Shown piece by piece: positions 1-64,000 of a DNA stretch of 64,000 nucleotides. The notes under the pieces are model-generated. The model worked only from the letters and a program-made list of their open reading frames with translations. It was not told the origin of the DNA and searched no databases. Within the stretch, counting starts at the first letter, position 1. Each line of letters begins with the position of its first letter. The position numbers and the translations under genes are program-made. This stretch comes from Amycolatopsis alba DSM 44262 (GTDB taxonomy: Bacteria > Actinomycetota > Actinomycetes > Mycobacteriales > Pseudonocardiaceae): positions 9,633,605 through 9,697,604 of the forward strand of contig NZ_KB913032.1 in assembly GCF_000384215.1 (NCBI RefSeq). The letters are read 5' to 3'.

Positions 1-479
1 ATCTCGTGGGCGAGCACGGCCATGACCGCCGCCGATCCGATGGAGTCGCCGAGCGTCGGCAGCAGTTCCCCGCGATCCCACGCGACGACGTCTTCTCCCG
101 CACAGTAGAAGGCGTTCACCAACCCGGCCGTCGAAGCTCCGCAGATCACCCGGCCGCGGCCCGCCGAATCGTACGAGGCGAGGGTGGCCAGCGGCCGGAA
201 GTCGCGGTTGAAGACCGCCGGCAGATGCTCTCGCCAGTATCGCTGGACATCGGCGACGGCGTTGGCCGCGAGATTGTCGATCTCCCCGCCGTCCCCGCCG
301 TCGACCGGGAGGGCGGCGTCGCGCACGCCGGGTTTGAGACCACTGGGGCCGTCGGTGATCTCGAGCCCGGCGACCCTGGTGGGATCCACCGGTTGTGCCG
401 CTCCCCCTACAGTCGCGGCACAACCGGTGAGGAACAGAGACAGGCTCGCCACGATCGCCCAGCCGGACTGACGCTTCAT
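1..479 (-). CDS. Lipoprotein, putative neutral zinc metallopeptidase (partial, C-terminus outside window)
   Basis: The gene starts at ATG 479 and runs off the left edge, leaving 159 residues. The N-terminus has a basic start, a hydrophobic stretch and the lipobox LTGC, so it should be a lipid-anchored exported protein. After a linker comes a region resembling secreted neutral zinc metallopeptidases (YpfJ-type): a conserved run around VQRYWREHLP, then CGAS and FYCAGEDVVAWDRGELLP. The last visible residues are LAHE, exactly where the HExxH zinc site would begin, so the catalytic core lies outside. The protease assignment is inferred from this pattern. It is followed 26 bp upstream of its start by another lipoprotein gene on the same strand. 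Confidence 0.75.
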   Translation of the reverse strand, partial: MKRQSGWAIVASLSLFLTGCAATVGGAAQPVDPTRVAGLEITDGPSGLKPGVRDAALPVDGGDGGEIDNLAANAVADVQRYWREHLPAVFNRDFRPLATLASYDSAGRGRVICGASTAGLVNAFYCAGEDVVAWDRGELLPTLGDSIGSAAVMAVLAHE

Positions 480-505
480 CACACCATTCCCGTCTCTGCC
501 GTCTG

Positions 506-1390
506 TCAACCGAAGAAGACCGAGCTGACCGTGTCGTCGAACCCGAGCTTCGCGAGATCCTTGACGTCCCCGTCGATGACGAGGGACTTGCCCTTGCAGT
601 CCTTTTCGGACCAGAGCTTGAGCGAACCGGACGCGGAGACCGACGACGTCACGTCCGGACGGGCGACGTTCTGGCAGCCCTTGCCCGCGAGCCCCTGCGA
701 CGGTTCATCGTCGCTGAAGTTCTTGCCGTCGAAGAGAATCGCGCTCGACGCGGGCTTCTGCGGCGACGTGCTCTCGTCCGGCTGCCCGCCCTGCGCCTTC
801 TGGCCGTTCGGCGCGAGCCCGAACCATGTTCCCCCGACACCCTGGCCGAGCGTGTCGCCGGGCTTGGCGTCCTTCGCGAACCGGTAGGCGGGCCAGCCGC
901 CGACGGTCAGCTGCAAGGTGCCGTCGTCCCGCTTGACCGTGCCGACGGCGGATTTCCTGACCCCGGCGAGGAAAACCTTGCTGCCCGGCGTGACCAGCAC
1001 CGGCGGCCACGTCTTGGCGCAGTCGCCGTTGCAGGTCGACTTCGACGGCTTGGCGGTGTCCTTGTCGAAGCGGTACAACGTCAGGCCCGCGCCGTTGACG
1101 ACCACCGGATCGAGGTTTCCCGCCTTGGCCGCCTTGAGCTGCACCCATTTGCGGGCGACGTTCTGGTCCGCGGTGCCGGGCGTCCCGTCCGGCCCGGTCG
1201 CCCAGTCACCGGTCTTGGGCTGCGCGTTGTTGGCCTTCGCGCTCCCCGCGAGGAAGGACAACTCGCCGGCGACCTGTTCGACCGGCGCCGGGTCCTGCCG
1301 CGGCGCGGCTTCCCTTGTACCGCAAGCCGCGAGCGACAACGCCCCCGCGGCGACGAGCACGGCGACCGGCACGATCCGTTTGCTGAGCAC
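506..1390 (-). CDS. Lipoprotein with COG4315-type repeats and a C-terminal crystallin-like domain
   Basis: A 294-residue exported lipoprotein with lipobox SLAACG near residue 23. Residues about 95-190 hold two copies of the secreted repeat of PF03640 (Lipoprotein_15), recognisable by LTLYRFDKDT and NGDCAKTWPPVLV, then WPAYRFAKDAKPGDTLGQG. The last 75 residues (from SSAILFDGKNFSDDEP) look like a beta/gamma-crystallin or I36-type fold, with paired Cys and a closing SSVFFG. No enzymatic role is known for PF03640. The fusion of the two modules is less usual. It may share a transcript with the lipoprotein gene downstream. Confidence 0.8.
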   Translation of the reverse strand: MLSKRIVPVAVLVAAGALSLAACGTREAAPRQDPAPVEQVAGELSFLAGSAKANNAQPKTGDWATGPDGTPGTADQNVARKWVQLKAAKAGNLDPVVVNGAGLTLYRFDKDTAKPSKSTCNGDCAKTWPPVLVTPGSKVFLAGVRKSAVGTVKRDDGTLQLTVGGWPAYRFAKDAKPGDTLGQGVGGTWFGLAPNGQKAQGGQPDESTSPQKPASSAILFDGKNFSDDEPSQGLAGKGCQNVARPDVTSSVSASGSLKLWSEKDCKGKSLVIDGDVKDLAKLGFDDTVSSVFFG

Positions 1391-1504
1391 GATTCCTTCT
1401 CCCCTGCACCCTGGGTTCCGGGCTGTCCGGAACTCCCCTACGCCATCGACACGGACGGCGATGCGATGCGGTTCAAAAGAATCTTGGAAAAGTTTCCGTG
1501 CGGC

Positions 1505-2707
1505 TCAGTTGACGCAGCCGGCCATCGCGGACGGCGCGGCAGGAGTCGAGGAAGACGAAGGCGGGGCGGCGACCGACGAAGTGGCCGCCACCGGCTTGAC
1601 CCCGATCCCACCGGTCGGCTCCCCCACCGCGGCGACGGTCGTCGACGTCAGCGCGGACTTCACGAACGCCTTCACCGCGGCCGGGTCCACCTTCACCGCG
1701 TCGCCGTCGGACGGCGTCGGCAGCGAAAGGCTCTGGACCGGGATCGTCTGGAATTTGATCGCGCCCGAACTCATCCCCCGCAGCTGCTGCGCGAAGCTCA
1801 GCACGTCCCAGCCGCGGTCGAGCACGACCGAACCCTGGATCGCGCCGATCAGCGCGCTCAGCCGGGTGGGGTCGGTGAAGGTCCCGGCGTCCAGCATGGT
1901 CTTGGCCATGCTGGACAGGAACGCCTGCTGCCGCGCGATGCGGTCGAGGTCGCTGGGCAGCCCGTGCCGCTGCCGCACGAAGGCGAGCGCCTGCGCGCCG
2001 GAAAGCAGCTGCTTGCCAGCCGGGAACGAAGCCCCCGAGAACTTGTCCTGTACCGGGGCCTTGAGGCAGACCTCGACCCCGCCGACGGCCTCGCTCAGCG
2101 CGGAGAACCCGGCGAGGTTGACCGCCGCGTAGTGGTTGATGCTGAGCCCGGTGAACTGCTCGATCGTCTGGATCGTGAGTTTCGCGCCCGCTTCGTTGGC
2201 CTTGACCTCGAGCTGCGGGCCGCTCAGGCCTTGGGCGCGCAGCGAGCTCATCGCGGCGTTCTTGCCGCGGCTGTACGCCGAGTTGATCTTGTGCTTGCCG
2301 AACCCGCCCGCGATGTCCACATAGGAATCGCGCGGGATGGAGATGGCGGTCGCCGCGGCGCCGCCCGCCGGGATGTGGACCACGATCATGGTGTCGGTGG
2401 TGTCACCGCCGTCGTCGCCGTTCCCGGCGTGCAGCGCGTCGAGGACGTTCTGCGGCAACGGGTTCCCGTTGGTGTCGGTCCGCGAGTCGATGCCGACGAG
2501 CAGGATGTTCTGCGCCACCTGCAGCGGTTGCCCCGGCGGGCCGTCGGGCACCTGGGCGGACGGCGCGATCACGTCGGCCGTGACGATCCCCGCGTCCAAA
2601 CGGCTCAACTGCGTCCACGCGAAGCCCGTGACACCCAGTACTGCCGCCGACACCAGGCCCAGTGCGACGCGGCCGCCGATCCGCCGTCCTCGCGACGTGA
2701 GCAGCAC
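1505..2707 (-). CDS. LytR-CpsA-Psr (LCP) family cell-wall glycopolymer ligase
   Basis: A 400-residue membrane-anchored LCP protein starting at GTG 2707, with GGGGAGAAGG just upstream. A short cytoplasmic basic segment is followed by one transmembrane helix (about residues 13-35), then the extracytoplasmic LCP domain. Hallmarks are NILLVGIDSR, the TDTMIVVHI strand, SIPRDSYVDI with its catalytic-type Arg, INSAYSRG and the later VRQRHGLPSDLDRIARQQAFL. LCP enzymes transfer lipid-linked glycopolymers such as arabinogalactan or teichoic acids onto peptidoglycan. The C-terminal tail is rich in Pro, Ser and Ala. The gene stands alone in its transcription unit. Confidence 0.9.
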   Translation of the reverse strand: MLLTSRGRRIGGRVALGLVSAAVLGVTGFAWTQLSRLDAGIVTADVIAPSAQVPDGPPGQPLQVAQNILLVGIDSRTDTNGNPLPQNVLDALHAGNGDDGGDTTDTMIVVHIPAGGAAATAISIPRDSYVDIAGGFGKHKINSAYSRGKNAAMSSLRAQGLSGPQLEVKANEAGAKLTIQTIEQFTGLSINHYAAVNLAGFSALSEAVGGVEVCLKAPVQDKFSGASFPAGKQLLSGAQALAFVRQRHGLPSDLDRIARQQAFLSSMAKTMLDAGTFTDPTRLSALIGAIQGSVVLDRGWDVLSFAQQLRGMSSGAIKFQTIPVQSLSLPTPSDGDAVKVDPAAVKAFVKSALTSTTVAAVGEPTGGIGVKPVAATSSVAAPPSSSSTPAAPSAMAGCVN

Positions 2708-2881
2708 GACCTTCTCCCCGCTTCCGTGAATGATCCCCCGCGTTCGAGGATCACCGCGTTAGCTGGGAATTACCTGAGAAACGTGTCATAACCGGGTCTT
2801 AAAGCCCGTTCGGCCCAGCAGAAGTGATCAAGCAGACAACCGGTCGCGACAGCGGGTACCGGACCGATCGCACAGCGCTGG

Positions 2882-3625
2882 CTAGCGCGGCATCCGGCGC
2901 CAGATCGCGCGAGGCACCACGCGCATCACCGCGAACACGAGCCTCAGCAGTCCCGGCACCCACACGGTGTCCCGGCGTTTCCGTAGCCCGGCGACCGTCG
3001 CGTCGGCGACCTGATCCGGCGTGCTCGAGAACGGCGCCGGTGACATGCCCTCGGTCATCCGGCCGATCACGAAACCGGGCCGGACGAGCAGGAGGTGCGC
3101 ACCGGTGCCGTGCAGGGCGTCGGCCAGACCGCTCGCGAAACCGTCGAGGCCCGCCTTCGCCGAACCGTAGACGTAGTTCGCCCGCCGGACCCGCACCCCG
3201 GCGACCGACGAGAACACCACGAGGCTTCCGTTTCCTTGCTCACGAAGCACAGTGGCCACATGTGTCAGCACACTCACATGAGCCACATAGTCGGTGTGCA
3301 CGATCGCGACGGCGTGCTCGACGTCCGTTTCGGCCCGCGTCTGGTCGCCGAGGATCCCGAAAGCGGTGACGACGACGTCCAGCGGACCGTGGTCCGCGAC
3401 GACCTTCTCCAGGAAGGGACCGTGCCCGGCGAGGTCGTCGGCGTCGAATTCGACGACATCGACCTTCTCCGCCCCCGCGGCGCGCAGCCGCTCGGACTCC
3501 GCGCCGAGGTCCGCGCTGCGCCGCGCGGCCAGCACGATCTCGCGCGCCCCGCCCTTGGCGAGCCGTTCCGCGACCGCGAGGCCGATCTCGCTGCGTCCGC
3601 CCAGTACCAGCACCGTTCCGCTCAC
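2882..3625 (-). CDS. SDR oxidoreductase, DprE2-like decaprenylphosphoryl-2-keto-ribose reductase
   Basis: A short-chain dehydrogenase/reductase of 247 residues if GTG 3625 is used; an ATG at 3670 gives 15 more residues that do not fit the family. The N-terminal nucleotide-binding motif GGRSEIGLA, the DADDL acidic pair and the active site SSVAGVRVRRANYVYGSAKAG (Ser, Tyr, Lys) are intact. The overall pattern, including the C-terminal RDTVWVPGLLRLVFAVMR segment, matches DprE2, which with DprE1 makes the arabinose donor for arabinogalactan. No DprE1 gene is in the window, so the substrate is inferred. It is divergent from the TetR gene, with a small palindrome between them. Confidence 0.75.
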   Translation of the reverse strand: MSGTVLVLGGRSEIGLAVAERLAKGGAREIVLAARRSADLGAESERLRAAGAEKVDVVEFDADDLAGHGPFLEKVVADHGPLDVVVTAFGILGDQTRAETDVEHAVAIVHTDYVAHVSVLTHVATVLREQGNGSLVVFSSVAGVRVRRANYVYGSAKAGLDGFASGLADALHGTGAHLLLVRPGFVIGRMTEGMSPAPFSSTPDQVADATVAGLRKRRDTVWVPGLLRLVFAVMRVVPRAIWRRMPR

Positions 3626-3680
3626 CCGCCGCAGTCTGCCAGGCGGGATCCGGCCCGCCGCCGGTGGCACGGTTCACGAA

Positions 3681-3694
3681 CTGCAATTTTGCAG
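3681..3694. promoter_or_regulatory. Candidate TetR operator palindrome
   Basis: CTGCAA-TT-TTGCAG is a perfect inverted repeat with 6-bp arms and a 2-bp spacer. It lies in the 100-bp gap between the divergent DprE2-like SDR (start 3625) and the TetR gene (start 3726). The position suits autoregulation by the TetR protein. This is inference from symmetry and position only. Confidence 0.45.
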
Positions 3695-3725
3695 TATCTG
3701 CACCTTTAGGCGTATCGTGGTCCTC

Positions 3726-4352
3726 GTGCCCGAACCCGTCAAAGGTCTCCGCGAGCGCAAGCGGCTGGAAACCCACCGCGCGCTGGCGACCACCGCCGTC
3801 CGGCTCGTCGCCGAACGCGGTCTGGACCAGGTGACGGTCGAGGACATCAGCGCGGCGGCGGGGGTCTCGCCGCGTACCTTCTTCAACTACTTCGCGTCCA
3901 AAGAGGACGCTGTCGTCATCGCGCACGCCGACAACGCCGAACGGTCGCAGCGCACCATCGAGATCTTCCTTGCCACACCGGAGGAAGTCCCCGCTCCACG
4001 CGCTTTCGTCGATGCGCTGAAACAGGACATCGTCCAGATCGACGAGAACCGCGAAGAGTGGCTCGGCCGGATGAAGGCGATCCAGGAGAACGCCACCCTG
4101 CATTCGCGCGCGGTGGCGATGAACCACGACACCATCGAGCCGGCGATCAAGGCGATCGCACGCCGCACCGGCGTGGACCCCAAGGCCGATCTGTATCCGA
4201 CGTTGCTGCTTTCCGCGCTCGGCGGCGCGGTCAACGCCGCGCTCATCCTCTGGTACCAGCAGGACGGCCGGGTATCCGCGCTCGACCTGCTGGACGAAGC
4301 CGTCGAAATGCTTCTCGCCGGGCTCCCGGAGCCCGGCCGCCGCGCGCGCTGA
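3726..4352 (+). CDS. TetR family transcriptional regulator
   Basis: A 208-residue regulator. GTG 3726 is chosen because the family begins a few residues before GLRERKRLETHRAL; an in-frame GTG lies nine bases upstream. The N-terminal helix-turn-helix is typical: VTVEDISAAAGVSPRTFFNYF followed by ASKEDAV. The C-terminal half is a helical ligand domain of the kind found beside efflux pumps. The MFS gene begins 38 bp downstream on the same strand, so it probably controls that exporter and itself through the palindrome at 3681-3694. The ligand is unknown. Confidence 0.88.
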   Translation: MPEPVKGLRERKRLETHRALATTAVRLVAERGLDQVTVEDISAAAGVSPRTFFNYFASKEDAVVIAHADNAERSQRTIEIFLATPEEVPAPRAFVDALKQDIVQIDENREEWLGRMKAIQENATLHSRAVAMNHDTIEPAIKAIARRTGVDPKADLYPTLLLSALGGAVNAALILWYQQDGRVSALDLLDEAVEMLLAGLPEPGRRAR

Positions 4353-4390
4353 ACACGCCCGGCACCACAGGAACACGAAGGGGGACCACC

Positions 4391-5956
4391 ATGTCCGTAT
4401 CCACGACCGAACCACGAGAACCGGAGGCCCCGGCGGGCTCGATGAGCCGTAAACAGGTCCTCGAAGCGATGTCAGGGCTGATGCTGGGCATCTTCGTCGC
4501 CCTCCTCGCTTCGACGGTGGTCGCGAACGCGCTGCCGCGGATCGTGTCCGAACTGGGCGGCTCGCAGGCCTCCTACACCTGGGTGGTCACCACCGAACTG
4601 CTCGCGATGACCGCGACCGTTCCGCTCTGGGGCAAACTTTCCGACCTGTACAACAAAAAGCTGCTGATCCAGCTCTCGCTCGGGCTGTTCGTGATCGGTT
4701 CGCTGGTCGCCGGGTTCGCGGGCAACATCGAGCTCCTGATCGGCAGCCGGGTCGCCCAGGGCATCGGCGCGGGCGGGCTCACCGCGCTCGCGCAGGTGAT
4801 CATGGCGACCATCGTCTCGCCGCGGGAGCTCGGTAAGTACTCGGGGGTCTTCGGCGCCGTGTTCGCCGTCGGGACCATCACCGGCCCGCTGATCGGCGGC
4901 GTCATGGTGGACACCTCGTGGCTCGGCTGGCGCTGGTGCTTCTTCCTGGGAGTCCCGTTCGCGGTCGCGGCGATCCTGCTGCTGCAGCGCACCCTGAACC
5001 TGCCGACGATCCGGCGTGAAGTGAAGGTCGACTACCTCGGCGCGTTCCTGATCATGGCCGGTGTCTCGACCCTGCTGGTCTGGTCCTCGCTGGCCGGGCA
5101 CCAGTTCGCGTGGGGCTCGTGGTGGACCGTCGGGCTGGTGACCGCGGGTGTGGTGATCCTCGCCCTCGCCGTCTACGTCGAGTCGAAGGTGGCCGAGCCG
5201 ATCCTGCCGCTGGGCCTGTTCCGCAACCACACGATCACCCTCTCCACGCTCGCGAGCTTCCTCGTCGGTATCGCGATGTTCGGCGGGACGGTGTTCCTGT
5301 CGCAGTACTCCCAGCTGTCGCTCGGCATGTCGCCGACGGCGGCCGGGCTGCTGAGCCTGCCGATGGTCCTCGGTCTTCTGGTGTCCTCCACGATCTCGGG
5401 CCAGCTGATCAGCCGGACCGGCAAGTGGAAGAGCCACCTGCTGATCGGCGCGACGCTGATGACCGCGGGCCTCGCCCTGCTGGGCACGATCGGCGCGTCG
5501 ACGAACCTCGTCGTCCTCAGCGCGTACATGGCGCTGCTGGGCGTCGGCGTCGGCATGCTGATGCAGAACCTGGTCCTGGTGGCGCAGAACGACGTCGACG
5601 CGCACGACCTCGGCACGGCGACCTCCACGCTGTCGTTCTTCCGCAGTCTCGGCGGTTCGATCGGGGTGAGCGCGCTGGGCGCGGTGCTGGCGAACCGGGT
5701 CACCGCGCTGATCACCGAAGGCCTCGGCCCGCTGCCCGGCGGCGGCGAAGGCGGCGCGGTGCCGAACCTCGCCGCACTGCCCGAACCGGTCGCGAAGGTC
5801 GTCCGCGAGTCCTACGGGGAAGCGACCAGCGAGCTGTTCCTGATCTGCGCGCCGATCGCGCTGCTGGTCATCGTCGCCGTCGCCTTCCTCAAGCACAAGC
5901 CGCTCAAGACCCAGTCGGGCCACGAGCGGCTGGCCGAGGAGGCCGCCGCCGCCTGA
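4391..5956 (+). CDS. MFS multidrug exporter, DHA2 (14-TM) family
   Basis: A 521-residue transporter starting at ATG 4391 behind GAAGGGGG. The hydrophobic profile suits 14 helices. Family signatures include the helix 1 run MLGIFVALLASTVVANALP, the A-motif-like GKLSDLYNKK (cytoplasmic loop 2-3), the C-motif GAVFAVGTITGPLIGGVMVD and LGWRWCFFLGVP. DHA2 proteins use proton motive force to expel drugs. It forms a pair with the TetR gene and is closed by a strong terminator. The substrate cannot be read from the sequence. Confidence 0.9.
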   Translation: MSVSTTEPREPEAPAGSMSRKQVLEAMSGLMLGIFVALLASTVVANALPRIVSELGGSQASYTWVVTTELLAMTATVPLWGKLSDLYNKKLLIQLSLGLFVIGSLVAGFAGNIELLIGSRVAQGIGAGGLTALAQVIMATIVSPRELGKYSGVFGAVFAVGTITGPLIGGVMVDTSWLGWRWCFFLGVPFAVAAILLLQRTLNLPTIRREVKVDYLGAFLIMAGVSTLLVWSSLAGHQFAWGSWWTVGLVTAGVVILALAVYVESKVAEPILPLGLFRNHTITLSTLASFLVGIAMFGGTVFLSQYSQLSLGMSPTAAGLLSLPMVLGLLVSSTISGQLISRTGKWKSHLLIGATLMTAGLALLGTIGASTNLVVLSAYMALLGVGVGMLMQNLVLVAQNDVDAHDLGTATSTLSFFRSLGGSIGVSALGAVLANRVTALITEGLGPLPGGGEGGAVPNLAALPEPVAKVVRESYGEATSELFLICAPIALLVIVAVAFLKHKPLKTQSGHERLAEEAAAA

Positions 5957-5965
5957 CCCACCACG

Positions 5966-6002
5966 AGAGGGGCCCGGTTCACCGAACCGGGCCCCTCTTT
6001 TC
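5966..6002 (+). terminator. Rho-independent terminator after the TetR-MFS pair
   Basis: A perfect inverted repeat with 14-bp arms (AGAGGGGCCCGGTT and its complement), extended by one more C-G pair around a 3-nt loop and followed by a short T run. It starts 10 bases after the MFS stop. A second palindrome rich in CG follows at about 5998-6016. It may also serve the convergent whiB-like gene. Confidence 0.88.
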
Positions 6003-6050
6003 GCGCGCGCGAAAAGACCACAAGAATTCCTTCGCGCTGTCGAGTGGTTT

Positions 6051-6302
6051 TCAGGCGGCGTTGCCGACCTGGATCAGGCGGCGCCGTTCACCGCCGGTCA
6101 GCCCGCCGAAAACGCCATGGGCCAGACCGTTGTCCACGGCATAGGCCAGGCACGCCGACGCGACCGGGCACCGGGCGCAGACGGCCTTCGCCCTGGCAGC
6201 CTGCCGGGCGCCGGGACCGGTTTCGGTGACCGGGAAGAACAGTTCGGGATCCTCACCGCGGCAAGCGGCCTCCCCCAGGGCACCCACCATCCTCGTTTCC
6301 AT
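6051..6302 (-). CDS. WhiB-like (Wbl) iron-sulfur regulatory protein
   Basis: An 83-residue Wbl protein starting at ATG 6302, where GGGAGGTGAT sits 8 bases upstream; a longer upstream reading lacks a site. Four Cys ligands for a 4Fe-4S cluster are at residues 14, 42, 45 and 51 (C..CxxC.....C). They are followed by the turn GVFGGLTGGERR, the Wbl DNA- or sigma-binding motif with Phe where most have Trp. Wbl proteins are actinobacterial regulators that often bind the principal sigma factor. It is divergent from the double sigma-domain gene. Confidence 0.9.
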   Translation of the reverse strand: METRMVGALGEAACRGEDPELFFPVTETGPGARQAARAKAVCARCPVASACLAYAVDNGLAHGVFGGLTGGERRRLIQVGNAA

Positions 6303-6483
6303 TTTCCTATCACCTCCCTTTTTTCCGATTTTCCCTTCCACGTCAAACGACTTCCGTCCCGCCGCCGGGTATCCGCCCGGCCGCGCACCGCAAACATCAC
6401 CTTGACCGAATCGTTACACTCAGCGGCCCGCTCACTGCACCTGTTCCTCGAGGGCATTCGCGTCAGGCGACTGGGAGCGGTGA

Positions 6484-7680
6484 GTGCGGGTGATGGGCCA
6501 CGACGAGTTCGACGAGTTCTTCCACACCGAATTTCCGCTGCTCACCGGCTTTCTGTGCAAGGCGGGGTTTGCACTCGATCCGGCGCGCGACGCGGCGGCG
6601 GAAGCGATGCTCAACGCCTACGAGGACTGGCGGACCATCGCCCATCCGAGATCCTGGGTCCGCCGCGTCGGACATCGGCGGGCGAAGGAGCAGACCGCGG
6701 TCCGGGCGGACTGGGCCTTCGCCGACACGAGCAGGGAAGACAAACTCACCGTTCTCGCCGCCGAGGCGTCGTCCGTCCTGACCATGCTGGGGCTGCTGCC
6801 GAAACGCCAGCAGCTCGGCATGGCCTGGGCGCTGGACGGCTTCACGGCCCGGCAGATCGCGGGGGTGCTCGGGATCGCGGACGAAGCGGTGAGCGCGACC
6901 TTGCGTCACGCACACGGCCGCCTGGAGGAGCACGATCCCGAGTTCGTCGACCACCTGGACAGCGCCAACGGCGCCTTCGTCGACGCGCTGCGCGTGGGGC
7001 TCGACAGCGAGGACACCCTGACCCGGATCAAGAACCGCGCGATGATCCGGGAACTCGCGCTGGTCGAGCCCGGCGCCCCGGCCGAGGCCGAGCCCGAACA
7101 AGCGGCGCCGTCCCACTGGTACACCCTCGACTACACCCTCGACGGATCCGTGGCGGCCGCCGGACGAGGTGACCGGCAGGCGCTGGACCATCTGCTGGCC
7201 GCCATCCGCCCGCTGGTGATCCGGTACTGCCGGGCGCGGGTCGGCAGACAGGAACGGACCCACGCCTCGGCGGACGACGTCGCGCAGGAGGTCTGCGTCG
7301 CGATCCTCCGCGCGCTGCCCACCTACCGCGAACGCGGACGGCCCTTCCTCGCCTTCGTCTACGGCATCGCCCAGCACAAGGTCGCCGACGCCCGCCGTGC
7401 CGCCGCCCGTGACCGCTCCGAACCCGTCGCCGAGGTCCCCGACGGGGTCTCGGATTCCGCCGGTCCCGAAAAGCACGCGCTGCACAACGAATTGAGCGAC
7501 CGGATGGGCGAATTGCTGCGGATCCTGCCGGACAGGCAGCGGGAGATCGTCGTATTGCGCATAGTCGTGGGCCTCTCGGCGGAAGAGACCGCCGGGGTGG
7601 TCGGTTCGACGGCGGGTGCCGTCAGGGTCGCGCAGCACCGGGCTTTGTCACGACTCCGCAAGATCCTCATCGAGGAATAA
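6484..7680 (+). CDS. Protein with two sigma-70 domains (ECF-like domain plus ShbA-like sigma factor)
   Basis: One open frame of 398 codons from GTG 6484 (GGGAG 7 bases upstream). Residues about 6-150 form an ECF-like unit: region 2 around FDEFFHTEFPLLTGFLCKAG and SWVRRVGHRRAKEQ, region 4 around LLPKRQQLGMAWALDGFTAR. A 70-residue linker follows. Residues about 222-398 are a complete second sigma factor close to ShbA, which drives transcription of the principal sigma gene hrdB in Streptomyces: ADDVAQEVCVAILRALPTYRERG, AHKVADARRAA-like recognition and LLRILPDRQREIVVLR. An internal GTG at 7150 could start the second part alone but has no clear ribosome site. Fusion by read-through of two ancestral genes is inferred. 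Confidence 0.8.
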   Translation: MRVMGHDEFDEFFHTEFPLLTGFLCKAGFALDPARDAAAEAMLNAYEDWRTIAHPRSWVRRVGHRRAKEQTAVRADWAFADTSREDKLTVLAAEASSVLTMLGLLPKRQQLGMAWALDGFTARQIAGVLGIADEAVSATLRHAHGRLEEHDPEFVDHLDSANGAFVDALRVGLDSEDTLTRIKNRAMIRELALVEPGAPAEAEPEQAAPSHWYTLDYTLDGSVAAAGRGDRQALDHLLAAIRPLVIRYCRARVGRQERTHASADDVAQEVCVAILRALPTYRERGRPFLAFVYGIAQHKVADARRAAARDRSEPVAEVPDGVSDSAGPEKHALHNELSDRMGELLRILPDRQREIVVLRIVVGLSAEETAGVVGSTAGAVRVAQHRALSRLRKILIEE

Positions 7681-7818
7681 GCCATTACGGATACCTTATC
7701 GTTACGCCGTTTTCGTAACGCCCGCGTGAATCGCGGTGCGCGAAAATCGCGCACGATGGGACGTAACACGGGAATACGTCACACCGATCTCCACGCGAAG
7801 ACATGCGAAAGGATCATC

Positions 7819-8541
7819 GTGACCACTCCTTCCCCGTACCCCTATCAGGCAGCACCCGTGGCCGCGCCTCCGCGCAACGGGTTGGGCACCGCGGGGTTCG
7901 TTCTCGGCCTCGTCGGGCTGCTGTTCTCCCCGATCCCGTTCATCGGCGTCATCGCATGGCCGCTCGTCATCGTCGGCATCATTCTCTCCGGGATCGGTTT
8001 CTCCCGCGCGAAAAGCGGTGTCGCGAACAACAAAGGCCTCGCGCTGACCGGCATCATCCTGTCCGCGATCGGGCTGGTCATCTGCATTCTCTGGACCGCC
8101 GTGTTCAGCAAGGCCGTCGTGGACGCCGCGAACTCGCTGCCGACAGCGCCGATGTCGGCGCCGGGCGCACCGCTGGGCAATGACGCCGGGACATCCGCGC
8201 TCGCCCCCGCTCAGGAACAGCCCGCTCAGGAACCGGTCACCGAGCACACCGTGGTCTACCGGGTGACCGGGACCGGCGGTGCCAAGGCGGGCAACATCAC
8301 CTACACGACCGACGGGATGACCACCAGCAACCAGGAAGCCAACGTCAAGCTCCCGTGGGAGAAGACGATCAAACTGCCGGCGGGCAAATCCCTGCAGATG
8401 GTGAGCATCCTGGCGCAGGGCAGCGGCAAGGGTTCCATCAAGGTGACCATCGAGGTCGACGGCAAGCTCATCAAGGAAGCGAGCGCCCAGGAATACGGCG
8501 TCGCGCACGCGAACGAGAACATCGGTTCCCTCGGCAACTGA
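7819..8541 (+). CDS. DUF4190 membrane protein with MmpS-like C-terminal domain
   Basis: A 240-residue protein from GTG 7819 with GAAAGGA upstream. Residues about 20-100 contain the DUF4190 pattern: a Pro/Ala-rich lead, two hydrophobic helices (FVLGLVGLLFSPIPFIGVIA and TGIILSAIGLVICILWTAVF) and between them SRAKSGVANNKGLALTG. An extracytoplasmic linker leads to about 95 residues of beta-strand pattern (VVYRVTGTGGAKAGNITYTT onward) resembling MmpS or secreted immunoglobulin-like domains. The function is unknown; it is anchored in the membrane with the C-terminus outside. A long hairpin follows its stop. Confidence 0.75.
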   Translation: MTTPSPYPYQAAPVAAPPRNGLGTAGFVLGLVGLLFSPIPFIGVIAWPLVIVGIILSGIGFSRAKSGVANNKGLALTGIILSAIGLVICILWTAVFSKAVVDAANSLPTAPMSAPGAPLGNDAGTSALAPAQEQPAQEPVTEHTVVYRVTGTGGAKAGNITYTTDGMTTSNQEANVKLPWEKTIKLPAGKSLQMVSILAQGSGKGSIKVTIEVDGKLIKEASAQEYGVAHANENIGSLGN

Positions 8542-8545
8542 GCGG

Positions 8546-8585
8546 GTGGTGCAGGCCCTTTCGTACCGCGAAGGGCCTGCACCAC
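8546..8585. terminator. Bidirectional terminator hairpin
   Basis: GTGGTGCAGGCCCTT and its exact complement pair over 15 bp around a 10-nt loop. It lies between the convergent DUF4190 gene (ends 8541) and the lipoprotein gene (ends 8590), where it could end both transcripts. There is no long T run on either side. Confidence 0.7.
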
Positions 8586-8589
8586 TGCC

Positions 8590-9171
8590 TCAAGGACGGC
8601 AGCGTTCGGCGGTCGCCGCGGCCGTCTTCAACTCGGGACTCCCCACGATCGCCGCGACCGGATCGAGCGCGCCGTGCGTGTCCTTCTGGGCGGCGATGAG
8701 CCCCTCGACCGCACGGCCTTGCGCCGCGGTGTCGTTCTTCCCCGCGGCGTCCAAGTCAGCCTTGGCCTTCACGGTCTTGTCGCGTGCCGAGGTGTACTTC
8801 GTGAGGAAGTCCTGCTTCGCCGTATCCCCGGCGGGAACCGGTGCGGCGGGCAACGCGCTGAGACCGTCGACCGTCTTTCCCAGGATGGTCGCGTAGTGCC
8901 CGAGCTGATCGCTCGTGCTCTTCTTGATGGCCTCGAGCGTTTCGCCGCTCGCCGACGGCATCTTGTTGTTGCCGTCGATGAAATCGTGGACGGCGCCGCA
9001 GAACCCGTTCATCCAGGTCACCGTGACGGCCGGGTCGGCGGCGGAGGACGAAGGCGCCGATGGTGCCGGCGGCATCGCCTGTGGCGCCGGATCCGGGGCG
9101 CAGCCGGTCAGGGCGAACGCCATTCCGATCGCGGCCGCGACGACGGCCGGCGCTTTCCGGTCAGCACGCAT
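8590..9171 (-). CDS. Small lipoprotein of unknown function
   Basis: A 193-residue protein starting at ATG 9171. The signal sequence ends in the lipobox ALTGC at about residue 24, followed by a Pro/Ala/Ser-rich tether. The mature part is alpha-helical with one Cys near its start (MNGFCGAVHDFIDG) and one near its end (TAERCRP), which may form a disulfide. No known enzyme motif was seen. Similar helical lipoproteins are common in Amycolatopsis and relatives. It has its own transcription unit. Confidence 0.75.
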   Translation of the reverse strand: MRADRKAPAVVAAAIGMAFALTGCAPDPAPQAMPPAPSAPSSSAADPAVTVTWMNGFCGAVHDFIDGNNKMPSASGETLEAIKKSTSDQLGHYATILGKTVDGLSALPAAPVPAGDTAKQDFLTKYTSARDKTVKAKADLDAAGKNDTAAQGRAVEGLIAAQKDTHGALDPVAAIVGSPELKTAAATAERCRP

Positions 9172-9395
9172 GTCTGTTTCCCCTCTCTTTCCGGCAGGTG
9201 TTCCGGCCGGCGCGAGGACTTTGACACGGCGGAACGGGCGCGGTCTGCGTCATCTGACTCAGAACGGACGCCCCGCGCTCGAATTCGTAACGTTCGAGGC
9301 ACGGCGGCCGGGCGGCGTAACGGGGTGCGGGCAAGCGGCGAGTACCGCATTACCCCCTGTTCACTTCGAGGACACCCAGCCGAAGAGGTAGCACC

Positions 9396-9674
9396 ATGGC
9401 CATCAAGATCATCGCAGCGCGGCTCCAAGGCGGGAAGTTCCACGAGAACATCACGAAACTGCGCTGGGTCAACCCCGGCAGCGGCGAAACCGGCGAAAGT
9501 TTCGTTTCGGCGATCGTGGCGTGGATCGAAGACGACGACGGGAAGGCCTACGTGGACGAGGGGATCCACCGGGTGGCCGTGGAGATCATCAAACCGACCT
9601 TCGGCCCGAAGTTCCTGCGCACGCGGGCGGACGGGATCTGGAAGAACAACCTGGTGGAGCTTCCCCGCTTCTGA
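9396..9674 (+). CDS. DUF3892 domain protein
   Basis: A 92-residue protein with GAAGAGG ahead of ATG 9396. It follows the DUF3892 plan throughout: MAIKIIAARLQGGKFHENIT, then LRWVN, a GESF segment, an acidic turn DDDGKAYVD, and the closing RTRADGIWKNNLVELPRF. The family is small and basic and often carried by accessory DNA; no function is established. The C-terminus is full length. Confidence 0.8.
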   Translation: MAIKIIAARLQGGKFHENITKLRWVNPGSGETGESFVSAIVAWIEDDDGKAYVDEGIHRVAVEIIKPTFGPKFLRTRADGIWKNNLVELPRF

Positions 9675-10480
9675 GGCGAGGCATCCACAAAGGACAACGG
9701 TCAAGGGATCATGAATCCCCTCCGCCACCGTGTCATCGAGCGTCGCGCGACACCGGATTCTGTCAGCACTCCCAATTCGACCTGGTCAGGCACGCTTCCA
9801 GGATCTTGCCGAACTCGACACGGGCGTCCCCATCGGTGGTGCACATCCGGATACCGGCCCGCTCGCGGAGCGGCGAGCGGGATCGACGTCTGCCCGCATC
9901 TGGTGCGCCAAGACCACGGCAGCGACGTGGCCAACCAGGTCGCCCGCCACCGGCATCGGGCCGACACGTGACTGGGCGCTGCAACGCCTCGAAATGCCGC
10001 TGTCGCCGGACGAACTGGCCACTCACGCGGCCGACGGCTGACCCAGCACCGCCTGCGGCGGGGCGATTCACGCACACCGATCCTGTTACCGGCCGGAGCC
10101 TGCGCCGCGGCGCTCTCCACGAGGGCGCAGCGGGACTACCCGGCATCGCCGATGCCTAGAACACCGCAAGCCGCGCAGTGCACCGCCGCGCAGATCTCCG
10201 GGAAGGCGGGGACCGAGGAGCGCGCCGGCCAGTCGCGCCGTCACTACCGCTGGCGCGACCGGCTGGACAAGCGCGGCCTGGTCGGCATGGGCACCGTCTG
10301 TAGCAGTCACGCAGATGGGTACGTTCTGCACAGGCGGGAGTACGCGTCATGAGAGCCCCTGCTCACAATGTGCCACCTCATCATCTGCACAAGACCGCTT
10401 GTCGCTCTGGTGTCACCGCACGACCGCGAGAGGTGTCCACACCGCTCACGGCCGCGCGTCCCCTTCGGTCAGGAGCCCGG
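9675..10480. other. Gene-poor stretch with possible gene remnants
   Basis: No open frame here has a ribosome site, a recognisable domain and a sensible codon pattern together. Frames at 9730-10041 (+) and 10152-10352 (+) contain short protein-like runs (for example WALQRLEMPLSPDELATHA and RRHYRWRDRLDKRGLVG), which may be decayed gene pieces. This marks the start of the patchy accessory region. Confidence 0.4.
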
Positions 10481-10948
10481 CTAGCGCCTGGTGCGTTTGC
10501 CTGGTGGTGTAGCGCGGCCGCCTCGTGCCATATGGTCACGAAGTTTCCGGCGTTCGACCAAGCTGAGCGCGATGAGCGCCAGCTGGCCCCCGATGCCCAA
10601 CGTGGCGGCTATCGCCGCGGTGCCGGTCAGCACGACGGCGATCAGCAATGCCAGGCGAAGGGTGGGTGGCCAGGACTGCAGGAGGCGTTCGAGCCGCCCG
10701 AACCATGTCGGGTCGACAAGCTCGTGGCGTCCGCCTCGGTCTTTACGGTGCTTCGCTTCCGGTTCCGGAGGCGTCGACGTCGGCGAGTCCGGCCCTGCTT
10801 CCGTTGCCGGGTCACCTGTTTGCCGGCCCGTCGGCCGTAGTCCAGCCGGTGACCCATGGATGACGAGGGTGATGCGAGGCACCTTCTGGGGTGACTTGCG
10901 CGGTGCTTCGTCTGGATTAGTCGGCGACGCGCCATCTATAGTGGGCAC
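10481..10948 (-). CDS. Membrane protein of unknown function
   Basis: A 155-residue protein when started at GTG 10948, which has AGAGGAG 7 bases upstream; a longer reading to 11017 has no site. The first 90 residues are hydrophilic and rich in Pro, Ser, Thr and charged residues. Residues about 105-140 form one long or two short membrane helices (LRLALLIAVVLTGTAAIAAT, then LGIGGQLALIALSL). A very basic tail ends in PPGKRTRR. The layout suggests a cytoplasmic N-terminus and a small membrane anchor. I do not recognise a family. Confidence 0.6.
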   Translation of the reverse strand: MPTIDGASPTNPDEAPRKSPQKVPRITLVIHGSPAGLRPTGRQTGDPATEAGPDSPTSTPPEPEAKHRKDRGGRHELVDPTWFGRLERLLQSWPPTLRLALLIAVVLTGTAAIAATLGIGGQLALIALSLVERRKLRDHMARGGRATPPGKRTRR

Positions 10949-11529
10949 GCTGTAACTCCTCTTCTCTATGGGCGAGTTCAGCAGAGTCGGCTCCCTGTCG
11001 CGAGCAGGGAGCCGCACCTATTTGAGCCCTGTTTTCACAGCAGCTTTCCCAGGTGCGGTTAGTGCAGGATTCCGGCTCTTTAGCCAGTCTGCCGGGGGCC
11101 GGTTGCCCCGATCGACCGAGAGAGCCGCATGCGCTGAACGGTGGCCACGTAACGCCGAACGGTCGCGGTCGATACGCGCGGCGAATAGGCTGGAGCAAAC
11201 CGCGATTATCCGAGTGACCGATTACCTGAATGCCGATGGGTTCACTCTTTAAGGCGCATTGTTACGTTCACTCGCGACGCGTAGTGGTTCCGGGGCCGCA
11301 ATGCTGCTCTGTTCAGACGGTGGCGCCTACCACTCTCGGCCGAGTCGCCGATTAGTCGCCTGCTACCGATCGCAGCCGGTGGCAGCGCTCCGACTTGCGT
11401 CGCCGCAAGTGCCACAGGCTTCCTACCTGCGAGTATACCGCTTGTCGTGATCTACTGGAGGAGCGCACAGGAATAGTCGGGAAAAATGACTAATCGCAAC
11501 GCTCAGGCTCGGGGGAGGCTGATTCGGAC
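10949..11529. other. Intergenic stretch, no gene recognised
   Basis: About 580 bases between the divergent membrane protein gene and the DUF397 gene. It must hold both promoters, but no clear boxes, hairpins or repeats stood out. The open frames at 10968-11252 and 11259-11450 have no ribosome site and no family resemblance. Confidence 0.4.
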
Positions 11530-11739
11530 ATGACTGACTTCAATCAGGGGCACGCGGACACCAACGACGGACATGCGCGGTGGGTGCGCTCCAGCTATTC
11601 AACACCCCACAATAACTGCGTGGAGCTGCTAATCCTCCGCTCCGGAGTCCGGGTGCGGGATTCGAAGGACGCCTGCGGTGAAACTCTGGCTTTCAGCCGT
11701 GAGGCCTGGGCGGCCTTCCTGTCTCGCATCATGCGCTAA
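11530..11739 (+). CDS. DUF397 domain protein
   Basis: A 69-residue protein of the DUF397 family, recognised from ARWVRSSYSTPHNNCVELL, VRVRDSKD and the closing FSREAWAAFLSRI. These small proteins are confined to actinobacteria and are almost always paired with a DUF5753 helix-turn-helix regulator, as in WhiJ-type loci of Streptomyces. That partner begins 140 bp downstream here. GGGGGAGG lies 12-17 bases before the ATG. The C-terminus is complete. Confidence 0.88.
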   Translation: MTDFNQGHADTNDGHARWVRSSYSTPHNNCVELLILRSGVRVRDSKDACGETLAFSREAWAAFLSRIMR

Positions 11740-11878
11740 GCTCTCGTCACAGACAGTTGCACGCGCCCCGGTCACGCATTTCATACGACCCGATCGATGG
11801 ACCAGGTCGGCGGGAATGCATCTTTCAGTGGCCCTCGAAGGGCGAGTGTTCCTTCGTGAGGTGAGATGGGGAGAAGGA

Positions 11879-12727
11879 GTGTCACGGGAGGCCGTCAATG
11901 CCCGCAGAGAGCTAGGTGCGAGCCTGAAGAAGGCGCGCCAGGCGATCGGGTGGTCACAGAGTCGCGCCGCTTCAGCTCTGGATTGCACGCAGCCGAAGAT
12001 CAACAAGATCGAGAACGACCTCGTAGCGATCCGTCCCCAAGACCTGAACCGGCTGCTGCGCTTCTACGAGGTATCCGACGCCGAGGCCGACCGCATCCGG
12101 ATGCTGGCCGCGCAAGCGAAAGGCGGCCCAGTGGCGGGGGTCCTCGCGAACCGCGAGTACCTCACACTCCTGAAGGCGGAGCGCGAGGCAGTGGAGATTT
12201 TCGGCTGTTACAGCGAGCGCCTTCCCAACCTGTTCCAGTGTGAGCCGTACATCATGAAGCAGTACGAAGTCGAGGGAGCCCTTTACGACTTCACATCCGT
12301 GCTCGAGGCGCGCCAGGAGCGGGAGGCATTGTTTCAGAGCGACAGGCCACCACGGTACCGCGCGTTGTTCAGCCCGTCGTCGTTCGATCGGCTTCCCGGC
12401 GGCAAGAAGGCCGGGCTTTACCGCGAGCAGATCCAGCATCTGTGCCGGATGATGGACGACTACGCGGATCACCTGTTCGTACACGTGGTGCCCTTCGAGG
12501 CCAACTTGGCTTACTGGCCCCATGACCTGACCGTCCTGAAGCTTGATGGACGGGGCAAGGACACTGTCTACCACGAGTACGCGGGCGGCCCTGCCCGGAT
12601 CTATCGCGGGCGCCAGCAGGTCGAGAACCACATCAGAGAGTGGGACAAGGTATTCCGGCAGGCGCTCAGCATCGAAGACAGCAGGGCCGCTCTCATCGAG
12701 ATGCATGACGCGGCCTCGCGCTGGTGA
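11879..12727 (+). CDS. XRE family regulator with DUF5753 (Scr1-type)
   Basis: A 282-residue regulator starting at GTG 11879, with GGGGAG about 7 bases upstream. Residues about 8-65 are an XRE helix-turn-helix (LGASLKKARQAIGWSQSRAA, DCTQPKINKIENDLVAI). The rest is DUF5753, with landmarks LFQCEPYIMKQYEVEGALYD, ERQ-type helix ARQEREALFQSDRPPRYRAL and HVVPFEANLAYW. DUF5753 proteins work with DUF397 partners to control development or secondary metabolism, and some resemble antitoxins. It is flanked by its DUF397 partner and a DUF574 methyltransferase gene. Confidence 0.9.
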   Translation: MSREAVNARRELGASLKKARQAIGWSQSRAASALDCTQPKINKIENDLVAIRPQDLNRLLRFYEVSDAEADRIRMLAAQAKGGPVAGVLANREYLTLLKAEREAVEIFGCYSERLPNLFQCEPYIMKQYEVEGALYDFTSVLEARQEREALFQSDRPPRYRALFSPSSFDRLPGGKKAGLYREQIQHLCRMMDDYADHLFVHVVPFEANLAYWPHDLTVLKLDGRGKDTVYHEYAGGPARIYRGRQQVENHIREWDKVFRQALSIEDSRAALIEMHDAASRW

Positions 12728-12840
12728 GAGCCGTGGCGATAACGACTACCCAACGGCAAGCCGCCCTCGACGAGCGCGATCCCACTTATTCGCTAGCATC
12801 GGAGAATATTCCGGAAGGCGACGACGGGGAGGCTCGGCCA

Positions 12841-13725
12841 GTGTCCGAGAGAAAGTCTGATCCGGTTCCACCAGAAGGTGTCGACTTGAATCGCCCGAGT
12901 GTCGCTCGGGTCTACGATTATTATCTGGGAGGTACCGCCAACTGGGCGGTAGATCGCGACTTCGGCGACCGGGTGCTGTCGAAATTCCCGCTGTTGAGGG
13001 ATATCGCCCTGGCCAACCGCCAATTGCTCAACCGGGTGGTGCGGCATTTGACCAAACGAGGTGTGCGGCAGTTCCTCGACATCGGCGCCGGCGTCCCGAC
13101 CGCGGGCAACACGCATCAGGTGGCCGACGAGGCACAGCGTGAAGTTGGTGCGGCACCGGATGTGCGCGTCGTCTACGTCGACAACGACCCGGTGGCGGTC
13201 GCGCACGCCAACCTGCTCCTGAACCGCGAAGGTGACGCGTCCCGGCAGACCGTTATCGAGGGCGACCTTCGCGATCCTGACGTATTGTGGCGACAAGCGA
13301 TCGACACGCGATTGCTTGACCCGGACGAGCCGGTTGCCTTGCTGCTCATCGCGGTGCTTCACGTTCATCAACCGGACAGAGATGGCAACGATATAGGTCT
13401 CGAATCCGTCGCCCGATTCCGGGAACTGCTGCCGCGAGGCTCTTATCTCGCGATATCACACGTAACCGACGAAGGTGTTCCACGGGCGTCTTCCGAAAAC
13501 CTGGCCGAGCTCAAACGAATGTACGACGAATCAAGCAGCAGTAACGTCATCCTGCGGACGCGTGAACAAATCTCGGCACTACTCGACGATTTCGAGGTCA
13601 TCGACCCTGGCTGGGTCTGGACACCGGACTGGCATCCGGAGGAGACCGGCCCGACCGCTCGACCGGTGTCGTTCGACTCGTCAAATCAAGCGGTGGTCTG
13701 GGCGGGCGTCGGGCAGAAGCCGTAG
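12841..13725 (+). CDS. DUF574 SAM-dependent methyltransferase-like protein
   Basis: A 294-residue protein of PF04672. GTG 12841 is preferred because GGGGAGG lies 8 bases upstream; an in-frame GTG at 12724 overlaps the previous stop but lacks a site. Family hallmarks are NRPSVARVYDYYLGGTANWA at the start, the SAM-binding segment QFLDIGAGVPTAGNTH, VYVDNDPVAVAH and ALLLIAVLHVHQPD. Substrates of this family are unknown. In Streptomyces and relatives these genes sit beside DUF397/DUF5753 pairs, as here. Confidence 0.88.
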   Translation: MSERKSDPVPPEGVDLNRPSVARVYDYYLGGTANWAVDRDFGDRVLSKFPLLRDIALANRQLLNRVVRHLTKRGVRQFLDIGAGVPTAGNTHQVADEAQREVGAAPDVRVVYVDNDPVAVAHANLLLNREGDASRQTVIEGDLRDPDVLWRQAIDTRLLDPDEPVALLLIAVLHVHQPDRDGNDIGLESVARFRELLPRGSYLAISHVTDEGVPRASSENLAELKRMYDESSSSNVILRTREQISALLDDFEVIDPGWVWTPDWHPEETGPTARPVSFDSSNQAVVWAGVGQKP

Positions 13726-13903
13726 AGCGGGCCAGCAGGACAGACAGCACTGGTACCAGGGTCACTGGCGAGCGCGTGGGTGATGCCGGTCAAGACCGCC
13801 GAGCCGGTGTGAGGCGGTGACGTCCAGCCGGGCGCGGTCAGATGCAGGTCGGTTCTGTGAGGGGCGCAGGCTTCTGAGCCTCTGAGCTGGGCGGCCGGCT
13901 TCG

Positions 13904-14512
13904 TCATCCTTTGAGCCAGTCGATGGCGATGGCGACGAGCGCGGCGTTGAAGAAGAAGCTGACGACGCTGTGGACGATGACGCGGCGCCGCATCGGCCGG
14001 GTGGTGACGGTGACGTCGGAGACCGCGAAGGACGTCCCGATCGTGATGGCGAAGTAGAGGAACTCGGTGAACTGCGGCACCGGGCACTCCGGGAAGTCCA
14101 GCCCGCTGTCGGCGGCGTATTCCCGCGCGTAGATCTGCGCGAACGCCGAATGCAACAGCAACCAGGACAACAGGATCGTCACCGCGGCGACCGCCTGGGT
14201 GGCCTGGCTGCTCTCGTCCTCGCCGCGGTTCGCGATCACCATGAGGCCACCGGTCAGTCCGGAGCAACTGATCACCAGGGCGAAGAGCTGCGTGTACCAG
14301 CGCGGGCCGGTGAGCGAGCGCAGATCCTCAGGGGCGCGGGCGGGCAGCTCACGGCGCATCTCGAGCCAGCCCATGACGAGATACCCGATGGCGACCACGT
14401 CCCACGCCAGCAACGGGACCAGCGACTCCCGGTCACGGAGGAACAAGACCAGCCAGGCCATACCGAGGACGGCGAGGACCAGTTCGAGCAGCAGCATCAG
14501 CTTCCGGGTCAC
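13904..14512 (-). CDS. DUF1345 membrane protein
   Basis: A 202-residue integral membrane protein if GTG 14512 is used (GGGAG 11 bases upstream); GTG 14533 adds seven residues. There are about five helices: LMLLLELVLAVLGMAWLVLF, LAWDVVAIGYLVMGWL, LFALVISCSGLTGGLMVIA, VTILLSWLLLHSAFAQIYA and the C-terminal pair. The diagnostic DUF1345 stretch is YREYA-like AREYAADSGLDFP followed by FLYFAITIGTSFAVSDVTVT. The function is unknown. It stands alone and convergent to the DUF574 gene. Confidence 0.82.
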   Translation of the reverse strand: MTRKLMLLLELVLAVLGMAWLVLFLRDRESLVPLLAWDVVAIGYLVMGWLEMRRELPARAPEDLRSLTGPRWYTQLFALVISCSGLTGGLMVIANRGEDESSQATQAVAAVTILLSWLLLHSAFAQIYAREYAADSGLDFPECPVPQFTEFLYFAITIGTSFAVSDVTVTTRPMRRRVIVHSVVSFFFNAALVAIAIDWLKG

Positions 14513-14725
14513 GCCGTCATCGTCTCCCAGCACGACACCGAGGGCGAACGGACGGATTCAGCGTCGGCTGCTGAAGCGGTCCGAGATCCGGTCGAGCGCC
14601 CGCGCGGCCCGCAAGGATGGCGCGCTGGTGGACGAAGAGTCGTTACCGGAGACGGAGGTTGCCGCCGGTGATGCGGGCGGTGACGGCCTGATGGCCGGTG
14701 AAGTCGCGCAGCATGGCCGTCAAGG

Positions 14726-14935
14726 TCACATGTTTTCGGTGCCGGGATAGTCGGTGTCCAGCGAGGCGACGGACGGATGGCAGATTGCACAACAGGTGAT
14801 GCCGGGCGGAGTGCTGTCCGCTCCAGAAGCCTTCCAGCAATTCCCCGCGCTGGCCGCTCCGGCCAGTGACAGGACGGCACCTACCACCGTCGCGGCGAGC
14901 ACGCTTGCCGAGGAAATCCGACGAACCAGGGACAT
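14726..14935 (-). CDS. Small secreted cysteine-containing peptide
   Basis: A 69-residue product from ATG 14935, with AGGAG 7 bases upstream. The first 29 residues are a clean Sec signal peptide ending AGAASAG. The predicted mature peptide is only about 39 residues, with four Cys (one early, then a CC pair and one more within ITCCAICH) and an acidic tail. Two disulfides or a metal site are possible. I do not recognise a family. No modification enzyme gene lies next to it, so a RiPP is not supported. Confidence 0.6.
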   Translation of the reverse strand: MSLVRRISSASVLAATVVGAVLSLAGAASAGNCWKASGADSTPPGITCCAICHPSVASLDTDYPGTENM

Positions 14936-15435
14936 CTTTCGCTCCTGAGATCTCGCGGCGATCAGGCCGCGCTGGCTATGAAGGTATGAAGTGACCGCAG
15001 ATGCGCGCGTGTTCCAATCGCACTTGTGGATCAACAGACCTGATCAATATCGGTCAGAACGTGGCCGGCTATGCCCGGACCTGGACGCTCGAGCCGTCAT
15101 GCTTCCACCCGTCCAGGTAGTTGAGGGGCGCCCATCCGCCATACCCATTTCGTTCCTGCAACACCCAGCAATGATCAACTACCTGCCCGACGCTACCCCG
15201 ATGAAGTCAGCGAAGGAAAAGCCTTTCAGCCACACATCTGTGCCTTCACGGGCAGACCTGCACGACAGCGCACCACACAGCCCAAGCGGACGCCGACGGC
15301 CACACAAACCTCGCACGCCGGCGGCCCGGCTCGTCCCACCAGGGACACCCTCCTCGCCACGCGGTCTCTTCTGCCCACTCGCGGCTCTGAGTCCGCTCGT
15401 ACGCCCTTTGTCGGACTCATGTGGAGGTGAGCGCC
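14936..15435. other. Intergenic stretch, no gene recognised
   Basis: About 500 bases between the secreted peptide gene and a small convergent gene. Open frames on either strand have neither a ribosome site nor family resemblance. No repeat or hairpin stood out. Confidence 0.4.
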
Positions 15436-15645
15436 ATGACAATCGCGACGACGCCGAGCGGTCAGCCGATCGTCTGCGACGGCTGCGGCGCGCCGGTCGA
15501 GGTGGTCACCGCCGCGATGCGGCATCCGGTGCCGCGCGAGATCGTGATCCGCTGTCTCGTGCTGCCCGCGGTGATGCGGCTGCTCGGGGAACCACTGGTG
15601 GCGCGGCTAACCGCGGAATCGCGCGGCCAACGCGGCGATCGGTGA
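15436..15645 (+). CDS. Small protein with a CxxC motif, function unknown
   Basis: A 69-residue product from ATG 15436 with GGAGGTGA close upstream. It opens with a possible half zinc ribbon (IVCDGCGAPVEV) and one further Cys in VIRCLVLP. It ends inside the 3' end of the ferredoxin reductase gene on the other strand, a 39-bp convergent overlap, which argues for caution. The strong ribosome site is the main support. Confidence 0.45.
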   Translation: MTIATTPSGQPIVCDGCGAPVEVVTAAMRHPVPREIVIRCLVLPAVMRLLGEPLVARLTAESRGQRGDR

Positions 15646-17109
15646 GCGCCGGGTCCGAACGGGAAGCTGTCCGGAGATGATGTCCTCCAGCAGGGTCGCC
15701 ACGGTCTCCTTCGCGCACGTTCGGTTGGCGCCGATCCCGCCCGAGGGACCGCGTTTGATCCAGCCGACCACGTAGGCGCCGGCGGTTCCCTCGACGCGGC
15801 CGGCGGTGTTCGGGATCGTGCCCCGGTCGTCGTCGAACGGAAGACCCGGCACGGGGACACCGCGGTATCCGACCGCGCGCACGACCTGTCCGGTGGCGAT
15901 CTCGGTTTGCCCGTCCTGGCCCGTGACGCGCAGACCGCGCACCTGCGTGTCCCCGATGAACCCCGTGGGTGCGGAATGGAATCGCAGGACGATGCGGCGT
16001 CGGTCCGCGTCCGGCGGTGCGGTCCAGTCGACGGTCTCGCGGCCGAGCTCACGCAACAGTTTCGCCTTGCCTGTGCCCGCGTCGATCGCGGCCGTCGTGC
16101 GTGGGTCGGCGTCGTCGACGATGAATGGTACGTCGGCGCGCGCGGCGAGCGCGAGCAGTTCCGGGGAGGTGTAGGCGGCATCCTCCGGGCCGCGCCGGGC
16201 GAGCAGCACGACTTCCCGGATCTTGCTGGTGCGCAAGCATTCCAGCGCGTGCGGGGCGATCGTGGTGCCGGTCAGAGTCTCCGGGTCGGCGGTGAGGATC
16301 CGGGCCACGTCGAGGGCGACGTTGCCGGTGCCGATCAGCACGACGCGTTCCGCGGACAGGTCCACCACGTTCGCGGGGACGTCCGGGTGACCGTTGTACC
16401 AGCCGACCACGGTGGTCGCGGCGACGCTGCCGGGCAGGTCCTCGCCGTCCAGGCCGAGTCCTCGCGCGGACGAGGCGCCGACAGCGTAGACGACGGCGTC
16501 GTGGCGCCCGGCCAGTTCGTCGACGGTGACGTCCCGGCCGACCTCGGTGCCCAGGGTCAGCCGCAGCCGCGGGTGCTCCTGGAGCCGCGAGAACGTCTCG
16601 GCGATCCGTTTCGTGGCCTGGTGGTCCGGGGCGACGCCGTAGCGGATGAGCCCGCCCGTGACCGGCTGCCGGTCGATCAGGGTGACCCGCGCGTTCGTGT
16701 GCAGGAGCAGGTCCTCGACGGCGTACATACCGGCCGGTCCGGAGCCGACGACGGCGATGTCCGGTGGCGCGAAATCGCTCGGAATGGCCCTGTCGAACGT
16801 CGGCGGGCTCCAGCGGTGGAAGTTCGGTGCCGGATCCGCCGAGGACACGACCTCGCGGCCCGCGTAGTACTCCGCATTGATGCCCGCGTAGACCTCGAGC
16901 GATCCGGTCAGCAGATCCGCCGGGAAGATCGCGTCCACCGGGCAGGCGTCCGCGCAGGCCCCGCAATCGATGCACGACGCAGGGTCGACATAGAGCATCT
17001 CTGTGGTGCCGAAATCGGGCTCGTCCGGCGTCGGATGGATGCAGTTGACCGGGCAGACCGACACGCAGGTGGCGTCGCTGCAGCAGGTCTGGGTGATCGC
17101 GAAGGCCAT
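15607..17109 (-). CDS. FprB-like ferredoxin-NADP reductase with N-terminal ferredoxin domain
   Basis: A 500-residue fusion. Residues 1-65 are a 7Fe/8Fe ferredoxin: CCSDATCVSVCPVNCIHP then CIDCGACADACPVDAIFP. Residues about 115-490 are an adrenodoxin-reductase type flavoprotein with the FAD motif VVGSGPAGMYA, the NADP motif LIGTGNVALDVARIL, and the C-terminal GWIKRGPSGGIGANR. It moves electrons from NADPH through FAD to iron-sulfur clusters. Only one base separates it from the AurF-like oxygenase gene upstream, so it is very probably that enzyme's electron supply. Start ATG 17109. Confidence 0.9.
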   Translation of the reverse strand: MAFAITQTCCSDATCVSVCPVNCIHPTPDEPDFGTTEMLYVDPASCIDCGACADACPVDAIFPADLLTGSLEVYAGINAEYYAGREVVSSADPAPNFHRWSPPTFDRAIPSDFAPPDIAVVGSGPAGMYAVEDLLLHTNARVTLIDRQPVTGGLIRYGVAPDHQATKRIAETFSRLQEHPRLRLTLGTEVGRDVTVDELAGRHDAVVYAVGASSARGLGLDGEDLPGSVAATTVVGWYNGHPDVPANVVDLSAERVVLIGTGNVALDVARILTADPETLTGTTIAPHALECLRTSKIREVVLLARRGPEDAAYTSPELLALAARADVPFIVDDADPRTTAAIDAGTGKAKLLRELGRETVDWTAPPDADRRRIVLRFHSAPTGFIGDTQVRGLRVTGQDGQTEIATGQVVRAVGYRGVPVPGLPFDDDRGTIPNTAGRVEGTAGAYVVGWIKRGPSGGIGANRTCAKETVATLLEDIISGQLPVRTRRSPIAALAARFRG

Positions 17110-17110
17110 G

Positions 17111-18019
17111 TCAGATCAGGTTCGCCCGCTTGTAGAACACCAGCGCAGGGCGGGTCAGCAGACCGCATGAACCGAGGAACTCCATCAGACCGGCACAACT
17201 GGAGCGCATCATCGACTTGTGGTGCTCGTTGGTCTTCGCTTCGCGCAACGCTCGCGCGGTGTCGAGTCCGGCGTTCTTGTAGACGTCCCGGTTGACCATG
17301 CTGCTGACGATGAAGTACGACGCGATCGCGATGACCAGCGCGTTGAGCCGGCGGCGCACGGGACCCGCGCCCGCCAGTTGCTCACGGGTTTCATCCCTGG
17401 CGAACTTCATGTGCCGCGATTCTTCGACAACGTGGATGTTGTTGATGGTGCGCACGAACGGGACCACGCGCTCGTCGCGCATCCAGTCGCGCTGCATCAC
17501 GTCGAGAACCTCTTCGGCGACGAGGATCGCCGCGTAGGCCGCCTCGCCACTGGCCGTCGCCTTGAAGACCCTGCCGAGTTCGACAGCGAGCCGACGCGGG
17601 CGGTACGGGGGCGCGCCGAGTTTCGCGGCGCCGCGGGCGAACATGATCGAGTGGCGGCATTCATCGGCGATTTCGGTCAGCGCCCACTGGAAGGCCGGGT
17701 CGGTCGGGTCCTTGGCGTAGAAATCGCGCAGCACCATCTGCTGGAGGATCATCTCGAACCAGATACCGGTGCTCGCGACCGAAGCGGCTTCCTGGCGCGT
17801 GAGTTCCTTTTGCTGCTCTGGGCTCATTTCGCCCCAGTAGCTCGTGCCGTAGAGGGTGCTCCACTCCGGGCTCGCGCCGTGGAAGTCCTTGTCCAGCGGC
17901 GTCTCCCAGTCCACCTCGGTGGCCGGGTCATAGGACAGCATCGCGGCCGAATCGAGAAGCCGCTGCGCGGTCTCGCGGCGACCGGCCTCGGCCGTGCGCG
18001 GCACATCGGTGCTGGTCAT
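17111..18019 (-). CDS. AurF-like diiron N-oxygenase
   Basis: A 302-residue protein of the AurF/PF11583 family, which uses a carboxylate-bridged diiron site to oxidise arylamines or related nitrogen compounds. Iron ligand motifs are visible: IWFEMILQQMVLRDFY, the EIADECRHSIMFA helix (ExxxH), LVAEEVLDVMQRDW, and the NIHVVEESRHMKFARDE helix (EExxH). It starts at ATG 18019 with GGGAGG nearby and is the first gene of a two-gene unit with its reductase. A palindrome lies in the 130-bp divergent promoter region. The substrate is unknown. Confidence 0.88.
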   Translation of the reverse strand: MTSTDVPRTAEAGRRETAQRLLDSAAMLSYDPATEVDWETPLDKDFHGASPEWSTLYGTSYWGEMSPEQQKELTRQEAASVASTGIWFEMILQQMVLRDFYAKDPTDPAFQWALTEIADECRHSIMFARGAAKLGAPPYRPRRLAVELGRVFKATASGEAAYAAILVAEEVLDVMQRDWMRDERVVPFVRTINNIHVVEESRHMKFARDETREQLAGAGPVRRRLNALVIAIASYFIVSSMVNRDVYKNAGLDTARALREAKTNEHHKSMMRSSCAGLMEFLGSCGLLTRPALVFYKRANLI

Positions 18020-18075
18020 ACGGACCTCCCTGACGGCGTCGACAGAGTGCGCGGCTACCTGTTACCGCGATTCAC

Positions 18076-18092
18076 TGTTACCCAAGGTAACA
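18076..18092. promoter_or_regulatory. Candidate operator between AurF-like and hydrolase genes
   Basis: TGTTACC-CAA-GGTAACA is a perfect inverted repeat with 7-bp arms. A further TGTTACC half-site lies 16 bp away at 18060-18066. TATAGT at 18093-18098 could be the -10 box of the hydrolase gene starting at 18151. A TetR-like repressor is plausible, but none is encoded alongside. Confidence 0.55.
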
Positions 18093-18150
18093 TATAGTAG
18101 GCCGTCTCGCGAGTGGCCGTGTCAGCCCACGGAAGAGGGGAAATCCGCCC

Positions 18151-19014
18151 ATGACCGCATCCCGCCGCGTCGGCACTTTCGACCACGACGGACTCGTCTT
18201 CGACGTCCGCGACACCGGCCCGCTCGACGGCACCATCGTCGTCCTGCTGCACGGATTCCCCCAGACCAGCGCGTCGTGGGCGGAGACCGCCGCACTGCTC
18301 CACCAGCGGGGATACCGCACGATCGTGCCCGACCAGCGCGGCTACTCCCCCCGCGCGCGCCCACGAGGCCGCTTCGCCTACCGGTCGAGTCGTCTCGTGG
18401 CCGACACCGTCGCGCTCATCGACACCCTCGGCGCCGGACCGGTCCATCTGGCCGGACACGACTGGGGTGCCAACGCCGCCTGGTCGACAGCGGCCCGGCG
18501 ACCTGATCTGATCAGGTCACTGACCACCGTGTCGGTCCCCCACTCCGCGGCGTTCCTCCGCGCGATGATCAGCAGTGACCAGCTCATCCGGTCCTACTAC
18601 ATGTTCCTGTTCCAGCTCCCCTGGCTGCCCGAACTCGCCATCCGGCGCCGGCCACGCGTACTCGAACGGACACTGGCAGGCACGGGGATGACACCGGCCC
18701 AGATCGACCGGGTCCGCCAGGACATCGTCCTCGGCGGAGCCCTCACCGGCGGACTGAACTGGTATCGCGCGATGCTGCTGCAACACCCGGCCGCCCTCCG
18801 CGCCAGGGTCACCGTGCCGACCACCCACGTCTGGAGCGACGGCGACACGGCCTTGTCCCGGCGAAGCGCCGAACTCGCCGGCCAGTACGTCGACGCCGCC
18901 TATCGGCTCGAAATCCTGACCGGCGTCAGCCACTGGGTCCCCGAAGAAGCGGCCACGACACTGGCCGCCATCATCGACCGCACGGCCACGGACGCCTCCA
19001 GTCCGCCGGCCTGA
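18151..19014 (+). CDS. Alpha/beta hydrolase, epoxide hydrolase type
   Basis: A 287-residue hydrolase. The oxyanion motif HGFPQTSASW (about 34-43) and the nucleophile elbow GHDWGANAAW with Asp104 point to the epoxide hydrolase/dehalogenase branch. A cap region follows (GLNWYRAMLLQ), then THVWSDGDTAL with the acid and SHWVPEEA with the catalytic His. The start ATG 18151 follows GAAGAGGGG. It is divergent from the AurF-like gene and may share its operator, so both may act on one compound. The last 44 bases overlap the end of a decayed relative on the other strand. Confidence 0.87.
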   Translation: MTASRRVGTFDHDGLVFDVRDTGPLDGTIVVLLHGFPQTSASWAETAALLHQRGYRTIVPDQRGYSPRARPRGRFAYRSSRLVADTVALIDTLGAGPVHLAGHDWGANAAWSTAARRPDLIRSLTTVSVPHSAAFLRAMISSDQLIRSYYMFLFQLPWLPELAIRRRPRVLERTLAGTGMTPAQIDRVRQDIVLGGALTGGLNWYRAMLLQHPAALRARVTVPTTHVWSDGDTALSRRSAELAGQYVDAAYRLEILTGVSHWVPEEAATTLAAIIDRTATDASSPPA

Positions 19015-19569
19015 CCTCCTGGAAACACACCGAGGCGAGATGTGCGAGGAGCAGCGCCGTCGTGGCCTCGGCGGCCTCTTCGGGGATGTTGTGCCCGATC
19101 CCCGCGAGATTCTCCAGCCGATACGGTCCGGTGCCCCAGTTCTCGGTCGTCGCCACACCCGAGGGGGCGACCATGCGATCCTTCGTGCTCGCGATGAAGA
19201 GCGTCGGCACCGAGACCCGCTGTTCGTAACCTGCGAAATCGTTGGCCCGGTACCAGTTCAACGCGGCGGTCAGGGCGCCCGGCCGGGAAAGCCGCCGGAA
19301 GTACTCCGCTGATGCTCCCACTCGATGCCGAACTCGGGGAAGCCGTGCAACAACAGCACTTTCCGGCCGTGCCGCGGGCCGGCGGCCACAGCGTCGAAGA
19401 TGCCGGCGGGAGTGGGTATCCGCAGCGGTTGTATCCGCGTCGGCTCGGCGGCTTGTGCGGTGCCCGCGACACCCGAAGACGCCACACCGATGGCGGCCGT
19501 GGCACTCATTTCGAGGAAACCTCGACGAGAGGGAGAGAGCCAGAACGCCTCACCCATCCAGGCATGCAT
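18971..19569 (-). pseudogene. Decayed Tat-exported alpha/beta hydrolase (internal deletion and frameshift)
   Basis: Two partial frames on the minus strand belong to one hydrolase. The first (19569 to 19270) has a Tat-like signal (SRRGFLEMSATAAIGVASSG) and the oxyanion motif LLHGFPEFGIEW, then drifts to a stop. The second (from about 19321 down to 18971) gives the C-terminal part: ALTAALNWYRAND, VPTLFIASTKDRMVAP and GIGHNIPEEA with the catalytic His. The middle, including the nucleophile elbow, is absent and the frame changes near 19310-19320, so an internal deletion is the simplest explanation. Its tail overlaps the 3' end of the intact hydrolase gene. Confidence 0.8.
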
Positions 19570-19605
19570 CGCGTGAGTGGCGGAGACCCGGTTCGAGCAC
19601 GCTCG

Positions 19606-20775
19606 TCAGGTGGACCGGCCACCGGCGGTGGCGAGAACCAGCACCGCCCCGGCCGCGAATACCCCACCGAGCCACATCACCGCGGTGGTCCCGGCTGCGT
19701 CCGTGGCCAGCCCGCCGGCCAGCGCTCCGACCGCGATCGCCGCGTTGAACACTCCAGCGAACAGACCCGACGTCGCTTCACGGTCCTCCGGGGCGGCCAT
19801 CAGCATCCATGATTGCGCGGCCACCGAGACACCGCCGTACGCCAGGCCCCAGACCACCAAGAGCGCCGCAACTGCCAGTGTGGTCAGCCCCAGGAGCGGA
19901 ACCAGCGCCATCGTCGCCGACAAAGTCCCGCTGAGCACCAGCATCGTCACCCGTGGTGATCGCGACGCTCCGGCGCCCGAGGCGAAATTGCCCGCGACCC
20001 CGAAGAGCCCGTAAACCAGGAGGAGCGTTCCGATCTGCCCCGCGCTGACCCCGGACACCTTTTCCAGCACCGGCCGGACATAGGTGTACGCGGTGAAATG
20101 CCCGATGACGATCAGCGCCACCACGATCAGTCCGAGGCGCACCCGCGGCACACTCACCAGCCGCAGCATCGCGCCAGGGCGAACGGCCCCTTCCGTCGGC
20201 AGCGACGGAAGCGACATCACCAAAGCAGCCGACACCACCAGTGAAAGGCCGCCGGCACTGACGAAGGCGGCCCGCCAGCCGACCAGTTCCCCGAGGTAGG
20301 TGCCTGCCGGTACACCCAGCACGGACGCCACCGCGATTCCGCTGAAGATCAGTGAAGTCGCGGATCCGATCGACCGCGGTGGAACCAGCCGCACGGCCAG
20401 GCTCGCGGCGATCGCCCACACTCCGCCCATGCCGATCCCGACGAGGACCCGAGCGACCAGCATGACGCCGAACCCAGGCGACCACGCTGCCAGGAAGTTC
20501 CCAGCCGCCAGCAACACCATCAAGGCGCACAGCACGGCCCGCCGATCGAGCTTGCCGAGCGCCGGGATCAGCAGGGGCGCGGAGACGGCCGCGACCAGGC
20601 CGGTGATCGTGAGCGTCAGACCCGCCATACCTTCGGTGACCTGCAGGTCGCGGCTGATCGGGGTCAGCAGGCCCACCGGCAGCATTTCCGAGGTGACCAC
20701 GGTGAAGGTCGCCCCGGCGAGCGAGCTCACCGCCGGCCAGCCCTTTTTCCTCTGTTCGGTTTCCTTTGTCGTCAC
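19606..20775 (-). CDS. MFS transporter, DHA1 (12-TM) drug-efflux type
   Basis: A 389-residue transporter when started at GTG 20775; an ATG at 20826 adds 17 residues without membrane character. Signatures of the AraJ/Cmx-like group are VVTSEMLPVGLLTPI in helix 1, LTLTITGLVAAVSAPLL, ALGKLDRRAVL (motif A) and VARVLVGIGMGGVWAIAASL. About 12 helices are predicted. It is divergent from a LysR gene, a typical regulator/exporter pair. The substrate is unknown. Confidence 0.87.
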   Translation of the reverse strand: MTTKETEQRKKGWPAVSSLAGATFTVVTSEMLPVGLLTPISRDLQVTEGMAGLTLTITGLVAAVSAPLLIPALGKLDRRAVLCALMVLLAAGNFLAAWSPGFGVMLVARVLVGIGMGGVWAIAASLAVRLVPPRSIGSATSLIFSGIAVASVLGVPAGTYLGELVGWRAAFVSAGGLSLVVSAALVMSLPSLPTEGAVRPGAMLRLVSVPRVRLGLIVVALIVIGHFTAYTYVRPVLEKVSGVSAGQIGTLLLVYGLFGVAGNFASGAGASRSPRVTMLVLSGTLSATMALVPLLGLTTLAVAALLVVWGLAYGGVSVAAQSWMLMAAPEDREATSGLFAGVFNAAIAVGALAGGLATDAAGTTAVMWLGGVFAAGAVLVLATAGGRST

Positions 20776-20869
20776 GTGTTCCAGGCAACCGTCGCCCGCT
20801 GCCGGGAACAACGGCCGATGTCTCATCCTTCTATGAGCGTGACTACTGGATCCGCGGAGGAGAAGACCG

Positions 20870-21763
20870 ATGAGCGGCCTGGAGATCCGTGAGCTGGAGG
20901 CGTTCCTGGTACTGGCCGAGGAGCTGCACTTCGGCCGGGCAGGCGAACGCCTGTACGTCTCTCAGAGCCGGGTCAGTCAGCTGCTCCGCGCGCTGGAGGG
21001 ACGAATTGGCGCGACGCTCGTCGAGCGGACGAGCCGCCGGGTGGAACTGACTCCGCTAGGAGAGAAGTTCCTCGCCGAACTGCGTCCCGCCTATGAGGCG
21101 CTGCGGGCCGCCGTCGACCATGCCCGTTCCACCGCGCGAGGGATCGGCGGTGTGCTGCGAATCGGCTTCCAGGGCATCATCGACGACCACCTCGCGAACG
21201 CCATCGGCGGATTTGAGAAGCACCACCCGGACTGCGCGGTGGAACTCACCGAAATCCCGCTGGCCGATCCGTTCGGCTCGCTCCGCCGCCGGGAGATCGA
21301 CGCCGCGGTGGTGCTGCTTCCGGTGGAGGAACCGGATCTCGTACTCGGTCCGGTTTTCTCTCATCAGCCACAGATGCTCGCCATCTCGCCTCGGCATCGG
21401 TTTGCCCGCAGGGAGTCCGTCACCGTCGAGGAGCTGGCGGAATGTCCTCTGATCGGGATCCGCGGTCCGGCCCCGGAATACTGGCGCCACGCCCAAGCCC
21501 CCGAAATCACCCCCGGAGGCCGCCGGATACCGCGTGGACCGACCGTCGGCACATTGCAGGAGGGTATGGGCCTCGCCGCGGCAGGCCAGGGCGGAATGGT
21601 GCTGTGCCGCTCGACAGCCGAACACCAAGGACGGCGGGATTCGGTCGCCTTCGTGCTGCTCACCGGGCTGCCGGAATCGGTGCTCGGCGTGGTTTGGCAT
21701 GCGGAGGCCGACGGCAGGGCGCGTGCCTTCGCGGAGGAGATCGCTGTTCAGGCTCGAAGCTGA
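20870..21763 (+). CDS. LysR family transcriptional regulator
   Basis: A 297-residue LysR protein. The N-terminal winged helix is textbook: LEIRELEAFLVLAEELHFGR, LYVSQSRVSQLLRALEGRIG, LVERTSRRVELTPLGEKF. Residues about 90-295 are the periplasmic-binding-like effector domain (GVLRIGFQGIIDDHLANAIG). The start ATG 20870 follows GGAGGAG. It is transcribed away from the MFS gene, with about 95 bp between the starts, and probably controls that gene. The effector is unknown. Confidence 0.9.
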   Translation: MSGLEIRELEAFLVLAEELHFGRAGERLYVSQSRVSQLLRALEGRIGATLVERTSRRVELTPLGEKFLAELRPAYEALRAAVDHARSTARGIGGVLRIGFQGIIDDHLANAIGGFEKHHPDCAVELTEIPLADPFGSLRRREIDAAVVLLPVEEPDLVLGPVFSHQPQMLAISPRHRFARRESVTVEELAECPLIGIRGPAPEYWRHAQAPEITPGGRRIPRGPTVGTLQEGMGLAAAGQGGMVLCRSTAEHQGRRDSVAFVLLTGLPESVLGVVWHAEADGRARAFAEEIAVQARS

Positions 21764-21777
21764 CCGTGCCGGGATGA

Positions 21778-21808
21778 AGGGCGAACGGTCGCTGTCACCG
21801 TCCGCCCT
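21778..21808. terminator. Probable terminator hairpin after the LysR gene
   Basis: AGGGCGAACGGT pairs with ACCGTCCGCCCT over 12 positions with one mismatch, around a 7-nt loop. It sits between the LysR stop (21763) and the end of the convergent secreted protein gene (21843). No T run follows. Confidence 0.5.
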
Positions 21809-21842
21809 CCCGGAAACCGGAAGCTTGATCCTTGGAGGGAAG

Positions 21843-22214
21843 TCAGACCCGGTAGACCTTGATGTACATACTCCGCCATGCGCCGTTTCCGTCGTCGAGG
21901 CCGACGAAGGCGAATCGGTCACCATAGCCAGGCGACTGGCAGGCCCAGGTCAGTGGTGCGTCGTTCACCATCCCGCGCCGGAAGCAATCCGACGAGCTGA
22001 TGTAGGACTTGATCGCCACGTTGGTCCCGCCCGAGACATCGAACTCGATCACAAGGGGGCCGCCGTAGCTGTAGAAGCCGACGTCACACCCGGACGCCGC
22101 TGCGCAGTGTCGCTCGGCGACAAGCGTCGCCGCCTGCGCGGTGCCGGGCGTCCCGATCGCGGCCGCCAGACCTATGGCGGCGACAGCAGCGCCGTATCGG
22201 AGCTTGTTCACCAT
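21843..22214 (-). CDS. Small secreted protein of unknown function
   Basis: A 123-residue exported protein from ATG 22214 with GAGGAAGGG upstream. The signal peptide (about 28 residues, ending GTAQAA) is clear. The mature domain is beta-rich with four Cys (RHCAAASGCDVGFYSY, SSDCFRRG, WACQSPG), aromatic residues and a closing YIKVYRV. It resembles small extracellular proteins of actinomycetes without a named fold. It is the first of several small secreted products around the SARP-type regulator. Confidence 0.72.
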   Translation of the reverse strand: MVNKLRYGAAVAAIGLAAAIGTPGTAQAATLVAERHCAAASGCDVGFYSYGGPLVIEFDVSGGTNVAIKSYISSSDCFRRGMVNDAPLTWACQSPGYGDRFAFVGLDDGNGAWRSMYIKVYRV

Positions 22215-22339
22215 GCTCACCCTTCCTCGCCAATGTGGTGACCAGGTCCAGATCTGGACACAGTGTCGGAAGCCTTGCCGTCCCGGCCTCCCAGTGCCCG
22301 GAGGCACTTGATGCACTGCCTGGCGTCGGCAGCGGCTTG

Positions 22340-22657
22340 TCAGCAGATGTGAGCGGAATGGAATCGGGCCTCGCCGTAGTCGGCGTTGGGGTCGTAGCCG
22401 GGATAAACCTTCCACGGGCCGCCGACGTCGGCGTACAGGCACCACACGTTGCCCGTGGTGTTGGACCAGCTGCGGATGCGGTAGTTGCCGATGCTGATGC
22501 CACTCCAGCCGTTGCTGCAGGTCTTGGAACCGCTGTAGTTCGTTCCCGTGTGCACGCAGAGTTCGGGCACGGGGGCCGCGTTCGCGGCCGGCGCGAAAGC
22601 GGTCGCCGTAGCCGCGACCGCGGCGAAAGCCATGACGGTTGTTCCCAGTTTTTTCAC
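22340..22657 (-). CDS. Small secreted protein, possibly related to I36-type inhibitors
   Basis: A 105-residue product from GTG 22657, with AAGGAG 6 bases upstream. The signal peptide ends at AANAAP. The mature 75 residues contain four Cys (ELCVHTGTNYSG, KTCSNGW, VWCLYADVGG, SAHIC at the very end) and many Gly and Trp, a spacing reminiscent of small secreted beta/gamma-crystallin or peptidase-inhibitor I36 proteins. That likeness is weak. The gene lies between another secreted protein gene and the large SARP regulator. Confidence 0.7.
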   Translation of the reverse strand: MKKLGTTVMAFAAVAATATAFAPAANAAPVPELCVHTGTNYSGSKTCSNGWSGISIGNYRIRSWSNTTGNVWCLYADVGGPWKVYPGYDPNADYGEARFHSAHIC

Positions 22658-22727
22658 TTCTGCTCCTTTGTCGCTTTGGCGGAACAAAGAGCAGTAGTCC
22701 ACGAACGCGAGTCTCCGGGCAAGGCGG

Positions 22728-25700
22728 TTAAGGCTGCGCTGAAATGGTTGCGGGCCGCGGTTCGGGCGGCAGCGAAGCGAAACCGCGTTTACCCAGCAGG
22801 GGCCGGATGCTTTCGGCGGCGGGGTGCCCGAGACGGTCGAAGACGGCGAGGGATTCTCGCCAGTACCTGTGGGCTGTCGACTTCTTCCCGGTGGAGTTCG
22901 ACAGATGCCCGATGGCGCCGAGGGTCGCCGCTATCCCTTCGGTGTCGCCGATTTCGGTCCGGATCGTCAGGGCCCGGTGGAATCCGTCCATTGCCTCTTC
23001 GTAGCGGCTGGTGTGCTGCAGGGCTTGGCTGAGATTGTGCAGCGCCAGGGCTTCGAGGTGTTTGTCCGCCAGTTCTTCGCTCAACGCCAGTGCTTCGAGA
23101 AGCCGCTCCCGCGCGAGCTCGGCCAGCCCGAGATCCGCGGCGACGAAGCCCAGGGTGCACAACGCCTTGGCCAGGCCGATCGTGAAGCCTGCCTTTCGGC
23201 ACAGCTCGATGGAGCGTTCCAGGACGGCGAGTGCGCGTTGCGCGCTGCCAGTGTGATGCAGCACGGTGCCCAGGCAGTCGAGCGCGGCGGCCTGTCCCTC
23301 GGGCATGCCCAGATCTTGGAACATGCGTTCCGCTCGGCGTAGGTGTCGTTTCGCAGCGAGGGGATGCTGACCGCTCGAACGATGGGCGGCCCCGAGGCTG
23401 TAGTGCATGGCCGCTTCGGCGGACTTGTTCCCCTCTCGCTGGGCAGCGGTCAACGCCGCTTCGGCCATCGATCGCCAAGTGGCGACATCGTAGTTGCGCC
23501 AGAGGTAGCCGCGAAGCACGTCCGTGATCTGCCACGAGAGTTCCCGCGGGCCGTGCTCCGCGGCATGCAGGACCGTCGCCGCCAGACTCCCGCGTTCGGC
23601 TGCGAGCCAGTCCGACGGCACGACGTGGGCTTCCCCGCCCGGCCCTTCCGTTTCGGGTAAGGAACACAGCCGCAGCATTCCCGGATAGGCCTGATCGGTC
23701 AGCACCGCCGCCGTGCGCAGGTAGTACTCCGAGAGCCGCCGCCACGCGAGAGCCCGATCGTCCTCACTGTCCACTTCTGCGCAAAGCTGGGCAGCGTACA
23801 GCCGGAGGAGGTCGTGGACCTGGTAACGATCGGACGTGCGGCGCTGGACGAGATGGGCTCCGACGAGGCGATCGGCGAGCTTCACGGTGTCTGCGACGGT
23901 GTCGCCCGCCAAGGCCGCCAGAGCCGCGATACTCACGTCGGCCGACGGCACGAGACCGAGGAGCCGGAACAGGCACGCGGATTCCGGGCCCAGCGTCGCA
24001 TAGGAGAGCTCGAACGCTGTCTGCACCGCCGCACCGCCACCTGGACCGACGGCCAGCCCGGCAAGTCGGTTGCCCGCGCGGAGCGCGGTCACATAATCGT
24101 CGAGGCTGTCGTGGGCACGACCCGCGAGGTTCGCCGCGACGATCCTCAACGCCAGCGGCAGACGTGCGCACAGATCGCTCAGCGCGGACAGGGCCGGGGT
24201 GTCCGGACTCCTGTTCAGCAACCGGGCCAGCAGGGTGACCGCCTCTCGACGGCCGAGCACGTCCAGCTCGATGGACCGGGCATCGGCGTGCAGTCCGAGC
24301 GCGGACAGATCATTGCGGCTGGTGACCGCGACCATACTGCGAGAATTGGCGGGCAGGACGGGAAGGACGTGCTCCGGCCCCGTCACATTGTCCAGCACGA
24401 GCAGCACTTCCCGGTCGGCGAGCAGGGACCGCAGCAGGGCCGCACGCGCTTCGAGGTCGAGTGGCACCGCGGTGGAGGTGACCCCGAGACCGGTCAGGAA
24501 CGCCGTCAGCGCGTCGCCCGCAGTTCGGGTCACCGAGTCGGAGAAGCCGTGCAGGTTGTAGTACAGCTGCCCATCGGGGAACCGGCCGCTGACTCGATGA
24601 GCCCAGTGGATCGCGAGGGCTGTCTTCCCGACCCCGGCGGAGCCGGTGATGACGACGACGCGTGCGGCGCGGCGGGTGTGGTCGGAGGCTGACAGGAAGG
24701 CGTCGAGCTCCGCGAGTTGCGAAGCGCGGCCCATGAACGTCGTACTGTCGGGCGGCAATTGTTCCGGAGCCCTGAGATTCCCAGTCCTGGGTGGCGTGGC
24801 GCGGACAGGCTCGAGGCAATGCAGGTAGGCGGCACGCAGTTCGGTTCCGGGGTCGACGCCGAAGGACTCCCTGAGCTTGACACTGAGTTCGTGGAACAAG
24901 CGGACTGCGGCCTGTCGCTGTCCGGTGGCCGTCAGCGCGAGAATGATCCGCGCGTTGATGCCTTCGTGCAGTGGTTCGGTCTCGGCCACGTCTCGAAGTC
25001 CCGGCAAAGCGCTGTGGTGCCTGCCATGCGCGAAGGCGAGGTCCGCGTGGGCAAGGGTGGCGATCATGCGTCGCTGGGTCAGCGCGACGACGGCCGGATG
25101 CTGCTGGATCTCCGGCCCGAGGTCGGCCAGCGCCGGCCCTCGCCACAACGAGAGCGCTTTCTCGTACTCGCCTTCCGATGCCTTGAGCCGCCCCGCCTCG
25201 TGGAGGGCGGCCGCGTCGGCCACCCGGAGGAGGAATTCCAGAACGTCGGTCTGCCCGGCCGTCAGAGTGAGGCGGTATCCGGTGCCGCCACGTTCGAGCG
25301 GTTGTGGTTCGTCGCCGTTCGTTCGGAGTAGCCGCCGGATCCGGGAGGCGTAGGTGTGGAGAAGGTTCCGGTAGGTGGCGGGGATGCCCTCGCCCCACAG
25401 GAAATCGACGATCTCCGACCGGCTCACCGGCTCGTTCGCCCGGAGGGCCAGCAGACCGAGCAGACGGCGCAGCATCGGGGCACCGACATCGATCCGCCGT
25501 GGTCCGTCGTGCACGATCATCGGCCCGAGCACGTCGATCCGCAGGGCCACTCCGGAGTCGATCTCGACGGCGGAGAGTCCCGTGGCCTGGACAAGTTTCC
25601 GCACGGACCTGGAGTGCGGCCGGACACTCACCTCATGTTCGATGTCCCGCAGTGTGCGCACACTGATACCCGCGCGACGAGCCAGTTCGTCCTGGGTGAT

Positions 25701-25745
25701 TCCGGTCCGTGCCCGGTACGCGAGCAGCGCTTTCCCCAAGGTCAT
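22728..25745 (-). CDS. AfsR/SARP-type regulator: XRE-wHTH-BTAD-NB-ARC-TPR
   Basis: A 1005-residue multidomain activator from ATG 25745 (GGGGGG upstream). Order: an XRE helix-turn-helix at 1-60 (ARTGITQDELARRAGISVRT), a SARP winged helix at about 65-150 (LLGLLALRANEPVSRSEIVD), a BTAD helical domain to about 310 (LRESFGVDPGTELR), an NB-ARC ATPase with P-loop ITGSAGVGKTALA and Walker B LLVLDNV, then TPR repeats from about 800 (EGQAAALDCLGTVLHHTGSA, FHRALTIRTEIGDTEGIAAT). Such proteins switch on secondary metabolite or secretion genes in an ATP-dependent way. The extra XRE domain at the front is a recognised variant. It is divergent from a winged-helix gene and followed by secreted protein genes, which may be its targets. 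Confidence 0.9.
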   Translation of the reverse strand: MTLGKALLAYRARTGITQDELARRAGISVRTLRDIEHEVSVRPHSRSVRKLVQATGLSAVEIDSGVALRIDVLGPMIVHDGPRRIDVGAPMLRRLLGLLALRANEPVSRSEIVDFLWGEGIPATYRNLLHTYASRIRRLLRTNGDEPQPLERGGTGYRLTLTAGQTDVLEFLLRVADAAALHEAGRLKASEGEYEKALSLWRGPALADLGPEIQQHPAVVALTQRRMIATLAHADLAFAHGRHHSALPGLRDVAETEPLHEGINARIILALTATGQRQAAVRLFHELSVKLRESFGVDPGTELRAAYLHCLEPVRATPPRTGNLRAPEQLPPDSTTFMGRASQLAELDAFLSASDHTRRAARVVVITGSAGVGKTALAIHWAHRVSGRFPDGQLYYNLHGFSDSVTRTAGDALTAFLTGLGVTSTAVPLDLEARAALLRSLLADREVLLVLDNVTGPEHVLPVLPANSRSMVAVTSRNDLSALGLHADARSIELDVLGRREAVTLLARLLNRSPDTPALSALSDLCARLPLALRIVAANLAGRAHDSLDDYVTALRAGNRLAGLAVGPGGGAAVQTAFELSYATLGPESACLFRLLGLVPSADVSIAALAALAGDTVADTVKLADRLVGAHLVQRRTSDRYQVHDLLRLYAAQLCAEVDSEDDRALAWRRLSEYYLRTAAVLTDQAYPGMLRLCSLPETEGPGGEAHVVPSDWLAAERGSLAATVLHAAEHGPRELSWQITDVLRGYLWRNYDVATWRSMAEAALTAAQREGNKSAEAAMHYSLGAAHRSSGQHPLAAKRHLRRAERMFQDLGMPEGQAAALDCLGTVLHHTGSAQRALAVLERSIELCRKAGFTIGLAKALCTLGFVAADLGLAELARERLLEALALSEELADKHLEALALHNLSQALQHTSRYEEAMDGFHRALTIRTEIGDTEGIAATLGAIGHLSNSTGKKSTAHRYWRESLAVFDRLGHPAAESIRPLLGKRGFASLPPEPRPATISAQP

Positions 25746-25953
25746 GACGCCCCCCAGCGTTGGTTCATGCCGACCGGTCCCCAAAATACCGTGTTCGGCT
25801 GACGAGTTTCCGCTGTTTCTCCGGTCGACGACGATTTCTGCCGGTCTTCTCCCGTTTCCCCCGCTCAGCGGGGTGGTCCAGGTCAAGAAACGCGTCAGGT
25901 TCCGGGACGGTGTCGTGCCTAGGCTGGATCGGCGAACAGATGGGGGTGATCTT

Positions 25954-26916
25954 TTGCTGCGCATTCATTTTTCGTCGGCCGACGTGCTCGGACTGCGGGT
26001 TTCGGCCACTCCCGATCCGCTGTGGGAGCTTCTGCTGAGCCTCCACACGGCGCAAACGGTCGGCATCAGCGGCGCACTCCGTGTGTGGCGGACAGCGGTG
26101 CGCGGAAAACTCGCGCCGTCGGCCGCTTTGCTCTGGCCCTTGGCGCGACCGCGAGGTTACTCACCGGATTTCTTGACCCCGACGGCTGGTGAGCAAGGCT
26201 TCGATGCAGGTCTGGAGCAACTGCTGGCCACTTCGCGGACACGGCTCCGAGCCGACCTTTCGCTCTTGGCACGTCCCACGTCCTGGACGACTGATCTCGC
26301 CGATGGCCGGAGCGAAGCCCTCCACAGGCTGGGAGACGCCCTCGAGGCGTACCACGCTGTCGCCATCGAACCGTTCTGGGACGTCATCCGGCGCGTGGCC
26401 GGTGCGGATCGCGAGCGAAGGGCGGCGACCGCGATCACCGAAGGTACCGGAGCCATGCTCACGACCTTGCACCCTGACGTTCGCTGGGACGACAGTGTCC
26501 TGAAAGTCGCCTATCCCGTCGATCAGGACGTTCACCTGGACGGGCAGGGCCTCACCCTGGTGCCCTCGTTCTTCTGCCTGCCAGGGCCCATCACCCTGCT
26601 GCGACAGAACGAACAGCCGATTCTCGTCTATCCCGTCGACCGAGACCTCGAGTCCTTGGCCACCGTCGGCCACGCGCGGTTCGGGCAGGGGCTCACAGCG
26701 CTGCTGGGCAGGACCAGGGCACGAGTGCTGCACGCCATCGCGGCGGCGGCCCCGGTCACCACCTCGGATCTCGCGCGGGAGGTCGGGGTCTCCGTGGCCG
26801 GCATCAGTCAGCACACGTCGGTGCTCCGGGGCGCCGGGCTCATCACCACGGTCCGGGACCGCGGCTTCGCGCGGCACCGGGTTTCACCGCGCGGTGAGGC
26901 GTTGCTGAGCGGGTAG
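25954..26916 (+). CDS. ArsR-like winged-helix regulator (DUF5937 type)
   Basis: A 320-residue protein. No in-frame ATG or GTG fits; TTG 25954 does, with GGGGGTGAT just upstream, and the product then opens with LRIHFSSADVLGLRVSATPD, the usual start of this family. Residues 1-240 are the DUF5937 region (SEALHRLGDALEAYHAVAIE, RRAATAITEGTGAMLTTLHP). The C-terminal 75 residues are an ArsR winged helix (LGRTRARVLHAIAAAAPVTT, SDLAREVGVSVAGISQHTSV). It is divergent from the SARP regulator across about 200 bp. Confidence 0.8.
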   Translation: MLRIHFSSADVLGLRVSATPDPLWELLLSLHTAQTVGISGALRVWRTAVRGKLAPSAALLWPLARPRGYSPDFLTPTAGEQGFDAGLEQLLATSRTRLRADLSLLARPTSWTTDLADGRSEALHRLGDALEAYHAVAIEPFWDVIRRVAGADRERRAATAITEGTGAMLTTLHPDVRWDDSVLKVAYPVDQDVHLDGQGLTLVPSFFCLPGPITLLRQNEQPILVYPVDRDLESLATVGHARFGQGLTALLGRTRARVLHAIAAAAPVTTSDLAREVGVSVAGISQHTSVLRGAGLITTVRDRGFARHRVSPRGEALLSG

Positions 26917-26953
26917 GTTCCGGCTTCGATCTCGGCCGCGCGCCTGGGTTACG

Positions 26954-27271
26954 TCAGCAGGCCTTGACGACGACCGAGTGTGCCTTGCCGCCGAGGTCGA
27001 GGATCTTCACGTTCCGGTTACCCGCAGGCACGCGAACCTGATAGGTGCCGGGGTCGACCGGATAGCCGAAGTAACTGCCCGCCGGGGCTGCCCCGGTGCC
27101 TGCGATCATCGAGCCGTTGGTGCGGTGGATCGTGGTCGAGACCGCTGCACCGCAGTTGTTGGAGATGTAGATTTTGCCCTTCGTCGCGGCCGAGGCGGAA
27201 CCCGCGCCGACGGTGGCGATGACCATACCCGCGGTGGCCAGAACGGTGAGAACGCGCCGGGTGGCCGTCAT
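26954..27271 (-). CDS. Small secreted protein of unknown function
   Basis: A 105-residue exported protein from ATG 27271, with AGAGGAG 6 bases upstream. The signal peptide is about 29 residues (VLTVLATAGMVIATVGAGSA, then SAA). The mature 76 residues look like a beta sandwich, with two Cys (NNCGAAV and the last residue) likely to pair, and PAGSYFGYPVDPGTYQVRVP. No enzyme motif. It is convergent to the winged-helix regulator gene. Confidence 0.72.
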   Translation of the reverse strand: MTATRRVLTVLATAGMVIATVGAGSASAATKGKIYISNNCGAAVSTTIHRTNGSMIAGTGAAPAGSYFGYPVDPGTYQVRVPAGNRNVKILDLGGKAHSVVVKAC

Positions 27272-27755
27272 TGTGCTCCTCTGGGTGCTGGTGGGGATCG
27301 GCTACAAGATATCCACAAGCACGTCCCTGCACTGTCGGTCGAACGGACCACATCGCCTGGGTACTGTCCACCGCCCCGCGCCTTGGCCGGTCGACGAGCG
27401 CATGACGTCGAGCAGCGGCGGGTTCGTGTTCGAATCTCCCATTCCGACCGCCAAGCCAGTGCATCTATTTCTTCATCTCGGGACCATAGAGCCAAGTCAT
27501 TCCTGACACACGAAGCACCGATATCAATATCTTCATCCACAGCGAATCGAGGGAGACTCTGCCATCACCGACCCGGCACCGCGGAGGAGACCAGGATCGC
27601 TTATCGCCACCACTGTGCCAAACCTGAAAAGTTGTTATCTTCTCTTTGACGAACAGGCTTCGGATCCCCAGTCAGCTACGGCACGAACGCGCCGGACGGC
27701 CCACCGAGGATTCTTGTCCCTGCAGGCCATCCAGCCCGTAGTCAAGCGACGAGGG
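27272..27755. other. Intergenic stretch, no gene recognised
   Basis: About 480 bases, visibly lower in GC than the flanks (for example 27470-27660). No open frame with a ribosome site or known domain, and no clear hairpin or repeat. Confidence 0.4.
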
Positions 27756-27974
27756 TCAGTTTCCTGACTTGTGCCTCTTCCGCGTTTCAAGGCCTCGCTT
27801 TATCAGTCTGGCTATTCCCCCGACGAGAACCAGTATCACAGCCAAGACAGTCGCAAAGATGAGGGAGAACTTAAGGTCGCTGACACCGAATGGCACGGTC
27901 ATCAGGAAGCATGCGCCCCAGATGATCGCAAGCACGGTCACAACGTCTGCGACTCGCTTCAGGGGGCCACTCAC
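27756..27974 (-). CDS. Small two-helix membrane protein
   Basis: A 72-residue product if started at GTG 27974, where GGAGG lies 8 bases upstream; upstream in-frame starts exist but lack a site. Two membrane helices are evident (VADVVTVLAIIWGACFLMTV and LIFATVLAVILVLVGGIARL), followed by a strongly basic tail (KRGLETRKRHKSGN). Such tails favour a cytoplasmic C-terminus. I do not recognise the family. It lies 155 bp from the tRNA fragment, so it may be cargo of an integrated element. Confidence 0.55.
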   Translation of the reverse strand: MSGPLKRVADVVTVLAIIWGACFLMTVPFGVSDLKFSLIFATVLAVILVLVGGIARLIKRGLETRKRHKSGN

Positions 27975-28128
27975 CAGAAGAACCTCCAATTTGCCCGAGT
28001 TCCGAGGAGGGCCCTGCTCACTCTGGCGTGGTGCCTCCATTTGCAAACGGAGCCGAGCCGTGATTGACGCCAAGACGAAATTGCCGCCGAAGGACCAACA
28101 TCCCCGCAGATCGGCAGCGATGTTGACG

Positions 28129-28173
28129 TGGTGGGCCGGGTCGGGCTCGAACCGACGGCCAAGGGATTATGAG
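28129..28173 (-). other. 3' half of a CAU (Met) tRNA gene, probable integration att site
   Basis: Read on the minus strand, 45 nt match the 3' part of a tRNA: anticodon loop CTCATAA (anticodon CAU), a variable region, T stem GTCGG, T loop TTCGAGC, T stem CCGAC, acceptor strand CCGGCCC, then A and an encoded CCA. The 5' acceptor (expected GGGCCGG), the D arm and the 5' anticodon stem are missing; homology stops at the anticodon loop. That breakpoint is typical for tyrosine-recombinase elements that rebuild the 3' end of a tRNA gene on insertion. No full-length copy is in the window. Confidence 0.75.
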
Positions 28174-28955
28174 ACCGCAGATCCGACATGTCAGCCAGTG
28201 TCGTCGAACGCTAAATTCTGCCGGTTTGTGCAGGTCAACGCCGGTTTGAGCCCAGAATGAGTGCCACTGCGCGTCGGCCTGTATCGGGCACTACGCAGGC
28301 AACGGAGCCCAATCGGAGACGACGTGCCTGCCCATTCGGCAGCACCTTTGCTGCCAGCAGGACCACATGCCCTCCCGCTCCCCGGCGCGACATCCCCTTC
28401 CATGGCGCCGGAATCGCCGGCCACCCCCAAAGATCAAGACACTCCCGCCACCCCGCACCACGACATCCACCGCCCAGCCAAAGGAGGACTTCATGGCTGG
28501 CAACGTCTCCACCGCTTCCGCGCCGTCATGGCTTTCGCCACCATCGACGTTGCCGATCCGACCGGGACCACCATGGCAGCACCGGCCCTGGTGACCGATC
28601 CATGTTCAATCACTAATCATGAGTGATCGGATTCCGCAGGATCGCCGGAGCCCACAGAACCTTCCCCTCCGAAACTCGGCAACATCGTCAAGCCAGAGCC
28701 ACAAGACGAAGCGCCATTCACACGTCCGTCAACAAAATGAACCTCGAAGCGCCCAAGGTCATAACCGCCCGCCTCCCAAGCCATGTCACTTGTCTCGACA
28801 CGGCACGGCACGCCCAGTCGCACGCTCCCTCACCAGCCAGCTCAGCCCGACCACCTCCTCATCCAGCACCTAGTCCGACACCATCGGAGCACACAATCCA
28901 CCACGAGTAGAACATACGTTCGCGTTGCGCCGGCGGGGCGTTGCAGCCGTACCGT
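28174..28955. other. Gene-poor stretch between tRNA fragment and CRISPR-like array
   Basis: Apart from one small candidate frame at 28493, nothing here has coding support. Long open frames on the plus strand are rich in Pro, Ser, Thr and His, without domains. A coding reading across the tRNA fragment on the plus strand is an artefact of antisense tRNA sequence. Confidence 0.4.
28493..28594 (+). CDS. Possible 33-residue peptide with a strong ribosome site
   Basis: AAAGGAGG lies 5 bases before ATG 28493, one of the best ribosome sites in the window. The frame encodes only 33 residues, opening MAGNVSTASAPSWLSPP and ending in a Pro/His/Trp-rich run. The product matches nothing I recognise. It may be a real small peptide, or the start of a gene whose body has been lost. 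Confidence 0.3.
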   Translation: MAGNVSTASAPSWLSPPSTLPIRPGPPWQHRPW

Positions 28956-29281
28956 CGTCACGACCCCACTGGACACGAACGACCAGCGAAGTCCTCGCGC
29001 CCTGAGAAGCTTCGCCGCGCGTCCCCCTGTTGCGATCCTCGCTGGCTGCGGGCGGGCGGCACTGCTTCCCGCGGGCGCGGGCTCTTGCGCTGCACTGAAG
29101 TTGCGAACCTCGCTGGTCGCGGACGGCCAGCGCTGCGATGGCACCAGACCGGATTCGCGAACTCGCGGATGTTGCGATCCACGCTGGCTGCGGACGGCCA
29201 GCGCTGCCTTGCAGGCTCAGCAGGTACTCGGCGTCCCTCACGGCGTTGCAATCCTCGCTGGCCGCGGACGGCCAGCGCTGC
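28956..29281 (-). CRISPR. Short degenerate CRISPR-like array (4-5 repeats, no cas genes)
   Basis: A 37-nt repeat opening GTTGCGATCC and containing the dyad CGCTGGCCG/CGGCCAGCG occurs at 29029-29065, 29100-29136, 29171-29207 and 29245-29281. Three unrelated intervals of 34, 34 and 37 nt separate the copies. A weaker fifth copy lies at 28956-28992. Copies differ at one to four positions, and the left ones are the most degraded. On the minus strand the repeat ends GGATCGCAAC, like many true CRISPR repeats, and decay at the left end fits a leader on the right. No cas gene is visible. Ordinary interspersed direct repeats remain possible. Confidence 0.55.
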
Positions 29282-29509
29282 CCTGCACGACCAGGAGGTT
29301 CACCGTTGAGCAGGCCCAGGACGAAGCCTAGTTCCCAATCACTGGGATGACACGCCACGTGTCGCTTCGGAACCGACAGGCGTGTCACGCGACGCTCCAG
29401 GTTCCGAAACGATCGACGGCAGCAAACGAGTTCCGGCGCAGCAACCGGGGCTTTCTGATGGGTGTCGGACAATCCCGGCGGACCGGGACGCCTCCGCTAT
29501 CGTTACCAA

Positions 29510-30535
29510 GTGAGTCGTTCCCAAAGGCGTGTGCCTGACAAAATGCGGGTAATGCTGGACACCAACCTCTGGTCATCCATCGGCGACGAGGAAGCGACCG
29601 CGGAATTCAACGCGGAGATGGCCGCACGGGGCGTGGCCGTTGTCACGCCGCCGAGCATTCTCATCGAGGTCGCACGTCTACCAGTCGCCGCGGCACGCCA
29701 ACGAATCATCACCGCTCTGACGACCGGGCATCGCGTGCGGCTCCGCACCGAGGCCGCGCTGGAAGCGGCCGAAATCATCGCCGAGGCCAAGCGCCTACGG
29801 CCTCATTGGCTGCGTCGCATGCCTGACACCGGCAGGACCGCGTCTCTGGACACTTACTGGACCAAGAAGTTGTGGCGAGAGGCCGCCGAAGACTCCACTC
29901 GAATCCACGAGTACCAGGTTGAAACCTACCATCGGCCGACAGACTACCTGGTAGCCAAGCAGAAGGAGCAGCGAAAGGCCATACTGGAAACTGATTTCAA
30001 TGTGCGTCCCTTGACCGCGATAATGGTCAAGTCGGAGCCTGACACCCCCGAAGAGTACCTTGACGGCTGGTCCGGCGAACCAGTGGAAGCCTGGCGAATA
30101 GAATCTTGGCACGTCTACCGGTACAACTTGTTCACCGTGGGAGGACGCGCCGCGCTCACCAGAGAAGACACGACGCGCGCCGATTGGGTCGGCGCCTACC
30201 TCGACCTTCGCATCATGCGTTCCGACACAGCCGACTTCGGCCGATTTTGGACACAGGACGTCGAGGTGACCAGAATGCCCCGGAACTGGCTTCGGTGGGC
30301 AGTACGCTTTGTACAGTCGACCCAGAAGATCGGTCCTGGGAATCCGGCCGACGAACAGCACAGTGCATATCTCCCGGACTGCGACGTCTTCGTTTCAGCC
30401 GATGCCCGCTACATCACCGCGCTGCGTCAAGTTCGCGCCGACGCACCTTTCGAGTTCGCTAAACCACTACAGTCATCGGGCGACCGCAGCGTACCGGTAA
30501 CCCAGCGTATCGCCGAAGCACTCGACAGCGCTTGA
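29510..30535 (+). CDS. PIN-like domain protein of unknown function
   Basis: A 341-residue protein from GTG 29510; ATGs at KMRV and RVML are alternatives. It opens with a PIN-type strand and acid (RVMLDTNLWSSIGDEEATAE) and a second acidic helix (SILIEVARLPVAAARQRI). About 230 residues later comes the second PIN half (LPDCDVFVSADARYITALRQ) with the usual paired Asp. The long middle insert (YWTKKLWREAAEDSTRIHEY and beyond) is unfamiliar. PIN domains are usually Mg-dependent RNases, often toxins, but no antitoxin gene is adjacent. TATCGT at 29499-29504 could be a -10 box for a near-leaderless message. Confidence 0.65.
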   Translation: MSRSQRRVPDKMRVMLDTNLWSSIGDEEATAEFNAEMAARGVAVVTPPSILIEVARLPVAAARQRIITALTTGHRVRLRTEAALEAAEIIAEAKRLRPHWLRRMPDTGRTASLDTYWTKKLWREAAEDSTRIHEYQVETYHRPTDYLVAKQKEQRKAILETDFNVRPLTAIMVKSEPDTPEEYLDGWSGEPVEAWRIESWHVYRYNLFTVGGRAALTREDTTRADWVGAYLDLRIMRSDTADFGRFWTQDVEVTRMPRNWLRWAVRFVQSTQKIGPGNPADEQHSAYLPDCDVFVSADARYITALRQVRADAPFEFAKPLQSSGDRSVPVTQRIAEALDSA

Positions 30536-31514
30536 GCCCCCTTTTGATCAAGAAGACAAGCCGCAGGTGACCAAACGGATACAGAATGAGGAACCTGGGT
30601 GGCATCGCGGCAGGAGGACGGGTTGGTTTCCGATTTCCACGGGCCTGGGTAGGCGCAGACGGTCGTGTAGTAGTTCGCGCCCGGCCGTGTCGTTTTCCAA
30701 TCCACCTGTCCACGCACGTGCGCCGGGACCACGGTGACGTCCCGCTCGACGCCGCGGTCGACGGAACCGCGACCGCGGCGGTGGGTGTCGTCCGGCGGCA
30801 CGGTGGATTCCGTGGCATCGGATGTCGTGCGGCCCACGGTCCGGGACGAGGTCCAGCCATTCGCGGGCGCGGCCAGGCCCACCACCCCGGTCGTGACCGG
30901 CCACCTCGGCAAAGGCCTCTCGGTGCGCGACAATCGGACGTCGGCCAGGAGGGGTGCTCACGACCCGCCAAGCCCCACCGCCGTCACCGCCTCGCCGACC
31001 TCCGCAGCCCTGCGACGGTCCGTCAGGTCGGATGCCCTACGGCGAGGCATGCGGCGGTAGGCGCAGCGCCAGACGCGATCATCCAGCCCGAAATCGGACG
31101 CAGTACCGGCCTCACCTCCCCCGACGCCGGCGCCTCCGGGCCGACCGCCCGGATCGACTCCGACAGCCACCGCACGCGCGACGTCGTCGTGCTCGGAGAT
31201 GGGCTGGCGGCGGCCGACGGCTGCGGGTCGGCGGCTATGCCCTTCAACGTCGTAGAACGTTGAAGGAACGTTTCGGCTCGGCAGGGAAGCGCCGCCCCGA
31301 GGCAGCCTCGACCTGCTGGACGGCGTACCGGCCGGCTCTTGACGATATCCCCGTGAGACAACAAAAAGACTGCAGGTCGCAGGAGATCAACATGTCATGC
31401 GCGATGAGACCCTCCAGGCGGTGTGGGGTCTCACGATTCGTGCCGCTATCTCGCCGGCTGTGTCGTGTGGATGTCATCGACGACATTCTGGTGAGCCTCT
31501 GCGGCAGCGCACAG
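30536..31514. other. Gene-poor stretch, no confident gene
   Basis: Almost 1 kb between the PIN-like gene and the WYL regulator gene. Overlapping long frames exist on both strands (for example 30586-31263 plus, 30427-30933 minus), but none has a ribosome site plus a recognisable domain. The only clear structure is a perfect inverted repeat at 31241-31266. Confidence 0.4.
31241..31266. repeat. Perfect 9-bp inverted repeat
   Basis: CCTTCAACG and CGTTGAAGG flank an 8-nt centre. An AACGT direct repeat lies within the structure. No T run follows and no gene starts nearby, so neither terminator nor operator is supported. It could be a recombination or binding site. Confidence 0.5.
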
Positions 31515-32483
31515 TCAGGTCTCGATCGCGCGCAGGCACCGTTCTGCCTGCTGCCGGAGTGCGCCTTCGAGTTCCGGTGGTCCGCTGACCAGGGTGAAAT
31601 CGGTCTGCACTGAGGTGATCATCCACACCAGGTCGGACGTCGACGGGGCGCCGAGGTGCAGGAGACAGCGGCGCTCGTCGAGGGACTCGACGGCGCCCAT
31701 TCCCGGCCACACCCGGTCGGCCACCGCGTCGGCCGATTCGTGCAGCTCGACCGTCGCCTGGCACGGCCAGGTGCGGGCGGAAAGCTGCTGCGCCAGATAG
31801 GCCGCGACGTCGTCGAACGGCGGCTCGCGGGGTGTGAACCGGGCGCCTGCGGGCGGTCGCGGGGTGAGGCGATCGACGCGGAAGGTGCGCCAGTCGTCGC
31901 GGTCGATGTCGAAGGCGACGAGGTACCAGTGCCTGCCGTAGTTGACCAGGCGGTAGGGCTCGGTGTGTCGCCGGGAGGCACCGCCGCGCGGGCTGAGGTA
32001 GTCGAAGCGCAGGCGTTCGTGGTGGCGGCACGCGTCCGCGATGGTCATCAGCGTGTCCGCCGAGATCTTCGGGCCGGGCGCCTCCCCGGCGCGCACGGTC
32101 GCGGTCTGGAGTGTGTTCACCCGATGCCGGAGCCGCGACGGCAGCACCTGCTCCAGTTTGGTGAGCGCGCGCAACGCGGTCTCCTCGATACCGGTGACCG
32201 AGCTGCTCGTGGCGGTGCGCAGCCCGACGGCCACCGCGACGGCTTCGTCGTCGTCGAGCAGCAGCGGCGGCAGGGACGCGCCCGCGCCGAGCCGATAGCC
32301 GGGCGTGCCTTGGAGTGCGTGCACCGGGTAGCCGAGTTCCCGCAGGCGCTCGACGTCCCGTCGCACGGTCCGGGTGGTGACGCCGAGGCGTTCGGCCAGG
32401 TCGGTACCCGGCCAGTCGCGGTGGGTCTGCAGCAGCGACAGGAGCTTCAGCAGTCGTGCGGAGGTTTCCAGCATGGTTTTCAT
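31515..32483 (-). CDS. WYL domain transcriptional regulator (YafY type)
   Basis: A 322-residue regulator from ATG 32483. Residues 1-60 form a DeoR-like helix-turn-helix (LLKLLSLLQTHRDWPGTDLA, RLGVTTRTVRRDVERLRELG). The WYL domain follows at about 140-230, with the defining triplet in GRHWYLVAFDIDRDDWRTFR and RVDRLTPR. WYL domains sense ligands, and some regulate defence or DNA repair. It is divergent from the epoxide hydrolase gene, with a perfect palindrome between them that is the likely operator. The C-terminal WCX part is complete. Confidence 0.9.
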   Translation of the reverse strand: MKTMLETSARLLKLLSLLQTHRDWPGTDLAERLGVTTRTVRRDVERLRELGYPVHALQGTPGYRLGAGASLPPLLLDDDEAVAVAVGLRTATSSSVTGIEETALRALTKLEQVLPSRLRHRVNTLQTATVRAGEAPGPKISADTLMTIADACRHHERLRFDYLSPRGGASRRHTEPYRLVNYGRHWYLVAFDIDRDDWRTFRVDRLTPRPPAGARFTPREPPFDDVAAYLAQQLSARTWPCQATVELHESADAVADRVWPGMGAVESLDERRCLLHLGAPSTSDLVWMITSVQTDFTLVSGPPELEGALRQQAERCLRAIET

Positions 32484-32491
32484 TCTGCCGT

Positions 32492-32520
32492 CCGGTTAGG
32501 ACCGAAGTTGTCCTAACCGG
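32492..32520. promoter_or_regulatory. Perfect 11-bp inverted repeat, likely WYL operator
   Basis: CCGGTTAGGAC and GTCCTAACCGG are exact complements separated by 7 bp. The repeat starts 9 bp from the WYL start codon and ends 16 bp before the hydrolase start. It can therefore block both divergent promoters. Position and symmetry make it the best operator candidate in the window. Confidence 0.75.
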
Positions 32521-32536
32521 GTTTTAGCGTGGTCTC

Positions 32537-33715
32537 ATGACACAGGACATCCGCGCTTTCTCGATCGACATCCCGCAGGCAGACCTCGACGACCTCGCCA
32601 CGCGCCTGGCCGCCACCCGCTGGCCGAGTGAACTGCCGGACGTCGGCTGGAGCCGGGGTGTGCCCGCCGGTTACCTCGCCGGACTCGCCGAGTACTGGCG
32701 CACCGGTTTCGACTGGCGGGCGCAGGAGGCCGCGCTCAACGCCCACCCGCAGTTCGTCACCACCATCGACGGCCAGCGCCTGCACTTCCTCCACGTACGC
32801 TCGCCGGAGCAGGACGCCACGCCGCTGGTCCTGCTGCACGGGTGGCCGGGCGGGGTGACCGACTTCCTCGACGTGATCGGGCCGCTGTCGGACCCGCGGG
32901 CGCACGGGGGAGACCCGGCCGACGCCTTCCACCTGGTGATCCCGTCCTTGCCGGGGTTCGGGTTCTCCACGCCGCTGGCCGGACCGGGAATGAGCGCCGC
33001 GAAAATGGCAGGCCTGTTCACCAGGCTGATGGCCGCGCTCGGCTACGAGCGGTACGGCGTGCACGGCTACGACACGGGTTCGTGGGTCGCGCCGGAGATC
33101 GGCAAGCAGGATCCGGAGCACGTGCTCGGCGTGCACCTCACCGCGATGATCACCTTCCCGATCGGTGTCGAGGGCGAACTGGACGACCTTCCCGAGGCCG
33201 ACCAGCGCCGCTGGGAGTCGATGCAGAACTTCAACGACGGCTACCTGCAGTGCAACTCCAAGCGTCCGCAGACGGTGGCCTACGGCCTGCACGACTCGCC
33301 CGCCGGTCAGCTCGCGTGGATCGTGGAGAAGTTCAAGGAACTGACCATGCCCGAAGACGCGCTGCCTGAGGAATGCGTGGATCGCGACCGCATGCTCGCC
33401 ACGATCTCGCTGTACTGGTTCACCGGCACCGCCGGTTCGGCCGCCCAGATCTACTACGAGGAGATTTCGGCGAACGACTGGAGCGGCGGCGAATCCGGTG
33501 ACTGGGGATCCGGTGACTGGAGCGGCGCTGCGGCGCCGACCGTGCCCACCGGGGTGCTCGTGTCCGCGCACGACGTGACCGTCCGCCGGTGGGCCGAGCG
33601 CGACCACCACATCGTGCACTGGACCGAACTCGGCCACGGCGGGCACTTCCTCGCCATGGAGGCCCCCGCCGCGCTGGCCGACGATATCCGTGTGTTCTTC
33701 CGGAAGGTGCGCTGA
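32537..33715 (+). CDS. Epoxide hydrolase family protein (EHN domain)
   Basis: A 392-residue protein of the microsomal-type epoxide hydrolase family. The N-terminal EHN domain ([20 protein letters not shown] through [20 protein letters not shown]) precedes an alpha/beta hydrolase core with oxyanion motif [12 protein letters not shown], nucleophile elbow [12 protein letters not shown] (Asp) and the catalytic His in ELGHGGHF. These enzymes open epoxides to diols; the substrate is unknown. The start ATG 32537 lies next to the palindrome. The following gene begins one base after its stop. Confidence 0.88.
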
Positions 33716-33716
33716 G

Positions 33717-34424
33717 ATGGGCGCCCGCGGGACCGCGCTGCTGAGCCCGCGGGCGCTCAACCGCGCCCTTCTCGGCAGGCAACTTCTCCTCGGCCGCGTC
33801 GATCTCGGGGTCGCCGAGGCGATCGAGCATCTCTTCGGGCTGAACGCGCAGGACCCGGATCTCGCGTATTTCGCGCTCTGGAACCGGCTCGAACGCTTCG
33901 AGATCCAGGACCTCACCGTCGCCATCGAGCGTGGTGTCCTTGTGCGGTCCACGATGATGCGGGCCACCCAGCACCTGATGTCGGCGGCCGACTTCCGGCT
34001 GGTCCGGCCGGCGCTGGCACCACTGTTGCGGCGGGTGCAGCGCAACGCCTTCGGCAGCCGCACCACCGGCGTCGACCTCGGCGAACTGGTCGCCGACACG
34101 GCCGAACTACTCGAGGGCAGCGGCGTCCTCACCCGGCCCGAGCTGGGACGGGCGCTCGCGCGAACCCGGCTCCTGCGGCACGGCCGCGCCGACGTCGTCG
34201 CGTTCGAACGCGCCGTGACCCGGCTCCCCGAAATCCGGTACTGCCACCACATCACCGGCAACTACGACTACCTGCTCCACATCGAAGTCGCCGACCTGCC
34301 CGCCTACGAGCACTTCCACGCCCACAGCCTGGCGGGCCTGCCCAGCGTGGCGGCCGTGACCAGCTACATCACCATGAAAACCCTCACCCCCGGCCCGCCG
34401 GAAAGCCGGGTCATTGAGACGTGA
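33717..34424 (+). CDS. Chimeric protein: truncated HTH_42 (AlkZ-like) domain joined to an Lrp/AsnC effector domain
   Basis: A 235-residue frame opening one base after the epoxide hydrolase stop. Residues 1-150 match the front of the winged-helix HTH_42 family, which includes DNA glycosylases such as AlkZ (LSPRALNRALLGRQLLLGRV, VEHLFGLNAQDP-like, TMMRATQHLMSAADFRLVRP). At about residue 150 the match stops. Residues 153-225 are a typical Lrp/AsnC ligand-binding domain (FERAVTRLPEIRYCHHITGN, YDYLLHIEVADLPAYEHF). Neither parent is complete: the HTH_42 protein lacks its C-terminal half and the Lrp part lacks its own helix-turn-helix. A deletion fusing two genes is the simplest origin. Confidence 0.75.
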   Translation: MGARGTALLSPRALNRALLGRQLLLGRVDLGVAEAIEHLFGLNAQDPDLAYFALWNRLERFEIQDLTVAIERGVLVRSTMMRATQHLMSAADFRLVRPALAPLLRRVQRNAFGSRTTGVDLGELVADTAELLEGSGVLTRPELGRALARTRLLRHGRADVVAFERAVTRLPEIRYCHHITGNYDYLLHIEVADLPAYEHFHAHSLAGLPSVAAVTSYITMKTLTPGPPESRVIET

Positions 34425-34497
34425 AGCCGAGGCGGTCGTCGCGCACGAGTCCGGGAAGCAGGTCCTTGCGGATCTCGCCGGACTGGACGACCGGGGC

Positions 34498-35265
34498 TCA
34501 GACGCCAAGGGCGTGGACCCCTCCGTCGACCATGATCATCGTTCCGGTCGTGGCCGGGAGCCAGTCCGACAGGAGCGCGCAGACGCTCCTGGCCGTCGGG
34601 CTGGCGTCTGTGCTGTCCCAGCCGAGCGGTGCCCGGTCACCCCAGTCGCGCTCGAAGTCCGAAGAGCCTGGGATCGACTTCGCGGCCATGGTCTTCATCG
34701 GGCCCGCGCTGACCAGGTTGACTCGAATGCCCTGCGGCCCCAGTTCCTTGGCCAGGTACCGGTTAACCGACTCCAGTGCGGCCTTCGCGACGCCCATCCA
34801 GTTGTAGGCCGGCCACGCGACGCGGGCGTCGAAGTCCATGCCCACGATCGACGAGCCACGGTCCAGCAGCGGCAGGCATGCTCTGGCCAGGGACATGAAC
34901 GAGTAGGCCGAGACTTCGACGGTGGTCTTGACGTCGCCGGCCGACGCGTCCAGGAACGGTGCTCCAACACAGCTCCGAGGTGCGAAGCCAATCGAGTGCA
35001 CCACACCGTCGAGGCCGTCGACGTGCTCATGGACCCGTCCGGCCAGGCTGTCCAGGTGCTTCTGGTTCGTGACGTCCAGCTCCAGCACCGGCACCGCTGC
35101 GGGCAGCCGCTTCGCGATGCGCTCGACCAGCGACACACGGCCGAAGCCGGTCAGCACTACCTGCGCGCCTTCCAGTTGCGCGATCCTGGCCGTGTGGAAG
35201 GCGAGCGAGCTGCCGGTGATGATGCCGGTGATCAGCAGGCGTTTGCCGTCAAGCAGTCCTGGCAC
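34498..35265 (-). CDS. InhA-like enoyl-ACP reductase
   Basis: A 255-residue enoyl reductase from GTG 35265, with TTGGAGG 5 bases upstream. It is close to mycobacterial Inh[30 protein letters not shown] (keeping the Ser at InhA position 94), [20 protein letters not shown] with the Tyr-Lys pair, [13 protein letters not shown] and [14 protein letters not shown]. It reduces trans-2-enoyl-ACP with NADH. As the last gene of the nine-gene operon it may serve chain building, or be a resistant copy of the housekeeping target. Confidence 0.88.
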
Positions 35266-35310
35266 GAATCCTCCAAGCCGTGGTCCGGTGAACCGGGAAG
35301 GCAACGGCGG

Positions 35311-36558
35311 TCAACGCAGGGATCGGATCACCGGGCTCGCGGCGACCAGTCCGGCACACGCCAGCACGGCGCCGCCGCAGATCAGGAACACCGCCGTGGT
35401 GCCGAACGGCAGCAGGATCCCGGCGACGACGTAGGAGAACGGGTCGAACGCCACCGTGGCCAGAACGACGAGGCTCATCACCCGGCCCAGCAGTTGCCTG
35501 GACACTCGCTCTTGCAAGGTGGCCACGATGACCACTCCGAGAAACGCGGACCCGAGACCGATGAGTGTGACGACCGCTGTCGCGGTGACCACGTCGGTGA
35601 CGACCGCGAGCCCGGCTGTTCCCGTGCCGATCGCCGCGACCCCGCCGACCACGGTCCAGCCGCGCCTGCCGGGTGGGCGCCATCCGGCGATCAGTGATCC
35701 TGCCAGCGACCCGGCGCCGAAACCGGAGAGCACGATGCCCAGAGATCCCGCTCCGCCGAGGCGTTGATCGGCGAGCACCGCGCCTCCCACAAGCACGGGG
35801 CCCACGACCGCGATGTTAATCACGGCGACGGCCGTCAGCAGCGCTCTCACGAGCGGTTCATGCCAGGCATATCCCAAACCCTCGCCGAGGGAATGCAAGC
35901 CGCCGAGTCGCTGGTCACCATCGACGGCGTCCGGACCGGCGCCTTCACCGAGTCGTGCCAGGCGGACGAGCGTGCCGAGGGCCAAGGCGGCCACGACGGC
36001 CACCGCCGTGATCCCAGCGAGCGCGGCGCCGAAGCCGACCGCAGCGATGACTCCGGCGGCCGCCGCAGGCCCGACGAGATCGCCCCCCGACTCCGCGCCC
36101 TGCACCAGCGCGTTGACCCGTGACAGCTTCTCGGTCGGTACGACGGCCGGCAGCAACGCCATGGCTGCCGGGAAGTACGCGGCGTCGGCCATGCCGAGCA
36201 ATCCGGCGAGAAGGGCGACGGTGGTCACCGATGGGGAGGTAAAGGTGATCACGGCACCAAGGGCGAGCAGGACGGCGACCCGAAGCCAGGAAGCCCAGGC
36301 CGCGACGCGAGCGGGATCCAGCCGGTCGGCCAGTACTCCCCCGGGAAGCAGGAGCACCGCGCGTGGCAGCGCCACCGCCACGAGAACGAGCCCGGTGGTG
36401 AGGCCGGGCTCCGAAAGTTCGAGCACGAAGAGGGTGAGCCAGGTCAGGAACAGCGCGTCGACCACGGCCGCCAAACCCTGACCCACGACCAGGCGGCGCA
36501 GCCGCGGGTCGCCGAGGGGTTCGCGGGGAAGGGAACGGGCGGGCGGCCCTGTCGTCAT
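35311..36558 (-). CDS. MFS exporter in biosynthetic operon
   Basis: A 415-residue transporter from ATG 36558 with GGGAG 7 bases upstream. It follows the DHA3-type pattern seen in small-molecule exporters: LAAVVDALFLTWLTLFVLEL, ALPRAVLLLPGGVLADRLDP (motif A), AAMALLPAVVPTEKLSRVNA and VQGAESGGDLVGPAAAAGVI. About 12 helices are predicted. It lies between an SDR gene and the InhA-like gene, 45-58 bp from each, so it is part of the operon and probably exports the product. Confidence 0.87.
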   Translation of the reverse strand: MTTGPPARSLPREPLGDPRLRRLVVGQGLAAVVDALFLTWLTLFVLELSEPGLTTGLVLVAVALPRAVLLLPGGVLADRLDPARVAAWASWLRVAVLLALGAVITFTSPSVTTVALLAGLLGMADAAYFPAAMALLPAVVPTEKLSRVNALVQGAESGGDLVGPAAAAGVIAAVGFGAALAGITAVAVVAALALGTLVRLARLGEGAGPDAVDGDQRLGGLHSLGEGLGYAWHEPLVRALLTAVAVINIAVVGPVLVGGAVLADQRLGGAGSLGIVLSGFGAGSLAGSLIAGWRPPGRRGWTVVGGVAAIGTGTAGLAVVTDVVTATAVVTLIGLGSAFLGVVIVATLQERVSRQLLGRVMSLVVLATVAFDPFSYVVAGILLPFGTTAVFLICGGAVLACAGLVAASPVIRSLR

Positions 36559-36616
36559 CGTGGGCTCCCGTGGATTCCGGTAGGAGGTGGCCTTGCCTAG
36601 GTCGGGCAGGTGTGCA

Positions 36617-37378
36617 CTATGCGATGTGTGTGCCCCCGTCGACCACCAGAGTGGTTCCGGTGACATAGGTCGCCGCGTCGGAGACGAGGAAGACCAGCGC
36701 GGCGGCGAGCTCTTCGGGCTGTCCGACGCGGCCGGAGAGCACTCTCGGCATCATCGCCTCGATGTAGCCCTCGTCGTAGCCGTCGGTCATCTCGGAGGTG
36801 AAAAAGCCCGGAGCGAGGGCATTCACGCGGATGCCCTTGCCAGGTGTCCACTGCTGGGCGAGATCGCGGGTGAGCCCGAGGATCCCGGCTTTCGACGCCG
36901 AGTAGGCGGCCTGCGGCAGACCACCCGTGACCAGCGCGAGGATGCTCGACACGTTGACGATGGCACTGCCGGGTCGCATTACCGCGCCTGCGGCCTGGGC
37001 CATCCAGTAGGAGCCGTTCAGATTGACGTCGATGACGTCGCGGAACTGCTCCGGTGTCTCCTCGACCGCGGGGTGTTCACTGCTGACCCCGGCGTTGTTG
37101 ACCAGGATGTCCACGCGCCCGAACTCCCGCACAGCCGCGTCGATCAGTGCGTGGCAGTCCTTCGGATCGGCCACGTCGGTACACACGGCGACGGCCCGGC
37201 GGCCGAGCTTCTCGACGGCCGCGCGCGTGGTCTCCAGCCTGTCGGTGCGCCGCGCTCCGAGGACGACGTCGGCACCGGCCTCGGCGACGGCGGTGGCGAA
37301 GGCGATGCCCAGCCCCGAGGACGCTCCGGTGACCACGGCGACGCGGCCGTCGATCCGGAACCGATCAAGGACGCTCAT
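36617..37378 (-). CDS. SDR oxidoreductase (3-ketoacyl reductase-like)
   Basis: A 253-residue classical SDR from ATG 37378 with AAGGAG 7 bases upstream. The motif order is intact: VVTGASSGLGIAFATAVAEA, the NNAGVSSEHPAVEE segment, NVSSILALVTGGLPQAAYSA with Ser, Tyr and SKAG Lys, then NALAPGFFTSEMTDGYD and the VDGGTHIA ending. It could reduce beta-keto thioesters on the ACP encoded next to it, or a later ketone. Its place in the operon favours a biosynthetic role. Confidence 0.87.
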   Translation of the reverse strand: MSVLDRFRIDGRVAVVTGASSGLGIAFATAVAEAGADVVLGARRTDRLETTRAAVEKLGRRAVAVCTDVADPKDCHALIDAAVREFGRVDILVNNAGVSSEHPAVEETPEQFRDVIDVNLNGSYWMAQAAGAVMRPGSAIVNVSSILALVTGGLPQAAYSASKAGILGLTRDLAQQWTPGKGIRVNALAPGFFTSEMTDGYDEGYIEAMMPRVLSGRVGQPEELAAALVFLVSDAATYVTGTTLVVDGGTHIA

Positions 37379-37433
37379 AGCCGTTCTCCTTGGAGGGAAG
37401 TCCATTCGTGCACGGCGTATCTCCCGAGAACGG

Positions 37434-37676
37434 TCACCGCTGGGAGGCGACGTAGCTCATCGCGTCACCGACGGTCCTCAGCTCCGCAACCTCGTCGTCG
37501 GGAATCCTCACCGCGAACCTGTCCTCCACCTGCACGGTGATCTCCACCATTGACAGGGAGTCGATGCCGAGATCGTCGGCAAACGACTTCTCCGGAGTCA
37601 CGTTGGCGCGGTCGAGACCGGTGACCTGTTCGACGATCTCGGCGATGTCGGCGAGGATGTCGGTGTTGCTGACCAC
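37434..37676 (-). CDS. Acyl carrier protein
   Basis: An 80-residue ACP from GTG 37676, with AAGGAG 7 bases upstream. The phosphopantetheine site is Ser40 in DDLGIDSLSMVEI, with helix 2 following as usual, and the ending DEVAELRTVGDAMSYV matches helix 4. It is free-standing, in the operon between the alpha-oxoamine synthase and the SDR genes. It probably carries the growing acyl chain for the ketosynthase and presents it to the oxoamine synthase or condensation protein. Confidence 0.93.
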   Translation of the reverse strand: MVSNTDILADIAEIVEQVTGLDRANVTPEKSFADDLGIDSLSMVEITVQVEDRFAVRIPDDEVAELRTVGDAMSYVASQR

Positions 37677-37733
37677 GGGCTTTCTCCTTGTCGGCCGGGC
37701 ATGCTCGATCAATGGGCGACCCTCGGCTGTACG

Positions 37734-38981
37734 TCAGAGCCCGAGACGCCGCCGGTAGATGAGGAGGGTGCGCAGGAAACCGTCCATCTGTGCCTCGGTG
37801 TGACCCGCATGGGGGAACAACCGCAGGAGCGCCTGGTTGCGCGAGACGGCCGGGTAGGAGAAGACGGGAACGAGGTAGCCGTCCTCGACGAACCACTCCC
37901 GCATCTGGAGCGCGGCGGCATCGGCGCCGATCGGCACCGAGAGCATGTACGACTCGGTCGGCGTCGTCATCGTGCCGATCGCATGCATCTGCCGCCGAAG
38001 GCGGGCGGCGTGTGCGAGGTAGTCGTCGACGATCTCCGGATGGTCGGCGAGGACGTCGATCGTGCGGTCGGCCAGGTACGCGGTGGGTGGCTGGATAGCG
38101 GCTGTGAACATCGAGGTGCCGGAAAGCAGTTCGAAGGCGTCGATCGCCGCCGCGGGCCCGGCAATCGCGCCGCCTTCCAGACCGATGGCCTTCGACAGGG
38201 ACACCATGACGAAGTCGGCGCGCTCCCTGATCGCCACCGCCTCCCGGGCATATGGACGGTTCTCGGCCCCGTAGACCATGAACCCGTTCGCGTCGTCGAT
38301 CATGCTGACAGCTCCGTGCCGGTCGCACTCGTCCAAGATCTCCACGATCGGCCCCATGGTGCCGTCGGCGGAATAAATACTCTCGGCGATCACCACGGTC
38401 TTGCGGCTCTGGATCCGGCCGAGGATGGCGGCCAGATCCGCGACGTCGTTGTGCCGGAACGCGTGGACGTTACGGCCGTAGCCGAGTCCTTCGAGCCCCT
38501 TCCAGATGCTCCAGTGGACGTCCCTGTCGACGACGAAGACGGTGTCGCGATTGCGTACTTCGATCCCGGTGTCGAAGTACGCGGAACTGCTCATGGCGTG
38601 GACGAATCCGATGTTGGCCAGGAGTCCGGTGGCGAAGCTGATGGCCCGCTCCTTGCCGGTGTGGCGGGCGATCGTCTCCTCCAGGACCTGATGCGGGCGG
38701 CAGATTCCCTGTGTCATCCGGGAACCGCTGGTGCTCAGGCCGTGGGCGATTGCCGCCTCGGCGAAGTGGCGCCGGGCCGGGACGTGGCGGTCCAGGTCGA
38801 GAAAGCTGATGCTGGCGAAGTTCACCAGCTCGCGCCCGTTGCGGACGATGGTCGGCCCGACGGGACCGTCCACCACCGGAGGACGGTATGCGGTGTCGTG
38901 GGTATTCGCCTCGACGAAAGCAGCGAAGGCCCACGGGGCCAGGCGATCCACGGACTGTGCGGAAGTGGAAGACGCAGTCAC
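37734..38981 (-). CDS. PLP-dependent alpha-oxoamine synthase (AONS/CqsA-like)
   Basis: A 415-residue fold-type I PLP enzyme from GTG 38981, whose GTGA overlaps the end of the condensation gene. Key features are STSGSRMTQGICRPHQVLEE, the FATGLLANIG segment, ESIYSADGTMGPI, DDANGFMVYG (Asp for the pyridine N) and the Schiff-base Lys in MVSLSKAIGLEGG. The family condenses acyl-CoA or acyl-ACP with an amino acid under loss of CO2 to give an alpha-aminoketone. Next to an ACP and a ketosynthase it is a likely chain-release enzyme. Its amino acid is not evident. Confidence 0.88.
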   Translation of the reverse strand: MTASSTSAQSVDRLAPWAFAAFVEANTHDTAYRPPVVDGPVGPTIVRNGRELVNFASISFLDLDRHVPARRHFAEAAIAHGLSTSGSRMTQGICRPHQVLEETIARHTGKERAISFATGLLANIGFVHAMSSSAYFDTGIEVRNRDTVFVVDRDVHWSIWKGLEGLGYGRNVHAFRHNDVADLAAILGRIQSRKTVVIAESIYSADGTMGPIVEILDECDRHGAVSMIDDANGFMVYGAENRPYAREAVAIRERADFVMVSLSKAIGLEGGAIAGPAAAIDAFELLSGTSMFTAAIQPPTAYLADRTIDVLADHPEIVDDYLAHAARLRRQMHAIGTMTTPTESYMLSVPIGADAAALQMREWFVEDGYLVPVFSYPAVSRNQALLRLFPHAGHTEAQMDGFLRTLLIYRRRLGL

Positions 38982-40918
38982 GATGACGTTTCTCCTCCGT
39001 GGTGGGCGCGGGGCGGAAAGGGCTCCAGAGCCGCAGCGAGGTGGCCGAGCGAGACTGTTCCGGCCAGCTCGTCCGCTGCGATCCCGGTGTAGCCGGACTG
39101 GCGCAGCAGCATCAGCAGACGAGGAATCTCGACCAGGGTGACCCCGTGGTCGGCGAGGCAACGGTTCATGTCGACCGAGCCAGGGTTGTCATAGGAGGGC
39201 TGCCGCGAATCGTCCGGAACGACGGCGGCCACAGCGGCGGCCAGAGCCCGTTCCGATGTCGTCACGGCCAGCCGTGACGACATCGGCGGGACGCTTGAGC
39301 CGCCGGTGGCGGTGCCGTGTTCGGCCGGGGACAGGATGTAGCGGCCTGGGGTGAGGAGACCGGGCACGTCGCCGAGGTGGTCCAGGACGTGCTGGTGTAG
39401 CTCGTCGATCGTCACGCCAGGAGTGACGCGGGCGCGCGCGACGAGGTGTGGTCGATCGCCTTCTCCCGAAGTGCCGCCGCTGGGCGTCACTGTCACATCG
39501 AGCACACCGGGGTGGCTCTGCAGCACGTCTTCGACCGTGGTCAGGCACGCCCATCCCTGCGGGGCGCGCCACCATCCGGACGCCGCCGGTGTGCGCGGGT
39601 CCGACAGGACCGGGCACTCGGCACCGCCGGCGAGCGCGTGCAGGAGACCACACAGGCGTTCGGGCAACGCCACCGCCTGCGCGGCGTCGAGCAGGTGATC
39701 CCCGACGGTGACGTCGAGGGTGATGAACCCCGCGTCGCGGCTGAAGTCGACGTAGAGGGTCTCGCAGGGCTCGTCAGGCGCGCTGCTGATCCAGGTGGCG
39801 TCCCCGCCCGGCGGAGTGGTCCGGGTGGGGACCAGGTATCCGCGGGGCCACGCATAGCAGTTGAATTCGATGGTGGGTATGGCAACGACACCGCGGCGCC
39901 GGTCCTGGCGGGACCAGGCGGCGACCAGTTCCGCGGGGCGGTACCGGCCGTGCCGGTAGCCCGCGGTGGACGCCGTCGCGACCGAGGCGACCACCTCACC
40001 GAACGCCGCGCCCGGTTGGAGGTCGATCTGGACCGGGACCGTCAGAGCCCGGACGTCGACGCTGGTGCGCAGAGCCGCCCGGGCTCGATTGGAGACCACC
40101 ACCGACGCGAGGAAACGATGCTCTCCGGTGCGGGTGGCGACCTCGTGGGCGAGCGCCGCGAGCACGACGATCTCCGGACTGGCCCGATGACGCCGGGCGA
40201 CGCGGTCAAGGTCGTCATACGCCTCCACCGAGCGGTATTGAAGACGGTGGCGCCCCTTGCCGTCGGCGATGCCGCCGAACGGGGCCAGCACGCCGGTGGG
40301 GTTGTCCGCGAGACGTGCGAGCCACTCGCACTCCGACAGGCGGGCGCGTTCCAGATTCTGCTCGGCGATAGCGTCGAGCGGGTGGAGGGCTGTTTCCGCC
40401 GGTCCGTCGGCGCCGCGAAGCCGGTCGTGCAACTGGTCGAGCAGCACCGCCAGCCCCCACCCGTCGATCATGACGTGGTGGGCGGCGATCAGGACCGCGC
40501 GCGGCTTTCCCGCTTCGAGCAGCACTCTGGCGAGCCAGGGCGGATTCCGCTCGGGGTCGATCGGGCGGGCCGCCAGTGCCGCCGTGGCGGCTTCCAAGGT
40601 GCCGGCATCGACAGCGGGGACGTCCACGTGATCGATCGGCAGCGGCGCCCAGTCCGGGCGATGGACGCGTTGTACCGGGCGGAGCGGGCCGATGGTGCTG
40701 CGCAGCGCTTCATGCCGCGCGGTCAGGGACGCGAGCGCCATGTGCACGTCGCTGACGGTGGCAGGGGGCGGGACGTGGCAGTGGTCAGCGAGCGGCGTCG
40801 GGTTCACCCGCCGTGGTGCGGGGATGGTGCGTTCGAACCAGTGCCACTGCTGAACCCACGACAGCGGCCCACTGCGGATGACGGTGGCGGGATCCGGAGT
40901 CGCCTTCACGGCCGTCAC
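38978..40918 (-). CDS. NRPS-type condensation protein with A-domain tail and degenerate carrier-like end
   Basis: A 646-residue protein from GTG 40918. Residues about 15-430 form a condensation domain with the active-site motif HHVMIDGWG (His147-Gly153). The region around 470-560 (TTVEDVLQSHPGVLDVTVTP, VTIDELHQHVLDHLGDVPGL) resembles the C-terminal subdomain of an adenylation enzyme. The last 60 residues look like a carrier domain (LADHGVTLVEIPRLLMLLRQ), but Thr594 sits where the phosphopantetheinylated Ser belongs. It may make an amide or ester bond in the pathway. No complete adenylation core is in this polypeptide. It is translationally coupled to the next gene. Confidence 0.8.
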   Translation of the reverse strand: MTAVKATPDPATVIRSGPLSWVQQWHWFERTIPAPRRVNPTPLADHCHVPPPATVSDVHMALASLTARHEALRSTIGPLRPVQRVHRPDWAPLPIDHVDVPAVDAGTLEAATAALAARPIDPERNPPWLARVLLEAGKPRAVLIAAHHVMIDGWGLAVLLDQLHDRLRGADGPAETALHPLDAIAEQNLERARLSECEWLARLADNPTGVLAPFGGIADGKGRHRLQYRSVEAYDDLDRVARRHRASPEIVVLAALAHEVATRTGEHRFLASVVVSNRARAALRTSVDVRALTVPVQIDLQPGAAFGEVVASVATASTAGYRHGRYRPAELVAAWSRQDRRRGVVAIPTIEFNCYAWPRGYLVPTRTTPPGGDATWISSAPDEPCETLYVDFSRDAGFITLDVTVGDHLLDAAQAVALPERLCGLLHALAGGAECPVLSDPRTPAASGWWRAPQGWACLTTVEDVLQSHPGVLDVTVTPSGGTSGEGDRPHLVARARVTPGVTIDELHQHVLDHLGDVPGLLTPGRYILSPAEHGTATGGSSVPPMSSRLAVTTSERALAAAVAAVVPDDSRQPSYDNPGSVDMNRCLADHGVTLVEIPRLLMLLRQSGYTGIAADELAGTVSLGHLAAALEPFPPRAHHGGETSS

Positions 40919-40919
40919 T

Positions 40920-42182
40920 TCAGACTGTCCGGACCACGAGCGCGGCGTTGTGGCCGCCGAAGCCGAACGAGTTGCTGAGAGCGATGCGCATCCCCGGATG
41001 ATGTTGCGTGCGGTGGGGCACGAAGTTGATGTCCGGGTCGATCGGCTCATCGCAGTTGACGGTCGGCGGGACGTCGCCCGTGCGGAGGGCCTGGATCGAA
41101 GCGACGAGCTCCACCGCCCCGGCGGCGCCGATCATGTGCCCGGTCATCGATTTGGTGGAGCTCACCGGGATCCGGGTGACCCGGTCCCCCAGCACCTGTC
41201 GCAGGACGGCCGTCTCGGTGATGTCGTTCAGCAGCGTTCCGGTGCCGTGCGCGTTGACGTAGTCGACCTCCGCCCCCGTGATCCCCGCGTCGCGCAGCGC
41301 CGCCTCGACGGCCAGGCGTGCGCCCCTGCCCTCCGGATGCGGTGCGGTCCAGTGATGAGCGTCGGAACTCGCTCCGTACCCCGTGAGTTCGGCCAGCGCC
41401 GTCGCCCCTCGCCGGTCGGCCACGTCCGCCGCCTCCAGCACCGCCACGGCGGCGCCCTCGCTCATCACGAACCCGTCGCGGTGCGCGTCGAAGGGCCGGC
41501 ACGCCGCGGCCGGGTCGTCGTTGCGTTTGGACAACGCGCGGGCGTTCCCGCTGCCCGCGAGGTCCACGGTGGTGACGCATGCGTCGGCGCCACCGGCGAG
41601 GACGATGTCGGCTTCCCCGTGGCTGATCATGCGCATCGCCGCGCCCACGGCGTCGGCACCGCTGGCGCACGCCGTGCTCTGGGCGCGGCTGGGCCCCTGC
41701 GTACCGAGCCGCATGCTGATTTCGCCGGCGGCGCTGTCCATGGCCGTCGTGACCTGAGTGAACGGGCTGATGGACCGCGGTCCCTTGTCGCGCAGCCTGT
41801 TCGCGGCGCGGTAGATCGATCCGACCGGGCCGTAGCCGCTGCCGATGATCACGGCGACCCGCGGCGCCACGTGATCGTCGATGACGAGCCCCGCGTGCTC
41901 GCACGCTTCCAGCGCGGCGGCGAGGGCGTACTGCGCGTACGGATCGGCGCGACGGCTGACCATCGCAGGCATGTAGCGGCTGGGGGTGAATCCGCGGACC
42001 TGGCCGCCGATCCGGACCGCGAGATCGGTGACGTCGATAGCCTCGACCTTGTCGATACCGCTGCGCCCGGCCAGCATCGCCGTCCAGGTCTCGTCGACGC
42101 TGTGGCCCAGCGGCGTCACAGCCCCGTATCCGGTGACCATCACCCGACGCCTCGCGCCCGGTCGTTCTGCTGCTTCCGTCAC
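40920..42182 (-). CDS. FabF-type beta-ketoacyl-ACP synthase
   Basis: A 420-residue KASII-like ketosynthase from GTG 42182. The catalytic triad is present: Cys172 in QSTACASGADAVG, His in VNAHGTGTLLND and the Lys-His of SSTKSMTGHMIGAAG. The glycine-rich end SNSFGFGGHNAALVV is intact. It elongates acyl chains by decarboxylative condensation with malonyl-ACP. It overlaps the upstream ThDP gene by four bases and lies one base from the condensation gene. No acyltransferase or chain-length factor is present, so extender supply is probably from primary metabolism. Confidence 0.9.
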   Translation of the reverse strand: MTEAAERPGARRRVMVTGYGAVTPLGHSVDETWTAMLAGRSGIDKVEAIDVTDLAVRIGGQVRGFTPSRYMPAMVSRRADPYAQYALAAALEACEHAGLVIDDHVAPRVAVIIGSGYGPVGSIYRAANRLRDKGPRSISPFTQVTTAMDSAAGEISMRLGTQGPSRAQSTACASGADAVGAAMRMISHGEADIVLAGGADACVTTVDLAGSGNARALSKRNDDPAAACRPFDAHRDGFVMSEGAAVAVLEAADVADRRGATALAELTGYGASSDAHHWTAPHPEGRGARLAVEAALRDAGITGAEVDYVNAHGTGTLLNDITETAVLRQVLGDRVTRIPVSSTKSMTGHMIGAAGAVELVASIQALRTGDVPPTVNCDEPIDPDINFVPHRTQHHPGMRIALSNSFGFGGHNAALVVRTV

Positions 42183-43873
42183 TGGGGGACCACCTCGGCG
42201 TCGCGGATGGGCGGGGCGATGTCGTCGGGGGCGACCGGGACCATGAGCACGGCGGTGCCTCCCTGTGCGCAGAACCGCCGCGCGGCCAGGACTTCCTCGG
42301 TCAGCGTGCATTTGTCGCGGAGCACCCGGCAACGGATGTCCGGCCCGTCCACCACGGGTGGCGGCTGACCCAGGCGGACGAACGAGTGGCGTCCGGCGTC
42401 GAGACCGAGGCGGGCGCGCTGCGTGTCCAGCCAGCCGTAGCCGCCGTTGCAGAGCACCACATACAGAACACCGCCGTGGGCGGGCGCGGCGGCGGCGATG
42501 TCCGCGCGGGCCGCGACGAAAGCTCCGTCACCGACGAACGCGGTCACCTCGTGGTACGGGGCCGCCAGCTTGACCCCGATGGCCGCGGCAGCCCCGAAGC
42601 CCAGCGGGGTCTGCTCCGACGGCGCGATGGAACCGCCACCGGCGTGGAAGGGGAAGCAGTAGGACCACATGTCCTGCAACCCGTTCTCCTGGACCAGGAT
42701 CCGGCGCTCGCCGCCGGTGGCGTCGAGTGCGGCGAGCAGTTCGGCGATACGGATTTCCGGCAGCGCCGCCGCGCGGGCCAGTTCCTCTTCCACTTCGAGC
42801 GACATGGCCTTGCGGGCGGCGGCGATCTCGTCTGCCCATCCCTTGGCTGCGGCGGGCCCGGACTTAGGGTCCCCCTCCAGCGCCCGCGACCAGCCGAGCA
42901 CGGCGTGGCGGGCGTCTCCGAGCACTCGCGGGCCCGGGAATTCGGCGGACAGCCCGCCGGGATCGACGTTGACCTGCACCACCGGGACCGGGGGCCAGGG
43001 TGTCCCGCCTTCGGCGACCGTCTCCTCGAGCCGTCCGGCGAGCGACACCACGAGGTCACACGACGACCACAGCTCACGGGCAGGGGCAGCGGCGTAAAGT
43101 CCTGCCACACCGCAGAAAAGCGGGTTGCGCTCGTCGACGGCACCGCGGCCGGACGCGGTGGTGAAGAGCGCCGCGCCGAGGTGTTCGGCGAAGCGCTCCA
43201 CCATGCCGTCGTCGTTGTGGTGCCGCATTCCCCCGCCCACCAGTACCAGCGGCCGGCTGCTCGTGCGGATCGCCGCGAGTGCCGGTCCCGGCGTCACGGA
43301 GAGGGAGTCGAGCGCCAACGGTTCCGGTCGCGTCGGCCGGGGCCGGGCGACCACGATCTCCGTCGCGCGCACGTCATCGGGTATCTCCAGGTACACGGGT
43401 CCGGCGGGAGGTCCCAGTGCCCGGGTCAAGGCCGTGACCGTCGCGGGGACGACCCGGTCGGGATGCCCCACCCGGTGCGCCCACTGCACGAGAGGCGTGA
43501 CCACGGAGATCTGGTCGAATTCCTGGAATCCACCGCTGCCCCGGCGTCGTTCGGCCACACCGGCTGCGAGCACGAGGACAGGGGCGCCGGACTCCCGCGC
43601 CTCCAGCAGTCCCGTAGCCGCGTGCGTGACCGCCGGCCCCTTTCCCAGCGCGCAGACGGCGAGCCTGCCCGACTGCATCGCGTAGCCGGTCGCCATGTAC
43701 ATCGCGTTCCGCTGATCACGGCACGGCACCAGGAAAAGGCCGACGGCGTCGAGGGCGCGGAGCAACTCCAGATCGTCTCCGGGCAGCCCGAAGCAGGTGT
43801 CCACCTCGTTCGCCACCAGCACGTCGACGATCGCGGACCACGCGTCGGCGTACCGTTCGCCCACCTGATTCAC
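42179..43873 (-). CDS. ThDP-dependent enzyme, acetolactate synthase/benzaldehyde lyase-like
   Basis: A 564-residue thiamine-diphosphate enzyme. The three-domain plan is clear: the Pyr domain (VANEVDTCFGLPGDDLELLR), a central domain (RPLVLVGGGMRHHNDDGMVE) and the PP domain with GDGAF and N-containing CNGGYGW for Mg-ThDP. Where the activating Glu normally sits, in a HEQ-type motif, the sequence reads CRDQRNAMY, so Asp53 replaces Glu. Enzymes of this group join aldehydes or keto acids to acyloins, or decarboxylate keto acids. The aldehyde-forming gene upstream overlaps it by ATGA. Activity with Asp is uncertain. Confidence 0.85.
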   Translation of the reverse strand: MNQVGERYADAWSAIVDVLVANEVDTCFGLPGDDLELLRALDAVGLFLVPCRDQRNAMYMATGYAMQSGRLAVCALGKGPAVTHAATGLLEARESGAPVLVLAAGVAERRRGSGGFQEFDQISVVTPLVQWAHRVGHPDRVVPATVTALTRALGPPAGPVYLEIPDDVRATEIVVARPRPTRPEPLALDSLSVTPGPALAAIRTSSRPLVLVGGGMRHHNDDGMVERFAEHLGAALFTTASGRGAVDERNPLFCGVAGLYAAAPARELWSSCDLVVSLAGRLEETVAEGGTPWPPVPVVQVNVDPGGLSAEFPGPRVLGDARHAVLGWSRALEGDPKSGPAAAKGWADEIAAARKAMSLEVEEELARAAALPEIRIAELLAALDATGGERRILVQENGLQDMWSYCFPFHAGGGSIAPSEQTPLGFGAAAAIGVKLAAPYHEVTAFVGDGAFVAARADIAAAAPAHGGVLYVVLCNGGYGWLDTQRARLGLDAGRHSFVRLGQPPPVVDGPDIRCRVLRDKCTLTEEVLAARRFCAQGGTAVLMVPVAPDDIAPPIRDAEVVPQ

Positions 43874-46512
43874 CGCCCACTCACCGCGACGGGCGCACCC
43901 GCCGGGAGAGTCCGCGCCGCGGCCTGCGACATGAGCAGTGGTTCGGCACGCCGCTCGCCGCCGTAGGAGAGGTAGTTCGCCCTCATCCCGAACCCGCCGA
44001 AGGGATGGTTGCCGTTTTCGGCGTCGAGCAGTGTGTGGTTGACACAGGTTTGGTGGTGCTTCGACAGGACTTCCACCGTCTCCGGGTCGTTGCCGTAGAC
44101 CATCGCTCCCAGCGCGCGTTCGCTGAAATAGGAGCTCGACAACCGCTCACGCAGCCGCCTGGCACCCGGATAGGCCACGACGTTGAACACCGGGGCGAAC
44201 ATCTCGTCCAGGGGGATCTTGTCGTCGAAGTCCCACAGCAGCACGGTCGGCTCGATCCGGCGGGACAGCAGATCGATGCGACCGCCGTGCCGGATGTGAT
44301 TCACGTGCCGCACCAAGTAGTCCGAGCAGCGCACCAGTGCCGAGTCGTAGTAGATCGGGCCGTAGTCGACGGCGGGATCGCTGTTCTGCCCGAAACGCAG
44401 CGAAGCCAGTTCAGCGGACAGCACTCCGACGAACTCGTCGGTGCGGCGCTGCGGCGAGAACACGACATCGGGACCGAAACAGTCTTGACCCGAGTTGTAG
44501 AGCCGGATTCTCGCGACGTCATGAGCGGCGCGCGGGAGGTCGGCGTCGGGTGCGATGACGAAGGGGTTGATGCCGTTGCCGAAGAAAAGAAAAAGCTGGT
44601 CTTCCGCCAGCCCGTCGCGGATCGTCTCGGCATTGGAGTAGTCACCGGTGAAGACGACGAGATCCGCCTCGCGTACCGGTCCCGTCACGAACTTGCGCTG
44701 ACTGAGGTCGAAAAGATCGAGTGGCAGACCGTGAATCGGCGCCAGCAGCGCGTGCAAGCGTTCCAGCTGGCTCTTGATCTGAGCGGACGGGCGAAAGGTG
44801 ATCTCGTCGATGTAGAGAGACGCCACAAGCAGGTACAGCGCATAGGAATAGAGCGGGATGTTGGAGGGCATGAACACAGCGGCGCGAGGCACCCGGCCTG
44901 GCCGGACCCGGCCGATCTCCTCTTCCGCTCCGTCGAGGGTGGCGAGGAACGAGCGGATCTCCGCGCTCGCGGTGTGATGAGGCGAGATCTCGGTGAGGAT
45001 CGCCATCACCGCAGCGTCGTGCTCGGCCACGTGCCGTCGCACCGCACGCAGCGCGTCAAGACGGTCGGCGAAGGGGACGCGGTAGTCGGCCACGTCGACG
45101 GCCGCGGCGGTGATCGTGGCAGGTGGCCTGGGCAATGAGGTCATGGCGATCTTTTCCAGAACGGCCAGGTTGGGCTTACCGGTGTTCGTGAGCGGCAGCG
45201 CGGGAAGCACGACGATGTGGTCGGGCTGCTCGTAGCGAGCGAGCACGGAATGCAGCACCTGTTTCCAGTGCGCGAATCCATGGGCGTCGGGGTCGGCGAT
45301 GACGAACACCAGACGACAGCCCAGACGCTCGTCGGGGACAGCGACGACCTCTGTCTGCGCACCGGCCGACTCGGCCCGCTCGGCGAGGTGATCGGGATAA
45401 AGGGTGTGGCCGTCGCGGTGCACGGCGTGCTTGCGCCCGACCGGGAAGACGCGGCCGGCGTCGTCGAGCGTCCCGATGTCGCCGGTCCGGTGAACCGGAC
45501 CCGAAACCGGGACGATCTCACCGTCGTCGCCCAGGTGACCGGTCATCAGGCCGCCACTGCGAACCACGATCTCGCCGAGCCTGCCGGGGGGAAGCGCGGC
45601 GCCGTCCTCGTCGTGGATTTCGACGAGGACACCGGGCAGCGGTGTGCCGCACCCGACCGGATCGGACGGAGGCGCCAGCGCGATGTTTCCCACTTCGGTC
45701 GCTCCGTAGCCGTCGAGCAGATGCTTGCCGGTGACGGCGTGGAATCGGGCCGCCAGGGTGCGCCCCAGCGGCGCGCCGCCCACGCACCAGGCTCGGACCG
45801 TCTTCAGCGCGTTCGCCAGAACGGGCCGACGGTCGAACAAGTTGAGCAGGCTGTAATACGTCGACGGGGCCCCGTCGACGACGGAGAGGCCATGGTCCGC
45901 ACCGACCGCGAGAACGTGATCCAGGCGCGTGGCCGGCCCATAGATCACCAGCGTGCCTCCACTCAGCCACCAGGAGAGCACAAGCGACAGACCATACTGG
46001 TGGGAATACGGCAGAACGGGCAGGAAGACATCGGCCGGCCGGTAACCCATTCGTTCCGCACTGAGAGTGATGTTGTCCAGAATCGAGCGACCGGAGCGGA
46101 CGACGCCCTTCGGGTTACCGGTCGTCCCCGACGACCACGAGATCGCGGCGTCCTGGCGCCGCGCCCAGGCCGCGAGATCGGGAACGCCCCCCGTGCTCGC
46201 CGCGGGCCGCGTCACCGCGGTGTCATCGGTACCACCGTTGACTTCGAACATCACGCGCGCCTGCGCGCGGATCCGCGCCCGCTGCGCCGGAATGGCGCGA
46301 TGATCGGCCAGGACCACAGACGCGTCGAGGTGGACAAGCGCCAGCAGATCGACGACCCACTCCAGGGAATTGGCCCCGCTCATCATCACCCGCGAACCGG
46401 GTTCGATGCCGCGGCGGGCAAGGACTTCGGCGGCCGCGAATACGCGAGCCACGATTTCATCGGTCTCCCAGATGTACCCCTCTGGCGAGATCAAGCGCTT
46501 GAAGGCGGGCAA
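43870..46512 (-). CDS. Fused acyl-AMP ligase and aldehyde dehydrogenase-type acyl reductase
   Basis: An 880-residue fusion, the first gene of the operon. It starts at TTG 46512 behind GAGGAG. Residues 1-455 are an ANL ligase: WSSGTTGNPKGVV (about 127-138), LDGYGATEVG and the A10 Lys446 in LTNTGKPN. Residues about 470-880 are an aldehyde dehydrogenase-type reductase, with nucleophile Cys678 in YNSGQDCFGPDV and the C-terminal HPFGGFGM. A natural reading is activation of a carboxylic acid followed by NAD(P)H reduction to an aldehyde, comparable to the LuxE-LuxC logic, without a carrier domain between the parts. Confidence 0.85.
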   Translation of the reverse strand: MPAFKRLISPEGYIWETDEIVARVFAAAEVLARRGIEPGSRVMMSGANSLEWVVDLLALVHLDASVVLADHRAIPAQRARIRAQARVMFEVNGGTDDTAVTRPAASTGGVPDLAAWARRQDAAISWSSGTTGNPKGVVRSGRSILDNITLSAERMGYRPADVFLPVLPYSHQYGLSLVLSWWLSGGTLVIYGPATRLDHVLAVGADHGLSVVDGAPSTYYSLLNLFDRRPVLANALKTVRAWCVGGAPLGRTLAARFHAVTGKHLLDGYGATEVGNIALAPPSDPVGCGTPLPGVLVEIHDEDGAALPPGRLGEIVVRSGGLMTGHLGDDGEIVPVSGPVHRTGDIGTLDDAGRVFPVGRKHAVHRDGHTLYPDHLAERAESAGAQTEVVAVPDERLGCRLVFVIADPDAHGFAHWKQVLHSVLARYEQPDHIVVLPALPLTNTGKPNLAVLEKIAMTSLPRPPATITAAAVDVADYRVPFADRLDALRAVRRHVAEHDAAVMAILTEISPHHTASAEIRSFLATLDGAEEEIGRVRPGRVPRAAVFMPSNIPLYSYALYLLVASLYIDEITFRPSAQIKSQLERLHALLAPIHGLPLDLFDLSQRKFVTGPVREADLVVFTGDYSNAETIRDGLAEDQLFLFFGNGINPFVIAPDADLPRAAHDVARIRLYNSGQDCFGPDVVFSPQRRTDEFVGVLSAELASLRFGQNSDPAVDYGPIYYDSALVRCSDYLVRHVNHIRHGGRIDLLSRRIEPTVLLWDFDDKIPLDEMFAPVFNVVAYPGARRLRERLSSSYFSERALGAMVYGNDPETVEVLSKHHQTCVNHTLLDAENGNHPFGGFGMRANYLSYGGERRAEPLLMSQAAARTLPAGAPVAVSGR

Positions 46513-47833
46513 CTCGTGCTCCTCGATGCCAGGGATGTTTTCCTAGACGCACGTCCGTAAACCCATAATCCGCGGACAGTCCGGCTTCTGTCCAAGAAGC
46601 TCCGCGAGAGAACCAGCCGCACCTGTTCGACGACTCCTCCGCCGAGACGGGCGGGCCCGCAAGCGCGACGACAGAAGACGAAGAAAGCGAATCAAGCCAA
46701 CCCGAGAAATCTTAGTGGCGGTACAAATACTTCCGCCACGGCAAGAGCTGAATAAAAGTACTACCCGAGACAACCGACCCGAAGCCTCGACCTTGCCCCG
46801 ATATCAATGTAGCGACCGCCCGTAAGGAGGTCAAGCAAGTGACAAAAAGTGATGTTTGCCCGAAACGCGATGCGCTAACGAAAACCTGAAGTGATACTCC
46901 ATACGCGTCACGATCATTTGTCGAACCGTTCAGTCGATCGACGGGTACCGTTACGAAAAGCCGGGTCACTAAAGCCCTCGATTGACGTATTGAGTCCTGC
47001 ACGAGGCGACAGGCGAGCGGATTCGATCTCTCGCCGCGAAACCAGAGTCACCACCGCGCCAGGCGCACCTCCACACAGCGCGTACCACTGCGTGAATAGC
47101 GCGGCAATAGCGGAATCGAGTGACAGACCGTCTCAAGCTTTGGACTGGCTTCATACCGATCGCACCAACACTCCGGCGTCTCCACGAGAATTCCAGGATC
47201 GACCGCGTTGGCACATTCCAAGAACGACGAAAGACCATGTGCGAATTGTGTCTGATCCATGTGATTCCCGACGGCGCGGGGTGGCCGGGCCCCTGTGCGT
47301 CTCGCTCGCGCGATCTCCGTCGACGAGCTCGCTTACGATCCGCGTTGGCAGAGAACCCGAAGCATCAGAAGCGAGCAATGGGCCACGACCGGATATCGGG
47401 CGCGCGCACTCGAAGGCGCGTGTGCGGTCGGCCTCACGCCGATCACCCACGATGTCGTCGCCGCCATCCTTTGGAAGGGAGAGCGGCCGGATATCCGGTC
47501 AGCGCGATCCACAAGCCACTAGCCGATCGAATTGCCGCCCTCCGTTCCTTGCCCGGCGACCTACCTGGAAAACGGACGACGCGGTCGCGGGTGTCCCGCT
47601 GCTGTAGCGTCCCGGCTCGTCCCAGTGGAGCCATGCCGGGCGGGCGCGGCACTCGGCCGCCGACGCCCGAGGAAACCGGGCCGGGACGCGTGTCACTCGG
47701 TCGGGTGCGGCGGTGTTACTGGTCATGCCGGGTGATGCCGCGTTCGATGAGTGGGATCAGTCGGGTTGACCAGGCAGAAGAGGCCGTTGGATTTTCGATC
47801 TCACGTTCTGCGGTGCCGGGGCGTCTTCGGGGT
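46513..47833. other. Gene-poor divergent region upstream of the biosynthetic operon
   Basis: About 1.3 kb with lower GC than its neighbours, most clearly at 46680-46970. It separates the biosynthetic operon from the DNA-repair operon and must contain their promoters. Long frames on the plus strand (46891-47607, and 47120 onward before the sigma gene) lack a ribosome site or a recognisable domain. No clear operator symmetry was found. Confidence 0.4.
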
Positions 47834-48331
47834 GTGATCGTGAAACCGTTCGAACAGATCGTGGTCCAGTTCGGGCCGATGGTGCTGCGGGTGTGCCGGG
47901 CCGTGCTGGGTCCGGTGGACGCGGAGGACGCCTGGTCGGAGACGTTCCTGGCCGCGTTGAAGGCGTATCCTGGGCTGCCCGCCGACGCGAATGTCGAAGC
48001 GTGGCTGGTCACGATCGCGCACCGTAAGGCCATCGACGTCACCAGGGCCCGTACCCGGCGGGCTGTTCCGGTCGAGGAGGTCCCGGAGCGGCCAAGCGCC
48101 ACCGGGCGGCCGGAAGCCTGGGCTGGCGATCTGTGGGACGCACTGGCGCGGTTGCCGGACAAACAGCGCGTGGCCGTCGCCTATCACTACCTCGGCGGGC
48201 TGCCTTACCGCGAGATCGCCGAGATCACCGGGGGCAGTACCGATGCTGCCCGTCGGGCGGCGGCCGACGGCGTCAAATCCCTCAGAGCCACCTACCGGCG
48301 CCCCGCCGACAGGGAAGGAGCGACATCATGA
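47834..48331 (+). CDS. ECF-type RNA polymerase sigma factor
   Basis: A 165-residue sigma factor from GTG 47834; a second GTG is two codons on. Region 2 is visible as FEQIVVQFGPMVLRVCRAVL, EDAWSETFLAALKAYPGL and WLVTIAHRKAIDVTRARTRR, and region 4 as LPDKQRVAVAYHYLGGLPYR then EIAEITGGSTDAARRAAADG. No anti-sigma gene follows; instead the stop overlaps the methyltransferase gene in ATGA. It heads the alkylation-repair operon and may drive it in response to damage. Confidence 0.88.
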   Translation: MIVKPFEQIVVQFGPMVLRVCRAVLGPVDAEDAWSETFLAALKAYPGLPADANVEAWLVTIAHRKAIDVTRARTRRAVPVEEVPERPSATGRPEAWAGDLWDALARLPDKQRVAVAYHYLGGLPYREIAEITGGSTDAARRAAADGVKSLRATYRRPADREGATS

Positions 48332-48945
48332 TGACCATGTCCGACGACCAGGCCAGAGACTTGTTCGACCCGTTGCCGGACGTCGATCCGGACGCGACGC
48401 GGCGGCTGCATGAGCGGCTGGTCGCGGCGGCTCAGCGTGACGGGCTGCTCGACCTGGCTTATCGCACCCTGGACACTCCGGTTGGCACGCTGTTGCTGGC
48501 CGCTACCGAGGCGGGCCTGGTCCGGGTCGCCTACGGCCGGGAAGACCACGACGCCGTGCTGGCGAAGCTGGCCGACACGGTGAGCCCGCGGATCCTGCGC
48601 GCTCCGGCGCGGCTGGACGCTGTGGCCCGGCAGCTGGAGGAGTACTTCGGCGGCGGACGCCGGACCTTCGACGTTCCCCTGGACTTCCGGCTGTCGAAGG
48701 GGTTTCGGCGCGCGGTGCTGGCGCATCTGCCGGAGATCGGGTACGGCGACACCGAAAGCTACGCCCAGGTCGCCGCCGCGGCCGGAAGTCCGAGGGCGGT
48801 GCGTGCGGTCGGGACCGCGTGTGCGACCAACCCGCTGCCGGTCGTGGTGCCGTGCCACAGGGTCGTGCGCTCCGACGGGTCGTTCGGCGGCTACGTCGGC
48901 GGCGAGGACGCCAAGCGGACGTTGCTGACGCTGGAGGCGGCGTGA
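48328..48945 (+). CDS. ogt: Methylated-DNA-protein cysteine methyltransferase (first copy)
   Basis: A 205-residue O6-alkylguanine transferase. ATG 48328 has AGGGAAGGAG 7 bases upstream and overlaps the sigma gene. The acceptor motif VVPCHRVVRSDG is intact, as are the helix-turn-helix around ESYAQVAAAAGSPRAVRAVG and the GGYVGGEDAKRTLLTLE tail. A 45-residue extension precedes the TPVGTLLLAATEAGL domain. It removes alkyl groups from DNA in a single-turnover reaction. A second, shorter copy lies at 53678. Confidence 0.93.
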   Translation: MMTMSDDQARDLFDPLPDVDPDATRRLHERLVAAAQRDGLLDLAYRTLDTPVGTLLLAATEAGLVRVAYGREDHDAVLAKLADTVSPRILRAPARLDAVARQLEEYFGGGRRTFDVPLDFRLSKGFRRAVLAHLPEIGYGDTESYAQVAAAAGSPRAVRAVGTACATNPLPVVVPCHRVVRSDGSFGGYVGGEDAKRTLLTLEAA

Positions 48946-49655
48946 ACAGGTTCGAGAAGCGGGTCGCCGCGGCCGACTGGGCCGCGGTGACCGCCGAGGT
49001 CGACGACTACGGTTGCGCTCTGCTACCACGACTGCTGACTCCGGCCGAGTGCGCGAAGATCGTCGCTCTGTGGGACAAGGTCGAACGGTTCCGGGCGACG
49101 GTGAATCTGCGTCGGCACCGTTTCGGGGACAACGGCGACTACCGTTACTTCGCCGAGCCGGTCCCGGATCCGGTTCAGGCGCTGCGCCAGGCGCTGTATC
49201 CGCGGCTGCTGCCCATCGCCCAGGACTGGTACGCCAAGCTGGGCCGTGAAGCGGAGTGGCCGTCCACGTTGGAGGAGTGGCTGGCGATCTGCCACGGTGC
49301 CGGGCAGACACGGCCGACGCCGATCCTGCTGCGGTACGAGACGGGCGGCTGGAACGCGCTGCACCGAGATCTTTACGGCGACAAGGTGTTCCCTCTGCAG
49401 GTGGTGATCAACCTCAACCAGCCGGGCACGGACCACACCGGCGGGGAGTTCTTGCTGGTCGAACAGCGGCCACGGGCGCAGTCGCGTGGCACCGCGACGT
49501 TGATCCCGCAAGGGCACGGCTTGGTGTTCACCACCCGCGACCGGCCGGTTCGCTCCGCGCGTGGCTGGTCGGCTTCGCCGGTGCGCCATGGTGTGTCGGC
49601 GGTCCGGTCGGGTTCGCGGCACACACTCGGCCTCGTGTTCCACGACGCCACCTGA
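48942..49655 (+). CDS. 2-oxoglutarate-Fe(II) oxygenase, Oxygenase-NA type (first copy)
   Basis: A 237-residue protein starting at GTG 48942, overlapping the previous stop by GTGA. It belongs to the family described as oxygenases acting on damaged DNA (PF09859). Visible landmarks are FRATVNLRRHRFGDNGDYRY, the iron-binding HxD in NALHRDLYGDKVFPLQVVIN, GGEFLLVEQRPRAQSRG and the distal His/Arg region RHGVSAVRSGSRHTLGLVFH. The double-stranded beta helix is complete. A paralogue of similar length is at 52648. Context strongly supports DNA or nucleotide dealkylation. Confidence 0.87.
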   Translation: MNRFEKRVAAADWAAVTAEVDDYGCALLPRLLTPAECAKIVALWDKVERFRATVNLRRHRFGDNGDYRYFAEPVPDPVQALRQALYPRLLPIAQDWYAKLGREAEWPSTLEEWLAICHGAGQTRPTPILLRYETGGWNALHRDLYGDKVFPLQVVINLNQPGTDHTGGEFLLVEQRPRAQSRGTATLIPQGHGLVFTTRDRPVRSARGWSASPVRHGVSAVRSGSRHTLGLVFHDAT

Positions 49656-49930
49656 TGAGGACCTACACGCTGATCGGCGCGGACGGCAACCCGTATGAGA
49701 GTGCCGAACCGGGAACGCTGGGCGGGCATCGCCGGAGCAAGCTTTACGGCCGTCTGGACTGCCCGGCGGCGTTGCGCGCGATCGCCCGCGGCGGCTACGT
49801 GCGGCATCGGGTGTTCTTCGCCGACGAAGCCACCGCCCTCGCCGCGGGCTACCGCCCCTGCTGTTCCTGCCTGCCCGAGAAGTACCAGGTCTGGAAGCAC
49901 AAGCAGACCGGAAAGACACCACGACCATGA
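49655..49930 (+). CDS. Stand-alone Ada metal-binding domain protein
   Basis: A 91-residue protein whose ATG shares one base with the preceding stop. It opens with a small strand (RTYTLIGADGNPYESAEPG) and contains the Ada metal-binding core: RLDCPAALRAIARGGYVRHR, VFFADEATALAAGYRPCCSC. In E. coli Ada this zinc domain takes methyl groups from phosphotriesters and thereby becomes an activator. Here it stands alone without an AraC domain, so it may act as a methylation sensor for the operon. Four Cys are visible. Confidence 0.85.
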   Translation: MRTYTLIGADGNPYESAEPGTLGGHRRSKLYGRLDCPAALRAIARGGYVRHRVFFADEATALAAGYRPCCSCLPEKYQVWKHKQTGKTPRP

Positions 49931-50478
49931 TCTCCCCCCTTGCGTCCGTGTCCGACGCGCGGTCCTACTCACCCCTGCCCAGGATCCCCGTCCAGCCGTC
50001 CCGCCCGGCGCTCTGCGACGACACCGAGATCGGCACGATCCTGCGGTTGCTACACGGGATGCGCCCCCGGCCGGCCAGTGTGGTGATCGGCCGCGCGGCC
50101 GACGAGGTCTCCCACGCCAACGCGGCGCGGATCGCCGACGCATGGACCGGGCGCGGCGGGCTCGTGCTGGCCACGGTGGCCTGGCCGGAGACCGCCGCGT
50201 CATGGTTACGCCAAGCGCGGCGTTTCGCCGCCCCGGACCCGGATGCCTGGATCGTCACGGCTACCCCGGCGGGATGGATCGGCATGGGACGCCGGCTGGT
50301 CTGCTCGACAGAGTGGAGTCCGCAGCGGACTATCGCCACGTCCGGGCTCGCTGTCCCCGCGCTCATCCAGGCCGGCGGCATCGGCACGTTCGACGGTCTG
50401 CGCGGCGCGCACGCCGACGGCGGCAGCTGGGAGATCGTCCGTACCCTGCTCGTCGATCACCCGGGCAGTCCGCAGTGA
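49927..50478 (+). CDS. Conserved-looking protein of unknown function in repair operon
   Basis: A 183-residue product overlapping the Ada-domain gene by ATGA and the next gene by GTGA, so it is tightly coupled. The sequence is alpha/beta without a motif I recognise: TILRLLHGMRPRPASVVIGR, WTGRGGLVLATVAWPETAAS, GWIGMGRRLVCSTEWSPQRT, LAVPALIQAGGIGTFDGLRG. No signal peptide or membrane helix. Its place suggests a part in alkylation repair, which is inference from context only. Confidence 0.7.
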   Translation: MISPLASVSDARSYSPLPRIPVQPSRPALCDDTEIGTILRLLHGMRPRPASVVIGRAADEVSHANAARIADAWTGRGGLVLATVAWPETAASWLRQARRFAAPDPDAWIVTATPAGWIGMGRRLVCSTEWSPQRTIATSGLAVPALIQAGGIGTFDGLRGAHADGGSWEIVRTLLVDHPGSPQ

Positions 50479-51092
50479 CCCGCACCCGCACCGGCGCGGT
50501 GGTCGGTGACGACGGACTCGCCCGGCCGCCGTGGGCCGCGACCGATCCCTTGCTGCGGGAGTACTACGACACCGAGTGGGGCATGCCCGTCCATGGCGAA
50601 CAGAACCTCTACGAGAGGATCAGCCTGGAGGCGTTCCAGGCCGGGCTGTCGTGGGCCACGATCCTGCGCAAGCGGCCCGCGTTCCGCGACGCTTTCGACG
50701 GATTCGACCCCGACCGGGTGGCCGGCTACGGCGAGCGCGACATCGCGCGGCTCATGACCGACCCCCGGATCGTCCGCAACCGGCGCAAGATCGACGCGGC
50801 GGTCACCAACGCCCGCGCGACGATCGCGTTGCGCGACAACGGCGGGCTGGACGCGCTGGTGTGGTCCTTCCGGCCACACAGCACGCCGTCGCCGCGCTGG
50901 GTGGAGGACATCCCGACCCAGTCGCCGGAGTCGGTCGCCCTGGCGACGGCACTGCGGCGGCACGGGTTCGCGTTCGTCGGCCCGACGACGATGTTCGCGC
51001 TGATGGAGGCCACCGGCATCGTCGACACCCACCTGCTCGACAGCCACCGTCGCGGTAGTTCCGGCGTCTGGCCGCCCACGGACGGTCGGTGA
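50475..51092 (+). CDS. DNA-3-methyladenine glycosylase I (TagI-like), zinc ligands altered
   Basis: A 205-residue protein from GTG 50475 (GTGA overlap). It follows TagI closely: YDTEWGMPVHGEQNLYERIS, LEAFQAGLSWATILRKRPAF, RIVRNRRKIDAAVTNARATI and GFAFVGPTTMFALMEATGIV. In E. coli TagI a zinc snap uses Cys4, His17, His175 and Cys179. Here the first Cys is Pro (RPPWA), the next His is Tyr (YYD) and the last Cys is Ser (DSHRR). The catalytic Glu of the EWG motif remains. It excises alkylated bases, assuming the fold holds without zinc. Confidence 0.85.
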   Translation: MTRTRTGAVVGDDGLARPPWAATDPLLREYYDTEWGMPVHGEQNLYERISLEAFQAGLSWATILRKRPAFRDAFDGFDPDRVAGYGERDIARLMTDPRIVRNRRKIDAAVTNARATIALRDNGGLDALVWSFRPHSTPSPRWVEDIPTQSPESVALATALRRHGFAFVGPTTMFALMEATGIVDTHLLDSHRRGSSGVWPPTDGR

Positions 51093-51274
51093 CCCGGCAG
51101 CTTCGCCTGCGCACGGCGGTGCCAAAGCCACGCTCCGCGCGCGTTTCACTCGTGGACAGCTGCCGCGATCGAATGCGGTGCCGATCACAGCTCACGTTCC
51201 GCCACGGCCCGGCGTCTACCGGGTGACGGTGTCGAAGGACGCCGCTTGCGAGGATCGTGAAAGGGGATTCGCCA

Positions 51275-52648
51275 ATGTCCACCGCCATCGGCTACTCGCT
51301 GATCGCTCCGGGTGACGAGGACTACGCCACTGTCCACACGATCCTTACCGGGCTTGGCGTAAGGCCGGATGACCTGTACGTCGACGTCGAATCAGCAGGA
51401 CCTCGCCCTGAGCGGCCTGGGCTGGAGCGGGCGTTCGCGACATGCCTGCCGGGAGACACGCTCACCGTCCCGGCCCTGGATCGGCTCGCCTGGTCGCCGC
51501 AGGATCTGGAGGCGATGACGCCGCGGATCATCGACGGGCAGCTCCGGCTCAACGTCGGCGGTGTCGCCTTCGATCCCGCCAACGACCAGGGCCGCGCCCT
51601 GTTCGACACGTTCCTGCTGGCCAGTTCGTTCGCCCAGGCGGCCGAGACACGGTCGTCGCCCGGCAGAACCGTGCAGGCCACCCGCGCTGGCACTATCACG
51701 CTCGGCCGGGAACTGACCGTCGCCCGGATCGGCCACGGCCCGACACGCCTGACCGGCCCTGGCACCGGCGGCCTGCCCGACGGCACCGAGACCACGAAAC
51801 AGGTGCTGCGGCGGGCCGTGGAACTGGGGATCACCTTCATCGACACCGCTGACAGCGGCACCCCGAACCTCACCGAAGACCTCATCGCCGAGGCCCTGCA
51901 CCCCTACCCCGAGGACCTGGTGATCGCCACCACGGCCGGACCGCTGCGCGCCCGCCCCGGCCAGGGGAAGCCCTGCGGCCGCCCCGACTATCTGCGCCGT
52001 CAGGCCGAAACCTCGCTACGGCGCCTGCGGGTGGAGCGGATCGACCTGTGGCAACTGCCCCGCCTCGACCCCGCCATCCCCGCGGACGACCAGTTCGGCG
52101 CCCTCAAGGCCTTGCAGGACGAGGGCAAGATCCGCCACATCGGACTGTCCAAAGTAGACATCGATACGCTGAAGCGAGCGCGGGCGGCCGGGGCGAACGT
52201 GGCCAGCGTGCGGAATCGCTACAACCTCATCGTCCGGGACAGCGACCCGGTCATCGATCACTGTCAGGCCACCGGGATCGTGTTCATCTCGGCGTCCCCG
52301 ATCGCCCAGGGGATTCTTGCCGAGCAGGGAAACCCGTTCGCTGATCTCGCCGCGTGCCACGGCGTCAGTACCGCGCAGCTTTCGCTGGCGTGGCTGCTGC
52401 ACCGCTCTCCGGCGATCCTGCCGATCCCCGAAGCCGGCTCGATCACCCACCTCGAAGAGAACACCTCGGCCGCAGGCGTCGAGCTCACCACGCACGAATT
52501 CGGTGAGCTGGACCTGCTAGGCCGCACCCTGGCCAGAGACTCCGACGTCCCCTTCGTGGCTGACCCCGCAGCGCCAAGTGTCCCGGGGTCCGGCGGATAC
52601 CCGACCCGCGTCACCCCACCCAGCCACAAGGACCCCAGGAGATCGTGA
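51275..52648 (+). CDS. Resolvase-like domain fused to aldo/keto reductase-like domain, both lacking catalytic residues
   Basis: A 457-residue protein from ATG 51275 with AAAGGGGA upstream. Residues 1-125 follow a serine recombinase catalytic domain (GVRPDDLYVDVESAGPRPER, PGDTLTVPALDRLAWSPQDL), but the active Ser position is Ala (LIAPGD) and the DRLGRS-type Arg is Trp. Residues about 140-445 are an aldo/keto reductase of the AKR type (GIVFISASPIAQGIL, HLEENTSAAGVELTTHEF). Its tetrad is lost: Asp190 stays, the Tyr is missing after DTADS, Lys is Thr220 and His is Pro262. The fusion may bind DNA or NADPH as a sensor. The stop overlaps the next oxygenase gene. Confidence 0.8.
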   Translation: MSTAIGYSLIAPGDEDYATVHTILTGLGVRPDDLYVDVESAGPRPERPGLERAFATCLPGDTLTVPALDRLAWSPQDLEAMTPRIIDGQLRLNVGGVAFDPANDQGRALFDTFLLASSFAQAAETRSSPGRTVQATRAGTITLGRELTVARIGHGPTRLTGPGTGGLPDGTETTKQVLRRAVELGITFIDTADSGTPNLTEDLIAEALHPYPEDLVIATTAGPLRARPGQGKPCGRPDYLRRQAETSLRRLRVERIDLWQLPRLDPAIPADDQFGALKALQDEGKIRHIGLSKVDIDTLKRARAAGANVASVRNRYNLIVRDSDPVIDHCQATGIVFISASPIAQGILAEQGNPFADLAACHGVSTAQLSLAWLLHRSPAILPIPEAGSITHLEENTSAAGVELTTHEFGELDLLGRTLARDSDVPFVADPAAPSVPGSGGYPTRVTPPSHKDPRRS

Positions 52649-53391
52649 TGGCACAGCACACCTTGGATTTGTTCGCCCAGTCGTCTGCGCCAGAGCCCGA
52701 CGCTCCGGCGGGCACGTCCTGGACCGCGGTACGCGACGCGCTCGACACCGACGGGGTCGCGCTCACCGACCCGCTCCTGTCGGCAGAGGAGTGCGCGGAG
52801 GCCCTCTCCTGGTGGGACGAGCCCGCGCGATTCCGCAGCACGGTGGTCATGCAGCGGCACGGGTTCGGGCGCGGCACCTACCGCTATCTCGCCGACCCGC
52901 TGCCCGGCCTCGTCCAGCGACTGCGTGAGCGCCTATACCCTCCGCTGGCCGGCATCGCCAACGACTGGGCACCCCTGCTGAAGGAGCGCCGGTTCCCGCT
53001 GGCGCACCGGGATTTGGCTACCGAATGCGCTGAAGCGGGCCAGTACAAACCCACTCCGCTGCTCCTGCGCTACGGGCCCGGCGACCACGCCACCCTGCAC
53101 CAGGACCTCTACGGCGACATCGTCTTCCCACTGCAGGCCGCGATCATGCTCAACCAGCCCGACCGCGACTTCACCGGCGGGGAAAGCGTGTTCGTCGAAC
53201 AACGCCCCCGCTCCCAGTCCCGCGTGCTCGTCCTGCGCCCCCAGCGCGGGCACGGACTCGTGTTCCCCGTCCGGCACCGGCCGGTCCTCGGCGCGCACGG
53301 CTACCGCCGCCACGCGATGCGCCACGGCACCGGCACAGTCCACACCGGCACCCGCACCGTGCTCGGCATCATCTTCCACAACGCCCGATGA
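52648..53391 (+). CDS. 2-oxoglutarate-Fe(II) oxygenase, Oxygenase-NA type (second copy)
   Basis: A 247-residue paralogue of the protein at 48942. ATG 52648 (AGGAG 6 bases upstream) overlaps the AKR-like gene's stop by one base; GTG 52645 is an alternative. Matching landmarks are FRSTVVMQRHGFGRGTYRYL, the HxD in ATLHQDLYGDIVFPLQAAIM, GGESVFVEQRPRSQSRVLVL and MRHGTGTVHTGTRTVLGIIF. The N-terminus is about 18 residues longer. Two diverged copies in one operon suggest different substrates. A 286-bp gap with no convincing gene follows. Confidence 0.86.
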   Translation: MAQHTLDLFAQSSAPEPDAPAGTSWTAVRDALDTDGVALTDPLLSAEECAEALSWWDEPARFRSTVVMQRHGFGRGTYRYLADPLPGLVQRLRERLYPPLAGIANDWAPLLKERRFPLAHRDLATECAEAGQYKPTPLLLRYGPGDHATLHQDLYGDIVFPLQAAIMLNQPDRDFTGGESVFVEQRPRSQSRVLVLRPQRGHGLVFPVRHRPVLGAHGYRRHAMRHGTGTVHTGTRTVLGIIFHNAR

Positions 53392-53677
53392 GGACGGGTC
53401 GCAGGCTGCGGCATTCCCGGCCGAGGTTGATACCCCGGTGTGGGCCCGAGCCGTTCCGCGAACCACCTCACGAAACCGGCGGCTTACGCGTCTCCACGCG
53501 TGAGCCGGAACCCCGAGTGCCGCAACCCGCTGCGTGTCCTCGAGTTCTCCGTCGCCGCGTGCTCGATGGCGACGGACGGCTCACCCGTCCACGTCGACGC
53601 TCGCTGACCAGGTCACACCTGCTCGATCTCGACAGCAGGCCGCCCCGCCAGCCAGCTCTCCCGTGAGGAACTGAACC

Positions 53678-54178
53678 ATGTCCACCGTCCACACGATCAT
53701 CGACTCCCCGATCGGCGACCTCACCATGGTCACCGACGACGACAACCTGACCCGCCTGTACTTCCCGCACCATTGGGGCAACCCCGACCGGTCCGCGTTC
53801 GGTCCGCGCGACGATCACCGGTTCGAGAACGCCTCCCGCCAGCTCACGAGCTACTTCGCTGGCGACCGCACCGACTTCGACCTGCCGATCCACGCCGACG
53901 GCGACGACTTCCACCACGCCGTCTGGGCCCACGTCGCGACGATCCCCTACGGCGCCACGACCACCTACGGCGACATCGCGACCGCCCTCGGCGATCCGCG
54001 ACTGGCCCGTGACGTCGGCGCCGCCGTCGGGCGCAACCCGCTGTGCATCCTGATCCCGTGCCACCGCGTGGTCGGAAAGAACGGCACACTCACGGGCTAC
54101 GCCGGCGGCCTCACACGCAAACAGTTCCTGCTGGAACTGGAAAAGCCCGCGGTCGAGGAACGAGGGCAACTCTGGTGA
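53678..54178 (+). CDS. ogt: Methylated-DNA-protein cysteine methyltransferase (second copy)
   Basis: A 166-residue enzyme from ATG 53678 with GAGGAAC upstream. The acceptor site is ILIPCHRVVGKNG, preceded by the helix-turn-helix TTTYGDIATALGDPRLARDV and followed by LTGYAGGLTRKQFLLELE. It lacks the N-terminal extension of the copy at 48328 and is quite different in sequence, so it is not a recent duplication. Its stop overlaps the start of the disrupted alkB gene (GTGA). Confidence 0.92.
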   Translation: MSTVHTIIDSPIGDLTMVTDDDNLTRLYFPHHWGNPDRSAFGPRDDHRFENASRQLTSYFAGDRTDFDLPIHADGDDFHHAVWAHVATIPYGATTTYGDIATALGDPRLARDVGAAVGRNPLCILIPCHRVVGKNGTLTGYAGGLTRKQFLLELEKPAVEERGQLW

Positions 54179-54858
54179 CACCACCACGACCGGTCGACCA
54201 CACCCTCTTCGACCTGCCGCGTCCACGCCGCGACATCGCGCCTGGGGCGGTACATCTGCCCGGCTGGCTGAACCTCGAACAGCAACGGCGTCTCGTCGGC
54301 GCGTTCCGCACCTGGAGCCGCGGTCCGGTCCCCATTCGGGCGGCGGCGCTGCCCAGTGGACACCGGATGTCGGTCGAAACGGTCTGCCTCGGCTGGCACT
54401 GGCAGCCCTACCGCTACACCCGCGCCGCCGGCGACGTCAACGGCGCCACCGTCCTCCCGCTTCCCGACTGGCTTGCCGACCTCGGCCGCCAAGCTCTTGC
54501 CGACGCCTACCGCGATCCCGACTCCGCGATCCGCTACTAGCCCGACACCGCCCTGGTGAACTTCTACCATCGCGATTCGAAACTCGGTATGCACCAGGAC
54601 AAGGACGAACACTCCGACGAACCCGTGGTGTCACTCAGCATCGGCGACGCCTGCCGTTTCCGATTCGGCAACACCACCGACCGCGGACAGCCCTACACCG
54701 ACATCGAACTCGCCGGCGGCGACGCGTTCGTCTTCGGTGGCCCCAGCCGCTACGCCTACCACGGAGTACCGAAGACCCACTCCGGCACCGGTGATCCAGC
54801 CACCGGGCTCACCGCCGGACGCATCAACATCACCATGCGCGTCACCGGAATGACCTGA
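54175..54858 (+). pseudogene. alkB-like 2OG-Fe(II) oxygenase gene with an in-frame TAG
   Basis: A 228-codon frame from GTG 54175 is interrupted only by TAG at 54538-54540 (codon 122). Before it: GAVHLPGWLNLEQQRRLVGA, CLGWHWQPYRYTRAAGDVNG, LPDWLADLGRQALADAY. After it, in the same frame: PDTALVNFYHRDSKLGMHQD, with the HxD iron ligands, EPVVSLSIGDACRFRFGN and the distal Arg in AGRINITMRV. Everything fits AlkB (direct reversal of N-alkyl lesions), and no other damage is seen. So this is a very recent nonsense mutation, a read-through site or a sequence error. The TAG replaces one codon in the RYxPDTALVNFY segment. Confidence 0.85.
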
Positions 54859-55214
54859 CCCAGGCCCTGGAGGACCTGGCTTCGCGGCCTGCCAGCGTTC
54901 CCCGTCGCGCCCCAGAGGGCTCGGACGACCGGCCTTCGCTCGTGCACGCCGCTCGCGACCAGAACGATGACGTTGTGCCCTGCAGCGGCCTCTCGGCCGT
55001 CATGCAACCGCACGCGATCGCCCACACGCGCGGGGCCGACACCAGCGCACGACGGCTCGTCGAATCTCGGAGTGCGGGCGTTGACGACAAATCCGGCCTC
55101 CGCGCACACATTTCTCGGGCCAGATCTCACGTCTGAGCCGCGGCCAACGTCTTCCTTATGTCCCCAGGCATCGGAAAGTCTCGACAGCCACCCGTACACA
55201 GAAGGAGACAAAGA
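54859..55214. other. Intergenic stretch, no gene recognised
   Basis: About 355 bases between the broken alkB and the ester cyclase-like gene. Minus-strand frames at 54756-55211 and 54842-55111 have no ribosome site and no family match. No hairpin with a T run was seen. Confidence 0.4.
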
Positions 55215-55664
55215 ATGTCATTGCAGGAGAACAAAGACGTCGTCAGCCGATGGTTCACGGAATTCTGGGGTAACCCCTTCAACCCCGGTGTGATCGACGA
55301 CCTCGCCGCTCCCGACATCCGGTTCGAGTACTCGCTGCACAAACCCATGCGAGGCCGCGACGAGGTGCGTGAATTCGCGACCAGGTTCCGCACCGCGTTC
55401 CCGGACCTCGGTTTCGGGGGCACCGCTGACCTCATCGCCGAGGGCGACTACGTCGTGGGCCAGTGGGAAGGCGGAGGCACGCACACCGGACCGATCGTCT
55501 TCGACGACCTCCCCATCGGATCAACGCCGGCGGCGTCCGGCAAGACCCTCCGCTTCACCGGCACGACCGTCCTCAAGGTCCAGAACGGTCTCATCGTCGA
55601 AGAACTCGGGCTCGACGACGGCGTGACGGTCCTCCAGCAGCTCGGGATCATCCCCAGCGCGTGA
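55215..55664 (+). CDS. SnoaL-like (ester cyclase type) protein
   Basis: A 149-residue cone-shaped alpha+beta-barrel protein from ATG 55215, with AAGGAG 7 bases upstream. The order is typical: an N-terminal helix (ENKDVVSRWFTEFWGNP), a strand run (DIRFEYSLHKPMRGRDEVRE), FRTAFPDLGFGGTADLIAEG and the final LRFTGTTVLKVQNGLIVEEL. SnoaL relatives include polyketide cyclases and many small isomerase-like proteins. Substrate and role cannot be read here. It seems to be a single-gene unit. Confidence 0.82.
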   Translation: MSLQENKDVVSRWFTEFWGNPFNPGVIDDLAAPDIRFEYSLHKPMRGRDEVREFATRFRTAFPDLGFGGTADLIAEGDYVVGQWEGGGTHTGPIVFDDLPIGSTPAASGKTLRFTGTTVLKVQNGLIVEELGLDDGVTVLQQLGIIPSA

Positions 55665-55758
55665 GCCGGGTGCCGACGCCTCGCGGCGAAGGCGCGGCGG
55701 TCGGTCTCGCAGCCCGGCCGCCGCGCCCACGACCGAACGCGACAGGAGGCATCTCCCG

Positions 55759-56019
55759 ATGACAGCCCATGACGGCCACGGCAAGCACTCGGAGATCGCG
55801 CTGGTGGCCTGCCCCGAGTGCGGGAACGTCGCCACGATCGAATGGGAGTCTCGGCTCGCCGGCCTCCTCCACGTGAAAGTGCGCTGCATCGAACGGCACT
55901 GGTTCCTCATGCCCACCGACAGCATCACCTGCTTCGGCACCGACAGACCGTACTGCGGCCCCTGCCGCGACAACGGCAAGGACGCGGACTCCGGCAGCCC
56001 CCGAGGCGGGAATCGTTGA
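55759..56019 (+). CDS. Small zinc-ribbon-like protein
   Basis: An 86-residue product with GGAGG 9 bases before ATG 55759. Two CxxC-type knuckles are visible (LVACPECGNVATIEW and RPYCGPCRDNG), with two further Cys in VRCIERHWFL and SITCFG, so one or two zinc sites are plausible. A central hydrophobic run HWFLMPTD lies between them. No family name comes to mind. It is convergent to the molybdenum hydroxylase operon. Confidence 0.65.
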   Translation: MTAHDGHGKHSEIALVACPECGNVATIEWESRLAGLLHVKVRCIERHWFLMPTDSITCFGTDRPYCGPCRDNGKDADSGSPRGGNR

Positions 56020-56086
56020 TCAAGACCAGGACACGAACCGACGGGGGGAGCTCGTCTTGACAGTTCCCCATCATCCGTTCTCGGGC

Positions 56087-58234
56087 TTAGAGCAGCTTGT
56101 CCTGTGTGATGGGCAGATCGCGGATTCGGCGGCCGGTGGCGTGGTAGATGGCGTTGCCGATCGCCGCCGGGACGCCCGTCATCGGGCATTCACCGAAACC
56201 CCGTGCACCCAAGGCTGTGCTCACGGGATCTGGCTTGTCCACGAACATCACGTCGAGATCGGGCACGTCCGCGTTGACCGCCAGCAGGTACGTCGACAGA
56301 TTCGGATTGGTCACCCGCGCCGTGCGGTGGTCGTAGGTGGTGTGCTCCATCAGCGCGGTGCCGATACCCCAGGTCATTCCGCCGATCACCTGGCTGCGCG
56401 CGGTCTGCCGGTTGAGCACTCGCCCGCAGTCGTAGGCACCGACCATTCGCGTCACCCGAACCCGGCCGTAGCGGGCATCGACCTTGACTTCGACGAAAAC
56501 GGCGCCGCAGCTGTTGCCCGGTTCGTTCGTGCTGGTCGCGGTGTTCTCCACGGGTGAGCCGTGCTTTGAGATGACATCACGGTAGCTGACACGCCGGGAT
56601 CGATCGGCTGCGGCGAACAGGTATCCGTGTTCGGTGACGATCTGGTCGGCGGTCAAGCCGTGCAACGGGGACGCGGGGTCGTCGATCGCGAGCTGGATCA
56701 CCGTGGCGCGTACGGCCTTGGCCGCCTTGTCCACCGCGCCGGTCACGGTGGGCACGGTCGATGAGGACGCCGACGTTCCTGCGGCCGGGTAGCTGGAGTC
56801 GCCGAGCTGGAATTTGACCTGTGCCACCGGAATTCCCAACGCCTGGCCCGCCACCTGCGTCATCACCGTGTACGTGCCGGTGCCGATGTCCTGGGTAGCG
56901 CACTGCGCGACCGCGATCCCGTCGAGTCCGACCCTGACCAGCGCGGACGCCGGACCGCCCTCGTAGGCGTGCATTTCGGTGGCCATGCCCCAGCCGACGT
57001 ACTCGTTGCCCGAACGCGTGGCGCCGGGACGCGGATTACGCCGGGCCCACCCGAAAGCTTTGCGCGCCATGGCATAAGCATCGAGGAGGTACTTGCTGCT
57101 GAAGCGCAGACCGGTCGAGGGGCTGATGTCGGTGTAGTTCCGGATCCGCAGCTCCACCGGGTCCATGCCGAGCTTGTAGCTGAGTTCGTCCAGGGCGGTC
57201 TCGAGGGCGAAATGCGCCGGGAACTCTGGTGCCCGCATGAACTGCCCGGTCGGGAGGTCGAGCCGGGCACCCTGGGCGCGGGTGTGCAGGTTGGGCACCG
57301 CGTAGAGCCGCTGGATCGAGCGGTTCGGGTTGAAGCTCTGCTGGCTGTTCCGTGAAACCTGCTGAGTGCCGATATGGATCAACGACGTCAGCTGACCGCT
57401 GCTCTTGGCTCCGAGCGTGACGTCGGCCCGGTATTCCGCGCGCTGCCCGATGACCGAGTACAACTGCGCCTGGGTCAGCACCAGCTTGAGCGGCCTGCCC
57501 AGCGAGCGGGCGATGGCCACGGTGAACTGCGCATACGGCCCCGCGGCCGCGGACGTCTTCCCGCCGAATCCCCCACCGAGATACTCGCAGAGCACGTGGC
57601 CGTTGGCCGGAGGAACTCCCACCGCGCCGGTCAAGCTGCGCAGGGAACCACCGACGCCCTGTGTGCTGAGGTACGCGGTGAACCGGTCACCATCCCAGAC
57701 GGCCACGATCGCGTGCGGCTCGATCGCATTGTGGTGGTGGGTCGGGCTGGAGTAACGGCCGGTGAGAGTCACGTCCGCCTGCGCGAGCCCGGCTCGCGGA
57801 TCACCGACGATCAGTTCGCCCTGGTTCGGCAACAGGAACACCTCGCCGAGCACATCGTCGATACCCGCCTGCGGGGCCTGCTGGTCCTCGTAGGTCACTG
57901 TCACCATCGTGGCCGCGTCCTGTGCCTGCTCGACGGTCTCCGCCACGACGTAGCCGATGATCTGCCCGTTCGTGTTGATGGTCGCGTTCTGCATCGGAGG
58001 AGTGCCGGTGCCGAGCCGAGGCGCGTTCTCGTGGTTGTAGACGGCCACGACGCCGGGAGCGGCCCGCGCGGCCGACAGGTCCATCGACGCGATCGTGCCG
58101 CGAGCGACGGTGCTCAGCACAAGGCATCCGTGCAGCATGCCGGGGAACGTGTGGTCGGCGGCGTAGCGAGCGCCCCCGGTCACCTTCGCCACACCGTCGA
58201 CACGTTCGAGTGCCTGCCCTACCGGCTGACTCAT
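56087..58234 (-). CDS. Molybdenum hydroxylase large subunit (xanthine/aldehyde oxidase family)
   Basis: A 715-residue molybdopterin cytosine dinucleotide subunit from ATG 58234 with GGGAGGAG upstream. The early motif RVDGVAKVTGGARYAADHTF, the cofactor region YLGGGFGGKTSAAAGPYAQF, FMRAPEFPAHFALETALDEL and the catalytic Glu motif GARGFGECPMTGVPAAIGNA near the end are intact. With the FAD and 2Fe-2S subunits it would form a heterotrimer resembling periplasmic PaoABC, oxidising aldehydes or N-heterocycles. It overlaps the FAD subunit gene by ATGA. The substrate is unknown. Confidence 0.92.
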   Translation of the reverse strand: MSQPVGQALERVDGVAKVTGGARYAADHTFPGMLHGCLVLSTVARGTIASMDLSAARAAPGVVAVYNHENAPRLGTGTPPMQNATINTNGQIIGYVVAETVEQAQDAATMVTVTYEDQQAPQAGIDDVLGEVFLLPNQGELIVGDPRAGLAQADVTLTGRYSSPTHHHNAIEPHAIVAVWDGDRFTAYLSTQGVGGSLRSLTGAVGVPPANGHVLCEYLGGGFGGKTSAAAGPYAQFTVAIARSLGRPLKLVLTQAQLYSVIGQRAEYRADVTLGAKSSGQLTSLIHIGTQQVSRNSQQSFNPNRSIQRLYAVPNLHTRAQGARLDLPTGQFMRAPEFPAHFALETALDELSYKLGMDPVELRIRNYTDISPSTGLRFSSKYLLDAYAMARKAFGWARRNPRPGATRSGNEYVGWGMATEMHAYEGGPASALVRVGLDGIAVAQCATQDIGTGTYTVMTQVAGQALGIPVAQVKFQLGDSSYPAAGTSASSSTVPTVTGAVDKAAKAVRATVIQLAIDDPASPLHGLTADQIVTEHGYLFAAADRSRRVSYRDVISKHGSPVENTATSTNEPGNSCGAVFVEVKVDARYGRVRVTRMVGAYDCGRVLNRQTARSQVIGGMTWGIGTALMEHTTYDHRTARVTNPNLSTYLLAVNADVPDLDVMFVDKPDPVSTALGARGFGECPMTGVPAAIGNAIYHATGRRIRDLPITQDKLL

Positions 58235-59214
58235 CGCACTCCTCCCAGTTCGCGCAGGTGGCCGGCCAAGGCCCGTTGCACCAGATCGACTTTGAACGCG
58301 TTCTCCGCCCGCGGTACGGCCCCGCGAACGAGTGCCTGTCCCGCCGCCGTGAGGGTCGCGTCGGTGATGCGCTTTCCGCGCAGCGCGGCTTCGGCTTCCG
58401 GCGAGCGCCAAGGTTTGGTGGCGACACCGCCGAAGGTGAGCCGGACGTCGCGAACGACGTTGCCGCGCAGGTCCAGTGCCGCGGCGACAGCGACGACGGC
58501 GAATTCGAAAGTCGTCCGGTCCCGCAGTTTCAGATAACCGGACTTGGCCGCCATCGGCGTCAGCGGCACTTCGATACCCAAGATCAGTTCCCCGTGCGCC
58601 AGCACCGTCTCGCGGTCCGGCGTCGTCCCAGGCAGTAAATGGAAGTCGCCCACGGGAATCCTGCGCGGACCGGCGGGCCCCTGAGTCAGCACGACCGCGT
58701 CGACCGCCAGCAGCGCGACCGCGAGATCGGACGGATGGACGGCGATGCAATGGTCACTGCCGCCAAGGACGGCGTGGCCACGATTCCTACCCTCCAAAGC
58801 AGGGCAGCCGCTGCCTGGAGCCCGTTTGTTGCACGGCGATCCCGAGTCGCGGAAATAGCCGCATCGCGTGCGCTGCAAGACGTTCCCGCCGATCGCGGCC
58901 ATGTTCCGGACCTGCGGCGACGCCGATGCCAGCAGTGCCTGGGATACCGCCGGCAGTGCGCTCCGGACAGCCGGGTGCGCGGCCACGTCGGCCATCCTGG
59001 CCAGCGCGCCGATGCGGAGAACCCCGCCCGCCTGTACCACGTCACCGAGTGGCAGTTCGTTGATGTCCACGATCCGGTCGTGGGCGCGGGCACCGTCCTT
59101 CATCAGGTTGAGCAGATCGGTGCCGCCGGCGATGAACCCGGCCCGCGGGCGTTCTCCGACCAGCCGGACGGCGTCGGCCACTGTGGACGGTCTGGCGTAT
59201 TCGAAGGCTTTCAT
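58231..59214 (-). CDS. Molybdenum hydroxylase FAD-binding (medium) subunit
   Basis: A 327-residue subunit from ATG 59214. The FAD motif is FIAGGTDLLNLMKDGARAHD with NMAAIGGNVLQRTRCGYFRD. The Cys cluster TRC, PCNKRAPGSGCPAL matches the extra 4Fe-4S binding loop of PaoB-like subunits. The C-terminal CO_deh_flav_C region follows (FGGVATKPWRSPEAEAALRG). It passes electrons from the iron-sulfur centres to an acceptor. It overlaps both neighbours by ATGA, so the three subunits are coupled. Confidence 0.92.
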   Translation of the reverse strand: MKAFEYARPSTVADAVRLVGERPRAGFIAGGTDLLNLMKDGARAHDRIVDINELPLGDVVQAGGVLRIGALARMADVAAHPAVRSALPAVSQALLASASPQVRNMAAIGGNVLQRTRCGYFRDSGSPCNKRAPGSGCPALEGRNRGHAVLGGSDHCIAVHPSDLAVALLAVDAVVLTQGPAGPRRIPVGDFHLLPGTTPDRETVLAHGELILGIEVPLTPMAAKSGYLKLRDRTTFEFAVVAVAAALDLRGNVVRDVRLTFGGVATKPWRSPEAEAALRGKRITDATLTAAGQALVRGAVPRAENAFKVDLVQRALAGHLRELGGVR

Positions 59215-59816
59215 CGGCGGATCTCCTGCGCGGCGTCCTGGACAGCGGTGACGATGTTGGCGTAGCAGGCACAACGGCAGAGGTTGCCGCTCATCCACTC
59301 CCGAATCTCGTCCGCGGATCCCGTGTGCCCTTCTTCGATACATCCGACCGCAGACATGATCTGCCCGGAAGTGCAGCCACCGCACTGGAAAGCGTCACGC
59401 CGAAGGAAGGCCGTCTGTACCGGATGCAGCTTGTCGCCGTCGGCCAGGCCTTCGATCGTGGTGATCGCCTCGTTCTGGCGCATCACCGCCAGCGTGAGGC
59501 AGGACTTGACGCGGCGATCACCGATGAGCACCGTGCACGCCCCGCATTCGCCTCGATCGCAGCCCTTCTTGGTACCGGTGAGGTCCAATCGCTCCCGTAA
59601 CGCGTCGAGCAGCGTGACCCTGGGTTCCACGGCCAGCCGATACTCGGCGCCGTTCACCTTCAGCCTGACGTCCACTGTGGACGATGCGGCGTCAACCGCG
59701 GCAACGGCCGCCGAAGAAGCTTCCGTGACCTGCGAGATACCTATCATCGCCGCGGCGCCACCAGTCACCTGGAGCACAGTTCGCCGTTTGGGTTCCCAGG
59801 CGATCGGAGCGCTCAC
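59211..59816 (-). CDS. Molybdenum hydroxylase 2Fe-2S (small) subunit, possibly Tat-exported
   Basis: A 201-residue subunit. GTG 59816 is preferred because GGAGG lies 5 bases upstream; ATG 59828 is in frame but has no site. The N-terminus KRRTVLQVTGGAAAMIGISQ resembles a Tat signal, as in PaoA, so the complex may work outside the membrane. The plant-type 2Fe-2S cluster is KKGCDRGECGACTVLIGDRR, and the second is QCGGCTSGQIM plus GNLCRCACY. It is the first gene of the three-gene operon, which follows 11-bp repeats. Confidence 0.92.
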   Translation of the reverse strand: MSAPIAWEPKRRTVLQVTGGAAAMIGISQVTEASSAAVAAVDAASSTVDVRLKVNGAEYRLAVEPRVTLLDALRERLDLTGTKKGCDRGECGACTVLIGDRRVKSCLTLAVMRQNEAITTIEGLADGDKLHPVQTAFLRRDAFQCGGCTSGQIMSAVGCIEEGHTGSADEIREWMSGNLCRCACYANIVTAVQDAAQEIRR

Positions 59817-59880
59817 AATGACCTCCATTTTGGTCCGGATTCGATCACGCTAACCCCGCGAATAGGCCTCGGCAAATGGT

Positions 59881-59924
59881 CTTTCGGTGCGCTTTCGATC
59901 GGTTTTCCGATCGTTTTCGGACAC
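59881..59924. promoter_or_regulatory. Four 11-bp direct repeats upstream of the molybdenum hydroxylase operon
   Basis: Four consecutive 11-bp units begin CTTTCG, CTTTCG, TTTTCC and TTTTCG. They lie 65 bp upstream of GTG 59816 on the promoter side. Direct repeats at a one-turn period are typical OmpR/PhoB-family binding sites. Two further units with the same CTTTCGG core precede the response regulator gene at 61919-61940. Confidence 0.6.
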
Positions 59925-59934
59925 GTGCGCCGGA

Positions 59935-61182
59935 CTACCGCAGCGGGTCCCCGGCCGGCGGAACGGCCGAGCGCGGACGGCTTCCGTCGAGCGCCCGGTC
60001 GGGCAACCAGAGCACGAAGGTGCTGCCGTCGGGGCCGCTGCGGCCGAGCACGAGCTTCCCTTCCTGGCTTTCCGCGATCTGCCGTGCGATCGCGAGCCCG
60101 AGCCCCGTGCTGTCCGCACTGCGCCTGCTGGTCTCGTCGGCGCGGGAGAACCGGTCGAACACCCGGTCCTGCGCCTCCACCGGAACCCCGGGGCCCTCGT
60201 CGCCCACCGCCGCCCATGCCCAGCCGTCCCGGCTGCCGGTGCCGACGGTGATCGTGCTGCCTTCCGGCGCCAGCCGGATCGCGTTGGACAGCAGGTTGCC
60301 CAAGGCCCGGTTGAGGGCGTCGGCGTCGCCGTACACGATCGGGCCGGGGTGCAACGCCTCGTGGATGCGCAGCCCGCGCCGTGCGGAGACGAGGCGGTGT
60401 TCCCGCGCCGCGGCGGCGGCGACGGCGGCCAGGTCTATGTCGCGGTCGACGAAGGTCTCCGAGCGCAGCCGCGCGGTGGCGAGCAGGTCTTCGAGCAGAC
60501 GGCGCATCCGCCGGGTGGCCTCGAGGACGACGGCACTGGCCTCCTGTCTTTCGAGCGCGGTCGACGACTCGTTGCCGAGGACGGCCTCGACGTTGGCCTG
60601 CACGATCGAGACGGGATTACGCAGCTCGTGCGACATGTCCTCGACGAGCATGCGTTCCGCCCGGAACGCGCGGTCGAGCCGTTCGAGCATGCCGTCGATG
60701 GTGTCCGCGAGCGTCCGGAGCTCGTCGTTCGGGCCCGACGCGTTGATCCGCCGGGAGAGATCCGTGGCGGTGATGTCCTGTGTGGTGGCGGTGATCGCGC
60801 CGACCGGGCGCAATGCCCGCCCGGCCACCCACCAGCCGATGGCGATGCTGAGCACGAACATCACCGCCAGCGCCAGCAACGAGTAGTCCCGCAGGTTCTG
60901 CAAGGCGGTGAAGTTGACAGCCCGCTGCACACTGCCGAGGTCGGAGAGCTCGAACGTCTCCCCCGGCTTGTAGACGACGGTGCCGTCCCCCATCCGCTGG
61001 AACTTTCGCACCAGTACCGAATCCAGCGGGGCGGCGATGATCGACCAAGACAACGCCACGTAGGCCCCGAACAGCAGGACCACGGTGATCCCGAACAGCA
61101 GGGCCGAGTAGGTGAGGGTGAGCCGCATGCGGATCGTGCGCGGCCACGGCGGGCGCACCCATGCCCACCGGCCGCGTGTCAT
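59935..61182 (-). CDS. Sensor histidine kinase
   Basis: A 415-residue kinase from ATG 61182, overlapping the response regulator gene by ATGA. Two membrane helices (about 20-46 and 98-120) bracket a small extracytoplasmic sensor of about 50 residues. A HAMP domain follows (RALRPVGAITATTQDITATD), then HisKA with phospho-accepting His in EDMSHELRNPVSIVQANVEA, and HATPase with N box LGNLLSNAIRLAPEG, VGDEGPGVP and GLGLAIARQIAES. It probably phosphorylates the adjacent regulator. The signal is unknown; the molybdenum hydroxylase operon downstream is the likely target. Confidence 0.92.
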   Translation of the reverse strand: MTRGRWAWVRPPWPRTIRMRLTLTYSALLFGITVVLLFGAYVALSWSIIAAPLDSVLVRKFQRMGDGTVVYKPGETFELSDLGSVQRAVNFTALQNLRDYSLLALAVMFVLSIAIGWWVAGRALRPVGAITATTQDITATDLSRRINASGPNDELRTLADTIDGMLERLDRAFRAERMLVEDMSHELRNPVSIVQANVEAVLGNESSTALERQEASAVVLEATRRMRRLLEDLLATARLRSETFVDRDIDLAAVAAAAAREHRLVSARRGLRIHEALHPGPIVYGDADALNRALGNLLSNAIRLAPEGSTITVGTGSRDGWAWAAVGDEGPGVPVEAQDRVFDRFSRADETSRRSADSTGLGLAIARQIAESQEGKLVLGRSGPDGSTFVLWLPDRALDGSRPRSAVPPAGDPLR

Positions 61183-61886
61183 ACCGGCTGTTCTGTGGCA
61201 GCGAGAATACGGAGCCGGTAGCCGCGCCCAGTCACCGTCTCCAGGAGAGGATCCTCACCGTCCACGGTCAGCTTGCGGCGCAGGGTGCCGACGGTGACGC
61301 GAACCGTCTGGGAGAGCGGGTCGGCATTCTCGTCCCAGACATGCTCCAGCAATTCTTCGGCGCTGACCACGTAACCGGGACGGGCCAGTAGATAACGCAG
61401 AATGGAGAACTCCTTCAGCGTCAGCGGCAGCTCCCGGCCGCCACGCCACGCCAGATGCCGTGCCGCGTCCAGCCGGACCGGCCCGTGCGTGAGCACGGCG
61501 GTCCCCTCGCTGTGATCCCGTCGCAGCAGGGCCCGGACCCGGGCGCTGAGCTCGGCGATCGCGAAGGGCTTCACCAGGTAGTCGTCCGCGCCACGGTCAA
61601 GGCCGCGGACCCGGTCGTTCAACCCGCCACGCGCGGTGAGCATCAGGATCTTCGGGGCCGAGGCGAGCCTGCCGCGGCGGATATCGGTCGCGAGGTCGAA
61701 CCCCGAGCCGTCCGGCAGGTTCACGTCGAGCAGTACGAGGTCGTAGGCCGTGACGGCGAGCTTCTCCCCTGCGGACGCCACGGTGTGCGCGCAGTCAACC
61801 GCGTAACCCTCACGCTCCAGAGCGATCCGCAAGGCGCTGACCAGCCCCGTCTCGTCCTCCACGATCAAGATCCGCACCCCGGTCAT
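61179..61886 (-). CDS. OmpR-family response regulator
   Basis: A 235-residue regulator starting at ATG 61886, or at GTG 61877. The receiver domain has the acidic pair in RILIVEDETG, phospho-Asp in YDLVLLDVNLPDGSG, LMLTARGG with the Thr, and Lys in DDYLVKPFAIAEL. The C-terminal winged helix is LTLKEFSILRYLLARPGYVV, EELLEHVWDENADPLSQTVR and LLETVTGRGYRL. It shares a transcript with the kinase. 11-bp repeats just upstream of its start suggest autoregulation. Confidence 0.93.
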   Translation of the reverse strand: MTGVRILIVEDETGLVSALRIALEREGYAVDCAHTVASAGEKLAVTAYDLVLLDVNLPDGSGFDLATDIRRGRLASAPKILMLTARGGLNDRVRGLDRGADDYLVKPFAIAELSARVRALLRRDHSEGTAVLTHGPVRLDAARHLAWRGGRELPLTLKEFSILRYLLARPGYVVSAEELLEHVWDENADPLSQTVRVTVGTLRRKLTVDGEDPLLETVTGRGYRLRILAATEQPV

Positions 61887-61918
61887 GGTATCCGGGTTCC
61901 ACGAAAGCGCGACTTCCG

Positions 61919-61940
61919 CTTTCGGTCCGCTTTCGGCGTG
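61919..61940. promoter_or_regulatory. Two 11-bp direct repeats upstream of the response regulator gene
   Basis: CTTTCGGTCCG is followed directly by CTTTCGGCGTG. The pair starts 33 bp upstream of ATG 61886 and has the same period and core as the repeats at 59881-59924. It also lies 48 bp from the start of the broken marR gene on the other strand. Confidence 0.6.
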
Positions 61941-61987
61941 ATCCGGCTCCGGAGGGCGGGCGCCTGCTGAATGGGCAGCTTGACGAC

Positions 61988-62391
61988 ATGGCCGATCACA
62001 CCGCCCTTTCCGCCGACGAGAACCATGTCTGGCGGTCGCTGCTCCGCTACCGCTTCGCCTCCGACGTACGGGAAGTGTCGGATCTGTCCTCCGCGGATCA
62101 CAGCGTGCTGTTGCATCTCGCCGAAGCCGACACCGGCCCGATGCTGCAGCAAGATCTCGCCTCGGCCACGTACTGGTCGAAGAGCCGCATGTCGAATCAG
62201 CCGACCAGAATGGAAGCCCGCGGCCTGGTGACCCGCTCCCCGAGCACCGGGTCATCGACGCCGTAGCTCCGGCGCACGCCGACTCGGTCCGAAGGCACCT
62301 GCTGAACCGCGCCACCGCCGAGGAACTGACGACACTGGTGCGGCTGGCCCAGCGGATCAGGGACGACGTCGACGCGGGCATCCCGTACTGA
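61988..62391 (+). pseudogene. MarR-family regulator gene with internal deletion and frameshift
   Basis: The frame from ATG 61988 gives a MarR front half: LSADENHVWRSLLRYRFASD, DLSSADHSVLLHLAEADTGP, LASATYWSKSRMSNQPTRME. It derails after ARGLVTRSP and ends at 62266. From about 62251 a frame shifted by two continues the family's dimerisation end (VIDAVAPAHADSVRRHLLNR, EELTTLVRLAQRIRDDV) to TGA 62391. The wing strands and the turn between them are missing. So part of the DNA-binding domain was deleted, and the protein cannot be functional unless another start rescues it. Confidence 0.8.
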
Positions 62392-62669
62392 CCCGCGGTC
62401 GCGACGACGGAAGGAATCGGCCTCCAGTCGCTCGTACAGTGAGCGACCAGGCTGGGCGCGACGGTCACGTCCTTTCTCCACTTGAGGCGTACATGTCACC
62501 TGGATGCACCCACACTCACGACCGGTCGCCGGGTGGATGTTATGAGGGGCAAGGGAAATGCGACGTCGAGTAACGGGTGCGGAATTTGGGTCATCCAACG
62601 CCCCAAAGTCCACATAGTGAGGGACCTCAGGTGACCACCTCACGTCGATCGAGCTCCTGGGTCTCGCTG

Positions 62670-63296
62670 TCACCCGGCCAGGAGCCGACCGATGCCGTGG
62701 TCGAAACGGGCGTCGAAGGAGTCGGCGATCATGAGGTGCTCGCCGACTTTCGCCAGTGCCGGATAGGCGCCGGTTTCGAGCAGCCGCCCGAATTCGCGCG
62801 CCGACGCGGCAGCGGGGGTCTGCTGCTCCTGGGTCAAGCCGAGGCTGAAGTAGACGATCGCCCAGCACAACCGGGCGGCGCCCGCCTCGGTGTGGCCGGC
62901 TTCGAGCAAAGCGCCGACGATCGTCTCGGCGACGCGGAAAGTGTTACCGGTGCCGGTGTGGGTGCCTGCGACGAGGCGGCCGCCGTCGCGGTGCGCGAGC
63001 ATCGCCAACCGGTAACGGCCTGCCACGATCCGGACGCGCTCGACGGGATCGGCCGGGAGGTCGTCGGTACGCACCGTGCCGACGATGGTGTCGGCCATGG
63101 TCTCGATCAGTGTCTGCTTGGTCTTGACGTACCAGCTGACCGAGTTGAGGTGGGCGCCCAGTGTGCGAGCGACACCGCGCAGCGACAGCTTTTCGAGCCC
63201 TTCGGCTTCCAGCGTCGTGAAGGCAGCTTCGATCACGTCTTCCTGTGTCCAGCGCATCGCGGTCACGGCCTCCTCACCGCCAAGCGTTTTGGTCAT
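62670..63296 (-). CDS. TetR family transcriptional regulator
   Basis: A regulator of up to 208 residues from ATG 63296. ATG 63257, 11 bases after GAGGAGG, gives 195 residues beginning MRWTQEDV and is equally plausible. The helix-turn-helix reads VIEAAFTTLEAEGLEKLSLR then VARTLGAHLNSVSWYVKTKQ. The C-terminal ligand domain is of the TetR_C_1 (tetracycline-repressor-like) kind (GTGNTFRVAETIVGALLEAG, YFSLGLTQEQQTPA). The SDR gene just upstream on the same strand may be in the same transcript. Confidence 0.86.
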   Translation of the reverse strand: MTKTLGGEEAVTAMRWTQEDVIEAAFTTLEAEGLEKLSLRGVARTLGAHLNSVSWYVKTKQTLIETMADTIVGTVRTDDLPADPVERVRIVAGRYRLAMLAHRDGGRLVAGTHTGTGNTFRVAETIVGALLEAGHTEAGAARLCWAIVYFSLGLTQEQQTPAAASAREFGRLLETGAYPALAKVGEHLMIADSFDARFDHGIGRLLAG

Positions 63297-63320
63297 CGTA
63301 CAAGTCCGGCGAGCACGACT

Positions 63321-64000
63321 TCAGCCGCCGAACGCCGCCTGGGACACCTCGTCCCAGCGTTCCCATTCCTCGATCCGGGCGGCGTACTCCTTCTTGATCA
63401 ACGGCAGCGGCCCCTGCCCGAAGAAGATCCTCAGCGGCGGCTCGTCGGCGTCGACGATCTGCAGGATGGCGGCGCGGGTGGCGCCGGGCTCCCCTCGTTT
63501 CGCGGCCGGACGGGTCATCGCCGCGCGGAAATCGTCGTAGACGGAGGATCGCTCGGCCTGCACCGCCGACGAGCCCGCCCAATCGGTGGCATACCCGGCC
63601 GGTTCGATCAGCGTGACCTTGACGCCGAAGTCCTCCACTTCGGCCGCAAGACTGGCGGTGAAGCCCTCCACGGCGAACTTGGAGGCGTGGTAGAGCCCCA
63701 AGCCTGGCAGTGAGTAGACCCCGGCGATGGACGACACCTGGATGAGATGCCCACTGCCGCGGCCCCGCAGGTACGGCAGCACCGCCTGGGTGACCCACAA
63801 TGAGCCGAACAGGTTGACCTCGAGCTGATCGCGCGCTTGCAGTTCGGTCACCTCCTCGACCATGCCGAAGAGGCCGTAATCGGCGTTGTTGATCACGATG
63901 TCGATCCCGCCGAAGTGCTCGGTCACGCGCCGCACCGCGTCGAGGACTTCGGCGCGGTCGGTGATGTCGACCCGCAGAGGCAGGATCGCTTCGCCGTGGG
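63321..64000 (-). CDS. SDR oxidoreductase (partial, N-terminus outside window)
   Basis: At least 226 residues of a short-chain dehydrogenase whose start lies beyond the right edge; the frame stays open to base 64000. Visible parts are LPLRVDITDRAEVLDAVRRV, INNADYGLFGMVEEVTE (the NNAG-type motif with Asp for Gly), SSIAGVYSLPGLGLYHASKF with Ser, Tyr and Lys, and IEPAGYATDWAGSS. The nucleotide-binding TGxxxGxG motif is outside. Such enzymes reduce or oxidise small alcohols and ketones. The tetR gene begins 25 bp after its stop. Confidence 0.88.
   Translation of the reverse strand, partial: HGEAILPLRVDITDRAEVLDAVRRVTEHFGGIDIVINNADYGLFGMVEEVTELQARDQLEVNLFGSLWVTQAVLPYLRGRGSGHLIQVSSIAGVYSLPGLGLYHASKFAVEGFTASLAAEVEDFGVKVTLIEPAGYATDWAGSSAVQAERSSVYDDFRAAMTRPAAKRGEPGATRAAILQIVDADEPPLRIFFGQGPLPLIKKEYAARIEEWERWDEVSQAAFGG

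Follow-up and report, generated by a model that had tools for sequence, protein, structure and literature searches.

A conserved nine-gene operon of Amycolatopsis alba that may build an acyl chain and release it as an aminoketone

Nine genes on the minus strand at positions 34498..46512 of a 64,000-nucleotide stretch of Amycolatopsis alba DSM 44262 DNA (the window) form what is, judged from the genes alone, a real operon-like unit. We propose, with a probability of roughly 0.45, that this unit is a compact specialised-metabolite cluster of two joined cassettes, which would build an acyl-ACP (ACP, acyl carrier protein), release the chain by means of an alpha-oxoamine synthase (AOS) as an aminoketone, cap it and export it. 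All chemical steps of this scheme, their direction and the product are those that we infer from the genes described below.

Consecutive genes are spaced by -4, -4, +1, -4, +57, +55, +58 and +45 bp, according to start codons that we chose by homology and overlap, and none of the nine contains an internal stop. The sequence-only reading, which had described nine same-strand genes with 4-bp overlaps or small gaps, is borne out by these values (-4 to +58 bp), and Pfam and NCBIfam returned the family names that it had given. Gene 1 (FUS; 43870..46512; 880 aa, TTG start) encodes a fusion of an AMP-ligase with an acyl reductase/dehydrogenase of ALDH fold (Pfam AMP-binding and Aldedh); the claimed ligase/reductase fusion stands, its reductase half now being specified as ALDH-fold. 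Gene 2 (42179..43873) encodes a ThDP-dependent enzyme of the acetolactate-synthase superfamily in which Gln54 replaces the catalytic Glu (Pfam TPP_enzyme_N/M/C), and gene 3 (40920..42182) a FabF-type ketosynthase (KS) in which Cys-His-His is present and which scores above the cut-off of TIGR03150. The product of gene 4 (38978..40918), previously described as a condensation protein, is a stand-alone condensation-domain protein (Pfam Condensation), to which a degenerate C-terminal tail has to be added. An AOS of the DDANG subfamily, whose closest solved relatives are ALAS and serine palmitoyltransferase, is encoded by gene 5 (37734..38981), and an ACP with an intact DSL serine (Pfam PP-binding; NF002147 above cut-off) by gene 6 (37434..37676). 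Gene 7 (36617..37378) specifies an SDR resembling FabG and gluconate 5-dehydrogenase (Pfam and NCBIfam, no NCBIfam cut-off being reached among the best 25 rows), gene 8 (35311..36558) a predicted MFS exporter (Pfam MFS_1), and gene 9 (34498..35265) an InhA-type enoyl-ACP reductase that arose by duplication of the housekeeping copy and has since diverged. KS, ACP, SDR and InhA of a FAS-II set are present in the nine genes, and no dehydratase was detected by Pfam. The earlier suggestion of a lipid-type biosynthesis holds as a prediction.

All nine genes are present in the same order in an A. balhimycina-type genome (G083), and the cluster occurs in 2 of 80 genomes of the genus Amycolatopsis. Among 20 close loci, defined by a first gene that is 71-83% identical and found in Streptomyces in 18 cases, genes 1-8 were detected in the same order in 13. 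This recurrence is more than chance, and gene order, conservation of which the sequence-only reading had made a test of its proposal, is indeed conserved. The flanks are not: no flank family occurred in more than four of the loci compared, and gene set and order are kept across distant hosts amid differing surroundings. No SDR was found in the L025 and L026 loci, no ACP in the L031 and L034 loci and neither KS nor ACP in the L023 locus; the contig of L028 ends before the MFS gene, and L040 is a variant without MFS gene in which the condensation protein is present as fragments only. The absence of KS and ACP from the S. rimosus locus, and of ACP from L031 and L034, indicates that neither is strictly needed in cis. 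Only eight of the nine genes form the widespread core, a point absent from the earlier reading, with InhA outside it: the InhA gene is present in G083 and was not seen within the stretches read of the eight-gene Streptomyces loci. No characterised cluster with this gene set was found in the open-access literature, in agreement with the earlier statement that no known pathway has exactly this set. The ThDP enzyme was found on no plasmid record at E 1e-60, a search from which the records nearest the window's genome may have been omitted, and spread by plasmid was rejected on this basis.

Two catalytic motifs are altered throughout the family, in ways that own-genome paralogues do not share. The ThDP enzyme has Gln for the catalytic N-terminal-domain Glu of acetolactate-synthase-type enzymes (RDQR motif) in 46 of 46 rows, and its 11 own-genome relatives have Glu in ten cases and Asp in one. 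In the AOS, the histidine that closes D-[DE]-[AS]-H is replaced by Asn in all 25 rows, His being kept in all four paralogues aligned of the five found in its own genome. Neither alteration had been noted in the earlier reading. The DDANG motif that results is present in 25/25 aligned rows and in 111 of 120 among the homologues listed, and the BioF/serine palmitoyltransferase fold is retained together with a PLP-lysine motif of the LSK[AS][IV]GLEGG type (23/23 rows, one reading FSKSVGLEGG). In FUS, Cys678 is invariant and the position of the hydrolytic-ALDH Glu is occupied by Phe or Tyr in 54/54 rows; hydrolytic ALDHs have a functional Glu at this place. The ligase motif SSGTTGxPKG departs from the pattern in Nakamurella and L104. 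The alignments behind the ThDP Gln, AOS Asn, FUS Cys678 and Phe/Tyr and condensation-protein Thr counts comprise rows with at least 38% identity, at least 75% coverage and E 1e-30 or better; in them, 46 ThDP rows represent 44 loci and 54 FUS rows 52 loci, Actinocrispum and Nakamurella having entered twice; likewise, 25 AOS rows represent 24 loci and 23 condensation rows 22. The active-site motifs of the KS, the ACP (serine motif in 19/19 rows) and the condensation protein (HHxxxDG in 21/21 rows) are retained as well. By eye, the C-terminal part of the condensation protein resembles a remnant of an adenylation subdomain followed by a tail similar to a carrier domain, in which Thr occupies the presumed Ser site in 23/23 rows.

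In the mechanism that we favour, the first cassette would consist of FUS, the Gln-type ThDP enzyme, the KS, the ACP and InhA as enoyl reductase, and would load an unusual starter and elongate it to an acyl-ACP, with ketoreductase and dehydratase supplied by the SDR or by primary metabolism. The favoured source of the starter is a 2-oxo acid, which the ThDP enzyme would decarboxylate to an aldehyde; from this aldehyde the non-hydrolytic ALDH half of FUS would form an acyl thioester, with the ligase half activating the acid. The second cassette (AOS, condensation protein and SDR) would release the chain: the AOS would join acyl-ACP and an amino acid, with loss of CO2, to give an alpha-aminoketone, the condensation protein would attach another acyl or aminoacyl unit, the ketone may be reduced by the SDR, and the MFS protein would export the product. 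Since the usual Glu is missing, decarboxylase activity of the ThDP enzyme is not assured. This enzyme also matched a 5-guanidino-2-oxopentanoate decarboxylase model below cut-off, as one of many such matches.

Relatives of the ligase/reductase-ThDP-KS block provide a view of the first cassette outside the operon. AMP-ligase, ALDH, ThDP and KS relatives occur together in 38 of 57 loci, a set that varies in length, contains many near relatives and includes the window itself as well as L196-L198, three loci added for their KS or InhA. Six of the 38 also contain a lanthipeptide synthetase (J079, L146, L147, L148, L156 and L197), in G033 an NRPS begins directly after the KS, and another AOS is also found beside relatives of the block. 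With L196-L198 excluded, InhA is present in 10/54 loci and LanKC in 13/54. In the other 19 loci the stretch read contains the block incompletely; FUS stands alone with LanKC in L106, L138 and L142, and the ThDP gene is absent in L144, L145, L154 and L159-L161. In G257, a ligase/ALDH/ThDP set of 48-52% identity is followed by condensation-AOS-ACP-SDR genes of 66-88%, a split indicating that the two cassettes can separate. Because its relatives lie beside lanthipeptide synthetases, an NRPS or another AOS, the block has the appearance of a portable cassette for acyl chains. Next to lanthipeptide synthetases or an NRPS, the intermediate handed over would naturally be an acyl thioester, which favours a chain-building role.

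The favoured mechanism thus has on its side the close packing and conserved order of the nine genes, the retained active-site motifs of KS, ACP, AOS and condensation protein, and neighbours of the relatives such as an acyl donor would be expected to have. Against it count the Glu absent from the ThDP enzyme, a fused AMP-ligase that fits the reverse, reductive direction equally, the loci without KS or ACP, the incompleteness of the block in a third of the loci and the departures from the ligase motif in Nakamurella and L104. That reductive direction underlies a rather unlikely alternative, in which the fusion would reduce a carboxylic acid to an aldehyde, in the manner of LuxE/LuxC or GriC/GriD. 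From this aldehyde the ThDP enzyme would make either an acyloin, by coupling with a 2-oxo acid, or a 2-hydroxyacyl thioester, by addition of one carbon, the AOS and condensation protein serving another part of the molecule. It would suit the fusion of an AMP-ligase to a non-hydrolytic ALDH half, and the closest solved ThDP relatives, with nearly equal scores, include BbmA, 2-hydroxyacyl-CoA lyase/synthase and acetolactate synthases. However, an acyloin is no KS substrate and no obvious donor for the NRPS and lanthipeptide neighbours, and the operon would hold two chain-release systems. Of the aminoketone or acyloin product suggested earlier, we therefore favour the aminoketone as a proposal, the acyloin being possible and less likely.

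More generally, it is plausible, though we put it forward tentatively, that Actinobacteria possess a portable acyl-chain cassette (FUS, Glu-less ThDP enzyme, KS and sometimes MabA/InhA) whose unusual starter, possibly derived from an amino acid, primes the synthesis of fatty acids, and which is plugged into at least three exits, namely lanthipeptides, an NRPS and the combination of a DDANG-type AOS and a stand-alone condensation protein. The operon described here would be the AOS version and make a new class of aminoketone lipid. If true, this would mean a widespread lipid-priming cassette whose ThDP enzyme has lost the textbook catalytic Glu and a new way of ending a fatty chain as an aminoketone, and it would make an unexplored natural-product family of many Streptomyces and some Amycolatopsis predictable from sequence.

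The origin of InhA as a diverged housekeeping duplicate had been missed in the earlier reading. Gene 9 is 82% identical to the host's own housekeeping InhA, which lies in a mabA-inhA pair, and scores 423 against FabI model NF005908 (cut-off 299) and 372 bits against InhA model NF040631 (curated cut-off 430). A tree suggests that InhA copies were apparently recruited into related clusters at least four times; in this tree a label change may in principle be gain or loss, Nakamurella forms a long branch, housekeeping labels were given by similarity (L002 alone being checked for mabA), and 21 of 66 rows are unlabelled, among them the second copies of S. rimosus, SDr-06 and G257, later found beside KS. 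MabA accompanies InhA in five loci and the S. bluensis locus adds a MaoC dehydratase to both, which amounts to nearly the whole FAS-II cycle. InhA is probably the enoyl reductase of the chain-building set.

InhA is the target of isoniazid. That gene 9 is a self-resistance copy, an altered InhA protecting the producer from a product that inhibits InhA-type enoyl-ACP reductases, is unlikely, and would be compatible with the favoured mechanism. Besides the repeated recruitment, its closeness to the housekeeping enzyme (the best own-genome paralogue of the KS is 43% identical) and the adjoining exporter gene agree with such a role, as does the change of Phe215, a residue that we take to line the acyl pocket, to Ser, Ala, Ser, Pro or Gly in four of five lineages. 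On the other hand, Phe215 is unchanged in Nakamurella, Ser occurs at this position in two order-level housekeeping rows, 14 of 20 host genomes searched contain a single InhA, and the co-recruited MabA is an unlikely target, although mabA-inhA may simply travel as a pair. If the cassette reading is right, the repeated capture of InhA makes it possible to ask directly whether fatty acid synthesis is the target of the product or simply a pathway that it draws on. The KS is disfavoured as a resistance copy, given its distant paralogue.

A primary or envelope lipid, such as a sphingoid-like base or ceramide-like lipid, would fit the matches of the AOS to serine palmitoyltransferase models and structures and the SDR and acyl-transfer fold in the operon, and is very improbable in view of the rarity of the cluster in the genus, its variable flanks, the MFS exporter and the mixing of its relatives with peptide systems. 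A hydroxamate product (lipoxamycin, neoenactin), considered because streptoverticillia are frequent carriers of the cluster and a diiron protein is present in its relatives, was rejected, none of the nine genes being an N-oxygenase by Pfam. A link to bestatin through the carrier S. olivoreticuli ATCC 31159 was dropped, as none was found in the parts of the open-access literature consulted.

Comparison with known systems places the operon near several of them. As would suit lipolanthine clusters, ligase/reductase, ThDP, KS and InhA genes of the relatives adjoin class III lanthipeptide synthetase and GNAT genes, making these relatives candidate lipolanthine clusters; the window operon instead has an AOS and a condensation protein, and no LanKC match was obtained in window positions 24501-56512. 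The AOS shares fold and PLP-lysine region with serine palmitoyltransferase, BioF and CqsA, its best solved relatives, but differs from them in the Asn described above and in its presumed use of acyl-ACP. The window copies of InhA, KS, ACP and SDR have counterparts in mycobacterial-type FAS-II (mabA-inhA, kasA, acpM), but are dedicated, lie in a patchy, mobile-looking cluster and include a KS that is not close to the host's own. Prodigiosin-type pathways use AMP-ligase, ThDP enzyme, KS and AOS, the same kinds of enzyme on acyl-carrier intermediates, but domain order and fusion differ, and the PigJ model scored far below cut-off. Finally, the carboxylic acid reductases LuxE/LuxC and GriC/GriD convert acid to aldehyde by an AMP-ligase and a reductase; as in FUS, the ligase is paired with a non-hydrolytic ALDH-fold reductase, whereas the window has both halves in a single protein, which is associated with a Glu-to-Gln ThDP enzyme and a KS.

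The nine genes run along the minus strand from window position 46512 to 34498, with spacings of -4, -4, +1, -4, +57, +55, +58 and +45 bp and no internal stops in their reading frames. The recomputed spacings and intact frames bear out the sequence-only reading of a same-strand operon of near-touching genes; its nine family names also match the Pfam/NCBIfam assignments. From gene 1 to gene 9, all on the minus strand, these are AMP-binding plus Aldedh (FUS), TPP enzyme (ThDP), ketoacyl synthase (KS), Condensation, a class I/II aminotransferase fold of the BioF/serine palmitoyltransferase type (alpha-oxoamine synthase, AOS), PP-binding (ACP), SDR, MFS and enoyl-ACP reductase (InhA). Among the NCBIfam matches listed, at most 25 for each protein, cut-offs were reached by generic FabI, ACP and FabF models only. 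AGGAG- or GGAG-like sequences lie upstream of several start codons. The window occupies 9.63-9.70 Mb of a single 9.81 Mb contig. DNA-alkylation-repair-like genes border the operon on either side. Below it, 32537-34424 holds an AlkZ-like/AsnC-type ORF together with an epoxide hydrolase; above it, 48133-51092 contains genes for an O6-methylguanine methyltransferase, a damaged-DNA oxygenase and a methyladenine glycosylase. These flanks were unmatched in the scanned homologous loci.

Scanning one genome per species yielded 23 loci. The first gene is 71-83% identical in 20 of them, from Streptomyces (18), Actinocrispum and Solihabitans, and 45% identical in one from Nakamurella; the two remaining loci match its ligase part only, at 23-28%. 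Conservation of gene order had been proposed as a check on the operon, and the first eight genes, FUS to MFS, were detected in order in 13 of the 20 close loci. As to the other close loci, L028 stops before MFS, SDR was not detected in L025 and L026, ACP was not detected in L031 and L034, neither KS nor ACP was detected in the first S. rimosus locus (L023), and that of S. bluensis (L040) is a variant. Besides the cluster genes, no gene family was shared by more than four of the scanned loci. Of 80 genomes in the window's genus, 6 carry a relative of the first gene and only two a close one: the window's own and G083 (81%), which carries all nine genes in the same order, InhA included.

Several catalytic motifs are altered. 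The ThDP enzymes have R-D-Q-R where relatives have R-H-E-Q, and the Gln is present in 46/46 rows, to identities as low as 42%. The catalytic Glu of ThDP enzymes activates the cofactor; it is present in all five alignments to solved relatives and in 10 of 11 own-genome relatives, the eleventh having Asp. The AOS carries D-D-A-N-G in 25/25 aligned rows and in 111 of 120 homologues among the matches listed, the other nine giving no pattern match. Five own-genome paralogues were found, and the four alignable ones all retain His; since two of these also have Asp at the second position, what sets the DDANG-type subfamily apart is Asn in place of His. Among the matches listed (P0121-P0240), this subfamily reaches beyond actinobacteria, to cyanobacteria and myxobacteria (44-47% identity). 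In hydrolytic ALDHs a Glu acts as general base. Because the ALDH half of FUS keeps its Cys (54/54) and has Phe or Tyr at this Glu site, it is probably acyl-transferring and not acid-producing. The condensation protein retains HHxxxDG (21/21 rows), and its carrier-like tail has Thr instead of Ser (23/23).

FUS relatives at E 1e-150 or better are present in 29 of 390 genomes of the host's family, and stretches around most of these, together with the earlier loci, gave a set of 57. Relatives of AMP-ligase, ALDH, ThDP and KS are all present in 38 of the 57; 19 are without one or more of them within the stretch read. Genes nearby include LanKC-like (class III lanthipeptide synthetase) genes in 15 loci, InhA in 13, diiron-type proteins in 11 and GNAT in 10. 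Six LanKC loci have the full block, five are without ThDP and three without ThDP and KS; in that of S. rimosus, ALDH was not seen in the stretch read. Four g57 genomes (L146, L147, L148, L156) have tight diiron-FUS-ThDP-KS-MabA-InhA operons with LanKC and GNAT divergent. In genome G033 an NRPS starts ~30 bp past the end of the KS match, seven loci (L150-L155, L157) have additional AMP-binding-like matches (26-31%), and G086 has an AOS (57%) and a FemAB/GNAT-type gene. Since similar chain-making genes thus adjoin different exits, acyl-ACP is our preferred cassette product. In genome G257, a ligase/ALDH/ThDP set at 48-52% is followed by condensation, AOS, ACP and SDR genes at 66-88% (L143), and KS adjoins a second InhA copy ~5 Mb away (L198); this is a natural recombinant of a divergent ligase/ALDH/ThDP set and window-like condensation-AOS-ACP-SDR genes. 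The second loci of S. rimosus (L196) and Streptomyces sp. SDr-06 (L197) contain ThDP, KS, InhA, ACP, diiron, LanKC and arginase-family genes; both are probable lipid-lanthipeptide hybrids. Their AMP-ligase, and in SDr-06 also the ALDH, is encoded separately. The S. bluensis locus (6756-21794), a variant of the window cluster, holds two arginase-family genes, MaoC and an additional MabA; its InhA groups with that of Actinocrispum, and its condensation protein is present as fragments only.

The window InhA shares 82% identity with the host's own copy, whose gene is preceded by mabA; in contrast, KS reaches 43% with its best own-genome paralogue. In a tree of 66 InhA rows, the nine labelled cluster copies require five label changes, at least four on well-supported branches, which we read as separate recruitments into clusters. 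The window and G083 copies sit within own-genus housekeeping InhA, the S. bluensis copy adjoins Actinocrispum InhA, the g57 and G081 copies are placed elsewhere, and the Nakamurella copy is a long branch of unsure placement. Residue 215 (M. tuberculosis numbering), which we take to line the acyl pocket, is Phe in all 27 housekeeping rows compared; it is Ser, Ala, Ser, Pro or Gly in four of five cluster lineages, Nakamurella retaining Phe. Order-level housekeeping rows have Ser in two cases and Met in one. The tree placements and the residue 215 changes together indicate that clusters took up InhA more than once and that it changed near the acyl pocket. These copies could serve as resistant targets, but MabA joins InhA in five loci and MaoC does so in S. 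bluensis, and 14 of 20 host genomes searched have a single InhA; on these grounds we favour the role of enoyl reductase.

An ordered scheme can be proposed in which the ThDP enzyme and FUS would convert a 2-oxo acid or acid to an activated acyl group on ACP, KS would extend it, and a ketoreductase, a dehydratase encoded elsewhere and InhA would saturate the chain. AOS would then use an amino acid to free the chain, the condensation protein would attach a second unit, SDR may carry out a reduction and MFS would export the product. Searches of open-access papers, PMC10435860, PMC10373908 and PMC11162475 among them, gave no characterised cluster that matches the operon. Lipolanthines contain a guanidino fatty acid (PMC10435860; PMC10373908). 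Some relatives have arginase-family neighbours (two genes in S. bluensis, others in S. rimosus and SDr-06), a DDAH-like gene near a cassette relative (L136), or, in genome G081, two genes that are PRMT-like by eye, with only a weak Pfam match, to PrmA, for one of them. Together these neighbours give a hint that the starter carries a guanidine group in some relatives.
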